NCBI GenBank assembly: GCA_037447655.1
Contig: JBBHKE010001056.1
Coordinates: 45,055-109,054, forward strand
Source: Zygnema cylindricum
Taxonomy: Eukaryota > Streptophyta > Zygnematophyceae > Zygnematales > Zygnemataceae
Reading direction: 5' to 3'
Length of the DNA stretch: 64,000 nucleotides
The first letter of the stretch is position 1. Each line of letters starts with the position of its first letter. The position numbers and the translations under genes are program-made. Below the pieces are notes generated by a model. The model was given only the letters and a program-made list of their open reading frames with translations, searched no databases and was not told where the DNA came from. Shown in pieces: positions 1 to 64,000 of this stretch.

Positions 1-257
1 ATGTTCCATACTTGAGACCTGTTATTTTTTTTTCGTAATTACCACACTGCTCTTTCCATAAAGCTTATATGAGTAATATTTCTTTATAAGCTTTTCTTTG
101 TTTTTGTTTTCATTTTATTGGCTGATTTTTATTGCTCAAACTCCAATATCAGGTGGTTTCGAAACAAAACAAATTTGTCGTTGGATGTTTGAACGTTTAT
201 ATGAGATACGAAGATATGAAGATAAGAAATCGCCTTGGTTTTTTTTTGTTTTTGAAG
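1..257. other. Probable intron or 5' flank of the LRR gene, nothing recognised
   Basis: T-rich DNA before the first recognisable LRR exon. No 72-nt phase-2 exon, start codon with signal peptide or repeat could be supported here. Confidence 0.4.
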
Positions 258-3200
258 GTTACCGTCTCTTTGCGTACTGAATGGAACCATATCCAGAGCA
301 CTGGGGAGACTCACCGAATTGGAGTATCTGTAGGGTTCCTTTCACATGCTTTTTTTGTCATTTATTATGTCCATGCTGTTCAGAACATGAACCGTCGATG
401 TGAAGAAGCTACATCCTATATATTTTGAATGGACTTAAAGATTGTGTTTAAAGGATTAAGTACTTCATTGTCAAGTTATCAAAGGTTTGATTTCTCCATT
501 CGTTTTTGTTTTCCAGATTTATTCGATTAAAGTAACTTTCTTGACGTCTGAATCCTAACGACTTTCTTCTCCATTTGGAAAATAGCACAGAATAACACAT
601 TTTTTCGCGTTTTTTTACGTATTATTGTTTAAAGTCCACTTTAAGCGTGCTACCATCTCTTTCCCATCTTTTTTATCTCTTTTGTTTAGTGCGCATCATT
701 TTGAATGCCGTAGTTTTGAGAGCCGTACTTCCAGTTTCATCCGTTTAACCTCTTTAACTTTTGTGACAGGTCAAGGGTAACAATAGTTACATGAACTAAA
801 CATAAACTAAATAGTTTCTAATTCGCAATAGTTTACTCGATTTTTTTTTCTCGCTATTCTCTTATTTTTTTTCACTCCGACGGTCGCAGAGATTTGAACT
901 ACAACTATTTAACGGGAGAAATACCGACAGAACTCGGATTACTCACAAACCTGCGAGAATTGTAAGCTTTTTATTTGAAAAAAAAAAGGCTGGTTTTCAA
1001 AGCAGATAATTTCATTTATGATCCCCACTTTTTTTAAGTTCTATGATTTTGTTAATCAATAAAAGCTATCTTGTTGTAATCCGAACTTCCGTGTGTAAAT
1101 GTGAACTTCCGTTCTAATTAAATTGAATGTAACTGTTGTTTGTATCTGAGAAGTAATTGGTAAAATGCTTAGTTTTAATATCCATGCAAAAAGGTTTTAT
1201 ACTGTGCATCGTAATCCCCAAAATATTTACTATATTTTCATTTGTTCTTTTTTCAGATCTTTGGTAAACAACTTTCTTTCGGGGAGAATTCCAGAATCTA
1301 TCACCAAATTGGCAAAACTGAAAACATTGTTAGTAACCTCAAAAGACTCCACAAAGAGAAATTAAATTTTTAGATTGAGCATTGAAAATCAATCTTTACA
1401 ATACGGTTTTTTTTCTGAGAAGATTCGCAACTGTATTTGGTTTGTCAGAATTTCATTTAAGAAAAGTGTTAATGCGCAGTCTCGGGAACTCATTAGCTAT
1501 ATAAGAATCAATAATTTTAACAAGATTTGTTTTTCTTCTCATTTTATCTCTTTTCCATTGCAACAAAAAACCAGGAATAATAATGGAAAAACTTGCAGAT
1601 ACTTGAGTAACCCTAACATATAAAAAAAATAAAAAATTCCTCTCTCTCTCTCTCTCTCTTTCTCTATTTTACAGCGATGCCTCTGCAAACCTGCTGAGTG
1701 GCGAATTGCCCTCTCGCTTGGGGGACATGGTGGACCTCGAAATATTGTTAGTGCCTCTCTCCCTCCCTCCCTTACATCAAGGAAGCTTGTGGTTCAAGAA
1801 AAGTGTGCAGGTCCAAATCACTTCTCTAGTGTCATATTTATCGGCTTTATATTTTGTTTCCGTGAATGAGAGTTTGACACTTTATTGCTTTGGGGAAATC
1901 CAAGAAATTTTCTGTTTTACACACATTTCAGCTCATAGCAGTTTGCATAATGGTGGTTAACATAAATTTACGAAAAGGTTTCTTTTATGCTGTTAGTTAC
2001 AGTTAAGGTTATTTATTCTCTTTATGTTAATTTTCCAAAAAGTGTAGTTACCTCTTTGTCTCTTTTCATTTTTAGCACGCTTTTAAAAAATGTTTATTAC
2101 GCCTTGACTCAACTTCTTGTCGTCTATTTAAATATTTTCTATGGATGAGAAGTTTCGATTACTTTCTTTTGGATGTCAATTTCTTTTTTCATGAAAGTTA
2201 TAGCCAGATTTTGTGGGAATTATTTCTTGTTTGGCATTTGAGGAGATATTGATGATTTTCATCGGTCCTTTATTTTTCTTGTCGAGTGGATTCATCAGCT
2301 ATGCGATTTCAGTTATCTTTCATGAATTCTATCTTTCTCACTTGTGGTTATTAACAATTTTTCTAATCAACCTACAATACCATTTACCTTACTCTCAATA
2401 TTCCACTCCCTCCTGCTTTCCCCCTCTCCTCCTAATCCCTCTGTTCCTCTCTCTCCTTCTCATATTCTTCCTCTCCCTCCTTTTCCCCCCTACCTCCCTC
2501 GCTCTGTTCCCCCTCTCTCTCCTTTTTGCCCCCTATTCGTGCAGTGGTGCGGTATCCAACCAGTTGACTGGAATTATCCCAGTCTCCATTTCAGACTGCC
2601 TCTCTCTCACCTCTTTGTGAGTACTCTATAAAAAGACTCAAGTTAATGAATAGTGGAGAGAAAAGATTATTCGGTTTTTATGATTTTTCTCTCCGGTTTT
2701 TCTCTATACAGTAGCTTTTAGGATCTATATCAATGCTGCTACGAAAAATATTATAATTGCGATTTATCAGTATAATGATTAAAAAAATGGAAAAAATGAA
2801 TATCTTGGTATTACATTGTTTATGTTATTTATCAATTTAAATGGTAGACATGAACAAGAAAAAGCACAACAACTATCCAAAAGTAAATCGGCCGAATTGG
2901 CCCCAAGCATGTGGAAATACAAATGACATTATAATGATATAATTTTTACCATTGAAACGAATTTCGAACCACTCACATAAATTGGAGAAAAAAAACCATG
3001 TCATGGTCGTTGTTGACTTTGTTAGACGAACAGGTTTTCTCTAGTTATGCTCTGTAACTGTCAATCTTTTGAATAAACCTATAGCTATTTGAAATAAATT
3101 AATTTAACATGCCACATTTTCTTCCAGATGAAATTTTATACACTCATTAATAGCTATTTTATAGCAGCTCGGTATGGCGACAAAATCGGAGCATATTTGG

Positions 3201-5249
3201 TCCATTTACGAACTGAATTCTATCCTAATGAATGTTCATCCGATTTGTTTTTTTTTTTTCTAGATGGAAAATTTAATACCATTTTGTTAGTCAATCATTG
3301 CTACATCGGTTTTCCTTGCTATTTGATTTTTGAAAAATATTTCACTAAATATTGTTCAAAATATTCGAAGATATCATTTTTCCAAACTTTGTCGATAGAC
3401 CTATTATTGTATATTTTCCTAATGTGAAGTTATAACTTTTCATTTTAGAAAAGGTTACCCTAAATTTTTCTTCTTATCTTAGGAATAACAGAATAAATAG
3501 ACCTCATGTCTATAGATTACCTTTTCTATATACATTTTTATTCAGGTTACATGGTGTTTTCTGGGAGGAGGTCATCTTAAGTTTCTGAAAATTATCTGAA
3601 ATGTAAGATCTTTCTTCATCTACCACTTAATTTGGTGTTTTTTTTATCCAATCACAGGTATCTCTCAGACAATTTTTTAACAGGAGAGATACCAGCTGAA
3701 ATTGGAAATCTCAAAAGCCTTCAATCTTTGTGAGTACTGGAAACAAAAAAATTCTCTCAATCTCTCCCTCTCCTCCTCCCTCTCTCCCTCTCACCCTCTC
3801 TCCCTCTCCATATACCACTCTCTCCCTCTCTCCCTCTCTCCCTCTCCTCCTCTCTCCCTCGTTCCCTCTCTCTCTCTCTCTCCCTCGTTCCCTCTCTCTC
3901 TCTCTCTCCCTCTTCCCCCCCCCCTCCCTCCCCCCCCCTCTCTCCCCCCCCCTCCCCCTCTCTCCCTCTCTCTCCCTCTCTCTCCCTCTCTCCCTCTCCC
4001 TCTTTCTCTCCCTCTCCTCTTCCTCTCTCTTCCTCTCTCTCTCTCTCCCTCTCTCCCTCTCTCAGCTAAAGGAAAAGTTTTTTTTTTTTTTTTTTCTAAC
4101 TTTTGTTGAAGCTAACAGATATTTTATATTTCAGTCTAAGATTCCAGTCTTTCCGAATGATTTTTAACCAAATATTTTTAGCCTTTTTTTTTTTTTTTTT
4201 TTTTTTTTTCTTGGCCTATGTTACAGATATCTCCGGAACAACAATCTGATTGGAGGGATTCCACCATCCATCGGAAAAATTGAGACACTTTTCTTTTTGT
4301 ATGGATTTCTCACTTGTGGTGTGCATTTTTGTTTTAAGAAGTCAAAACATAGTAGCAATAAAAATCTATTATTATTGCTTGAATCATATCGTTTTGTCAC
4401 TTTCATGAACTGGTCGATAAACATTAAAATGTGTACGCACCCATTCGGGTACGAATTGCTAGACTCAACGCTGTTTTTTGTTTCTTGTTTTTAGTGCGCG
4501 CTAAATGATTCATATGGAATCTGTTCAATAATTTTTGCATCTACATTATGTTTTAGTGCTCTTTTGTCTCGTTTACTTTGACGCTCGCTAGCACTCGTTT
4601 GGTTTGATCAATTATAATACTTCCCTATATCACGTGTCCCCCAAAAGTCGCGTCGCACTCAATTGTATTGAAAACCGAAACCAACTATCTCCTTTCGTTT
4701 TGTTTCTTCGTGTATTATTTTCATTCGTTGCCCTTCCGTTAAGATATGACATCCTCTTTTATACCTCCTATACAAATGCCCATAGAGGGGGAAATTTATG
4801 TGAACATTATCAGCGACCCCATTCCTGGGCATTTTATAAAAATAGTTCATTTCTTTAAATATATTAAAAAAAATTGATGGAATTACATATTGAAAAAATC
4901 CTTCAGAGAAGTATTTAAGGTAAAATGAAAAAAATGATTTTCTGGTGAAATGATGACCTTTTCAAAGGCTAAAACGACATGAACATCGCATACATTCATA
5001 TATTTCTTTGGAAATCATTCAAATATGATGCTTTTTTTTGAAGTAAATCAGTATATTGTATTGGTTAGAAATTTAATATCGTTAAAAATAGAAACAAGTC
5101 ATGGTACTTGCATATCAACATATGGTGCTCACGATCTGTATGTTATACTCAAAATAGGGCACTCTGCTAAAATAACTCTAATTACAATATGCATCTTGCA
5201 AGGTACATAGAAGTTTTGTCTGAAAAATAGAAATGTGTATGAAAATACT

Positions 5250-5301
<52 letters not shown>

Positions 5302-8300
5302 CATGCTTATATGAAGATGATATTTACAATATAGATAATTTTAAAATTTAATTTGCACGGTTTGTTATAGTTGAATTGGAAAGAAAATTTCAGAATGGAA
5401 CGTTGTTTAAAGCTAACGTCAGTGTAACACACGTTTGAACTTTATACATAAGTTTCGTGGTTATAACTAAGACACGAATTTTTTAGAAGCATTAAAGATG
5501 ACATCTTTAACCATGTAAAAATATGCACATGGTATAAATGTAGCTATCCAGGCATCCATTAGAACCAGTGCTAAAACACCCTCAATCGAATCTGTGGAGA
5601 TAGCATTCCAGCTTTAGTGTTGGTTTTCAATCCCGGTTGCCGAAGAGGTGCTTTTCTATGTTTCTTTGGCACTTCAAAAAAAATCAGTTTGAATCTTCAG
5701 AAGAGTTGGCATATATTCCAATCTACTAAAGTTGTCGGGACGGCTTGGCGAATTTTCACAATAATAAATGTATTAGTTGTTATCAATTTAATGTCATTTT
5801 AACTTTTCTTGGACGCAGGGATCTTCGGAATAACAGTTTGAGTGGAAACATTCCTGAGGAAGTTGGCAACATCACATATGTTTTTCAAATGTACGTTCTA
5901 AATTTTATAAAGGGTAGAAGGTGTTCTCTTATCAGAAATTGACTGATAAGTGGACGCATTACTGACTGTAACTATGAAATAATCAGATGTTTAATGTTTG
6001 ATGTCTTTCTTTCTGGAATGCATTTCTAATTCGATGTGTAATAACATTTATAAACGTAGCCAAGTCGACGTATGACCTATTTCCAAGCAGTTCTTTTAAA
6101 ATGCAAATAAAAATAATTGTTATCCTCATGAAATTATAAAACCTACATGGTTAACCGAGCAGCACCAAGTGTCAAATCTTCAATGAACTATTTTTTGATT
6201 TAAAGTGTGAGATGTGAAATTGTCAACGTTTATTGTAAAATTTAAAAGTCTCTCTCCCGTCCAATGTCTTACTTCAGTGTCTTAGTTTTATGATCCAACT
6301 TGTAATATCCAGTTTTTCTTGCATTGAAATCTTTGTGTTTTTTTTATAATAAAACATCTGATGTGCAAATTTCAATATTGGATGCAAATTGTCGGGTGGA
6401 AGGTTCTTGGACAATAACTCTCTGAGCGGGCCCATTCCACGAACTTTTGGGTATTTTAAAAACGTTAATGAGATGTAAGATCTCCTAACCTTTCTTTATT
6501 CTTATATGGTGTAACTGAATTTTTAGGAACTATAATAGAGACGAGACAAATTTGTCGTATGTATGGGATGAATGATGCTTTGTTGAATGGTGAATTTTGT
6601 CTTTTCTCGATAGATGCTATGATAGGATCTCACACAAAAATCAGAGTGCAAGACTACAGCGGAAGCATTAAAATAAAATATCACACGAGAACGAACTGTC
6701 CACAAAAGCCAATATATTTCATAGACATTTTCTCCCATAAAAGATTAACTTCCTACTCCCTGCCAATATATTTCATAGACATTTTCTCCCATAAAAGATT
6801 AACTTCCTACTCCCTCTAAGCTGCAGTATATAGTACAGTTATTGTGACGTCACTACTTCAAAATCTACCCAAATCATATAGTGCGCACTAAGTGCGTACA
6901 AGTCAAAACGTGTCAACAGCGAAACACAAAGAACTGTCGGCACAACTCACACGTACGACCAAAACTAACTAAAGACAAAACATACATACTAACCGTACAC
7001 ACCAAACGAAACATAACCTGGTCATAGTCAAACTAAATCTCCAAGAATCCAAGAAAACTACAATCCACTACACGACTAAATAAAACCACTCGTGACCACT
7101 AACTTAGCGTAATGACAAATTAATCAGCCACGCGACAAACCGCGACGGCCGACTACAACTTAGACTGAAAAAGACAGAATAGTCGGCCGCGCGACAGACC
7201 GCGACGGCCGATTACAAATTTTGACTTAACAATCCCCCTCTCAAACTTGTAATCATCACATCAAACCTAATTTAGGTCTCCCCCTCAAAAGTACATCATG
7301 TGCCGCGGCTTTTGTCAACATATCCGCGGCTTCCTCCAACGTCGAAACATATAAAAATTCAACTTCCTTTGCCGTGACCAAATCGCGTACGAAATGCCGC
7401 TGAATCCTAACATGTTTTGTCCTCTTGTGAAAGACAGGATTCTTCACCAATGCCATCGAACTCATACTGTCAGAAAATATTTTCATACAACCTATTGAAA
7501 TCCCCAATTCGCCAAGTAGTTCCTTGATCCAAATCGACGCCTTAGATGTGTGACACGGCGCCATGTATTCTGCTTCGATTGAACTTAAAGCAACAGTTGG
7601 TTGGAGTCGCGAACTCCAAGAAACTGCCGCGCCGCCAAAAACAAAAGCATATCCAGACGTTGACTTTCCTGTGTCAAAATCTCCACCCCAATCTGCGTCA
7701 CAATATCCCACGCACTCCAAAGATGTCTGTCCAGATCGGAACAATAAACCAATCTCGATTGTACCTGCAAGGTAACGAAATATCCTCTTCACGGCCTCCC
7801 AATGAATCTTTTTAGGAGCCTGACAAAAACGGCTCACGACAGAAACTGCGGCTGAAATATCCGGTCGCGTGGCCACACTTAAATACATTAAACTTCCAAC
7901 GGCCTCACGATAGGGCACGTGGACAGTTTCCTCCTCCTCAAATTTGCGATATTGTAGTTTGGAATCTAGTGGTGTCAAAACCGGCTTAGAATCCATCATA
8001 ACAAATTTAGTTAGTACTTCTTTGCAATATTGCGCTTGCGACAATTTAATATCTCCATTATCGTACCTTATAACTTCCACTCCAAGAATATATCGTACGT
8101 CCCCTAAATCCGTGACTTTAAAATGTAGACGTAGGTACTCTTTCAATTCAGCGATTCGCGTCAACTTGTCACATATCATCAAAAAATCATCCACGTAGAC
8201 AGAAAATATAATTTGGTCTTCCCCCTCACCTTTTACGTAAACTCCAGAGTCTGAAACTGTTCGGACGAATCCAAATTCGGTAAGGACCTTGTGTAATCGT

Positions 8301-11300
8301 AAATACCAAGTCCGCGGTGCCTGTTTTAGTCCGTACAAGTTCTTTCGTAGCCGCCATACCTTCCCCTCCTTCGACACTACTCCCTCCGGAACTTTCATAT
8401 AAACCTCCTCATCTAAGTCACCATTCAAGAACGCCGTCTCTACGTCCATTTGGTGAATGTGCTTTTTGCCGGCAGCGGCAATAGCAATAATCATCCTCAA
8501 AGAATCAAACTGAACAACCGGTGCATATGTCTCCGTATAATCTATCCCCTCCGGTTGTTGAAAGCCCTTGCAAACTAGCCGAGCCTTATGTTTTACTACT
8601 TCCCCCGATACACCAGTTTTGGTTTTAAAAATCCACTTCGCATCAATAGCCTTTTTACCCTCTGGTAGGCTTACCTCCTCAAACGTACGGTTGTCGATAA
8701 TAGATTGAAGTTCTCGCTCCCATGCCGATTTCCAATGCTTCTCCCAATCGCATGATTTTCGTGCTTCCACATACGATTGCGGATCGCCCGGCTTATTTTC
8801 ACATAATGATTGCTATAAAAGAAAATCATCCTCCCTCTCCGCCGAAATAAAATAATATGAATTTTCCACATTCCCCTTACCATCAAAAGAAAGACGAGCC
8901 GGTTTCTTTCCCCTATTTTCTCGCATACTCCTCCTCGGCTCAAATTCTTTCTCCTCCTTTGCCGATTCCTCCTCAATGACATTTGGACCACTCGATTTAG
9001 AAGACGAAGATTTCCTCATGTCGGAAGACATTCGGGAATTTTTGCTTCTCCAATCCCCACCAATGTTACCAAAATTTACATTCTCCTTAATTTTACCTTT
9101 CCCCCACTCAACATTGGATGTGGATTCCGGCTCAATTTCCAAATCCGAACCCTCAATCTCATTAAGATCACCAATTTCAAATTCCTCATGAAAATCAAGA
9201 TTAGAATTTCGATTAGCCGATCGAGAGATTGTGGATAATAAGTCCTCGTGAAAATCCACATTTCTTGATTCCTCAATGATATTTCGAATCGGATCATAAA
9301 CTCGATAAAGACTCCCTTTCTCACTATATCCGACGAAATAACCACTCCAACTTCTCGATGCAAACTTACCCTTCCTCTTTTGTGCTTGAATATAAACCGA
9401 CGCACGACATCCCCAAATCCGAATGTGGTGTAGAGTAGGCTTTCGCCCAAACCACAACTCATACGGAGTTTTATCACCCGAAACCGGCGTGATTCGCCGA
9501 TTGCAAATATAATTCGCCGTTAAAATTGCATCGCCCCATAAATGAATACTCCTCCCGGATCCGTGTACCATGGATCGTACCATTTCTTGAAGAGTACGAT
9601 TTTTCCTCTCGGCAACGCCATTAGATTCCGGTGAATAAGATGCAGTATATTGATGAGAAATTCCCCATTCTTTACAATAAGGATCAAAAGCAAGAAATTC
9701 CCCTCCGTTATCCGATCTAATAGATTTTAACTTTCTCTCACATTGCCTTTCGGCCATCATATGCCACTCTTGAAAGCGTAAAAATGCTTCGGATTTGTGT
9801 TTAAGTAATATTACTCATGTGAAGCGAGAGAAGTCATCCACCACCACCATAATATATTTGTTTCCACCAATCGTCTCCGGTTTCACGTCCCCACATAAAT
9901 CAATGTGCACAAGATCAAGCGGATGCTTAGATCGATGCATCGGATCCTTAGCCGGATGCGGCTTTCGAATTTGTCTCCCTTTACTACACCCCTCACATCC
10001 GTTAATTTTCTCTCCCGACGCCAAGTCTAATCCCCTTACGCTTCCATTTTTAATCATCCGTCGTAAACTCGTCTCCGATGTGTGACACATTCGATGGTGC
10101 CACAAGGTGAGATCACCTTTTAATTCGGAAATTTGCGAAATAATGCCATTAGAACTTGGTTGGGATTTCGGCCGACGCCATTTTAGTCGACTATGCATAA
10201 AATCCGTGACCTCTCCTTCACCTATTTGTACACCATCAGATCGTACAATTTTTATTGTGGAATCTCCGTACGCAAGTACACTGCCGCCCGCTCGTTGAAT
10301 CTGCGGTACACTGAGAAGGTTCACTGAACCTTCAGGTAAGTACAAAACATTAGTTAATTGAGTTTGCGTAACTTTTTCTACCCCACGTGGGTCCAAACTT
10401 GGTAAATCCAACCGTACAGTACCCACGGTACTTATCGAAATCACTTGTCCGCTTGCGACAGTGATTCGTTTTGGTACCGTGAGTTCGCGAAAATCGTCAA
10501 AGAGTGAAGCATCGGTACAAACGTGATGTGACGCTCCTGATTCAATAATCCACTCTTTTTCGTGTAGCGTAGAACCTGCCAAAAGATCAAGCGACAGGTT
10601 AAGGGCGGAAAATATTTGCGTTTCGTCGCCTCCCTCAAAGTAATCGTCACCCATAAAGTGTCCTCCTCCTCTTCCATTGCGGCCTCCACGACCACCGCGG
10701 CCGCCAAGGCGACCACCACCACGTCCACCGTATCGACCGCCGCCGTCTCCTCTACCGCCGCCATTACCTCTACCGCCGCCGCCTCCTCTACCGCCCGCTC
10801 CTCCATTTTCAGCCTTTGAATAACATTGGGGGCTAATATGGCCCCATTTCCCGCAAAAATGGCATTGACGCTCCTTGTCCGGGCAAGAAGCCGCCATGTG
10901 ACCAAGTTTGCCGCACTGAAAGCAAGCAATATTGGTTAGATCTGAATATCCGGGTTGGGAAGGAGATCTCCCGGCCCTTTCGTGTCCTCTTCCCCCTCTT
11001 CCTCTCGGATTTCCACCTTTTCTACCTCCTCTTCCCCGAATATAATTTAGATCGGGCGTTTCCGGTGTCGTCGCATTGAGGGAACCGGTCGGTTGGGGTC
11101 CCCTCGATGAACTCGGACGATTCGCCTCGGTGGATTTGAGGAAAGTGATAATCGAATCCAAAGTGTTCGAATCCCTCGATAAAAGAATGTCCCTCAAATG
11201 TATCATTTTCTCCGGTAAGGCATGGATGAAGACCGATGCCTTATCACTCTCATCGATGAACTTTCCCAAGTTTGCGAGTTGCTCGATAATAATATTGAAT

Positions 11301-14300
11301 CTCTTCGCGGCTTCATCGATCGACTCACTCGACTTGACCTTAAATGAGGTATAATCGGTATAAATGTGTTGCCCCTTATTTTGAAGACTCTTTTCGAAGT
11401 GATTCTCAAGAGCCACCCAACAATCATGGGCAAATCTTCGGGTAAGGAATAGATCATGTATAGAAGTGCTACATGATTGAAATAAACCGCCGATAGCGGA
11501 AAGATTTTTCTTCGTCCACACACGATAAGCTCTCCGATCCGAGGTAGGCATCTTGTCCACCCCTTTTACCACCTTCCAAAGCCGTTTCAATTTAAATTGA
11601 CCTTTGATATATTTCTTCCACGATTGATAATTTGTCCCATTGAAGATGACAATTTTGCCGGACATAGATTCAACCGGTTCGTCCCCTTCACTCCAATCAT
11701 CAAGATCGGAATCATCATCGATTGGAAGTTTCCCCTTTCGAATTAATTCCCTCGTCTCCTCCTCATCTCCTCCACCTCCTTCCGTATCGCCGATGCTTTG
11801 ATCCGGAATCGGATCTCCGAATAATGGAGATCTAGTAACACGGTTTGCCTCGGAGATTCGCTGATCCACATAACGGAAAAGACCATCCATCAGTTTTTGG
11901 AGACGATCTCCCATCGCGTCATCTTCCTCCTTCTTTTTCCCCTCATTCTCCTCTTTTTGACCGACCGGATCGATCGGAACGGTCTCCTCAAAAGTTTTGC
12001 CGGTGAAAGCAAATGGAGTTTCTACTTCCGGATCCGAAGATGATTCGGATGGATCCGGAGGATCCGGGTCCGGAGGTTGCGGAAATATCGGAGAAGGCAT
12101 CAAAGGTGAAGGGGTATTTTTCTTCTTTCTCCCCATAGCGACCAAACTAGCCACACTTCTACACCTCAAGGGAGCACACAAGCTCCGATACCAATTGAAA
12201 GGATCTTACACAAAAATCAGAGTGCAAGACTACAGCGGAAGCATTAAAAAAAAATATCACACGAGAACGAACTGTCCACAAAAGCCAATATATTTCACGG
12301 ACATTTTCTCCCATAAAAGATTAACTTTCTACTCCCTCTAAGCTGCAGTATATAGTACAGTTATTGTGACGTCACTACTTCAAAATCTACCCAAATCATA
12401 TTGTGCGCACTAAGTGCGTACAAGTCAAAACGTGTCACAGCGAAACACAAAGAACTGCCGGCACAACTCACACGTACGACCAAAACTAACTAAAGACAAA
12501 ACATACATACTAACCGTACACACCAAACGCAACATAGCCTGGTCATAGTCAAACTGAATCTCCAAGAATCCAAGAAAACTACAATCCACTACACGACTAA
12601 ATAAAACCACTCGTGACCACTAACTTAGCGTAATGACAAATTAATCAGCCGCGCGACGGAGCGCGACGGCCGACTACAACTTAGACTGAAAAAGACAGAA
12701 TAGTCGGCCGCGCGACAGACCGCGACGGCCGATTACAAATTTTGACTTAACATGCTATACTTTACGACAAGACTTAAAAGTTGATTAGTCATGAAACGCT
12801 TAAATTCTCTTTTGTGATATTTGTGGTGCTAGATCAATTCGATTCAATAACCTTTCGGGACCTATTCCGTCAGGAATATGGAAGCTTCCTACTTTATATG
12901 GACTGTAAGTTATTTTCAGTTTTCTCTCACTGTATAGATTGTTATTATGAAAAAAAAACTACAGGTGTTTCCAATCCTCCATGTCATTACTCTAACGATT
13001 AAGATCTTAAACATAGATTCCGCACTTGGTAGTTTTGGGACGAGTTGTTGATTATTCGCTAGAAGTTCGAACCAAATGTCGCAGACTTGGCATTTGCAAG
13101 TAGGAAAGTTTTTTTGAATCAAGTTTACCTTGAAGTTCACTGCAAATGAAATGGTCTCGGATTTCAACGATGGAAAAAAACCCGCTTTGAAAAAATCCTA
13201 TTTTCTTGTCGGCTGTTGTCATCTATCTCCATCTGGATATTTGTCTCAAAAAAGTTTCTTACTGGCGATTCAGTGAGACCACTATTTGAAACGAAACTGG
13301 CTGTGTTGACTATGGTTTGGCATGCCTGTGAATAACACAAAAGTTCAAATTATCAAAGTTTGTTACTTTCAAAATTCTCATTTGTTCGCCGTTTCTATAT
13401 GCCAACTGGTCGGTTTACTCTTTTTTGATTCCATGTGCCTATGTTCTTCATCCGTGTATTTTCATGCCCTAAAGTTCAGTTTGACGTACAGGTATTTGTC
13501 ACACAATCGTCTGGTTGGTTCCATTCCTCCCACAATCGGACGCCTCAAGGGACTTTTTAAACTGTAAGGAAGATTGATTTGATTGAAAATTAAAAGAAAA
13601 GGAATATTCAGGTTGAGGAGTTTGCACTCAAGAAAATAAATGTAAATCGGACAAAATATTTAGCATTTAGTATTTTAAAATTAACATTGGAAGTGAAAAG
13701 TTGACATATGAAAATGATTGGAAACCGGTTTTGTTTTGACCTTTCACAGCACAAAATTCTATAGTTATAAGTCAACGTCTGGCATTGGATGTGGAAACTG
13801 GAAAACATTGAATAACAAAATTTTATATTGAACGTGTACTCAATAGAAACAAATTCATATAGAAATTATGATTTGCATTATAACTAAATAAATTAGATTG
13901 TTTTGTGTATAAGTATAACATTAGGATTAATTGGAATCATTACACATAGTTTGACTTTTGCAAATATCACAACTTGATAACGGTAGTTGAAGAGCTGAAA
14001 ATAATATGTTGCGAATTACTTATGAAATGGCACATGACAAACAAGTGCACAAGTAAAATAATTTGGAACGAAATGAAAACGCAAGGCGTCGGTAACCAAG
14101 TCCCGAGTTCTAGTTTTCACAAGTCGACGGTCGATTGTCAGCCATCACATATTTAGCATTGAAAGTCGATCACAAAGTAAGAAATCTGTCCTTGATAAAG
14201 AATCATAAGGATGAGGATGGTGGAAATTGATTGAACATCAAAATTCATTATTTGGAGTTTGAATTTAAAGGATTTTATGACAAAATTAGAAAAATTCATG

Positions 14301-17300
14301 CCAAGATAAAGAATTCATAGATGCTTATCTTCAAAGTTCAAATTTAATATTAGTCTTGTTCGTTACATCGTAACAAACCTGTGTTTATACTGTGCGGTGG
14401 AAAGCTTCCGCATTATCAAGCACATTAAATTTCAAGCATTTAGAACCAAAAATCACACGCTAGCTTGTTTTACAAATTAGGAAGTGACAAAAGTAGTCGA
14501 GCCTAACCGAATTTTAACATTTCAGGGATTTGGGATACAACCTTCTCCGGGGAGAAATTCCTCCGGTCATTGGTGACCTGATTAAACTCAATGAAGTGTG
14601 AGATCCAAAGACTTTCAACAAAGACCATTAAAAAAAACAACAATATAAAAAATGAAAAATTGAGATTTATATATTGATATAAACGAATGCTAAAAGTGAA
14701 CATAGCTAAATTTCGGTTCAACATTATGATGCTTTAATATGTAACCTAAGTTTAAGTCTAAATCGAGTTATAAAACAGAAATGTTAAAACAGATAAATAT
14801 TGAACGTACAAAAGTTATTTATATTCCTTAAACCGAAAGAAATGTGATTGTGAATTCAATGGAAAAAGGAAATACTGAGACCTTAAAGGTATGACCTCAC
14901 AGGGATCTCTCTTACAATCTCCTCTCGGGAACCATTCCATCGACATTCGGGAATATTCCTTCATTATGGACATTGTAAGTTTTTTCTTATTATTATTATT
15001 ATTATTGCTATTATTGTTGTTTTTATCATTATAGTTGTCACTTATATTATTTATCATTACATTACGAACTTCCAATTAGCTAGACGTTTACAGGCTTTAC
15101 ATAAATATACGTTAATGTTTTTGGGAGGCTTTAGAATCACAGTTTTTTAGTAGTATTAATGACTTAGGTTTTCTACGGTTTTCTATTCATTTATTATTAT
15201 TGGATGTTTATTTTTTATTGTTATTTGATAAATGTATTCTAATTTTTATTTTTTTTGTTCTCTTTCTCAACTTTTTAACAAAAACATAGGAATCTCTCGC
15301 ACAATCAGCTGAGGGGAGGGATTCCGAGTGCTCTTGCAAACATTCAAATCAATATAGACCTGTGAGTGGTGAGGTGGGGAGAGAGAGAAAGGAGGGAGCT
15401 GGAGGGGAAGGGGGAGGGGAAGGAAGAGGGGGAGGGGAAGGACGACAAGGCTGGAGTGCCGGGAATGGATAAAGGGCGAGGAAGTGGACAGCGAGACGGA
15501 AAGGAAGAATAAGGGGGAGAGGGGAGTGAGAGGAGTGATACAGGGAAGGGGTGAATTGGGGTAGCGGGGAGAGGGAGAAAAGCAACAGGAAGCGTAGAGT
15601 TGAGCAAGAGTTTTTGTTTAATACCGGGATGTGGTCCGGCCATATTCAAAATATGCTCCAAAATATAGGAGTAAAGACCAGCCAGACCGATGTATGGGGA
15701 CCTGGAAAATCAATCCACGGGTGGTATTAAGTATATGTTTACTGTGACAGATGATTTTCCAAGATATACAAAGGTCTACTTTATAAAGGAATATGGTGAA
15801 GTGTTTTCACACTTCAAAGATGCAAAAATCTGGAGCGTAAAAGTACAGAAATACCAATTCTGACTCTCAGATCGGATAATGGTGGATAGTATGTTTCCCA
15901 AGGTTTCAGAATGGTGAGGAAGAGAAAAAGGGTGAGGGAGAGGGAGAAGCAGAGGGTTAAATAGTGGGAGAGAGAGATTGAGATGGAGAGGGAGAGGGAG
16001 ATGGATAGGAAGAGAAATACGGAGAGAGAGGTGGAGACTAAAGGATGAAGAGAGAAGGAGACGGAGAGGGAGAGAGAGGGAGAGGGAGGGAAAGGGAGGG
16101 AGTGGCACAGTGGCTAGCGCATTGACAGCAACAGTCAAAGGTCTCAGGTTCGAACCTTGGCCGGCTCACTTTTCCCAAGTGTGGGACATGCCAAACCCCA
16201 GGTTCTGCGGAATTATAATAATAAGGGAAAAAGAACAGGGTGATGGTGAGGAGGAAATAGTCGAAAAAAAGAGAGCTTCAGTTGGTGATGGATCGAGGGA
16301 GATGGAAAAGGGAGAAGGTTGAGAGAGAGAGAGTGAGAAAGAAGGAATAAATGATGTAGTTGGTGTTAAAAAAGAAAAAAAGTAAAGGTAAAGGAATTTG
16401 AGGTTGAGAGAGAGAGTGAGAGAGAGAGAGAGACGTCGCAAAATGGAGTAGCAAAACCAAAGATTGTAAAAAATGGGGAGCTTATATGGAAAACGGGGAG
16501 AGGAACAAACTACAGAAGTTTACCATTTTATATTGTTTTTTTATTAGGGACTTATCTCCCGCCCTCCATCCCCACCCCTTTGATTTGTTTTTTAGGGACT
16601 TATCATACAACCATCTGGTTGGAGGCATTCCAGAATCCCTCGGAAATTCGATGTATCTCAGTACATTGTAAGGGAAAAAATTATATATAATGGGGGAGGA
16701 GAGCGGCGGGGCCTATGAAAAAAACGGAATGACTAATTTATTTTATTTTTTCTTTTTAATAAGCGTATAAATAGAGCGAAGAAATCATTTCAAACGTGAA
16801 AAAGAAAAACATGAGAAACGTTGAAAAAAGAAAAACGTGAAACTAAGACATCCATTTCTCCGGTGTTCCAAAATTTTTAGAGAAAATCTGGCATTCTTTC
16901 AGCATAACCGAACAACAAATGTACAGTTTCAATTTATTTTTTAGAATTCTCTTAGACAAACCTATGTCCTTAATTTACAAAGTTCAAAAATGTAGAAGCA
17001 TAATCTGACGACTACTTTTGGACTTAACATATTTTTATGACTAATACGGAGAAAAATCGTTTAGTATTGTATTCCATGTTGATACTAGCTCAAAACATTG
17101 TTTTTTTATATAAATATTATGCTCTTTTTCAAATGCAATATTTTACAAACTTTAATAATTTCAAGGAGAAATTACAAACTTAAGTCGACTTAAGAAAGAA
17201 AAATAGATAATTAAATTAAAACTAGTATCATTTTGAATATTCTCACATGTTATTTTCTTCTCCCTTTGTTTTCCATGTAGAGATGTATCTCATAACGATC

Positions 17301-20300
17301 TTTCCGGATCTTTGCCAACATCTCTTGGAAAAGTTCAAACTTTAACTTCTTTGTGAGTTTTTATTACATTTTATTTACTATTTCATTGCTTTCCTTTCCT
17401 TTGGTTTTACAAATGTAATTCAAATGTTTCATTTATTTTCTCTAAAACTCGTTTGTTGATTGGTTATTAACTCTATTATAACTTTCCTTCTCTCTTTTGT
17501 ATTTATTCCTCATTTTCTTGGCTCTTAGAAAGGCTTCCCACAACAGGATGAGAGGAGCAATCCCAGATTCGTTTGGAAACTTAACAATTCTTCAATATTT
17601 GTAAGGTTTTTACCTTAATTTGTCTTTTTTTTTGTATTGTCGTTATCGCTTGCTCAGTAGCTCTGTATTTTTTACTTCATAACTTTTTTTGATACATTGT
17701 TTTTTTAATTTCATTTTCAGAACAATTTTTTACTCGCTTTCAGAATTCTTTCTTTTTATTGTTTAGTTAAACTTACTAAAACTAATTTAAAATAACTTAA
17801 TCACATAGGAATCAGTATGATCTATGGCAATTTCCCATTTTATTTCAAATCTGGATAACATTTTATGTGTGATTTTTTTTCAGATATTTGGACAACAACA
17901 AGTTTGTGGAATCTATTCCTGAAACAATCGGCAATCTGTTAGGACTAATCGCATTGTGGGTTCCCAAAAAAATAAAAAGAAGAATGGGGGGGGGGGGGGG
18001 AGGGGGGGGGTTAAAGGAGAGGGGAAGAGAGGTGGAGGGAGAGAAATGTAAACAGTTGGTGGAGAAAAAAAAGTCGTTATATAAAGAAACATATCAGTCA
18101 AGAATTTGTCCTCATATGTGATTTTTGTGGTGTCTATAGTTGCATTTTGAGTCCGTCCAATTTAAAAAATTGAAATTGTTTAACTTCCTCATGATTTTAT
18201 GCAATTTATATTTCGTTGTGTGAGTGTTTTTTTTTTTCTTCTCGAATTCATTTGTCTTCAAGTTTTTATGTTTTCTATAATTTTCTGTTTCACCTATCTA
18301 AGAATTTTTGTGACAATTGGTGATTATCAAGTTCTTTTATGCAAGCTATTTTTGAATGAGACATTTTTTTTCCTTTTTTCTATTTACTGTTCATCCAAGA
18401 AATCGTTTTTCAAATCGTAAGCAAATTGCAAGTTTCAAATTTTATTATTTCCAGGGACCTCTCTTTTAACCAGCTAAAAAGTGGAATCCCGATAGAGTTT
18501 TCTGGTCTTCAGAATCTCCAAATTTTGTGAGTCTCTCTCTTCCTCCCTCTCTCTCTCTCACTCCCCCTTCCTATCCCTCTTATTAGCTGGTTTTTTTGTT
18601 TCCCAGATAACGAAATTTAGAATTTCATTACCTACCTTAGTATAGCATTCTATTACCTATAGTCTTGACATTCGCCTGGCCTTGTATCACTACTTAGAGT
18701 TATTGTTTTTTTCGCCACCTAAATCAAACTTTCTCCCTGCACACGTATCCTTTTTTTATTCGGTGACCGCCAATTCAAATCAAATAATGAAGCTTTCCAT
18801 GGCAGCCGTCGAATTAATAGCTTGACACGTGTGCACGTAGAAAAATGAGCAAAAAATACATCAATGCTAACAGCGATACGCTGTGTAGTGCTTTGGTAAA
18901 GTCTCACTCATGTAAAGGTTCACAAAATCTTTGGGATAGAGTGAAGAATCACGTTAAAGGGAAAAGTGATCCGGATAGGGATCGAACCTCGTAGGTCCAT
19001 CAAAGTGAATCAAAGTGTGGGTGCACTCCCCATCCCGGTTATTGATCGTTATATCTTGCGTACGTCAGCATACGTCAACAAGAGATGCTGCATCTAAAGC
19101 CATGACCGACAGTAGATCAAGTGAATGAAAAAAAATAATTTTTTTTTTGTTTCTATTCGTATTAGAAGCATCCAATACAAAACGATAGTTCATTGCAAAA
19201 GTAATGAGTGACCTTTAATAAGCATTTCGCTTGGAGTGAATTCTTTTCCCAAATTTGAACAAGTCTTTTCAACTATATGAAAGGATGTTTACTCATTTTG
19301 AAGAAACAGGCTAGATGGGCAAGATAATCTAAGCTAGCCTTAGCTACCTGAAAAGGTGAGGGACAATTTTTTTGTCTGTTAGAGAAATAAATTTTAATGC
19401 TAGGGGGATTGTGGTTCTATGACCTGCTACCTCTCGAGAAGGGGTGTTGATGTACGCAAGATGTGCTGCTCAGTAACCGGGATGTGGGGTGCACACTTCA
19501 TACTAAATATGGACCCGCCCGTTCTGATATCCGGGTTGTCCGTTCTGATATCCTGGTTGGTGGCGCAGTGATTATCACACTGAAGTCCCTTTCCAGTCCT
19601 AGATTCGAGCTCTTGCCGGCTCACTTTTCCCGTAATCGGGATTCTCCACCATCCCTAAATTTTTCGAATCTTTAATTAATCCTTAATTAATGTAAAGATT
19701 TGCAAAATCTTGAGGATGGAGTGGAGAATCCCGTTGAAGGGAAAAGTGAGCAAGGACCTCCAGGGCCTCCGGTGCGGTAACCAGTACTTGGGTGTGGGTG
19801 CACGCCACATCCCGGGTATTGATCTGTACATCTTGCGTAACCCCCCTCTAAAAGTAGCCTGTAATAAATCCACGATCACCTTGACTTTGATATAATGTAA
19901 AGTCAGTCACAGATCCACGATTCCCTTACCTGTGATACCATGTCAAGATTTGCGATATCTGGGGATAGAGGGGAGAATCCCGATCAATGGAAACGTACGC
20001 CGGCCAAGGCTCGAACGTAGGTCCTCGAAAGAGCCTCCGGTGTGCTAACCATTGGGCCACCAGCCCGGATATCGGTATTGGTAGATCCATGTTTTAGTAT
20101 TGAATGTGGGTGCACCCCACATCTCGGGTATTGAGCGGCACACGTGTCACATGTCAACATCTCTCTCACTATTATTCTCCTCTATCCTATCTCTCTCTCT
20201 CTCACATACACATACTTTTGTTGGCTCAAACGCTTACGACCGGGAGTTTTAGTTTTTCGTGTCAATTAAACCCTATTTATTTTTTAGTGATTTGTTTATA

Positions 20301-23300
20301 CGATATTTCATTTTGAAAGAAACACGAAGTAAAAATCCTTAATTTACCATTTTAACTTGCCTTTTTTTGTAGAAATTTATCAAACAACAAAATGCGAGGA
20401 ACTCTACCGGCAATATTTTCAAATCTTGTAAACCTTCAAGAATTGTAAGTTATGTTTCCTACATAACTTAAAACCACATTTGAAAATGAAAATGAAAAAA
20501 TTACCTTCGTCAACCATTTGTTTATGTTTTTCTGTCTTTCCAACTCAAAATTTCCTCTTTTTTTCTTGCTTGACATTCATCCCCCTTCCTAAGTCGATAT
20601 TTTTCTATCTATAATTCCTCTCAACCCATTCTGTTAAAACTCTCCTTTCTTCATATGTATTTTTTCTTGCATTTATTTCACCTGATCCAATACTCCTAGT
20701 TTCACCTTCTCACCGTTTGCTTTCTCCCTACATGTGCCTTTTCCTAAATTTTCCCTATTTTTAAACAGAGTTTTCCATCCTTTTCTCTCTAATTCCCTCT
20801 CTATTTTCAGGTTGCCCTCTTATGCCGATCTAGTGTGACATCAACAAATTCTTTCAAATGTTATCATTCTCTTCACTTCTTCACAGCCACTTCTTGGTCC
20901 TTCCCTTCCTAATTATCTCATCCTGCTTGAGAAAGTGACATTTTCTCAGTGTAGTTGCCTCTCTCCATATTCATTTCTCTCGCCACATTTCTATTCCTCT
21001 TCCTCACCCCCCCCTTACTTTTTCACTCCTTCCCTCCTCAACTTATCCCTCTCCTTTTATACTTCTCTTACGTCTCACCTCTCTCCTGTACTTTTATTTT
21101 CGCCCTGTTCACCCCTCTCCTCTCTCGCCTCTCACTCTCACTTCACCTTCTCCAGCTTTCCTGCACATGTAATCCTATCCTATTTTCTTCCTCACTCTTT
21201 TCCCCTCTCTCTGACGCTTTCAGACTCACTAGCTGACCCTCCCTATTTGCTACTCTCTCTCTCCCTCTCTCTCTCCCTCTCTCTCCCTTTCTCCCTTTCT
21301 CCCTCTCTCGCTCTTCCCAATTCCCTATCTACTTTTCTCCTCCTCTTTCTTTCTCTCTTTCTCCCTCTCTCTCTCTCCATCTCTCCTCTCTCTTTCTCTC
21401 CTTGTCCTCTCTGGCATCACAGTGACATCTCTTTCAATGCGTTTAGTGGAGGCATCCCTGGTGACATCGGAAATGCCGTGAACCTTGTCACTTTGTAATT
21501 CTTTAAAAATAACCAAACCTCCTTTTATCCATCAGGGCCTTTTTCTTTTTCCTCATTTTTTCCTATTGTTATCAGAAAATTTTCAAGTATCTGTTTTCAA
21601 GGCATAAGCTCAGTGAATGTTTCGATTTATTTCCATGATTCGACATGAATTCAATTCGACTCATTCAAAAACCGCACAACCCATATGAATTTGAACCGAG
21701 TTCACATTTATACTGATTTTTGTTGAAAGGTACTAAATTGGATTAAAATTTAAACAAGAACTCGTTTCAGATGTTATGCCTATCTAATCCCCTCTTAATC
21801 CATTTGAATCCTCCTATCCATTAGAAATTCGTTATATCATGTAAAACTTCGTTGAATTCATTCACAAAATATTATGCATTTTGGATTCATTTTTATTTGC
21901 ACGTCTCTTAAACCTATGTTGGACATGGAAACCTATCACCAAATGAATAAGAAAACAGATGCTAACTTTTTCTGTCCTTTTCTGGGGCGATTTTCTTGTA
22001 CATCTCCGATCAGAAATTTGTCTCACAACAAATTTCGTGGCGTAATTCCAGCGACAATTGGAAATTTGAAAAAACTTATTGTGGTGTAAGTGTTTTCTTT
22101 TTCCGTTCTACGCCTTGGATATGTTTTGCTCTCATCGTTTACATATGCTGTCAAAACTTTATTAGAACAAGAAAAAGACAAGAAAATTGAGAGACTGGGT
22201 TTCTTAAACTATGTTTATACCCATAACTAACCGCAAAAGTGCAGAAACATTGAGGGATAAACATAAAAAACCTTTGAATTCCCTTAAATTTTGAATTGGA
22301 CTCAAATTCTATATGATGAAATTTGTATGAAAACTATAAAACCTAAAATAATGCTAAAAATAAAAAGAACCTTCAAATCCAAATCTTTAAAAGAAGAAAA
22401 CTTAAAAAACCTAACTAAGTGGTGCAGAGATCTTTCCTTCAACCTTTTGAGCGGATCCCTTTCAACGTCGATTTTTGGACTAAGCAGTCTTCAAACATTG
22501 TAAGAGAAATAAGCTAAATTTTTTAACTAAATCCCTAAACACTTTGTTAAATTTCTTCATTTTCAAAAGCTTACGTGAAAAAATCAGAAAAGTAAAACAG
22601 TATAGAGGAATTTTGTTCGTTTGTAGAACCCTGTTGTCTTTAATATTTTTCTCTTCTTTCGTTTTCATGCAACAGTTCTGTCAGTAATAACCAGCTGCGA
22701 GGTATCGTCGACCCAAAAATTGGTGATCTCAATTCGCTTCAACATTTGTAAGAAACTTATCCATTTTAGCGGTTTCAAATTTGTCTTCCTTTTAAGATTC
22801 AATGGTATATAATGTTACTTAGACTTTGGATTTGCTTTGAAGATCACTCGTCTTTGTTAGATAACTCTTTTAACAAGTAATTCGTTAAATTCGAGCTTAA
22901 GCAAAATTTATTTAAGCAAAAAGGCCCGTAAAAAACTCCATTTATTTTTCAATTGGAGCATTTTTTGCCAACAAAAGTGTGCTAATCTACGGCAACAAAA
23001 TCATAAAACATTAAAGTCATTCTTGACATAACACGTTTTCCTTCAATTTTTTTTCTTTGAATCGCAGAGACTTATCCGGAAATCAATTTAGTGGAAAAAT
23101 CCCACAAACTCTTGGAAGCTTCCTGTCTCTCCTTAAAATGTGAGTAGCAACACAGTGTATGTTAATAATTCATTGCATTGTACTTCTTTGTCAATCCACC
23201 CTCTCTTTCTCACTTCGACTCCTTTGTATCCTCTTTTATTCCCTCATCTTTCTCTGGTCCTCACAATTTGTCTTGACTTTTGTCCTCGACACATTTGTTA

Positions 23301-23947
23301 AGCCAGCCCCTCACTCGCGCCCTAACTCTCTCTATTATCTCTCCTTTCCCTTTCAAATTACAGAGACCTCTCTCAAAATATCTTTATCGGATCTGTGACG
23401 ATCAACTTCCTTACCTCCCTTGTGCCCCTTGTGGATTTCCAATACAACTACCTCTCCGGTCCTATTGCTCTCACCATCAATTCAAAACCATTCTGTCCCT
23501 CCCCTCCATCCTTTGCCACAAATTGCCTCTTTACGGAAACTTCTACACCAAATTGTATCTTCCCTGACCAACGGGATCTTGGCGCCTGTTCCAACTTTTG
23601 TAACGCGACGCAACCTGGGGGTTCATGCGGCGGTTACGGAGTTTGCTCTGCAACGGCTTCATGCACATGTGACGCCGGGTACACTAACAAGAAAAACCGG
23701 TGGACGTGTGTCAAAGGTATTTGTTACTCGTTAAAGATTTCTTCACTCTCTCTCTCTCTCTCTTCATCACTCTCTTTCACTCTCTTTCACTCTCTTTCAC
23801 TCCTCTCTCTCTCTCTCCCTCTCTCCCTCTCTCTTTCTATCTCTCCCCTCTCTCTCTTTCTCTCTCTTTCCCGCTCCCCCTCTCACTTGCTCTCCCTTTC
23901 TCTAATGAACATTTGTTATTTCTTACTTTTCTTTTTGTGCAGTATAA
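258..23947 (+). CDS. Plant-type LRR protein gene, 27 visible exons, 5' end missing
   Basis: Exons: 258-329, 890-961, 1257-1328, 1675-1746, 2545-2616, 3658-3729, 4227-4298, 5819-5890, 6403-6474, 12833-12904, 13492-13563, 14526-14597, 14903-14974, 15290-15361, 16596-16667, 17281-17352, 17529-17600, 17884-17955, 18455-18526, 20373-20444, 21423-21494, 22014-22085, 22428-22499, 22676-22747, 23068-23139, 23364-23716, 23943-23947. The first 25 are each exactly 72 nt, bounded by AG and GT, with both ends in phase 2, so each codes one 24-residue repeat of the pattern LxxNxLxGxIPxxLGxLxxL typical of plant extracellular LRRs (for example YLSDNFLTGEIPAEIGNLKS). About 719 residues are visible. No signal peptide or start codon is seen, so the gene begins upstream. 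Exon 1 is the weakest: it lacks the usual Asn and has a GTAGGG donor. No kinase domain follows. Likely a secreted or cell-surface receptor-like protein (inference). Confidence 0.9.
3756..4066 (+). repeat. CTCCCT/CT pyrimidine array in LRR intron
   Basis: About 310 nt of almost pure pyrimidine (CTCTCCCT variants and C-runs) just after the donor of exon 3658-3729. Open frames across it are translation artefacts rich in Ser, Leu and Pro. Confidence 0.9.
5251..5299. repeat. (TA)n microsatellite
   Basis: About 49 nt of alternating TA inside the intron between exons 4227-4298 and 5819-5890. Confidence 0.9.
6620..7231 (-). repeat. 3' LTR of the copia element, with internal 54-bp tandem duplication
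   Basis: This 612-bp LTR starts TGATAG and ends TTAACA on the plus strand. It matches the partner at 12196-12752 throughout. The length difference comes from a tandem duplication of 54 bp (6708-6761 and 6762-6815), present once in the partner, plus a single-base indel. Confidence 0.93.
7232..7245 (-). other. Copia polypurine tract
   Basis: The minus strand reads TTTGAGAGGGGGAT immediately before the TGTTAAG start of the 3' LTR, the expected place for plus-strand priming. Confidence 0.8.
7256..8812 (-). CDS. Copia reverse transcriptase and RNase H
   Basis: The same frame runs from after the TAG (8813-8815) to a natural stop next to the polypurine tract. RT motifs: AKWIFKTK, KARLVCKGFQQ, YAPVVQFDSLR, QMDVETAFLNGDL, the active-site box SVYVDDFLMICD (near 8180-8200) and YLSVATRPDI. 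RNase H carries CDADWGGD, ALSSIEAEYMA and DSMSSMALV with KRTKHVRIQRHFVRD. Every canonical RT and RNase H block is present and uninterrupted over about 500 residues, so only upstream stops prevent one full polyprotein. Confidence 0.92.
   Translation of the reverse strand, partial: QSLCENKPGDPQSYVEARKSCDWEKHWKSAWERELQSIIDNRTFEEVSLPEGKKAIDAKWIFKTKTGVSGEVVKHKARLVCKGFQQPEGIDYTETYAPVVQFDSLRMIIAIAAAGKKHIHQMDVETAFLNGDLDEEVYMKVPEGVVSKEGKVWRLRKNLYGLKQAPRTWYLRLHKVLTEFGFVRTVSDSGVYVKGEGEDQIIFSVYVDDFLMICDKLTRIAELKEYLRLHFKVTDLGDVRYILGVEVIRYDNGDIKLSQAQYCKEVLTKFVMMDSKPVLTPLDSKLQYRKFEEEETVHVPYREAVGSLMYLSVATRPDISAAVSVVSRFCQAPKKIHWEAVKRIFRYLAGTIEIGLLFRSGQTSLECVGYCDADWGGDFDTGKSTSGYAFVFGGAAVSWSSRLQPTVALSSIEAEYMAPCHTSKASIWIKELLGELGISIGCMKIFSDSMSSMALVKNPVFHKRTKHVRIQRHFVRDLVTAKEVEFLYVSTLEEAADMLTKAAAHDVLLRGRPKLGLM
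8813..9814 (-). pseudogene. Copia integrase C-terminal part, between two in-frame stops
   Basis: This is the same frame continued after the TGA. It has the remaining integrase catalytic residues, Asp in RSDNGGEFLAF and Glu in SPESNGVAERKNRTLQ, about 35 residues apart. The copia C-terminal block IWGCRASVYI ... GYFVGYSEKG follows, then a low-complexity Ser/Asn/Glu linker before the RT. It stops at TAG (8813-8815), after which the frame stays open into RT. Confidence 0.88.
9815..12136 (-). pseudogene. Copia gag, protease and integrase N-terminal part
   Basis: The first Met in good context is MGRKKKN at 12136; the open frame extends a little upstream without a Met. In order: an acidic, Pro-rich N-terminus; a UBN2-type gag core (FNGTNYQSWKKYIKG near 11640); two CCHC knuckles CFQCGKLGHMAASC and CHFCGKWGHISPQC (10827-10928) around an RGG-rich region (about 10650-10800); a copia protease with WIIESGASHHVC (about 10517-10555); the pre-integrase HHCC zinc module (LWHHRMCH ... 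CEGC); and the first integrase Asp in VHIDLCGDV. The protease has Glu where the catalytic Asp of DSGA is expected. The frame ends at TGA 9815-9817, where copia integrases have Trp in DDFSRFTW, and then stays open in the same frame. Confidence 0.9.
12182..12193 (-). other. Copia primer binding site (initiator tRNA-Met type)
   Basis: The minus strand reads TGGTATCGGAGC two bases inside the 5' LTR. Plant copia elements commonly carry TGGTATCAGAGC here, complementary to initiator tRNA-Met. Confidence 0.8.
12196..12752 (-). repeat. 5' LTR of the copia element
   Basis: This 557-bp LTR is bounded TG...CA, next to the primer binding site on its inner side and to the TGCTA target duplication on its outer side. 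It should contain the element promoter; a TATA-like stretch is visible near 12350. Confidence 0.93.
15366..15600 (+). repeat. GA/GGGGA purine-rich array
   Basis: Purine-rich low-complexity DNA starting right after the donor of exon 15290-15361. Similar GA arrays lie at about 15912-16100 and 16240-16440 in the same intron. Confidence 0.8.
15682..15915 (+). pseudogene. Copia integrase relic inside an LRR intron
   Basis: Plus-strand translation gives TDVWGP, then after a frame change GGIKYMFTVTDDFPRYTKVY and FIKEYGEVFSHFKDAK, then LRSDNGG followed by a stop codon and YVSQGF. These match the core of a copia integrase (GGxKY, DDFSRYT, RSDNGGEY). It is short, frameshifted and lacks LTRs, and belongs to a different, older insertion than the element at 6620-12752. 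Confidence 0.75.
16100..16215 (+). repeat. tRNA-derived SINE-like repeat, copy e
   Basis: A perfect A box TGGCACAGTGG (16103-16113) and a perfect B box GTTCGAACC (16148-16156) have tRNA-like spacing. They are followed by CTTGGCCGGCTCACTTTTCC, which recurs next to the other copies. This copy is truncated upstream by a GA array. It is not a tRNA gene, because no cloverleaf or acceptor stem can be drawn. Confidence 0.65.
18686..18892. mobile_element. Degenerate MITE of the TA-flanked family
   Basis: Contains the family's inner word TTTTTTTCGCCACCTAAA and ends with a diverged terminal repeat (CTAACAGCGATACGCTGTGTAG). Much more diverged than the copies at 46272, 54300 and 59350. Confidence 0.45.
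18911..19070 (-). repeat. tRNA-derived SINE-like repeat, copy a
   Basis: Minus-strand copy. It keeps the B box (GTTCGATCC on the minus strand), the head word GTACGCAAGATAT and the CGGGATGGGGAGTGCAC-type block; the A box region is deleted. The 3' part (GGGAAAAGTGA, GAAGAATC) is shared with copies b-d. Confidence 0.6.
19446..19675 (+). repeat. tRNA-derived SINE-like repeat, copy b
   Basis: Plus-strand copy, the longest. It has the head TGTACGCAAGATGTGCTGC, then CCGGGATGTGGGGTGCAC, an A-box-like TGGCGCAGTGA, a degraded B box near AGATTCGAGCTC, the body GCCGGCTCACTTTTCCCG and the tail GGGATTCTCCACCATCCC. Shared modules in the same order in copies a-d define the family. Confidence 0.65.
19688..19840 (-). 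repeat. tRNA-derived SINE-like repeat, copy c
   Basis: Minus-strand copy that retains the tail (GGATTCTCCACTCCATCC), the GCTCACTTTTCC body and the head with CCCGGGATGTGGCGTGCAC. The B box is lost, and the region between head and body is shortened. Confidence 0.6.
19941..20158 (-). repeat. tRNA-derived SINE-like repeat, copy d
   Basis: Minus-strand copy with a perfect A box TGGCCCAATGG (20049-20059) and a perfect B box GTTCGAGCC (20008-20016) at tRNA-like spacing. It also has the common head (GAGATGTGGGGTGCACCC) and tail (GGGATTCTCCCCTCTATCC). Confidence 0.7.
20935..21415 (+). repeat. Pyrimidine-rich stretch ending in CT array before an acceptor
   Basis: About 480 nt of C/T-rich DNA, nearly pure CTCTCCCT from 21245, upstream of the acceptor of exon 21423-21494. 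It serves as an oversized polypyrimidine tract. Open frames in it are artefacts. Confidence 0.8.
23364..23716 (+). CDS. C-terminal LRR cap and Cys-rich EGF-like exon of the LRR gene
   Basis: This 353-nt exon starts with one more LRR half (DLSQNIFIGSV), then a degenerate repeat with the conserved FQYNYLSG, then a Cys-rich segment. The end reads as an EGF-like module with closely spaced cysteines: ACSNFC, GGSCGGYGVC, ASCTCDAGY and finally WTCV. It enters in phase 2 and leaves in phase 1 at AAAG|GTATTT. Joined to the acceptor at 23941-23942 the next codons are GTA TAA, giving Val and a stop at 23945-23947. An open frame also runs unspliced through the following CT array to 23976, which I reject because that stretch is microsatellite. 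With this stop no membrane anchor is coded, so a secreted product is the simplest reading. A longer isoform with a transmembrane segment cannot be excluded. Confidence 0.7.
23740..23905 (+). repeat. CT/CTTTCA microsatellite
   Basis: Pyrimidine array directly after the donor of the EGF-like exon; includes short TCTCTTTCAC repeats. Confidence 0.85.
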
Positions 23948-24023
23948 ATTCCATGCCAGATTTTTGTCGAACCTGAAATATAAACAACGGAGAAGGATGT
24001 AAAAGAATACAGTATCAAACATC

Positions 24024-24029
24024 AATAAA
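24024..24029 (+). other. Candidate polyadenylation signal of the LRR gene
   Basis: AATAAA lies 77 nt after the proposed stop codon of the LRR gene, followed by AT-rich DNA. It fits a short 3' UTR; no transcript evidence is available here. Confidence 0.4.
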
Positions 24030-25850
24030 GTCAATTCAGAAGAGTGACCCTAAGTGACACGTGTAAATTAGTCTTTTTTTTATGTTGTTTATTATAACTT
24101 ATAGATACAACAGCTTTTTCAAAATATTTTAAACTAAATTTAAGGTTTGGTTTTCATTTTGAGCTTCCGACACAAATTTTTGATAATCCATAGGTGTGTT
24201 TTCAAGTTTCGGCACTACTGAAGTATTTTGTTGAACATTTAATTTATAAGTTCATTTCTTTTTTGTCTCTCTTTAGGAAGTATCTGTAATTCATCAGTTG
24301 GTATTTTTCATTTTCAACTTTGAAGACATTTATTTCACCGCTCGGCTTTCTACCCTTTTTTTGTTTTGAGAATAAGCGTGCATTAACCATTACTGACATT
24401 ATTCCTGACCCTTACTGCTTTGTAATGGTGACATATATAGATTTTATGAAGATGAGTATCATCGTTTTTCAGATGAACTTAAAACGTTCTCGAGCATTTG
24501 GCACATAGGTAAAGTGCATGGATGTTTTAAAAAACAAATGTTGTTTTAACATAATTCATTTATTTTTTTGTTTTGATCGACCTGTTTTAAACCAATTATG
24601 TGGCTCGCGCCTAATCTAGAGTTAACCCTTGATTTTCGGTTTGTTTTGAAAAGTTACATTTCATGATGCAAACATGTTAACAAAAGTTAAAGAATTGTTT
24701 TTCATATATATTTTCGTTAGATACGAGAAAAATCAAGACAAAATTTTCTTTAGTTGACTTCCCGTTAATTCCTATATGCCTAGGTCTATGTCATGAAATG
24801 AAACATAAGGGCACATTAAGCTTGTCATTTCAAACTTTCAACAATAATTGCGATGACCCCCTCCAAATTTGTAGGTACTTTTACCCCATTGTACTATAGG
24901 CGTTACCTTGAAATGGTCAAACTTTTTTGTGCCCAAAGGGATATGGCCTCTTAACTATAATTACCAGATTTTCTAAACTCTGACAAGTTCTCACTCGTTA
25001 TCTTCGACGCTGCACTATTTTCCTTTAAAAAAAGGGACTGTCGTAATGACAATTGAAACGAAAAAAAAAAAAATTGCAAGTTCCGTATCATTTTTCCCCA
25101 TCACGACTTGTCCTCTTTTCGTGAGGTAATATCAGTTTTCCCAACTTATCCCTAATGTTGAAATTTTACAACCTACACATATTTTAGATGTTATATGTCA
25201 CCTCTTAACATCTTTACCACCTACTTCAATTTTTGTTCATCACTCTAATTTCAATTAAGTACATTGCACGAGCTACGCAAGTACTTTCCAGAACCGAAAT
25301 CGTAAATAAATGGTAACAACATATTTCCACAAGTGGCCCAAAATGAGCCACGTTAACTATTCAATGTACTTAAATCTGATAAATTTAATTCACTACAAAA
25401 ATGTACTGTACTGTATTTATCTTATTTAGTGCGTACGTTATCTATGTACGAAATTCCAAGGCACAGCGGAACGTGCATCTGTACCACAAACAAGACCTTG
25501 TGAGAATGTCGGTGCGGACTGCCAATGATTGGCCGCTGGCCCTCCCGAAACAGCTTTGCCCGTAGCATTACGGGGAGGATTCTGCGAGCTTTCCGGTGTA
25601 CGGCCAAATGATTGTTTTCGACATCCGAGGGTTCTACGCATAGAAGAGAAAGAAGCTTTATTTCAAAAAGTGCGATGGAAAAAACCATCAAAGTACAAAG
25701 GGTTTCAAAAAAGGGGAAAAAAACGCTTAGTGCTAAAAAATAGCCAAAGGAAACTAAGGAAAAGAAAACATGTGAAAACACCAAATCAAACTAGAAAAAC
25801 TGCCAAAAACAAACAAATTTACTAAAGATGACACTATACAAGTTGACTAC
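24030..25850. other. Intergenic DNA, possible 3' LTR at its right end
   Basis: AT-rich, with no exon or RNA gene recognised. The part from about 25430 to 25850 borders the gypsy polypurine tract and is where a 3' LTR should sit (it would begin TGTAGTCAAC at 25851 on the minus strand). I could not find a matching LTR on the other side of the element, so this is unproven. Confidence 0.35.
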
Positions 25851-25860
25851 ACCTATAATT

Positions 25861-25875
25861 CCCCCCCCTAGCTCT
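25861..25875 (-). other. Candidate polypurine tract of the gypsy element
   Basis: The minus strand reads AAAGAGCTAGGGGGGGGAA just downstream of the end of pol, the expected site for plus-strand priming. Confidence 0.5.
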
Positions 25876-25912
25876 TTAACCTGCGGAGGAGCTAGTAAAA
25901 ACCGTTGGCAGC

Positions 25913-26494
25913 TCACGACAACCAATTGCAAAACCAGTGGCCAGCCGGCACAGTCGTCAATGGAGGAACTAAGCACTCTATGTGGAACCCTTGGTTACAA
26001 TGGTCGCACAAGAGCATAGAAGTCTCGCCGTTTGCTCGCCTGCAAATAGTACATTCCGTCGCCTCTATGATTGGCATCCTCATCGGATCCATATCCTGAG
26101 ACAAATCTGGTAAATAGCAAGGTGTAAAGTTCTTTGAATGCTCTCGAACTATCCTTGTATCCGCACCCTGCAAACCCAACATCCCATTAGCATCCATTTC
26201 CACCACACGAAGAATGTGTGGTGAAACATCCATGTACAAAGTGTCGAAAGATTGTCGTCGGAGGAACACGTAATCTCCGACCCGATAAGATTTCTGTTGA
26301 GTCTTGTAACTGCCACTTCGCATGGTGGTAAAGCGCAAATTATCCCGATGTTGGGCAATCTGCAAATTATCAAAAGCCATGGGCATCTCACGAGCGAAAA
26401 GCAAAGCACGGCGAGTTAGTTCTTCTAAGAATATGGTATCAGACATTAGAGGCAAAGGTAAACTTGCGGCTAACTGAATATTCCGACCGAGCAA
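25913..26494 (-). pseudogene. Integrase C-terminal region with GPY-like module and PHD finger
   Basis: The middle (YRVGDYVFLRR ... HILRVVEMD) has the look of a Ty3 integrase C-terminal GPY/F module. The last 46 codons (26053-25916) fit a PHD finger: C-x2-C-x11-C-x2-C-x4-H-x2-C-x14-C, with the hallmark LLCDHCNQGFHIEC and the Trp two residues before the seventh ligand (HWFC). The eighth ligand is missing: Leu lies where the last Cys is expected and a stop follows soon after, but a Cys codon lies just out of frame, suggesting a recent frameshift. PHD fingers typically read histone H3 tails, so a role in target choice for integration is an inference. Chromodomain was considered and not seen. Confidence 0.75.
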
Positions 26495-26500
26495 GGGTTC

Positions 26501-27168
26501 TCAACCGAAGAGAAAATAGTACGAGCAAAAATTAGCCAAACTAGCTTGTACGGACATCCGGTATCCCATGGTGATATAGCCTAAGGATTCATCGCAGACG
26601 GAGATGTGTTTCTCCAAACAATGCTTTCGGAGAGCACGCTTAAACGTTTGGACAGCTCTTTTCGCAAAGCCATCGGCTTGTGGGTGATCACGGCTCGTCC
26701 GGCGATGATCAATTAAAGCTTCATTCAACATCTTTTGAAATTCCCCTCGGAACTCCGTACCCTGGTCCGTGAGAACCTCCGCAGGAGCACCATAACGCAT
26801 TAGAACGTGCTCTTTAAAAGCAGCGGTGGTCAATTTAGCGGTCTTGTGGGGAAGAGCGACCACCTCTACCCACTTGCTCAAATTTTCATTAGTGTCATGA
26901 TGTATTGTTTCCCTGTTCTAGATAAGGGAAACGGTACGGCGAGATCCACGGACCAGCGATAAAACAATCGTCTGATAGGTTATGGTTGTAGAGACACCTG
27001 CCGATTAGAGAAAGAGGTGCGTAGTCGGTCGCATGTGAGGCATTTGTGGAGAATGGCCGCCACATCGGCTTGCATTCCGGACCACCAAAAGTTTGCCTGT
27101 ACAAGGCTCAAAGTATGCTTGGTCCCATAATGGCCAAGCTCGGTATGTATCTGCTCAATCAAAGACAA
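26501..27168 (-). pseudogene. Gypsy integrase, zinc-binding and catalytic core
   Basis: The HHCC module reads HTELGHYGTKHTLSL ... CLTCDRLR (27168-26980). After frameshifts the core shows the first Asp in SVDLAVPFPLSRTGKQY (near 26945), then SKWVEVVALPHKTAKL and the second Asp in VLTDQGTEF (26765-26767). At the third catalytic position, 35 residues later in HPQADGFAKRAVQTF, there is Lys (26660-26662) where the family has Glu. The protein would therefore be inactive even without the frameshifts. Confidence 0.85.
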
Positions 27169-27379
27169 GTGCTAAGTTAGCCGAGAACATGCCGATGACC
27201 GCTATCCGCCGGCAACCGAACTAAAGATCTGCCGTGCCACAGATAATTTTTGGCTCGTTTCTTTACTTGGTCTTCCTCCTCCGCGGTAGTACCAGGCCGA
27301 AAGGTTTGAGAGGAGAGGAAGAGGATTAATGGGCCATCGCGCTACGGATCTGTGGCCGGCTGAGGGTGAGGAATAGAAG

Positions 27380-27720
27380 AGAGAAAGTAAGTGATATAGG
27401 AACCACCCGACACGGCCGATACCTCGTCCCCGTCGAAATCTTACCAGACACCGTTATCAATGGTCCAAGGTAGTGGATTCCGAGAAATCCTGTCGGCGTT
27501 CAATCTTAACAAACCGGGCGATGAATGATCTCCACGTCATACTTTTTTAAAATGAAAACCCATCGGGCAAGCTTCCCTGAAAGCTTATCGTTGGTCATCA
27601 ACCAATGAAGGGGTTGATGGTCAGTTAGGAGCGTGAATGGCTTGCCGTAAAGATAATGTTGAAAATGAACAATACCCCATACCGCGGCGAGATATTCACC
27701 CTCGTAATGTAATTAGATTC
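27380..27720 (-). pseudogene. Gypsy RNase H
   Basis: Continuous minus-strand translation gives YEGEYLAAVWGIVHFQHYL, then FTLLTDHQPLHWLM, LARWVFILKKYDVEIIHRPG and NADRISRNPLP. These are the canonical C-terminal blocks of Ty3/gypsy RNase H (TDHxxL, W, HxPGxxNxxADxLSR). The N-terminal portion toward the RT is scrambled. Confidence 0.8.
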
Positions 27721-27971
27721 AGCTCGAATATTGCTCCGGCTGGCGTATACCACTACGTATTCCTCTCTATTCAACTCTCTTTGCGTTAAAGTGGTCTGAA
27801 TATTTGTGTGCTTGGGTGGCGCTTATTCAGCGGGAAAGTAGAAGGGGAAAATATTATCCTAGAGGCTTTACATAGGCTGCTCATTCTGTGGGTCAATGGA
27901 GACCACAGAATTTCAGAAACGCTTCTACTTAGGCGGGTCCCCAAAAAAAAGGCACTTCTTTTTTGAGAAGG

Positions 27972-28933
27972 TCATTGAGAGGAGAAGCGATCGTGCTTAA
28001 ATTTCATCACAAAACGACGGTAATAATTGGCTAGTCCGAGGAAAGCCCTCAAACTAGTGAGATCGGTGGGAGCCGGCAATTTGGTGATCGCCTCTACTTT
28101 AGCTTCCAAGGGGGTGATGCCCTTAGCCGAAATAAAATGGACGAGATAAGGCACTCACTCCGCACCAAAAGTACACTTGGCTGGGTGACACTTTAGTTCG
28201 ACTTTCTTCAATTGGGTAAGAACCCACTCAATGTGGCGAGCGTGCTCCTCCACAGTGGCGGAAGTGATTATCAAGTCATCAATGTGGCACCGAGCGAATT
28301 TACATCCACCCAGCACCGAATCCATGAAATTTTGGAACACGGCTGGCGCGTTTTTAAGACCGAAGGGCATGACTGCCCATTCCCACCGACCATCACTGCC
28401 CCAAAAGCCAGTTTTATGCCTATCTTTTTCCCTGATTTTAATCTGGTTAAATCCTTTTCGTAAGTCAAAGATGCTAAAGAACTTCGCACTACCTACATGG
28501 TCGAATATTTCCTTAGTTAGCGGCATTGGGTGGCGGTCTTCAACTGTGCGTGCATTGAGCTCTAGACCCCACACATTCTTCGCTCACTAAAATTTCTGTC
28601 GGAGTCTTTCTTCCTAGGCATGACTGTGGGGGCGGCAAAGGTGGAATCTGACCGGTAAATAAGACCAGCTTCTTCTAATTTTGCGCATCTTTTGTCCACC
28701 ATCTCCCATTCCACCTCCGAGAGACGGTGTTTCGGCTCAAAGATAGGTCGATCATCTTCAAGGTCAATTGACATCTTGTAAGTGGAATGGCTTCTTAGGT
28801 CATTCATGGAGAAAGCAAACGCATCTATATGGCGGGTTACTGTGTCACTTAATAGTGCATGTTCCGCCGTTGTGAGACAAGAACTGAACTTCCATTTGGG
28901 CGTCTCAAGGCTCTTGATAGTGAAAGCTTCCAA
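27972..28933 (-). pseudogene. Gypsy reverse transcriptase
   Basis: From 28933: the N-terminal RT region with EPKHRLSEVEWEMVDK and GLIYRSDSTFAAP. After a one-base shift near 28570: LNARTVEDRHPMPL, FFSIFDLRKGFNQIKI, WAVMPFGLKNAPAVFQNFMD, and the active-site box as HIDDLII (28275-28286; most elements have YxDD). After an in-frame TGA at 28155-28157: VPYLVHFISAKGI and RAFLGLANYYRRF. The blocks are in the right order with Ty3/gypsy spacing. Confidence 0.9.
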
Positions 28934-29279
28934 GGCCTGAGCAAATGCAATTTGCTCATCGGCGATAAGGGAGTGGCCTATCTTGTATTCTACCGGGATC
29001 TGCTAGAGGCAGTTCACCCAGTGGTGCCAACCATGTGTCTGAAATGGAACTGTCTAGTGTGGTGTTGGACCGGGAAACGATGTAATTGTGGATTGAACGG
29101 CTGTATAGGCCGGGATTGCCCAAGACGTATGACTGAGGTTGTGGAAATCAAAGATGGAGGTGTCCGTAACCGCAAGTGTGAGAGAAAGGAAGTGAAAAAT
29201 CTGAAATGGATTTCCCTTGAGACTAGGAGAGGTGCGAGAAGAAACAAATCGTGAAGGAGCCGCCGTATTCCCCCCCCAA

Positions 29280-30330
29280 GATGGTTGCACAGGGTGATTC
29301 TGTGCGTAGCGACTAGCTGCAAGGCCGAGACTTGAGATAAATGATAAAGACTGAGTATCCATGACCCTACCCAACAAAGTGCAACGCTATCTATCCGTAA
29401 GGCCGGGGGCCGCAGTAATGCTTGGAATAAAATGCATGAGATGCTCCCGTTTTGTGGCCGTAGGCTCCTCTAACTCTCCAGTGACATTATTTTGGAGCAT
29501 GCTTGGACCGTGATGAGAGTATTCATGGGAAATAGGGTCTGACACTAAAGTAAGAAGGACCTTGATCGGCTGGCCAAGTACATTAATGTTGTAATTTGGA
29601 GGGTAATCAGTTTGGACACATGATTGGACTTGGTGAAAGGGTAGCAAAGCGGTCGTAATCTCTGTAGTGGGAGGTCTTACAAACTAATAGCCTCACGAAG
29701 ACGACCAACATCGATTAGGTTCGTCCATTTGGAACGAACCCGATGTGCCAGGACCCATGCTGAGCGGCATCTATAATTAGCGGGGTTCCAATATGGGCTT
29801 ATACTCAGCCAAAATTGTAGGCCGAGGATTATTATAAAAGGCGACGTTCTCTAAAATGTATCCGATAGGCTTGGCCATGGTTTGAAGAAAATGAAGGACC
29901 CTTAAAAGCTCAAAAAACAATTTGGTACGAAGATCCGCTAAACAAGACCTTTGCCGCCCGAGACATGCCTTGACACTCCCACCCTCTGAAAACAAGGTCT
30001 ATCGGTTTCACATCCTGTAGATGATGATTACTAAGGATGCGGATGTCTTGTGGAAGAGCACTGTGCATGTGTAGAAAGGCTGACTTTGGAAACAACTGTG
30101 GATACTGTGAATGCAAGAGATTACAGTGGTGCAATTGTGCTTTTCTAGCTAATGCATCAATTCTACAGCATAGTAGTGGTGGATGAGGAGACCATTCCGT
30201 AAACAAGACAATAGTGAAGTTTCGATCCCAGCGAATAGATCTAAAATAACGACCCCGTCCGTATGAGGACTCAGCTCTACGGGCTTCCAACTGATAGGAA
30301 AGAAACCTGAAAGATCGGTTGCAACAATGG
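29280..30330 (-). pseudogene. Cytosine-5 DNA methyltransferase domain inside the gypsy element
   Basis: C5 methyltransferase motifs occur in canonical order across three reading frames. Motif I: VVILDLFAGIETSLL (about 30250-30215), the SAM-binding start. Then IDALARKAQLHH and ALPQDIRIL. Motif IV: IDLVFRGWECQGMSRA (around 29980), where the Cys before Gln is the catalytic nucleophile and Glu replaces the usual Pro. Then LADLRTKLFFELLRVLHFL. Motif VI: PIGYILENVAFY (29843-29851 codes ENV). Motif VIII: AHRVRSKWTNLIDVGRLREA (about 29690-29750). The C-terminal part has LEEPTATKREHLMHF and, after an in-frame TAG at 29387-29389, LLGRVMD (motif X-like). At least three frameshifts and one stop make it a pseudogene. 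It sits between the protease and RT of the same element, in the same orientation. By family it would methylate cytosine at C5. Confidence 0.88.
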
Positions 30331-30589
30331 GTATAGGAGGAATAGGCGCTAATGGAATAGATAATGTTGACTTATAAATATTGTCAAATGTGTGAGAATT
30401 GATAAAAAAACCCGGTTTCGCAAAGAGCTCAGGTAACGGAGAACTTTCATGTATAATTTTTTCAGCCGAAAGAGAGTAGAAAATTTCCTCCCCAACGGAG
30501 TTCCCCAAAAATGCTAGAAGAGCCGTAGCCGAGTGAGCCATAGTGGGCAAAGGTCGGCGAGCTGAATTGCGAAGGATGCAGATTTTGCG

Positions 30590-30930
30590 TTTCGGAAAGT
30601 GTGATGGTCGGTAGGAGAATATTTGGTCGTGAATGTCCACGCCACCGCCAATACGGAATATAACGTCTTGACCCACCAAACACTCATAGTCGTCACATTT
30701 AGTGACCAATGCTCTAACGACAATTTCAACGTACTTATTTCCGGTTCCTTTGTGAAACCGAAAGATGAGCGGGTCCTTTGTGATTCTGAGGACCGGCTCT
30801 GTGGTCCCAACCGAAGTAAGAATGCGGGAAGCGGTTGCCTGAAGCTTGTCTGCTGTCAGACTAAGCTTGAGTGCCAACCCGGATCCGAGGATCACAGGTT
30901 TGGCCCCGGTTTCCATGAGTGGAAGAGTGT
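30590..30930 (-). pseudogene. Gypsy retropepsin-like protease
   Basis: From 30916 the frame gives METGAKPVILGSGLALKLSL, followed about 60 residues later by ECLVGQDVIF. These match the DTGA ... and VLG(x)D blocks of gypsy proteases. The catalytic Asp is replaced by Glu (GAA at 30911-30913). The frame continues without a break into the methyltransferase up to 30149, evidence that both were parts of one polyprotein. Confidence 0.7.
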
Positions 30931-31125
30931 GGTGAACACCGTTCGGTGAGAATGATCCCCGAAAGTTATCAAGGAAACTGATTTAGGGATCAAGATTAGG
31001 ACGCTCTTCCGTAGTAACCAGTTGAACTGCTAAGAGATTGCGGTTTAGCTACAGAGCCCTCAAAGCAGTTGCAGCTACGACCTCATCAACGAAAGGAAGG
31101 GCTTTCGGTACATCCTCCAACATCG

Positions 31126-32817
31126 CTAAAAAATACTTAAACACTCCTTCACCCGATGAGCCTCATTAATAATGATGTCCAATATGGTAAGGGCCTCTGC
31201 TGCGATGGTAAGAGCGGTTTCAGGTAGGGAAGGCAGAGGCTCTTGTGCAAATGAGAGTGGGACACGAGAATTTTGTAATTTGCTCACTCGGTTATGGTTT
31301 GCTGAGTCCTTTTCAAATGTGGCCACCCGTTGTTGGACGGTGGAATCGCGAAAGGTTTGCCCGGCCAACGACGGCATGTGGACAACGGTTTTAGCCATCC
31401 CAATAAACTGGGGTTTCATTTTTGCCATGAAAGCTGCAAATTGTTTTTTCATCATGTACGCCATTGTGGCTTGAAACTCGGCCTTCTCTCTCTCTCTACG
31501 AGAGATCTTAAGAGGAGCTTCCTCTTTCCTGGTCTCCTTAGGTAGAGTGACTGGTTTCGCGGAACGGGCTAGAATTCCCCAATTCTTTATTTGATTTTCA
31601 TAAGTGTAGTTAGGGTCCTTAATGTGGCACCGATTGACATAATGTCCTTTCTCGTGGCAATGAGTGCAAGTGGCTGCCTTGTCTGAACACATGCGCGCAT
31701 CGTGCCCGGTTCTTCCACATCAGAAGCACATGCGATCACTAGGACTAACTGGAGGAGTTCCCATGGCTGGCGTCTTTTGGGGCCTAAATGGAGGCCATGG
31801 GTTTTTAGGTGGAGTAGGAGATGGATTAAATGGTTCACTATGAGGAGGTTAGGACGTGTCCCACCAAGATGTTTGCATCTCATACTCTATAGTATATCGA
31901 GTCGCTTACTGAAATGTGAATTTAAGTCCATACATCTAACTTAGGTGGTTTTGAATAAACCTCTTTGATGGACTTGGAAACTATCCCACAAATTTTTGGA
32001 CAGCCTCCGCATCGGACATGAGGTTCGGTAATGCTTCTCGCAAAGTTTCCATTCGGGCTCGTAAGGCGGGCGCGGTTTCGCCCGTCCTACGCTCGAAGTT
32101 CATCTACTCTTTGATTTGATCCAGATTTGGCATCCGGTACTCCTCTTGGAGGATGTCAAACATGATTGAGAGAGGGTCACGTAAATGAATGGTTCCCGCC
32201 GCTCTTGCTAAGACCGCTGCAAGAGTAGCCACCGCACACTGATGCGGAACCTCAGGGATAGCAGGATACAACTCATCTTCGTTAAAATCAAATACCGCCG
32301 GTTTTGCGTCCTAGTATGGGATATCCATTTGGCCGAGGACTTTTGGTAACCATGCAAAGGGAGCCACGTACTCTGTCATCTCAAGAACATCTTCGTACTT
32401 GCGAGTGAAGAGAGTGAGGGCCGTACCACGTAGGTATCGACAGAAAAGGGAAAAGGCGACACAAAAGGCAAACCTATCCTGATATCTAAATGCTAAATCC
32501 CTCATTTGTGTGTCGTATAACATCCGGAAATGCGATAAAGACATGGTGTCTTTTAATCTAGAAAAGCAGAATTGCATCCTACCCATGGATCCCTCGGTAT
32601 AGGAAGCCATGTCGTAAAGAGGGGGATGAGCCGGTTGTGCCAAAATTGGGCTTGCACAAAACATACGAGTGTGAGTTGGAAAGGTTTCCTCTAGAAAGTC
32701 TTCTTCAGTTCCCTCTAGGTATGACCTAGATGAAACCGAGGATAATGATGACATAGAGGGGAGACCAAACCGCACTGATGGCGATATGCAATCCACAATT
32801 TGATCGGATGTGGTCAA
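31126..32817 (-). pseudogene. Gypsy gag with two CCHC zinc knuckles
   Basis: From 32817 an N-terminal region is followed by the helical capsid-like part (FCFSRLKDTMSLSHFRML, VPHQCAVATLAAVLARA, LRDPLSIMFDILQEEYRM). It is interrupted by in-frame TAG codons at 32311-32313 and at two further points before 31980, but otherwise stays in one frame. A Pro-rich linker leads to two knuckles near 31620-31730: CF(stop)CGRTGHDARMC and CTHCHEKGHYVNRC, the first holding an in-frame TGA. A Lys/Glu-rich tail with AYMMKKQFAAFMAKMK follows to 31126. Assignment as gag rests on the knuckles and on position before the protease. Confidence 0.75.
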
Positions 32818-33523
32818 TGATTTGGGAAAATCCGAAAGATTTAACTGCGAAAGACGATACAGTGTACCACCTCAGGTGGACCAAGAAAAATAAGGAAGGT
32901 TATCCCAATGTGTGGGCATAAACCAAAGAGAAAACCCTGACTACAATATTGAAATGTTTTGTACAACCTAACCGAGGTGGAACACGTGTTAGACCAATCC
33001 ACTCGTCCAGTCAACACACTCAGTCACTATCAAGACCCGCTGGTCATATCTGGTCATATCTAGGAAGAAGCCAGTTTACCAAAATCTTTACCTTGCAAAC
33101 AATTGGCAAGGCTAAAAATCCATATCTATAAAAACAAGAAAATTGTATCCAGGCACCCTTGGGTGCAGATCTACAATAACACAGCCGAGAAAAGGTCTAC
33201 ATACTGCCACTCACGACAAGATCTAGCAAGAAATCCCACTCCAAATAGTCACCCAAAAAACCTAGGCCACTTAGGGCCAGATAGCATGCATGGAAAGGAA
33301 GAAAATGCAAATGCACAATAAGTAAGGTTCACGATGGAACCACTCCACACCGATCCCATACACGAATGTCCACGCTCAATCGAAAGGCTCTTGCACCCGC
33401 GAGGCATCGACTACTTACAGACACCTTTAGTACTCTGGTGAGCACTAAGGGTGAACTGAACTTGTTCGAAGCAAGTCGGGTTTTCCAAGGCCCCCTAAGA
33501 TAAATTTCGCTTTACCAAATTCG

Positions 33524-33541
33524 CTCTAAGCAGTGTCGCCA
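33524..33541 (-). other. Candidate primer binding site of the gypsy element
   Basis: The minus strand reads TGGCGACACTGCTTAGAG about 700 nt upstream of gag. Plant gypsy elements often begin their internal region with TGGCGA- or TGGCGC-type sites. The matching tRNA was not identified. Confidence 0.35.
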
Positions 33542-33779
33542 AATTAACCTTACGCGAGACCCTTCATGCCGTGAAGACGTGGTTGGTGGAATGTTAGGGG
33601 ACCAAAAGGAAGGGAAAAAAGAAAGAGTTCGGTGGGAGAAAGATAACCAATAAGACACACAAATACGATAAATAGAGAAAGTGTGTTAGAATAAAGTTGG
33701 AGGCCGCTCAAACTCCAAATATACAGCCTAACTCGTGACCACAATAATCCAAAGCCAGCAGCCAAACCTAATTTCACTT

Positions 33780-33990
33780 GGAAAACCCTAATTCCAAAGC
33801 CAAACCCTAATTCTAGACGGCCAAAACTCCAAATTTGCAGCCAAGGAATAGAAGGGTACCGACCTAAGGACTAGAATCAAAAGGAAAAAACCCTAAATCT
33901 GCTGCAACCCTAATTCTGCAGCTTAAACCCTAATTTCGCCGCCAAACCCTAATTCTGCAGATTAACCCTAAAATTCTGACACCAAATCAG
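33780..33990 (-). repeat. Telo-box-rich degenerate repeat (AAACCCTAATTCTGCAG type)
   Basis: About seven copies of AACCCTAA/AACCCTAATT alternate with CTGCAG-containing spacers. On the minus strand this is TTAGGGTT repeated upstream of the gypsy gag, in the position of a 5' LTR or leader. AAACCCTAA is the plant telo-box. Confidence 0.6.
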
Positions 33991-35332
33991 ACCTAAATCT
34001 GCAGACTAGAAATAGGTTGGCAACAAGATAGAAAATAAGGATTGCAAGAAATAAAGAACAAGAACAAAACAAAATGTTTTTTTTTTTTTATAAAATAAAA
34101 TTTATAATATTAATTATTTTTGTAATATTTTTATTTCAAAGCAAAAGTGAAAACGAAATGAAAATTGGAAAAAAAATAGAAGAGACCAAGCTATGAATTA
34201 AAACTGAAATTGAAAGGTGATATTTTTTTCTTTATAAAATAAATTTAATATTTTTAATAATTTTATTCAAATAAAAGCTTTTGAAAAATTAAAGCTTTTG
34301 AAATGTGAGGCTTTTGGACAAAAATACTAAACCTCAAAGTAGCCACTAGGCTCTTGGGTCTTCATTGTATTCTTTACAAGAGTTATCTCATAGGTAAGCA
34401 ACGAAGCAAAATAAATAGTTCCAACAAAAAACAAGGAAAACCCCTAATTTGGTCAAAATCCACTTCCCCACTCCCAACCGAAATGCAAACAAAACAAACA
34501 CAAACACTCCTAACCCCTCCGCTGCCCGTAGAAGGCACAGCCGGATCTAGATGCCTCTCCACCCGAACTTCATTCCACCACTTCCCAAAAATAACACAAG
34601 TTGGAGGGAAACCTTCCAAACTTGGCTTTGAGCCGTGTGGATTAAAGAGCGTGGGCAGAAATACAAGGTAAATGTTCTTAAACTATCCAGCCTCTATAGC
34701 TAGCTAGCAAAACAAGAGAGAAAAGTGGGCAATCCGTGAGAGAGAGAGCAAGAAAGAAGCTCAACCGCCAAGAGAAAATTCTTGTCCAAAAGCTAAATTC
34801 TGTGAGTATGAGAATTAGCCTAAGTAAGACTAAGCTAAGCATTACGCGAAAATAGCCTAAGTCTAGTCTACTTTACATGCATAAACCTAATTAAGATGTT
34901 GGCCAATATGCGGCCAACATCGTCTTTCCGAGGGTAAAAACCCTCCCTAACTAGATATGCGCGCGAAACTACATGGATTCGCGACTTAAATAAATACGAG
35001 GTATCGAAGCGTGGCCGATGCTACCAAAAATCGCGATTCGGCGCCAAACGATACTTCGCCTCGATACCCCAAAAATTGCGTGCATACGCACGAAACAAAA
35101 CATGTTGCACAAAATGAAACATATCGCCCGAAATATTCTCGAAAATCACGCCGCGTTGATACTCAAAAATCTTGTACCTTGAAAATAAACAAAACAAAAC
35201 GTGTGCACGAAATTAGTATGTATTTAATCGTACGCGAACGAAAATTGCATTCACATCATAAACACATGAACCGACGAAAACTCGCAGGTGCGAACGCAAA
35301 TTATGCACGCTTGCCAAAATCATGCGTGCATG
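33991..35332. other. No gene seen; A-rich DNA with one perfect hairpin
   Basis: AT-rich DNA without recognisable coding signal. At 34895-34921 there is a perfect 10-bp stem (GATGTTGGCC / GGCCAACATC) with a 7-nt loop. Part of this stretch may be the missing gypsy 5' LTR. Confidence 0.4.
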
Positions 35333-35532
35333 CTTGAAACCGCGCGCGCATGTCTTAAACTGCGCGTGCATACAAAAAATTGCGCGTGCGTGAAAAATAT
35401 CGCGCGTGCGTGAAGAACACCGCACGTGCGTGAGAAATACTGCGCGTGCGTGGGAATTGCCGTCCGTGCGTGAATTATATCGTGCGCACACGCCGAATAT
35501 CGCGCGTGCTAGCATGATATCGTGCGCGCGAG
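35333..35532. repeat. 20-bp minisatellite, ten units
   Basis: Ten consecutive 20-nt units of the form nnnAAATATCGCGCGTGCGTG, for example AAAAATATCGCGCGTGCGTG. The core GCGCGTGCGTG is conserved and the first 8-9 bases vary. It is a GC-rich island in AT-rich surroundings. The minus-strand open frame rich in HARA is an artefact. Confidence 0.85.
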
Positions 35533-38500
35533 CAATCGACAGGATGCGGCATGACAGAAATACAGATTTTAAAACAGAGTAGAATAGAATTTGGCATTAA
35601 TATGAAAATTCTTAAACATTGTAACATTTTGGTCGTAAACGGACCATTAATGAAAACTATAGTTATTTCTAAGATTCTACTATGTTGATTCTACTATGTT
35701 TATCTTGTTTGTTTACTAAAGATCTCTCCGTACTCTAATCTTTACCATCTCTATCTATTTGTGTGACTCCCAAGACCCATTTGCGTATTTGATTTGTGGG
35801 CGGTTTAAGTGGTCTGTGGTTACGGGAAACTTTCCCGTTAGCTTAGATGATCGACCAGACACGACAAGTTATGGGCCCACCTATACGGGGCCCAAATGAG
35901 TTCAAAATTCCGAGAGAAGAATGTAACACCCTATTTAAGAAGGTTGAGAGTAGAGAAGGAGAATCGGGGGTTTTTTCACCAACAACAAGAGCACCAAATC
36001 AGATCCGAGAATTGGATGCGAGTGAAGGGAGAGCCTTGGACAACAACGTCGAAGTGCTCGAATGGGGAAGGTTAACAAAAGAGATAGTTGAGAGATCATC
36101 CATGACAACAAGAATCGGATTGATCCTATCCCTAATCAACAAAGTCTACGATGAAGCAATGTCCCTAAAAAAAAACATCTCCCAGCATATTTAGCAAACA
36201 CACATCTCGTTCTACATACATCTCCTTTTAAAGACAAAACTATCACTCCTTCTACTCCCGTTGCTCATTCAGTAAAGGTTTGTTCTCACCACATTAAAGA
36301 ACAACGCGAAACGAGTGGAAGTGGGAAAATGTCGTCGAGAAGCTGATCGCTGCCGATGGCTCCACCGAGGTGGTGATGCACAAAATGGCCTCCAACAGTG
36401 AACCTGGCATCAAAGAATCAATCGGTCAAATCAATTACCAAGCACGTGAACGGGTAGAGACAAAACAACTTGTCAAAACCCAAATCTTATAGACTTTGTC
36501 TGCGATTCCTGTATTCATATCAAAGTCGAACATAGCAGAGAGATCCTTGCATTCAGATCAAAGTCGAACACAACAGAGAGGAGACAGGCATAAATACTGA
36601 AAATGGAGGAGAGAAAATTGGAAACAGAAAGACCTCTAACTATTCCATTGCAAACAAAACTCCAGACTGCACAACGGTCTCGAACTTGTGCCTTCAGAAA
36701 GTTAATGTTGGAGACGGAAAAGGCCTCTCACGAAGGCAGATAAAAAGGGGAGAATAACTTACTATTTTGGGGAAGCAATTAGAGGAGATCCACCATCACC
36801 CGAGAGCATGTGGCAGTATCTCCATCCGCTATCTTCCGAAAGAGCTGCCAAATCAGTCCTAAAACCAACGTCAAAAGCATCAATGGATGGGACGCCATCC
36901 AGCCCATGACAAAGGAGTCAAGCAAAAATGAGAATACTGAAGTTCTAACCCTGTAGAGAAAGAATCAAAACGGCGAACAAAAAAATTGCACATTTAACTT
37001 TGCAAATATTGTTGCAGCAACTGACGCAAAAATGGAATATGGCTTAGATAAGTTTGGGGCCATCAGCCCCAAGTGGAGCACATGAAAAAACCAAGATAAA
37101 ATCAAGGATCACACATCTCAATAGGAGACGCAAATGAGTTCTTACCTCAAAAAGGTCAGAGGTCAGGTGTCTCAGAACGACGTCACGCTCATCCAAATCG
37201 CCTTTGAAAGGCGTGATGATGATATCCACGGAGTTGTTCAAACTCAAATGAATGCTCCACCGAAGGCCCACATCGAGGACCAAAATATAGTTCTACGCAG
37301 AATGTCAGCTTGTGAGACACGTCAATATCGAGATTAAAAGAGGCAACTAGGTGAAAAACGCAAACCCGCAATAGAGCAGTCAAAGAATGTCTACACCAAA
37401 AATTGAAGAACATCTGACTTTACAAGGGAGAAAATCACCAAGTCTCAATCGGAGATAAAAGATGTAAGCAACGGCAAAAAAAAATCAGACAATAAGATAG
37501 TTGATTCTATGAAAGAAGAATCAGGAAAGATTGACGAAAAGGGGTATGACTCCACTCACCGAATAAAGGGTGATGACGAGAAAAAGATCCAAAAAGTTTC
37601 AAAGATCAACGGTAGCCGAGTGGCTACATGCGGTCCGATGAGCACAGATTCTCGTCATTTTGACCAAGGCAGGGAGAGTAAGAACATAGATCTGCAAAAT
37701 AGAAGAAATAGTTTTAATGTGTTAGAAATTGGACAACGATAAGAGGGAAACAAGCAAGGAGGAGAAGGCAAATTGAGAGGGAGCAAAGACGACCAAGAAG
37801 TGGGAGGCATTCAACGAACATTTGTCATCAAATCAAACGAGGAGTTCATCTGTTTCAAAAATTATGAGAATAGTGGGAGAAAGGGTAACAAAGATGACAT
37901 CTTACCATCTAGGAAGGGAGTCAGAACAGATTTCTCCACTTGTCAAGCTTGCTTCATTGTCCAATCCAAAGGGAGCCTTGAATCCTCCACCTTTCGCATC
38001 AATGACTACCATTACAAGCCTTAAATCCTCCACCTTCCGCATCAATGACGACCTTTGCAAGGCAGGAGCAAAATCATTTCACACGAAAAAATACTCTGCA
38101 AAACAAATGAAATACATGTCAGTAACTCCACCAAAAATGAATAAGATTCATGTATCAAATTTTCTCACACCAACGATCGACAAATGGAAAGTGAGTAAGA
38201 AAGCTCAAACAAGGAGCAAACTAATTTCTGACAAAAATGCAATTGAGATCAAAGCACACACAGGAAAGGAGATCTCAAGGAATTGAATCTCAGTATCAAT
38301 AGATCTAGCCGGGCAAAGGACGGATTTGTCGAGGGCAATAACTCACATCCTCCTCAATGAAGACACCTCAAAGGAAAGAAATCCACCAATAGGAGGAGAT
38401 CTTGTCATCGAGGCTGCCGGTAAGGAATCTGCAATCAGTGGAGGAGCAAGTAAGTTTCACATAAAAAAAGATCAGACAGAAACGAATAAAGGACGAAAAA

Positions 38501-39631
38501 CAAGAAAAGAAAATGTAAGTCATAATTTCTTTAATGTCTTTTCAAGCTCATTCCCACATGATACAGAAAACGAAAAAGAGTGCAAAAGTTAGTGCAAAAG
38601 TCGGACAACAGGAGAAGAAACCGGAACTTACCAAAAAGGAGAAGAGTTTCCTAGGAAAGTGGGAGAATTTTAACAGGAGTTCTCCACTTGTCGTCCCACA
38701 CAAACGGACTATGGAAAATCTGATCAAGTAAGCAAAAGATTAGTCAACTTGATAGACGAGGAACCGAATTCAAAAATGTGGGAGACCAAATCTTTCAAAG
38801 ATACATTACTGACTGAAATCCAGAAAACAGAAAAGATAGGATTGGTAGGGAATCTTTCAAATGGATTCTCATCTCACCTTACTGTAAGTGAAGTCCTCCC
38901 AAATCCGTCATCCCTAAGAATTCAAGATAGGACCAAACTTCAATCGGCCACGGTTTTGAAAGAAAAACATCTGCAAGGCACAGCAGAAGACATGATGGGA
39001 GAGGTCAAAGGTGTTAGTTCCCAATCCCTAATTTTTCAGACAAGGTCAAGGCTCAAAGTCAAAGAACTTAAGTGTCATAATGCAAAGAAAGAAAATATTA
39101 TAAAGTATCGATACATATTATATGTATATTATATTATAAATACATCTAGTAGAATTCAAGAGTTGAAAGAGTTCAAAGATGTAAATGACTTAAAAGAGTT
39201 CAGCCGAAAAGGCTTAATAGCAGTTGCACAAAAGAAAAGGGAAGATAGACCTTCTAGTCGGACAACCGCCAAAGAAGAGTCTAAAAGGGATTCAAAAAGA
39301 TGGAACTCATAAAGGTTAAGACACACAGAGGTTAAGGACAGAAAAGTAATCTTACCTCACCACATTCAGAAAAAGGAAAAAGATCTTAAAAAGGCGTAGA
39401 TTAGAAAGCCCCAGAGGTCCCAAGTAGAATCTGCAGCGGAAGCCGTGGTTGGACAGAAAGAAGAAAGATTTCCTGACGCCATAAATATGAAGGAAAACCT
39501 AAGTCTTAGGCTCCTAGAGGACGCACTAATACATGGAAGCTCGAAGAGGAAAGAAAGGACTTAAAAACCCTAACAAAAAATTTCAGACAGGAATTTTCGG
39601 AAGGACAGAATAAAGCAGAACTTCGAAGTAC
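35533..39631. other. Purine-rich region without recognisable genes
   Basis: A-rich on the plus strand, with many short open frames in all plus frames (the longest is 38749-39312, 187 codons). None shows a domain I recognise. Two short local duplications are visible: 36517-36570 (CAAAGTCGAACA word) and 37976-38070 (AATCCTCCACCTT plus GCATCAATGAC word). Possibly a much-decayed element; no function can be assigned. Confidence 0.4.
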
Positions 39632-40174
39632 TACACCGCGCATCGTTATTAGTGTCAAAGTTTAAATAGTGTGTAAGTAAATATACCGTCATTGACGCTA
39701 ATTAAGAATTTGAAAATTAAAAAAAAAAAGGTTTATTCTAATTTCAGTGTTAACGCTAATTTGGAACAGCAAAAATGGAAAATTTTCTGTACGATTATAT
39801 ACATTATTATATGTATCCGTACAGAATGTAAAAAATAGTACACCGTAGTGAAATTTAAAAATCCGTACATGTCAGACTAATTTACGTGTCAGACCAATCC
39901 CGTTTTTTTAGCTCACGTTCCTATGCGTACGCGTCCGATTTAATTCATTTTTTGTAAAATTTTCACTTGAAAAGGTACATTTATGTACGGTCTGACATCG
40001 ACCGTACACCACGCTATTTAGATCTTATTGAACTTTAGTTCTTTACGCTATTTTGTATGGTACCTCAATTAACGTCAAGGAAAAATTAAAATCATGTATC
40101 CTATTTGAGGAAAAAAATCAAAATTTTAAGAAACCAAATTAGTGACTTTGACACTAATAACGATGCGCGGTGTA
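39632..40174. mobile_element. TA-flanked inverted-repeat element, 543 bp
   Basis: A perfect 30-bp inverted repeat: TACACCGCGCATCGTTATTA at 39632 onward pairs with the segment 40145-40174. The repeats begin CACCG and end CGGTG next to TA on both sides, which fits a TA target duplication. No coding capacity. Terminal words match shorter copies at 46272, 54300 and 59350. Confidence 0.75.
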
Positions 40175-40320
40175 ACTGTTTTATTATTGAAAAAAGTACA
40201 GGGCGTACCTTTGAGGACGTGCGACGAAGGCGCGAAGTACCTTATGATTCGTACCTTGGGAAATGCCGAAGCTTCATCGCTACTGCAATCGGAAAAATCG
40301 AACGGACGAATTTTGTCTAA

Positions 40321-41113
40321 GGGTAACCTTCCATCAGGCGAAAAGTGGGGTTGTTTACTGGAGAAAGTATCGTTCCGTACTAGGCCGTACTGTTTTTTTT
40401 TTTTTTTTTCTAAAGATGTTTACTAAAAATTCGTTGAGATTCTCCAGACTTCTTGGAGAGAACTACCACCGCCCGATTTTCAATTTTCGACGCAAACGCT
40501 CCTTGTTTCCAGTACGTAGCTAGTCTCCTCCAACTGTCCTCGGGAGGAGAGTTTGTGATTACTGGACGCTTGTTTTGGTCCACTTGTAAAGTCAGAGTCG
40601 ATCCACGACAGACGTGAAGTAATTAGCTTACATTTGGCAATTGGAGTGTACCGTGTGACATAACAGCCAGCCTGTTCGACGACAAAAAAATCTTGGTTGT
40701 ATGGTCGACGACAAAAAAAAATTGGTTGTAAGACATCCTGTGACGTCTCCTTCATAAATGTGCGATACAGCGATTCACGTACAAACGGTACATCCTTGGA
40801 CATTTGTACAAACTTTAATTTTGCAACGGTTTTCGTGGCCGTTGATACCACAACAACCGTAAGAACGTTCAGATTGTACATTAGCGTGACGCTACTAGAT
40901 TTTTTAACCGGCGTCCACCCGTACACTACGCAGCTACGATTTTGTCCTTTTGGAAATGATGATTATTCCTGGGCGGCTCAAAAGGTCCTACGTGGTACCA
41001 ATCGCAATCTAACACCTCATTCACTGGCACGACCTGATGGAAGGGTGCTACAAATTTTACTACCAGTAAACGTGTTCGTACGATTACTGGGAACGCCTGA
41101 TGGAAGGTTACCC
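40321..41113. mobile_element. Inverted-repeat element flanked by TAA (Harbinger-like candidate)
   Basis: GGGTAACCTTCCATCAGGCG at 40321-40340 has a perfect inverted copy at 41094-41113. The flanks are TAA on both sides (40318-40320 and 41114-41116), a 3-bp TWA-type target duplication as made by PIF/Harbinger transposons. The inside has a further copy of CCTGATGGAAGG (about 41034) and many GTAC words. No transposase is seen. Confidence 0.6.
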
Positions 41114-41940
41114 TAAGCTGTTTGAACGACAACTTAAAAATTCTGCGACGAAATTCATAGTACCGATTGAATGTGAAACGATTGAAATCGACGGTCGGAG
41201 CGAAACAATGCATTATACTCCTCGTACAATGAGGATTAAGGACACGTCAGGTGGTCCCAATTTAAATCCGTTGGCATTTGCAGGAAGCGCCAGCGACGCA
41301 ATAACCTCGGGCGCCAGACGCGCCTCAATTGGTCAAATATTTATGAAAGGTCAACTTTGAACCACAAGTATTTCCCACGGGATCACATTTTAAATGGAGA
41401 CAAATCCAGTACAGCTCAATTGCTGGATTCACACTAGAAAGAAATGGTGAATGAGATGAACAAATGAATGATTTCGTACCGTTATTTACGCAAAAAAACA
41501 AAATACAGAGGCGCCAAACAGCTCGACCGCTCTGCTGTCAACCTTTTTGGAGCGTAGCTACAGACAAAATATACTTTTTGGAGTGTAGCGACGGACAAAA
41601 CGTACGGTCGAGTGCGTCAAAACTTGACAACTGTAGTCATTCACCTTCTTTTCCGGAAAGCCTTTTTGGAATGCAGAATTCCGACTTTGAAGAAACGCGA
41701 AGTCATTTCTCGAATGAATGATCCGTACTTTAACAAAATGTTTTTAAATGGTGACCCTTTATCAAATAGCCAATCAAAATCATCTAAAACTAAACGTAAA
41801 AAAAAATAAACGAAAATTTTATTTTTAACTTTGATGAAGCGAACTCCCCCCTCCTTTCCTCCTACAGGTGCAACGGACTTTCCTCGCCCACCTCCTAACG
41901 CCGCCCATCTCCCATTTGACTCCCATCTGAAGCCTCCCCC
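41114..41940. other. No gene seen
   Basis: AT-rich, GTAC-containing DNA between the TAA-flanked element and the pyrimidine array. Short open frames only. Confidence 0.4.
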
Positions 41941-42445
41941 ATTGCGTCCCTCTAGCCCAATCTGTCCTCCCTCCCTCCCTCCCTTCCTCCCTCCCTCCCT
42001 CCCTCCCTCCCTCCTTTCCTCCCCTCCTCTCTCCCTCCCTCCTTTCCTCCCCTCCTCTCTCCCTCCCTCCTTTCCTCCCCTCCTCTCTCCCTCCCTCCTT
42101 TCCTCCCCTCCTCTCTCCCTCCCTCCCAATCTACCCTCCCTCCCTCGCAATCTGCCCTTCCAAACTGCCTGCCCTCTCTCCCTCCCTCCCTCCCTCCCTC
42201 CCTCCCTCCTTTCCCTCTTTTCTCTCTCCCTTCCTCCCTCTCTCCCTCCCTCCCTCCCTCCCTCTCTCACTTCCTCCCTCCCTCCCTCCCAATCTGCCCT
42301 CCCTCCCTCCCTCTCTCCTAATCTCCCTCCCTCTCTCTCTCTCCCTCACTCTCTCCTTTCCAATCTGCCTAGCCTCCCTCCCAATCTGCGCTCTCTCTCT
42401 CCCAATCTGCCTCCCAATTTTCCTCCCTCCCAATCTCCCCTTTTT
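41940..42445 (+). repeat. CCCTCCCT pyrimidine array, first block
   Basis: Near-pure pyrimidine with CCCT units broken by CCCAATCTGCCCT words. The long Ser/Leu/Pro frame on plus and the Gly/Arg/Glu frame on minus are artefacts of the repeat. Confidence 0.95.
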
Positions 42446-42617
42446 GTTACATTTTTTGGTCGTTATTTGTGATATCAGTCACGTTAAGTGAAGAGCGGGC
42501 GCCTCTTTGAAGACTCCTGAGTGTATGTGGGCCTAAGGTACCCGGTTTGTCTTTTTTTGTTTTTTTTTTTTTGACTTATTTATTTATTTATATATTTTTT
42601 TTTTAATATATCAATAT

Positions 42618-42619
<2 letters not shown>

Positions 42620-42678
<59 letters not shown>
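42620..42678. repeat. (TA)n microsatellite
   Basis: About 55-60 nt of alternating TA between the two pyrimidine blocks. Confidence 0.9.
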
Positions 42679-42680
<2 letters not shown>

Positions 42681-42686
42681 ACCCTC

Positions 42687-44235
42687 CCAATCTGCCCTCC
42701 CTCCCTCCCTCTCTCCCTCTCTCACACTTTCCCTCTCTCCCTCTCTCTCACCCTGTCTCTTCCCTCCCTCCCCCTCCCTCTCCCTCCATCATTTTATTCC
42801 TTGCTCCCTCCCTCTCAACCCTCCCTCTCACCCTCATAAACTGCCCTCCATCCCAATCTGGCCTCCCTCCCAATCTGCCCTCCCTCCCTCCCTCCCTCCC
42901 TCTCTCACTCACAATCTGCACTCCCTCCCTCCCAATCTGCCCTCCCTCTTCCCAATTTGCCCTCTCTTCCTCCCTCCCTCCCTCCCTCCCTCCCTCCTTC
43001 TCTCACTCCTTCCCTCTATCCCTCTCTCTCTCCCTCCCTCTCTCTCACTCTGTCTCACCCCTCTCATCCTCCCTCTCTCTCTCACTCCCTTCTCCCCTCT
43101 CTCCCAATCTACCTTTCCTCCATCATTCTATTCCTTCCTCCCTCTCCCCCAACCCTTCCTCTATCTTCCTAATTTGCCCTCCCTCCATTCCAATCTGCTC
43201 TCCCTCCCTCCTTCCCTCCCTCCCTCTCTCTAACCTTGTCTCACCCCTCTCACCCTCCCACCCTCTCTCACTCCCTCCCCCCCTCCCTCGCTCTCTCTCC
43301 CTCCCAATCTACCCTCCCTCCCTCTCTCCCAATCTGCCCTCCCTACCTCCCTCTCTCTCTCTCCCTTTCTCACTCCATCCATTCTCACCTCCCAATCTAC
43401 CCTCCTTCCCTCCCAATCTGCCCTCCCTCCATCCCTCCATCCCTCCCAATATGCCGCCCCACTCTCCCACCCTCCTTGCCCTCCCTCTCTTTCTCCCTCT
43501 CTCCCTCCTTCCCTCCCTCTTCATCCCAATCTGCCCACCCTCTTATCCCTCCCTCCCTCCCAATCTGCCCTCCCTCCCAATCTGCCCTCTCTCCCTCCCT
43601 CACTCTCTCCCTCCCAAACTACCCTCCCTCCCTCTTACCTCGCATCCTCCCTCTCTCCCGATCCGCTCTCTCTCCCTCCCAATCTTCCCTCTCCCCCTCT
43701 CTCTCACCCTCCCTCCCTCCCTCCCCCTCTCTCTCCCAAACTACCCTCCCTCCTTCCCTCCCTCCCTCCCTCCCTCCCTCCCAATCTGCCCTCCCTCCCA
43801 ATCTGCCCTCTCTCCCCCCCTCACTCTCTCCCTCCCAAACTACCCTCCCTCCCTCTTACCTCACATCCTCCCTCTCTCCCAATCCGCCCTCTCTCCCGCC
43901 CTCTCTCCCTCCCTCCCTCCCTCCCTCCCAATCTGCCCTCCCTCCCAATCTGCCCTCTCTCTCTCCCAAACTACCCTCCCTCTCTCCCTCCCTCCCTCCC
44001 TCTTTCCCTCTCTCACTCCCTCCGTTCCTCCCTCACAATATGCACTGCCTCCCTCCAAATCTGCTCTCCTCCCCTACTTCCGTCCCTCCCTCTCTCCCTC
44101 CCTCCCTCTTTCTCTCCATCTCTCCCTCTCTCCCTCCCTCCCTCCCTCCCTCCCTCCCTCCCTCCCTTCCTCCCTTCCTCCCTCCCTCCCTCCCTCTCCC
44201 TTTTTTCCTTCCTCCCTCCCTCCCTTCCTCACATT
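42687..44235 (+). repeat. CCCTCCCT pyrimidine array, second block
   Basis: About 1.55 kb of CTCCCTCC units with interspersed CCCAATCTGCCCT and CCCAAACTACCCT words. The 342- and 274-codon open frames here are repeat artefacts. On the minus strand it is GGGAGGGA, able in principle to form G-quadruplex or triplex structures. Confidence 0.95.
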
Positions 44236-44439
44236 CAGACAACATTCGTTTTCTATTTTCTTAGAGATTTTTTAAAAGTTTGTTTGGAAGAGTCTGGAGA
44301 CACATCTAAAGTATGGTTTTTTTCGAAGATTTTAGCATTTTTTTTGCAAGGGATTCCTTTGTTGAAATGGGACGTATGCAATGTTTTTTTAGCTTTTTTG
44401 CATCTTTGGTTTCATTTATAGGTCTGAAAGAAAAACATT

Positions 44440-44705
44440 TTGTTTCCAGAAAAAAGTACAATCTAGTGTCAGAAAAAGTACAATATGGCTTTGGGAAAAA
44501 GCACAAACGCTTGGTCGGAAAAAAGTGTAACAAGGGTCAGAAAAAAGTGTAACTAGGGTCGGAAAAAAGTGTAACTAGGGTCGGAAAAAAGTGTAACTAG
44601 GGTCGGAAAAAAGTGCAACTAGGGTCGGAAAAAAGTGTAATTTAGGGTCGGAAAAAAGTCCAAAATGGGTTTGGAAAATAGTACAATCTAGGATTCGTAA
44701 AGTTG
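44440..44705 (+). repeat. 22-bp tandem repeat (AGGGTCGGAAAAAAGTGTAACT)
   Basis: About seven near-identical 22-nt units (roughly 44510-44660), flanked by more diverged units such as CCAGAAAAAAGTACAATCT. There are no unique spacers, so it is not a CRISPR-type array. Confidence 0.88.
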
Positions 44706-44821
44706 GCATTTAAGGGTCGAAAAAGGCTGTATTGGAAGGATTTTGTAACTATTTTGCACCATAACTTCCAAAACCTTTTTCTTTTTATAACTTTTTGGTA
44801 TTCTTTTCGATTGTAAAACAG

Positions 44822-45542
44822 ACGAGTTCGACACATGGAACGTCGAGTAGTTCCTTAGAAGACGATTTGGAGAGAGAGAAGGAGAGAGACGGAATCGCTT
44901 TTCGAAAACTAGAAAAAGTCGAAAACTCGTCAGACGTTGATTTTCCGGAGCGTTTTAGAGCCAATAATAATAATGGCTCTCTTAATAAAAAACCGGTCGG
45001 GATTTATACGGCACATTTCGAACAAGTCGGGAGAGGAGCCTCGATGCCGATATTTCCGAAAACGAATTCCCAAGCTTCAAAAAAGGTGATTTCTTAATTT
45101 TTTTTTCTTTTTCCTGGGTCTTTTCCTTTTTTCTTTTTCCTCTTTTGGATCCTCGATGAATTATATGAAATAGAAACACATGTAGTAACTTCCCGACAAC
45201 GTTCCGACAAGCCTTGTTTACTTGGAGGAAAGGGATATACAAATACATAAAAACCCTAAAAATACTTAAAAATAGGTAATACCTTAAAAAAAAATCTGTA
45301 AAAGGTACGATTACCGGAAACCTTATTATATGAATATGTGTGTTATGTGTAAGCTGTGTTATCTTTCTTTCTGTTATATTTGATTTTATGCCACGCAGTA
45401 TTTTGAGAACGTAAAAAAGTCAACCGCAACAAAATTGGGAGAGAAGAAAAACAAAGAGTATGGAACCAATGTCGGTTTCACAGCTCAGTTTACGGAAGGC
45501 TTATCTGTCCCAAGCTTTCCAAGTCCTCGTCAAAAACGCAAG
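44822..45542 (+). CDS. Unrecognised gene, two well-supported exons
   Basis: Exon A is 44822-45085 (88 codons) and exon B is 45399-45542 (48 codons). Both are flanked by AG and GT and are phase 0 at each end, so the frame is continuous. The translated sequence is charged and Ser-rich (SLEDDLEREKERDG ... DVDFPERFRANN). The two exons hold similar stretches: GIYTAHFEQVGRGASMPIFP in A and VGFTAQFTEGLSVPSFP in B, suggesting an internal repeat about 30 residues long. A third exon 45710-45742 after the acceptor TGAACGCAG would add ten residues and a TAG stop. No start codon or upstream exon was found. I do not recognise the family. Codon use (TCG, CGA, GTC) resembles the exons of the kinase and phosphatidyltransferase genes nearby. 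Confidence 0.5.
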
Positions 45543-45569
45543 GTTTGGACCCAAAATGGGTATTCTTTT

Positions 45570-45572
<3 letters not shown>

Positions 45573-45640
<68 letters not shown>

Positions 45641-45690
45641 TCTCTTTCTCTCTCCTCTCTCACTCTCTTTCTCTTGCATTTTTTTAAATG
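45573..45690 (+). repeat. (TC)n microsatellite
   Basis: More than 100 nt of CTCTCT directly after the donor of exon B of the unrecognised gene. Confidence 0.9.
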
Positions 45691-45742
45691 TGGTTTTTTG
45701 TGAACGCAGAAAAGCATTTTTGGGTGTTTTGGATGGTCGTAG

Positions 45743-46271
45743 CGACTCGATTTGGTGAATTTTCGATCTTTATTTCCTTCGTCGTCGTTTTCTTTTTAAG
45801 AGTTTCCGTTTTTTTCCATAGTAGTTTTGGGGTATCACGTGGTGAAGAACAACGTGACTGCCTCTTTTTTCTTTTCTTTTTTTTATGTTTTTTTTTTAGT
45901 TTTAGTTTTTTTTTTTTACTTTTCTTCTTTGAGTTCGCCTTTTGTCTTGCCAATTTTTTTGGATCGAGACATTGTTTATATTTGAATTTGGTAGGCGGTG
46001 GAAATTGGGAATCGGAGATGTTATTTTAGTGAAGGAGAAAAAGTTTTGGAGAACTTAATGCCCAAAAATGTTTCAAAAACCCTAATCCATTAAAGCGAGG
46101 GATATGCAAAATAATATATAGGCAAGAAATTGTTAGTTAAGAGTTGTTGTAATGTAGCGATATAAATGTTAATTTTAAGTCAAATTGTGGATTTCGAAGT
46201 AATTTTGAATGTGTTTTTAAAATTACATTTATGAATTGGTTATATTTGTATTTATATTTACGTTTGAAATG
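45743..46271. other. No gene seen; T-rich low-complexity DNA
   Basis: T-runs and AT-rich sequence; Lys- or Phe-rich open frames here are compositional. Confidence 0.4.
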
Positions 46272-46494
46272 CTTCCCCGCTAATCGTTATTAGTCTTAAA
46301 GTTTTTTTCGCCACTTAAAATATCTTTTCTCTGTGCACACTTGTCGGATGGTCAGTCTGATGGTTGCTTGTAAGGCAAGATTCTCAGCTTCCTATTGGCG
46401 GTCTCCGGTTGACAATCCAACAAGTTTGTATGAAGAAAAGATGTTTCAAGTGGAGAAAAAAAACTTTAACACACTAATAACGACGAGCGGTCTA
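46272..46494. mobile_element. MITE of the TA-flanked family
   Basis: Diverged terminal repeats (CCGCTAATCGTTATTAG left; CTAATAACGACGAGCGG right) and inner inverted words TCGCCACTTAAAATATCTTTTC and GAAAAGATGTTTCAAGTGG match the copy at 54300-54512 over its length. Confidence 0.65.
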
Positions 46495-46850
46495 GTTTTG
46501 AGATTATGTAGCTTTTGACTCGGGAATGTATACAACATGTGAAACATAATTACTAAAAAATAATTTCAAAAAACCTTTCTTTATTTCATTTTTTTTACAT
46601 TTAATTTGTTATCTTATTCTCCAGCTAAGATATAGTGACTGAAATTGTTTGTTGATATTTTTTCTTCATCCGTTTTTAAGTACACTAATGATCTCGATTA
46701 GGGTAATAAACTTATGGTAGAAGGTATGAACGGTTTTAAGTTAATAACTCTTTTAGTTATGAATGACTTGGATGATATATGGATGATTGGTGGAATACAA
46801 ATACAAATATAAACTCAAATATTATTTTTAGGGGGTTCTCTAGAGATTTT

Positions 46851-46905
46851 CCCTCCCCTTCCCCCTCCCCCTCTCCCTCTCCCTCTCCCTCGCCCTCGCC
46901 CTCAG
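46851..46905 (+). repeat. CCCTCT microsatellite
   Basis: Short pyrimidine array with CCCTCT and CCCTCG units. Confidence 0.8.
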
Positions 46906-47975
46906 TCCATTTTTCCAAGGTGTACATTTTTCAACTTTTTACGAGTTGGTCATATCTGCAATTAAAAAAAGTATACATTCTATTTTCGGTAAAATAACAA
47001 TGAATCACAACAAAAACAATGAAAATTTCTGACAGAAACCGGAGATGATATTCCCTCCAATGGAACGTAAACACCGACCTCCACAACAGGAAAAAGACAA
47101 AAAAGAATAATAAAAAAGAATAAAGACAAAAGAACAAAGACAAATAGGAATAAAGACAAAAAAACAGTAAAATATAAAAATAAAGAAAAAAAGGAAAAAC
47201 GACAAAAAAGACTACATAGACAAAGACTAAAGACAAAAATAATAAAGACAAAGTATAAAGAAAAAAAAAGTCAATTCCATAGGAGAAAAATTACATTGAA
47301 GATAAATATTTTGTTTCTCAAGTCTTGCTCGTAAACCCTAATTGTACTCTCTATATTTGGAATTTAAACATGATACATAGCTATAAACAAAGCCTCGTAA
47401 GCCGTTTTTTGAAACATAATTTTATGCGTTTCTAATTGAATTTTGAGAATCTAATTAAAAAACACACAAAGAAAGAGGCAGAAACAAAAAAAAAAAAAAA
47501 CCCAATAACAATCGAGATCCACATGAGATAAAATCTGAAAATCATGTCGCTATCTCATCTCCAGCCCTCTCCCTCTCCCTCCCCCTCTTTCTCCCTCTCT
47601 CTCCTCATCCCTCTATATCTCATCTCCAGATAGAAACGTCAAAGCATTCCTGACTTTCACCTCTCTTTTACCATTTCTTTTTTAAAAAATCCTACAGAAC
47701 GCCAAAAAACCCCAAAAAACCCTAGAAAACCCCAAAAAACACCACAAAACCCAAAAAAAACCCTAAAACGTGGAAACACGGTGAATCTTAGTCCGCCGTA
47801 AAAAATATTTTCCGGGGCGATGACCATTTTAGAAAAAAAAAAAAGGTTAAAAAAAAAAATATTACGAAAAACTCGTCAAAAAAATAATACTTTTACCGGC
47901 TGTCTTTAGAATCCGAAGATTTGAAGCTTCGTCTCGGACTATCCTGTGGGACACAAGGACAGAGGGGGGGGGGGG
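46906..47975. other. No gene seen; A-rich degenerate repeats
   Basis: Holds AAAGACAAA-type degenerate repeats (47090-47270), a short CT block (47566-47610) and AAAACCCC/AACCCTA repeats (47690-47775). No coding signal. Confidence 0.45.
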
Positions 47976-47985
47976 NNNNNNNNNN
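47976..47985. other. Assembly gap (10 N)
   Basis: Ten N after a run of 12 G. True gap length is unknown. Confidence 1.
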
Positions 47986-48656
47986 TAACTTTAACTCTTA
48001 CCTTCCATATTTACTTCTTCTTTTTAACTTCTAAATAATAGCTTCAAATCTTACCTTCCATATTAAAATTCCACACCTGGCGAAGGAGAAAAGCGGATAG
48101 GGGAGAGAGGAAACAAGAGTGAACAGAGCGAGGAAGAGGAAATGGGAGAGTAGGAGAGGGAGAGTGAAAGGGAGAGGACAAAAGGGAAAGAGAGAGGAAA
48201 AAGTATCGCAAGATTGAATCCATGATCACAACTATTTTCCGATCAATAAAAGAAAAAAAGAAAAAAAAAGGGAAAACCAACAATTCTCCTCATCCTTCAA
48301 ACCCCCAAAACCCCCAAAACCCCAACTGATTAATTCTCCAAAATCTCCTTAATTTCAACTTTTCGACTAGAACTCCAATTTCCACACCTTAAAATTATAC
48401 CTTCCATTCTAAACTTCGATAATAAATCTTCAATTTTTCTTCTTCATTTATACCTTCCATTCTCAATTTCAATTATGAATCTTCAATTACAAATCTTCAC
48501 TTTCATCTCTTTAATTAGAACTTCCACTCTAAATTTCAATTATAACTCTTCCATTATAACTCTTCAACCATAACTCTTCAATTTCATTTCTTCAATTACA
48601 ACATCCACTCTAAATTTCAACCCTAACTCTTCATTCCCCTTTACCTTCGGATGTCA
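47986..48656. other. AT-rich degenerate repeats downstream of the kinase gene
   Basis: Repeated words of the kind CTTCAATTATAACTCTTC and CCTTCCATTCTAAATTTC, loosely every 18-40 nt. They run up to the stop codon of the minus-strand kinase gene and may supply its 3' UTR. Confidence 0.5.
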
Positions 48657-50314
48657 TCAATTATAACTCTTCAATTTTACCTCTTCAATAAAAGCTTCCA
48701 CTCTAAATCCCGACTCTTCATTCCCCTTCCCCTTTACCTTCTGATGTCGTCCGAGAGAGAGACAAGCGAACTCCGACGGAATCTCAACCGCCTTTCCATG
48801 ATGAGGAAATTGTCGTTTATTTATAATAAGATCGACCGTGGGAGATATTATTCCTTCCGAAGTAGGAGAGGGGGAGGGAGAGGCATCTCCCAAAAGAGCA
48901 ATTTCCATGGCCGCCTCGGCAATAATTCGAAGCTCCGGTTGGAGTCTCTCTCTCAAATTCGGTCGAAATTGAGGATATCTTTCGACACATTGTAAAGCGA
49001 GAGATAAAACTTCTTTCACTTGATTTTCTTCTAAAACTCCGGCCTCTTTGTCGATAAGAGGTAAAAATACGGAAACGGCTTTATCTATGTTTCGACACGG
49101 TTCCCGTTTTCCACAACGGCCGAGAAGATCGTGGATGATTCCGGGTCGAGCTTCTCCCAATACTAATTGAAGTATTGTGATTCCCAAAGAATATACGTCC
49201 GATTCTGGTGTTACTATGGAGTTTTCGCTATAATTTGGGTCAACGTATCTGAAAAGAATGTAAAAACATCAAAATAACAGTGTCAAAAACATGACAAAAT
49301 ACTACAAAAACCGTATAGAAAATGGTTTAAATGGTTTAATACAGCAGAAAACAGCAGAGACAGCCCAAAAGAGTACACAGTGAATCGGTGTTTTAGTAAA
49401 AAAAAAAAAAAAAAAAGAAACAACAATTGTGTTAGGACTGTTACAATGTAATATAGTGAGATAATGTCGATTTAGGTGTGACCAGACGCGGAGGATTAAT
49501 GGCCGTTTTTTAACTTCCTCCAAAGAACATATTGAATTATTAGATTATCAACACTATTTTATGGTCAATTACCCAAAAAAACAAGTGTCAGATTAGTGTT
49601 ATATCAACCACTTCACTTCTACTGCTTTCAACATTATTACCCATTTTAGCTAAAACACAAAAACACAAAAAGGAAAAAAGGAAAAAAACAAAAAATAAAA
49701 GTATAAAAAAAAAAGAGACTTATTTCTCACCCGGAAGTCCCATGTGGAGTGCATTTAATCCCCGAAACTCCCTCGGGAAGTTGCATCGCAATTTCAAATC
49801 CCTCCAATTTGCAAGTATTACAAGCATCAAGAAGAACATTTCCGGGATGTAAATTTCGATGAATTATTCGCATCTCGTGAAGAAAAGTTAAACCGGACGA
49901 CAAATCGGCGGCAATTCTTATACGATCGACCCAATCGAGAGGGATAAATTGTGAGGGAGATCGACAAGCAATTAATCGATCGTGAAGACTCGATCCTAAA
50001 GCATATTCTTTTACAATACAAAGTTTTGACGGATCTTCCCAACTAGCTCCGTAAAGAGCGATAATATTCGGGTGTCGAAGACGATTTAGAAGTGATACTT
50101 CTCGTTTAAAATTGTAAACGGTTGTATCTTTACTGCAAAATTTTACATTTAAAGTTGCGCCCCATAATTGAGCTCGGTAAAATTGACCGAAAGTGGTTCG
50201 GAAAAGGAGATTCGAGTCGGAAAAACTGTTAGTTGCTGCGGTAATTAGTTTAAAAGGAAGATCGCAATTAGAGATAAAACTGATATCAATACTGCTTTCG
50301 AGTTCGTTTCCCAT
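48657..50314 (-). CDS. Plant-type protein pseudokinase (U-box/RLCK-like kinase domain)
   Basis: Two exons: 50314-49731 (ATG at 50314, ends in phase 2 at a GTGAGA donor) and 49248-48657 (acceptor TTTTCAG, stop TGA), about 392 residues. The spliced join reads GTSGYVDPNYSENSIVTPES, the APE-region signature (GTxGYxDPEY) of plant receptor-like and U-box kinases. The VK lysine (LNVKF), the alpha-C Glu (FKREVSLL), the HPGN asparagine and SDVYSLGITILQL are kept. The glycine loop is degenerate (RTTFGQFY). HRD is HRN (IIHRNLHPGN), and DFG reads GFE in KLEGFEIAMQL, so both the proton-acceptor Asp and the metal-binding Asp are absent. It should be catalytically dead and act, if at all, as a scaffold or allosteric partner (inference). 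No U-box, transmembrane segment or signal peptide is seen. The last 80 residues are low-complexity. Confidence 0.88.
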
Positions 50315-50447
50315 GACGACCAGAGGTGAAGAAAAAAACTGGAGACAAAAAAACCTTGAAAAGCCACCCGAAAAAAAATATCGTTTTAGTTTTTACTTAA
50401 ATTGCTTCTCGGCTCAAACAATAAGCTTTGGGAAATATCCTTGTGTT

Positions 50448-50456
50448 TTAGGGTTT
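50448..50456 (-). promoter_or_regulatory. Telo-box upstream of the kinase gene
   Basis: AAACCCTAA on the minus strand, followed by a second ACCCTAAAA-type copy, 134 nt upstream of the kinase start codon. Telo-boxes are known plant promoter motifs; function here is inferred from position only. Confidence 0.35.
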
Positions 50457-50519
50457 TTAGGGTAAAGAAGGTCAAGATACACTCACATTATGAAAAACAG
50501 GGAGCCAAATATTCTCCAT

Positions 50520-51130
50520 GAAAATCCTTAACCATTCCGCGTCCTCTCTCTGGTCCCCCAGAAACCATTCTCTCTCAGAAAAACCTACTCTTTTCCTACT
50601 CTCCCCTCCCTCTCCTTCTACCTCTCCTTCAGATTCTCACCCGCCCTCAATAATCTCCGTTTCCTCTCTCTCTCCCTCAAATTCCCTCCTTCTCTACCTC
50701 TCCCTCACGCTCAAAATTGTTTCTACATGTGTCTCCCCCTGTCTTTTCTCCCATTGACTCCCTTCTCCTCTCTTTCCTTTCCCTCCATCTCCCTTCCTCC
50801 CTCTCCCTCAACTCCTGACTCCTCTCTCTGTCTTTCTTCTCCCATCTTTTCTCCCTCTTGAATTCCAGCATTACCTCTCTCCCACTTTTCCTCGACCTTG
50901 TTTTTCTCTCATCTTTCCCAACCGTCTCTATCTCTCTCTCTCCCTATTCCCTCCTATTCTTGTAACCCACCCCATATTTATCTCCTCTCCCTCTCCCCCT
51001 TCCCCCTCCTCGCGCTTTTAACATTCACATGCTCTCTCCCACTTTTCCGATCCTGTTGTGACATCACCCTCCATCTTTGTCCCTCTCTCCCTCTCCTCCC
51101 TCTCCTCCCTCTCTCCCACCCCCCCTATCA
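50520..51130 (+). repeat. Pyrimidine-rich region
   Basis: C/T-rich low-complexity DNA (CTCTCTCCCTC words, less regular than the 42-44 kb arrays). Open frames are artefacts. Confidence 0.7.
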
Positions 51131-52155
51131 AAATCAATCGAGGAACATAAAATGCAAAGTCCCCATCCGAAAGAAAATGGTTAGTTTCAACACTAAAAAA
51201 AAAAAAAAAAAGATTTTTTTCGTTTTTTGTTATTCACTTTTATTGATAACATGTGATTTTTTTTATTTTTTTTTGGCCACTTTTTATAAAAGATTTTTTT
51301 TTTTCTCTCAAATTTTTTTTTTCCCCAAAGCGTCTACTTTTCCCTCTCCCCCGTTAGGAAAAAAATAAAATTATAATAATAAATAAAACTATTTTGCCAA
51401 TTTCAAGTTTCGAATTTACTTCACAAGCCAGATGATTAAAAGAAATAAGTAAACAAATGAATATTTATTTAAAAATTAAATGCGTACTAAAAAAACTAAA
51501 TGCCACAAAGTGTCTTCCTTTCCTTATGAAACCGAAACCTTTTCAACATGTGGTTCTCCGTCTATTGTGAAAGTTTTTTTTTTTTTTTTTTTTTCCCTCG
51601 CGCAACGGTCAGAGTTAAAAGATTTTTGCGGCCTGCCCGAATTGCCACGCTGGCATCTCCCGTTTCGCTTGGATCAATGAAAATTATCTGGTCTGAAACA
51701 TGGAAAGGCGTCCTATGAGTACATTTTTTATTTTTTTGGGTACAAAAGGACGTCCAATTTTTCGAACATTGAAATAGTGCGAACGGAAATTCTGAATTTC
51801 GCACTTTTGGATCTTATAAGAGAATTGACGCGATCTCGCCACGTCCGTACTTCCTGCGAGTTAAGAATGTCCGTACATATTGTACGTCACAACACGTCCG
51901 TATTACTTGAGGAGTTTACTTTTCCGTTCATATTGTACGTCATGACACGTTGTTACTTTTTGAGGAGTTCATTATGTCCGTACATAATGTGCCGTTCAAA
52001 TGTACAATTTTAAGTTTCAAAACATTTCAATTTTTGTTCGTACGAAAAAGTCGTACGGAAAAGGATGAACGCTCAGATGTGTCGAACCAAAGTAGTAAAC
52101 ATTCCTTTAGGTTATGTCCGTACTTTTGTACAATCCGTACTATCACTACTGTGCA
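51131..52155. other. No gene seen; homopolymer runs, then GTAC-dense DNA
   Basis: Long A and T runs to about 51600, then from 51840 a stretch full of CCGTAC/TGTACG words. No coding signal recognised. Confidence 0.4.
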
Positions 52156-52360
52156 GTACACCGTCGATCGTATTTAGCGTATAGAAGCTATTTGAGTAAA
52201 GAAAAAATTAGCGTCATTAATTCTAATTCAGTGCCAGGAGACGTGGCAAATTATGGTCCACGTCCTTAAATAGCGTCATTTATTCTATTTAAGGTTCAAG
52301 GGTCAAAATTTAAGGGCTCCGAATTAATGTTCAACACGCTAAATACAATCGACGGTGTAC
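52156..52360. mobile_element. Short inverted-repeat MITE with CACCG ends
   Basis: Terminal inverted repeats of about 25 bp: GTACACCGTCGATCGTATTT at left pairs with AAATACAATCGACGGTGTAC at right, with one mismatch. As in the TA family the ends are CACCG...CGGTG bordered by TA. The interior has LTR-less, non-coding sequence with AGCGTCATT repeats. Confidence 0.7.
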
Positions 52361-53228
52361 TATACCGTTTTGTACGGTCCGTACCAGCTGAATGCTTGTG
52401 CTGTTGCCATTTTTTATTCAATTCTCTTACATTTCTTGATTTTTTTTTTTTTACGAGTTTTTTCTTGCTATTGTTATTTTTTTAATGTTATTTACGCGGA
52501 TACCCCAATTATCTATTTTTCAAAAAATAGAAATAAATAAAAAAATGAAAGAATGGTTGATATGAAATTTCAATAGTCAAACGGAAATTGATTTATTTTC
52601 TCTTTTTTTTTCCAATCAATTTATAGCATGATGACGTCAGCTCTGCTTATGCTGACGTCAGCTCCATTTTCTTCCCATGTTTCGAACTTTTCCGTTTCCG
52701 TTATACGCAACAGAAACGGAAATTGTTTTGCGAAAGATCAACAGTTTCAGTTCAATTTTTACGAGTCTCAGGTTTTTATTTGAAAGGAAAAAGAAAAGTT
52801 CGAAAAAATGAGAGATTCAGTTTTAAATTTCATGTTGGAATCAAAAAATTGAGGGAAGATTTTTTTTACTTTTCCTCTGAAAGTTTTGAAATTTTTCGTT
52901 TTTCTCCATTTTTTGGAAGGAATTTGACCAAAAAGAGTGAGTATATCTTCATTTCTAAAAACCATTTTAACTCTTAAAACTCAAAAAAGAAAAGGAAAAC
53001 TCAAAAAATAAAAGGAAAACTTAAAGAAGGAGACAAAGAAAACTAAACCTTTCAATGGTCAATTACACCCAATTATTAAAAGTAAAACTAAAAAAAAAAA
53101 TATATATATATATATAGAGAGAGAGACAAAATATTAACCTTCCTTTGTTTAATTTCTTACTTTGTTTTACAAAAATTCTGGTAATACCCAAAAATCCAAA
53201 CTTAAAAATTGTCAAATCCCACATGCAG
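52361..53228. other. AT-rich upstream region of the phosphatidyltransferase gene, no gene seen
   Basis: AT-rich DNA with poly(T) and poly(A) runs. A tandem TGACGTCAGCTC word occurs twice at about 52632-52664; TGACGTCA is a classic bZIP-type site, so this pair is a possible promoter element for the gene downstream. Confidence 0.3.
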
Positions 53229-53260
53229 GTTCGATCTTGGCCGTCGATTCTGACACATCG

Positions 53261-56488
<3,228 letters not shown>

Positions 56489-56489
56489 G

Positions 56490-58199
56490 GATTTCAATTA
56501 AATGGTGAGATCCACACTATTTTGGGTGGGCATTTTCTTTTTCGAAAGTTTGGAAACCAAAATTGTATAAATTATGAGTGCATTTTAAAATGGCGATATC
56601 TTCTTTTTTCCCTTTTTGGGGATGAATTTAATTGAAAGTATCTTGTCAACGACGAGTATAATAATTTTGAAAGTAAATGTCGATGTATATTTTTTCAATT
56701 GCGATGTAAATTAGTAATATCGAGTGCAATAGTTTTTGTTGGATAGTTGTACAAATATAATGGAATTGGACGTCAACTTTTGGTTTTTCTATTTAGTTGT
56801 TAAGACGATTTAGGATTTGTGGTCCAATTAGGGTTTCATTCTTGTACAATAAAAAAGTTATATTTTATAGTATCCCATACGATTTTTGATTTTTTTTTAA
56901 CAACTAGGAAGGTGTTTTAATATTAAAAGGTAATTTGTGTAAATGATTTGATGATCTTGTTTTTGGTTAATTTTGTTCTGTGGTTTTGAAAACGTGTGAT
57001 TTTAATGACATTTTTTTATAATGTCTTTTAGTGGTTAGAATTTTTGTTTTCACTCCGTTTTTGTCTTTTTTGGTATTGGATTTTTTCCTTTTAATCGCAC
57101 TTTTGCATGGAGATATTTAGTAAATGTGGTTACTTTCAAAAGAAAATGTCATTTTAACCACTTAGTAAATTTGTGTTACCATTTGAAACAGCTTTAAGAA
57201 AAAAAGATGCCATTAAAATAAATTATTTCCAACATTGAGACAGTATGGATAGAAAAAAATACAGAGAAGATAAAAGGTAAAACGCATTGCAAAAGGTCAT
57301 TAGCCTTTTGTCAGAAATAAGAGTATGAATGTATGACCTAAGTGATAAATTAATTTTTACAATGTTTAAATTCATTGGAGACGCTTGCAGCATAAACAAC
57401 AACACTAAACATAATATAAAGTTCATGTGAATTTAACAAATAGAAATCTAATGAGAAAGAAAAAAACAGTCGGGGAGAAACACACCGCTTTTTTTTCCAA
57501 TTTTTATCGTACAAAAATATTCGTATTTTTGTGATGGTTTGGAAAAGGTTATGGAAACGTCTGTCGAGGAGTATGACCAATCAAACATTATTTTATAAGT
57601 TTCGAATATACATTGTTGGTTCAAACAAAAAAAACTTTGTTGTTTCAACAGTATATAAGAATGGGTTTAAACATAAAAAAATATAAATTAATGCTTAGAA
57701 TAAGAAACCAAACTTTAAAATCAATTGCTCCAAAATGGACGAAAAGATAACAGCAGACAACGGCATCCTACAGTAGTAATATAAAAAAACCCAAAGACTT
57801 AAAAAAAAAAAAACAATAGACACGTTGCGGAAACCACCACAAAAACTGTATTAACTAAGATATATGTCTCATTGTCACATATATGACCTCCTTGCCTATT
57901 TTTTTGTGACTCTTGTAATCGTTACATATAAGTTTTTTTACCCCGTTTGTAACCAAATGGTTTTTCCATCGCAAGTTTTGCAATAAATATAAAAAATAAA
58001 TATCTCCTTCAACAATATCGCGAACTCTCTCTTGCAACTTTTGCACTCCAACCTTTAACCCATCGCCACCAAAAAAGAAGTACCTGAGGCCCTGAATCCC
58101 ACAACAACTAACAAAGTTTTGCAATTTATTATGGTAATAATAATAAACCATATACAAACCCTAAAATAATGTTAACAACGGATCAGTGTACATGTTGGC
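56490..58199. other. AT-rich intergenic DNA, no gene seen
   Basis: No exon with supported splice sites, no RNA gene and no repeat structure recognised. Scattered AACCCTAA words (about 56826 and 58157). Confidence 0.45.
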
Positions 58200-58418
58200 C
58201 AGAGGTCACAAAAGTCAAAATTTCAACAAATCCGAATCCGACATTTTTTTTTTTTTTCTAGCTTACCCGGCCGTACCCGTTTTTTTTTTTTTTTTTTGGG
58301 AATCACCCGACCGAATCCAGCCGGCCCCCAAAAGTTGGCACCCGAATCGTTTCTGGATCTGACGCGGCCAACCGGGTACGGATAAAGTACGGATTCGGGT
58401 ACTCGATCGCGACCTCTA
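58200..58418. mobile_element. hAT-like non-autonomous element, 219 bp
   Basis: Terminal repeats CAGAGGTCACAAAAGTC and GCGACCTCTA (inverted CAGAGGTCGC type, the look of hAT ends). Flanks ATGTTGGC and ATGTTTGG are close to an 8-bp target duplication. The inside has poly(T) runs and GGCCGTACCCG-type words shared with the element at 60340. Confidence 0.65.
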
Positions 58419-58439
58419 ATGTTTGGCTATCCGCCATAT

Positions 58440-59349
58440 TGGTGTTGTGACTTTTGTCCCACCAGCGATATACATAACGCTTGTTATCAATGTTATGGCC
58501 AATAAATATCCGATATTTATCGATTATTATTGGCGATAAAACCGATATTGATAACTATCGGCGATATCTGTAAGGACCGTACAGACAAATGTACGGCCAA
58601 TACACTCAACTGTACGTGTTATTCTCCGGACGCGCCCTACTCACAACCCTTATCTACTGAGGTGTCTACCAATCAGATCACTGTATTGTACAGTTGTACA
58701 AGCACAGAAAGTACAGTAGCCGTCATGAGGTCTGTACGGTTTTGGTACGGATCCAGTAAAAACGATGTACCTTTCACATCCGACGCCATGGCTTTGTCCC
58801 TTTATTCCTTGGTATCCACTGGAAACATGCCACGTGTCAATCTGTCGGCTTTTTTGCCATAAGCTGCCAAAATAGCCATTCCGGAATGCCGACGCTCACA
58901 CTGGCCGTCCGCTCGTATTTTCTCATTCCAAGTTGTCCGTTCGATTCCGGCAGCGCGCAGAATGCTATTTTGCGTCCGTTGTACTTTGTGTTCGTCGTCC
59001 TTTTCCCGTTCCATGTTCACCAGTTTTTCGGTACAGTTCCGTACATTGCCGTAAAATTTCTGTCTAGTTAACCGACCAGCGTTTATGTGTTGCGCTGCCC
59101 GTAGTAAATCGCAGTTAAACAGAGACGGAACAGGTTCTTATACGTGGCATGCCACACTATATAAAATCAATAATGTAATACAGTATGTTATAAAGTATTA
59201 TTGTATGCATACTATAATTTTTTTAAGTTATCGCCGATATGGAATTTGCTGGTCTCATATCGATATATCGAGACCTCTGACAGTTCGATATCCAATAACT
59301 ATCAGTATCGGTGCTATCGCGATAAATTTTTGACCGATACACAACACTA
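58440..59349. mobile_element. Probable hAT-like non-autonomous element, left end uncertain
   Basis: The right end GACCGATACACAACACTA resembles the end of the element at 59560-60309 (CGATACCCAACACTA). Sub-terminal TATCG-rich DNA is present on both sides (58510-58570 and 59230-59340). A left end near GGTGTTGTGAC at about 58440 is diverged. The interior is GTAC-dense. Confidence 0.4.
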
Positions 59350-59546
59350 ACTATTAGCGTTAATGTTTTTTTCGCCACTTAAAACATCTTTTCTTCGTAC
59401 TCGCTTGTTGGATTGTTGATATGACGGTTGCGATTGAAAGTTAAGATTCTCAGATTCCAATTGGCGGTCTCATATTGAAAATCGAGTAAGTGTGTACGGA
59501 GAAAAGATGTTTTAAAATGTTAACACTAATAGCGATACACGGTGTT
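59350..59546. mobile_element. MITE of the TA-flanked family, left end truncated
   Basis: CTATTAGCGTTAATGTTTTT plus TCGCCACTTAAAACATC at left pairs with GAAAAGATGTTTTAAAATGT and AACACTAATAGCGATACACG at right. The inside matches the copy at 54300 (GATATGACGGTTGCGATTGA). It abuts the preceding hAT-like end, so one inserted into or beside the other. Confidence 0.7.
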
Positions 59547-59559
59547 GTATGCGTGCAAT

Positions 59560-60309
59560 TAGTGTTGGGTATCGAGGACCTCAGGTACCCGATAATCGAT
59601 ATATCGCTTCGATGTATCGAAAATGAAAATATCGTGATATATCGCCGAAATATCATATCGCCAATATATCGAAGCATAAAAAAAAAAGAAAAAAAAATGA
59701 CAAGTCACCAAAGTCACGTGCCTTCGGACAAACTGACAAAGTGACCGTAAAATCTTTGCCGAAAAGAAATACGATTTTGAAAGTCTGCAGAGTGAAGGAG
59801 ATCTTTGAGGTACACTGACGCGGTACACTTGCGAAGTCCACGCACATAATACGCAAGTACGGATTTCCATACAAAAATTGTCTGTTTTCAAGTTTTTGAC
59901 GATTTTAGAGATTTGATCGTCAACTTACAAGGAACCACTCAAATCAAAACATGTATGTAAAAACTTGTTTACAGACGTTACACGATGTAACCGAGGCCTT
60001 TGTAATTCATAAATTTTGTTGTCCGTACTATTAGAGAATTGGTATTTTTTTGTCGGTTACATTTTGCGGCGTCTACCTTAAGTCACGGAACGAAAATTAT
60101 GTCGTATGTGGCGTATCAGACAACATGTCTTTTTCGCTAAAATAACATATTACACAAAAATACAAAATATTAAATTTAAAAAAATTCTATATATCGCGAT
60201 GATTTATGTTGGTCTCGGTACGATATATCGAGAATTATGATTGATTGATATTCGATAATACATAATATCGAAATTATCGCGATATGAATTTACCCGATAC
60301 CCAACACTA
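59560..60309. mobile_element. hAT-like non-autonomous element, 750 bp
   Basis: Terminal inverted repeats TAGTGTTGGGTATCG and CGATACCCAACACTA. Flanks CGTGCAAT and CCTGTAAT agree at 6 of 8 bases, as for an aged 8-bp target duplication. Sub-terminal regions are full of ATATCG/CGATAT words. No transposase frame. Confidence 0.65.
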
Positions 60310-60339
60310 CCTGTAATATGTTGATACTAGGTAGAGCGT

Positions 60340-60970
60340 CAGAGGTTGCAAAAGTCAAAATTTTACATAACCGAAACCGACCGTTTTTTTTTTTTCAAAA
60401 TCTGAGTAACTGACGCCCGACCGGGTTATGTCACGCTCCAAAATTGTTAACCGTTAACCGACCGGCGTTTACGAAAATAAAAGTTAACCGAAACTCGATT
60501 TCTCGCAACTAACCGTGCCCGCCCGTAACCGAAAAGTACAAAATTAACTAATGTACGACGTATGAATAAGCCAATAATTACGATTTGTCGCGTTACCTTA
60601 GATTTGCGAAATGAATAGAGTACTACCGTGTCAGATTTGCGACGCTTTGTCGCGTTTCCTAAGATTTGCGAAATGAATAGTGTACTACAGTACCTTGTCA
60701 GATTTGCGACGCTAATCATGATGTCACGTACTTCCACGATACCAAAGAGTACAAAGTACAATAATGTTGGATTTGTATGGACAGTACAAATTTTCATTTT
60801 TTTTGGTTTTTTGGTTGACCGACCGTAACCAACCATTTTGTTTTTTCTGGTGAATCAACCGACCGCAACCGCCCGGCCCTCATAATTTGGCAACCGAATC
60901 CGTTCCGGATCCGGCGCGGGCGGTCGGTTAACGGTCGGTCACGGTTTCGGTTGACCGTTTGCGATCTCTG
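60340..60970. mobile_element. hAT-like non-autonomous element with perfect 8-bp target duplication
   Basis: Left end CAGAGGTTGCAAAAGTC and right end GACCGTTTGCGATCTCTG are inverted repeats, flanked on both sides by the perfect 8-bp duplication TAGAGCGT (60332-60339 and 60971-60978). The inside has clustered GACCGACCG/CGGTCGGT words and poly(T). Non-coding. Confidence 0.8.
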
Positions 60971-61057
60971 TAGAGCGTTCGTACGCGTTTTGCGCAGTTC
61001 GGCTTTACGCTAATTGCTAAAAGTTGTGAGGTTTTTCAACTGAATTTTTGTAAGTGA

Positions 61058-61155
61058 TGGGTTTTCGGTCAAGGCAATCCCCTATTTTATGGTCTCTTCT
61101 TGCAATATGCGTGGGAATCACTATTTTTCGTGTCATGGGGTACCATTTTCCCGGT
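61058..61155 (+). CDS. Possible first exon of an unidentified gene
   Basis: ATG at 61058 opens a short frame starting MGFRSRQS, positively charged and then strongly hydrophobic, ending at a good donor CCCG|GTAAGA about 61153. This looks like a signal-anchor first exon, but no downstream exon was found before the assembly gap at 61491. Tentative. Confidence 0.25.
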
Positions 61156-61339
61156 AAGACCGAATACTTTTTATTTTTTTTGTTTCTTTGTTGTTGTTGT
61201 TTTTGATTTTTTTTTGTAGTTTCGCATTTACCAATGATGTTTGCATAATCATTTTATTTTGTCGCTTGTGAATGTTCATGTTTTATGTAGACTTATAAAG
61301 TCAAGGAATACTGGATTGTTAGACTTGTAAGTTAATGTA

Positions 61340-61490
61340 AGAGTTAGGGTTAGGGTTGGTGTTAGAGTTAGATTTAGGGTTAGGTTTAGGGTTAACATTT
61401 GGCTTAGGGCTAGCATTAGACTTAGGTTTAGGATGAACAGCTGGGGTTAGTGACAGTTAGGGTTAGGTTTAGGGTTAGGGTTAAGAAAAG
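61340..61490 (+). repeat. Interstitial telomere-like repeat (TTAGGG/TTTAGGG)
   Basis: A mixture of GGTTAGGG, GGTTTAGGG and degenerate units (GTTAGAGTTAGA, GCTTAGGGCTAGC) running up to an assembly gap. TTTAGGG is the common plant telomere unit. Degeneracy and distance from any end indicate an interstitial tract. Confidence 0.8.
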
Positions 61491-61500
61491 NNNNNNNNNN
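61491..61500. other. Assembly gap (10 N)
   Basis: Ten N beside the telomere-like repeat; true size unknown. Confidence 1.
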
Positions 61501-61559
61501 TGTTTAACATGTTAAACATGAGAAGAAAACTTTGTAACATGGATGCTACTGAGCATTTC

Positions 61560-61990
61560 AACATTTTCACAATCCGATCCGTACAAAAAAATCGTACTTT
61601 ATAAGACCAAAAGTACAGGACCTAAACAGTACATGTGTACGGAATGTACCGTACAGTTATAGGAATAATTTGTTATCGGCATATTGAACCGATATATCGG
61701 TTAAATATCGCGATAACTCCCTTGCCGATATATTGAAACGATATTACAGATTATCAAAAGTCAAAAAAAGGTATGTATCGATTATCAATAAGAGAAAATA
61801 TCATACAAAAATACAAATATTCAATAAAATAAAGTACAATTATAAGATATTACATGAGAAAAACGCACCACATTTAGGTTGAATGAATTGTACAACTTTA
61901 CGAGTCATCGTAGGTACAATGTTTCAAAAGAAGAGTACAAATTGTACAATTTGTACAAACAAAACTTAGATAGCGTAGTAATCCTATCAA
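61560..61990. other. GTAC-dense and TATCG-rich DNA, probable transposon fragment
   Basis: CCGTAC and TGTAC words, plus GATATATCG/ATATCGCGATAA words at 61670-61750, like the interior and sub-terminal parts of the hAT-like elements at 58.4-60.3 kb. No ends found. Confidence 0.4.
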
Positions 61991-62159
61991 TTGTGAATTA
62001 AAAAGAGTCAAAAATACCGGGACTTAAGGAAAAGTTATTTTTTCAGGGTTTTAGGGAGAGAGGGGGCTTTTGGTTTTTCTAATGCTTTTTTTTTTAGACC
62101 CTTTATTAAACCCATTTATCAAACCCTTTTTTCTTTTGCAACGAAAGAGTAAGATTCAC

Positions 62160-62530
62160 ACTAAAACTTACAATATCATTATGTTTGGAAACTTACAATA
62201 TTGACTTCCTTTCGTGCAAACTAATACAATAATAAGGTTTTATGTTTACCAACTTGCAACAATATTTGCTTTTTATGTCTAAAATCTTACTATTATTGTA
62301 TATATAAGTCTAAAAACTCACAGTGAAACTTTTTTCATGTTCAAAATACATAAAAATCTTACAACACGAATGTTTTATGTCAAACAACATACAATAATAA
62401 TGATTTCACGCCCAAAAACTTACACCAATAATGATTTTAAGTCCATAAACTTACAATATTAATGTTTTTCACGCCCAAAAAAAGAATGCTAATAATGTTT
62501 TTAGGTCCAAAAACTCACAATAATACAGTT
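62160..62530. repeat. Degenerate tandem repeat of about 37 bp
   Basis: Recurring AAAAACTTACAATAATAATG / TTTTAGTCC / CACGCCC words, roughly nine or ten copies, strongly diverged. Confidence 0.6.
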
Positions 62531-63840
62531 GTCACAGGCCGTAGTCTGGATATTAAATTCATCTTGAAGAAGAAATCGAGTCGTCGCTACCGAAGATCCA
62601 AAACAAAAAAATACCTGACAAAAAACAAAACCACAAAAAAACAAAAAAGTCAGAAAACAATATTTACTCCAATAAAAATATTCGTCAACAAAAAATAACA
62701 AAAAAAAAAGCACAAGAAAACGGTCAGAAAATACTAATTATTCCGTTAAAACAAAGATACACAAAGATCCAAAACATCTGTCAAGCAAAAAAAGAAGAAA
62801 AAAAAAGGCAGAAATGAAAAGTCAGAAAACAGTAGTTATGAACCAGAAAAATAAAAACTATTAGTTTAAAAATAATAATGAGCCCTTTAACAAATGTCTT
62901 CCATTTTTTCCACATTACTACTTTGTTCGTTGGAAAAGCACCTCAGATTTTTTTTTTAGAAAAACAAAGAAACCAAAAGTAAAACAAAAAGACAACACCA
63001 CAAGAGCGAAAACAAAACCAACAAATAAAAACAAAACCAACAAATAAAAACAAAACAAAATAAAAAATAAAACCAAAACCAAAACCAAAAAAACCCTGAA
63101 AACCCTAAAAAACCCTTGAAAACCCCCAAAAAACACCCCAACAACCCTCCAAAAACAGCCTAAAACCACAAAAGAAGAAGTCAAAACTGACCTCCATCCA
63201 GAGGCAAAAAGAGGGACATTTTTGTTCCCCGCAATGTCCACTGCAGGGCATATACCCCCCACAGCACTGATACCTGCCCACCCATATACCCCCTTTCAGG
63301 GCTTTTATAGGTTTTTTAAGGTTTAAAAAGGTATATTTAGATTATGTTAAGGTATTTAAAGGTTTTTTAAGGTTATTTAAGGGTTTTAAGGTTTTCAAAG
63401 GTTATTTAAGGTTTTTAAGGTCTTCTAAGGTTTGTTGAGGTACTTTAGGGAACCATAGGCTTATATATGCTTATACTTAGTTCGAAGAATCATATAATAG
63501 GCTCAAAAACGCTTATATTTAAAAAAAAAAATGATTCTACAATTAGATATGCTTATCATCGTATACATTTTATCTAACTGTGATTCAAAAACCCCATTTG
63601 AGGGAACTATACAGGCTTAACACACTGATATTCGGAAAAAAAAAAAAATCTCAGCTTGAATATGCTTAAAATGGATAAGAAGATGGATCTTAAATTAAAA
63701 CATGCTTATATTCCCACTAAGAAATGGATTCAAGGCTCAAATATGACTAATAAACAACAAAATTATGGCTTAAATATGCTTTTATTCCAATGAAAAAAAA
63801 AAAAAAAACCCTTTTTATAAAAAAGGATCTGTCTGTCATG
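62531..63840. other. A- and T-rich simple and degenerate repeats, no gene seen
   Basis: AAACAAAA-type repeats (62600-63070), AAAACCCT repeats (63060-63150), AAGGTTTTT repeats (63300-63440) and ATGCTTATA words (63460-63780). Open frames rich in Phe or Lys are compositional. Confidence 0.5.
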
Positions 63841-63841
63841 T

Positions 63842-64000
63842 ATCAGTAGAGAGACAGGAAGAGAGTGAGACAGAGAGAGAGAGAAACAGAGAGAGAGACA
63901 GGGAGGGAGAGGGGGAGGGAGAGGGGGAGGGAGAGGGGGAGAGAGAGGGGGAGGGAGAGGGGGAGGGAGGGAGAGGGGGAGGGAGAGGGGGAGGGAGAGG
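63842..64000 (+). repeat. GAGA/GGGGGAGGGAGA purine array
   Basis: GA microsatellite passing into GGGAGAGGGGGA units at the window edge; continues beyond it. Confidence 0.9.

Follow-up and report, generated by a model that had tools for sequence, protein, structure and literature searches.

In a 64,000-nt stretch of DNA from Zygnema cylindricum, analysed at its full length and called the window hereafter, we found a degenerate gypsy-type element on the minus strand, spanning about 35556-25849, which very probably carries a C5 DNA methyltransferase (MTase) of DNMT3 type between its protease-like region and its reverse transcriptase (RT). The copy in the window is dead, its MTase is broken by frameshifts and stops and its 3' end is missing, so that the finding is one of a family of elements and not of a working gene at this locus. 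The name gypsy rests on the domain order and the RVT_1 match, and the protease and gag labels on position. The following parts were recognised, in the reading direction of the element:

34325 to 35556, minus strand: repeat A1, the 5' end of the element, which begins TGTCATGCC like other copies
32311 to 32871, minus strand: first part of a gag-like open reading frame (ORF), 186 aa, assigned from position alone
31627 to 31728, minus strand: two CCHC zinc-knuckle patterns (CX2CX4HX4C twice), the first interrupted by a stop
30149 to 30982, minus strand: aspartic-protease-like region, linker and MTase motif I in a single ORF of 277 aa
29366 to 30247, minus strand: broken domain read as a C5 DNA methyltransferase of DNMT3 type, motifs I, IV (ECQ), VI, VIII and X in order
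28155 to 28583, minus strand: core part of the reverse transcriptase (PF00078, 6.3e-23)
26501 to 26917, minus strand: integrase core fragment (rve; PF00665, 3.4e-7, 30.9 bits, cut-off of 32.6 not reached)
25913 to 26500, minus strand: integrase C-terminal region with a PHD finger at 26053-25919 (PF00628, 2.8e-11)
25849 to 25882, minus strand: polyG tract (about 25880) and the first bases of repeat B1, 34 bp, 85% identical to copy C449

Repeat A1 of the window is 78% identical to repeat A of copy C449 over about 800 bp, with 67-69% in its outer part, and beyond the B1 stub no further similarity of the window copy to its relatives was found in the compared stretch, which corresponds to a 3' truncation. 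The gag-like ORF and the CCHC patterns gave no Pfam call, and the protease-like region gave no Pfam match, its label having been assigned by eye. Judged by eye, the protease motif near 30916 on the minus strand reads METGA in the window copy. As the usual protease motif is DTG, the window protease is probably dead.

The MTase motifs of the window copy (L001) were located on the minus strand at about 30241 (I), 29984 (IV), 29854 (VI), 29748 (VIII) and 29377 (X). A frameshift-tolerant alignment of the raw DNA with human DNMT3A scored 94 over 30247-29701 (54 identities in 190 columns), whereas dinucleotide shuffles reached a mean of 35.4 and a maximum of 55 (n = 500), and shuffles of a shorter stretch a mean of 33.5 and a maximum of 58 (n = 300). 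This is the best DNMT3A-like place on both strands of the window, with non-overlapping segments scoring at most 42. The frame-tolerant scores against four references were 94 for DNMT3A, 53 for DNMT2, 50 for M.HhaI and 37 for a part of DNMT1, and the z value of 13.9 for DNMT3A compares with 4.9, 4.8 and 0.8 for the other three; DNMT3 is therefore the best class among these four references. Because the window copy is too broken, none of its six single-frame pieces covering protease and MTase matched Pfam, and its single-frame pieces gave no MTase match in PDB. When the MTase pieces were joined, X included, they reached 20.9 bits with PF00145, under the cut-off of 22, and all 29 PDB sequences at E up to 1 were DNMT3A, 3B or 3C (best 1e-8); the frames for joining were chosen by hand, which flatters these E-values, a flaw from which the shuffles are free. 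Compared with DNMT3A, the IX/X block of the window copy scores no better than chance (293 of 500 shuffles were as good) and draws its support only from the other copies, with motif IX readable in 26 and motif X in 30 of 40.

The six pieces without a Pfam match and the chance-level IX/X block are what chance motif matches would give, and against such a reading stand the score of 94 over shuffle maxima of 55-58 and the PF00145 match of a relative at 1.2e-12, by which we consider it excluded, with a probability close to nil. The same scores, together with relatives that pass PF00145, bear out the initial annotation, which had read a C5 MTase in a gypsy element on the element's own strand. Its claim that motifs I, IV, VI, VIII and a motif X-like block lie in order between protease and RT agrees with the collinear DNMT3A alignment and the motif read-out, and the protease frame runs unbroken into motif I, as it had stated, in one ORF (30982-30149). 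The Pfam search that it had proposed came out divided, as stretches from other copies exceed the PF00145 cut-off in four of four cases and the pieces of the window itself stay below.

The 352.8-Mb assembly (2689 contigs) was searched with the 277-aa ORF of protease, linker and motif I. We obtained at least 141 matches, the window copy included (140 of 1288 candidates were scored, so the copy count is a lower bound). Of these 141 scored matches, 121 reach beyond motif I, and 106 of the 121, the window copy being one of them, also start near the beginning of the query. Related copies that all lack an MTase between protease and RT had been named beforehand as the observation that would speak against the annotation; what we found is that 106 of 141 cover both the protease-like region and motif I. 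The idea that a host MTase gene or its retrocopy landed by chance in one gypsy copy has nothing in its favour beyond the single copy of the window; it is excluded by the many copies, and both the 106 of 141 matches and a locus of a related clade in which one open frame holds MTase and RT together (L067; PF00145 2.6e-13, PF00078 5.9e-27) leave it hardly any probability.

The motifs were then read out in 40 copies, namely 30 search loci, the window copy among them, and 10 copies picked for long open frames. Motif I was readable in 27, IV in 25, VI in 34, VIII in 30, IX in 26 and X in 30 copies; a single copy, L029, had no readable motif. All 28 copies with at least four readable motifs show the canonical order I-IV-VI-VIII-IX-X. 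The MTase stretches of four other copies matched PF00145 at 1.2e-12, 4.4e-10, 1.5e-12 and 6.3e-7, all of them over the cut-off, and the stretch of one relative matched DNMT3A (1.3e-10) and M.HhaI (0.0027) in PDB. In copy C449 (L002) a frame of 1643 aa is open from the protease-like region through the MTase. No relative was found in the viral and prokaryote collections searched.

Of the 40 copies surveyed in the window's clade, 25 have a readable motif IV, and all 25 show ECQ, a count which losses of the Cys would escape because the search pattern required CQG. Here the Pro before the catalytic Cys, a DNMT3-type feature, is missing and Glu is found instead. A PF00145 profile search of the genome gave at least 123 matches over the cut-off (123 of 782 candidates scored). 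Thirty PF00145 loci (L062-L091) comprise 22 with GWPCQ, 5 with ECQ, 1 with GGPPCQG and 2 without a readable motif; four of the five ECQ loci are copies already in the survey (C82, C1344, C1407, C1915). The locus that reads GGPPCQG (L068) is perhaps an exon of a host MET1/CMT-like methyltransferase. In a tree built from 18 element MTases plus DNMT3A and M.HhaI, the clades ECQ, PCQa and PCQb each received a support of 100/99, and MTase identity between the ECQ and PCQ clades is 39-41% (four pairs); at least three diverged MTase clades are present in this one genome. With ECQ in 25 of 25 copies of the window's clade and PCQ in two related clades, ECQ does mark a subfamily, as had been proposed from the window copy. 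The single-frame locus L067 belongs to PCQa, a clade with the domain order of the window's family, and in PCQb a protease-like ORF, recognised by eye, lies ahead of the MTase of L064, whose fetched stretch stops short of the RT. The three clades group together with a support of 95/95, obtained with two outside references that were both flagged for long branches, and since there are just these two, a single capture of the MTase for all three clades is only suggested by the sequences.

Chromoviruses among the Ty3/gypsy elements carry a chromodomain behind the integrase. Our family resembles them in having a histone-reader type domain at this place and differs from them in that the domain is a PHD finger, that an MTase is present and that the repeats are arranged as A-B-A-B. 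No chromodomain was found by Pfam in the window, L042, L092 and L094, where the PHD finger was found instead, and membership of the chromoviruses was rejected. Both the window finger and that of L042 reach 43.7 bits with PF00628 (cut-off 24), and in L042 finger and integrase C-terminal region lie in one ORF. The last Cys of the C4HC3 pattern is lost in the window copy and present in all seven relatives looked at. A full C4HC3 follows the integrase C-terminal region in six of seven other 3' regions, with one zinc ligand changed in the seventh, so that the pairing with a PHD finger first seen in the window recurs in all 7 other copies of its clade with a 3' region read. Two PCQa copies have a more diverged finger at the same place (24.1 and 20.3 bits, cut-off 24); MTase and PHD finger have therefore been kept together across two clades. 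According to PMC9915684, the PHD family of Zygnema cf. cylindricum is at least 9-fold larger than in the other Zygnema strains, and this expansion may in part consist of the element family described here. For annotation this is a warning, as such elements can swell the number of DNMT3 or PHD genes counted in a genome.

Constraint on the MTase was estimated from 15 open stretches in four groups (a 58 aa stretch of L021 was left out). In all 82 between-group pairs dS was beyond the range of the method, with dN from 0.11 to 0.28, and protein identity was 76-83% in six such pairs. The 23 within-group pairs gave dN/dS values of 0.16-0.66, for rows chosen for open frames, which biases toward low values. 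A protein conserved across groups at saturated dS is difficult to explain unless selection acted during the active life of the elements. All 25 readable copies have the catalytic Cys, and 33 of 34 have the Glu of motif VI; against a retained use of the enzyme speaks that many copies are decayed (motif I readable in 27 and IV in 25 of 40). That the enzyme is of DNMT3 type and also that the element has kept a use for it appears, taken jointly, likely to us.

We propose that the MTase would be packaged with the RT and would methylate the freshly copied DNA of the element after reverse transcription and before its insertion, which would mark the element DNA as host-like or shield it. The PHD finger would read a histone tail and steer the integrase, as is thought for the chromodomain in chromoviruses. 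Self-methylation of the cDNA, to which we give about an even chance, is favoured because the MTase lies beside the RT in Pol and the SymbioDIRS-Dnmt3 MTases are active in yeast, where they methylate CG as reported in PMC5890265. For KnitGypsy-Dnmt3, the published gypsy MTase, the same report gives no methylation in yeast, a result that its authors call inconclusive. The proposed targeting of the integrase by the finger is as evenly balanced.

Lying beside the catalytic Cys, the change to ECQ could impair catalysis. The MTase of the window's clade might then have ceased to be a cytosine methylase and have been kept as a DNA- or RNA-binding or structural component of the particle; all 25 readable copies have Glu where C5 MTases have Pro, which the related clades keep. 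We nevertheless hold this unlikely, as the Cys is present in each of the 25 (the pattern required CQG), the Glu of motif VI in 33 of 34, and motif VIII can be read in 30 of 40 copies. The natural ECQ/PCQ split of the active site offers a ready test of the need for catalysis. An action on host chromatin instead of element cDNA, either on silencing or by damping transposition, seems to us similarly improbable: the MTase shares its Pol with a finger of chromatin-reader type, and slowed transposition was raised as an option by de Mendoza and colleagues in 2018 (PMC5890265), yet MTase and RT lie side by side in one polyprotein, and the nearest DNA is the cDNA.

Element ends were fetched for seven relatives, of which six have the B-A-B arrangement, six have A1, and five have both, with A1 on the left and B1-A2-B2 on the right (C1344, C1915, C1063, C704 and C449). 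A1 and A2 are 100% identical in C1344, 99.6% in C1915 (A1 compared within the limits of the fetched piece), 99.6% in C1063, 97.0% in C704 and 80.4% in C449; the copies with repeat pairs of 99.6-100% identity are therefore recent. C1407 has B-A-B with a shortened A2, its left end not being found, and C2577 has A1 and B1 only. The window copy keeps only A1 and the B1 stub of the A-coding-B-A-B repeats, which the initial annotation had missed, and because of this layout and the lost 3' end no ordinary LTR pair was found in the window. No tRNA-type primer site was seen right behind A1 in four copies. In PCQa, the 3.9-kb stretches fetched at both ends of C1374 and at the 3' end of C544 showed no A-B-A-B repeats.

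Repeat A begins with TGTC and repeat B ends with GACA. Four of five copies are flanked by perfect 4-bp target-site duplications (TSDs; TTGG, CCCT, TTGT and ACTC), and the chance of at least four perfect 4-bp TSDs in five copies is about 1e-9. The old copy C449 has an imperfect TSD, with the flanks TCAT and GCAT. The joint between B1 and A2 reads GACA-GC-TGTC in five of six copies with B-A-B. B1 starts directly behind the polyG tract in C1344, C1407, C1915 and the window copy, and the A2-B2 joint puts the end of A beside this same start of B (C1344, C1915, C1063, C449); in a normal LTR element these two points would form the outer termini of the cDNA. A-coding-B-A-B proviruses with perfect 4-bp TSDs suggest that a circular or tandem form is inserted by the integrase. 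In the simplest reading, the outer ends of the element DNA would be linked to give a circle or tandem, which the integrase would open at the conserved GACA-GC-TGTC joint, by which the A-B-A-B layout would be regenerated. Such a circular or tandem step before insertion falls, in our estimate, just short of an even chance. As an alternative to end-joining, the layout may come from copying by template switches, as modelled for the DIRS elements, retrotransposons that are not known to make TSDs.

Returning to end-joining, we tentatively extend it, with slightly less confidence than in the circular or tandem step itself, to a wider proposal: the ends of A and B would be joined in a circle or tandem, a DDE integrase would open the palindrome-like GACA-GC-TGTC joint, leaving 4-bp TSDs and keeping the A-B joint, and the MTase would act on the exposed extrachromosomal form, which would explain the recurrence of retroelement DNA MTases in A-B-A-B elements. 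If true, this would cover DIRS elements with Dam, SymbioDIRS-Dnmt3, KnitGypsy-Dnmt3 and the present family, with SymbioLINE-Dnmt as an exception. A-B-A-B repeats and TSDs together make the puzzle of the DIRS-like layout testable in an integrase element.

The class of retrotransposon-borne MTases is a known one, as the initial annotation had noted. For Klebsormidium nitens, a gypsy Pol with a DNMT3-type MTase has been published as KnitGypsy-Dnmt3 (de Mendoza et al. 2018, PMC5890265), which in that account shares with the window family the gypsy domain set, an unrearranged DNMT3-type MTase inside the Pol ORF, the lack of introns, a constrained MTase and a DIRS-like repeat order, the last already noted by de Mendoza and colleagues in the legend of their Fig. 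4. In our material the corresponding features are distributed over copies: RVT_1 and an rve fragment under its cut-off in the window, MTase and RT in one frame in L067, and the A-coding-B-A-B repeats in the relatives. Our family differs in the PHD finger behind the integrase and in its documented TSDs, PHD fingers and target site both being absent from the main text of PMC5890265, and further in the ECQ motif IV of the window's clade and in the occurrence of at least three MTase clades within a single genome. SymbioDIRS-Dnmt3 of dinoflagellates, as described in the same paper, likewise has a DNMT3 MTase beside the RT in Pol and A-coding-B-A-B repeats; it carries a tyrosine recombinase, whereas the window family has an rve-type integrase and 4-bp TSDs. 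DIRS elements have a tyrosine recombinase, and DIRS membership was rejected on the rve integrase fragment and the 4-bp TSDs. Plant DRM enzymes, like the window MTase, are DNMT3-related enzymes of streptophytes, with motifs VI-X placed before I-V (a permutation given in general terms in PMC5890265); the family described here has the unpermuted order I to X, and a DRM identity is thereby excluded.

With reference to the 2018 work, a 2025 paper mentions that LTR Copia and DIRS elements of streptophytes and dinoflagellates carry DNMT3 (PMC12344493), and a 2019 paper gives MTase transposons as absent from land plants such as tracheophytes (PMC6338049), which is not in conflict with an algal host. 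Among the matches listed, judged by titles and the starts of abstracts, there was no published account of a gypsy element with an MTase that bears a PHD finger or has documented TSDs. Neither an ECQ/PCQ split nor the presence of three clades in a single genome turned up in the literature searched, which included passages of PMC5890265, PMC6338049, PMC12344493, PMC8775202, PMC9289625, PMC6453930 and PMC9915684. Within this literature the class is known, and the PHD pairing, the ECQ change, the three clades in one genome and the TSD-bounded A-B-A-B proviruses are apparently new. DNMT3 in gypsy-type elements is not confined to a few copies of one alga; in this genome such elements are numerous and include recent copies. 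In the two clades checked they carry a DNA-methylating enzyme together with a finger of chromatin-reader type, tools that hosts normally use for the silencing of such elements.

Elsewhere in the window, a little decayed Ty1/copia element lies at 7256-12205 on the minus strand, with three long adjoining ORFs (gag PF14223, integrase-SH3 PF25597, RVT_2 4.9e-78). A protein kinase gene of at least two exons is located at 48657-50392, also on the minus strand (PF00069 at 7.1e-20 in the first exon and at 0.0039, under the cut-off, in the second). Repetitive DNA was noted at three places: a strongly strand-skewed CCCT-rich repeat field with a GC skew of -0.87 and long spurious ORFs (42000-44275), a tandem array with a 22-bp unit in 6.6 copies and 94% match (44513-44659), and about 67 copies of a 7-bp unit (ATTGGAC, 70% match) at 53760-54230. 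An ORF near this last array resembles, by eye, a fragment of a CDP-alcohol phosphatidyltransferase.
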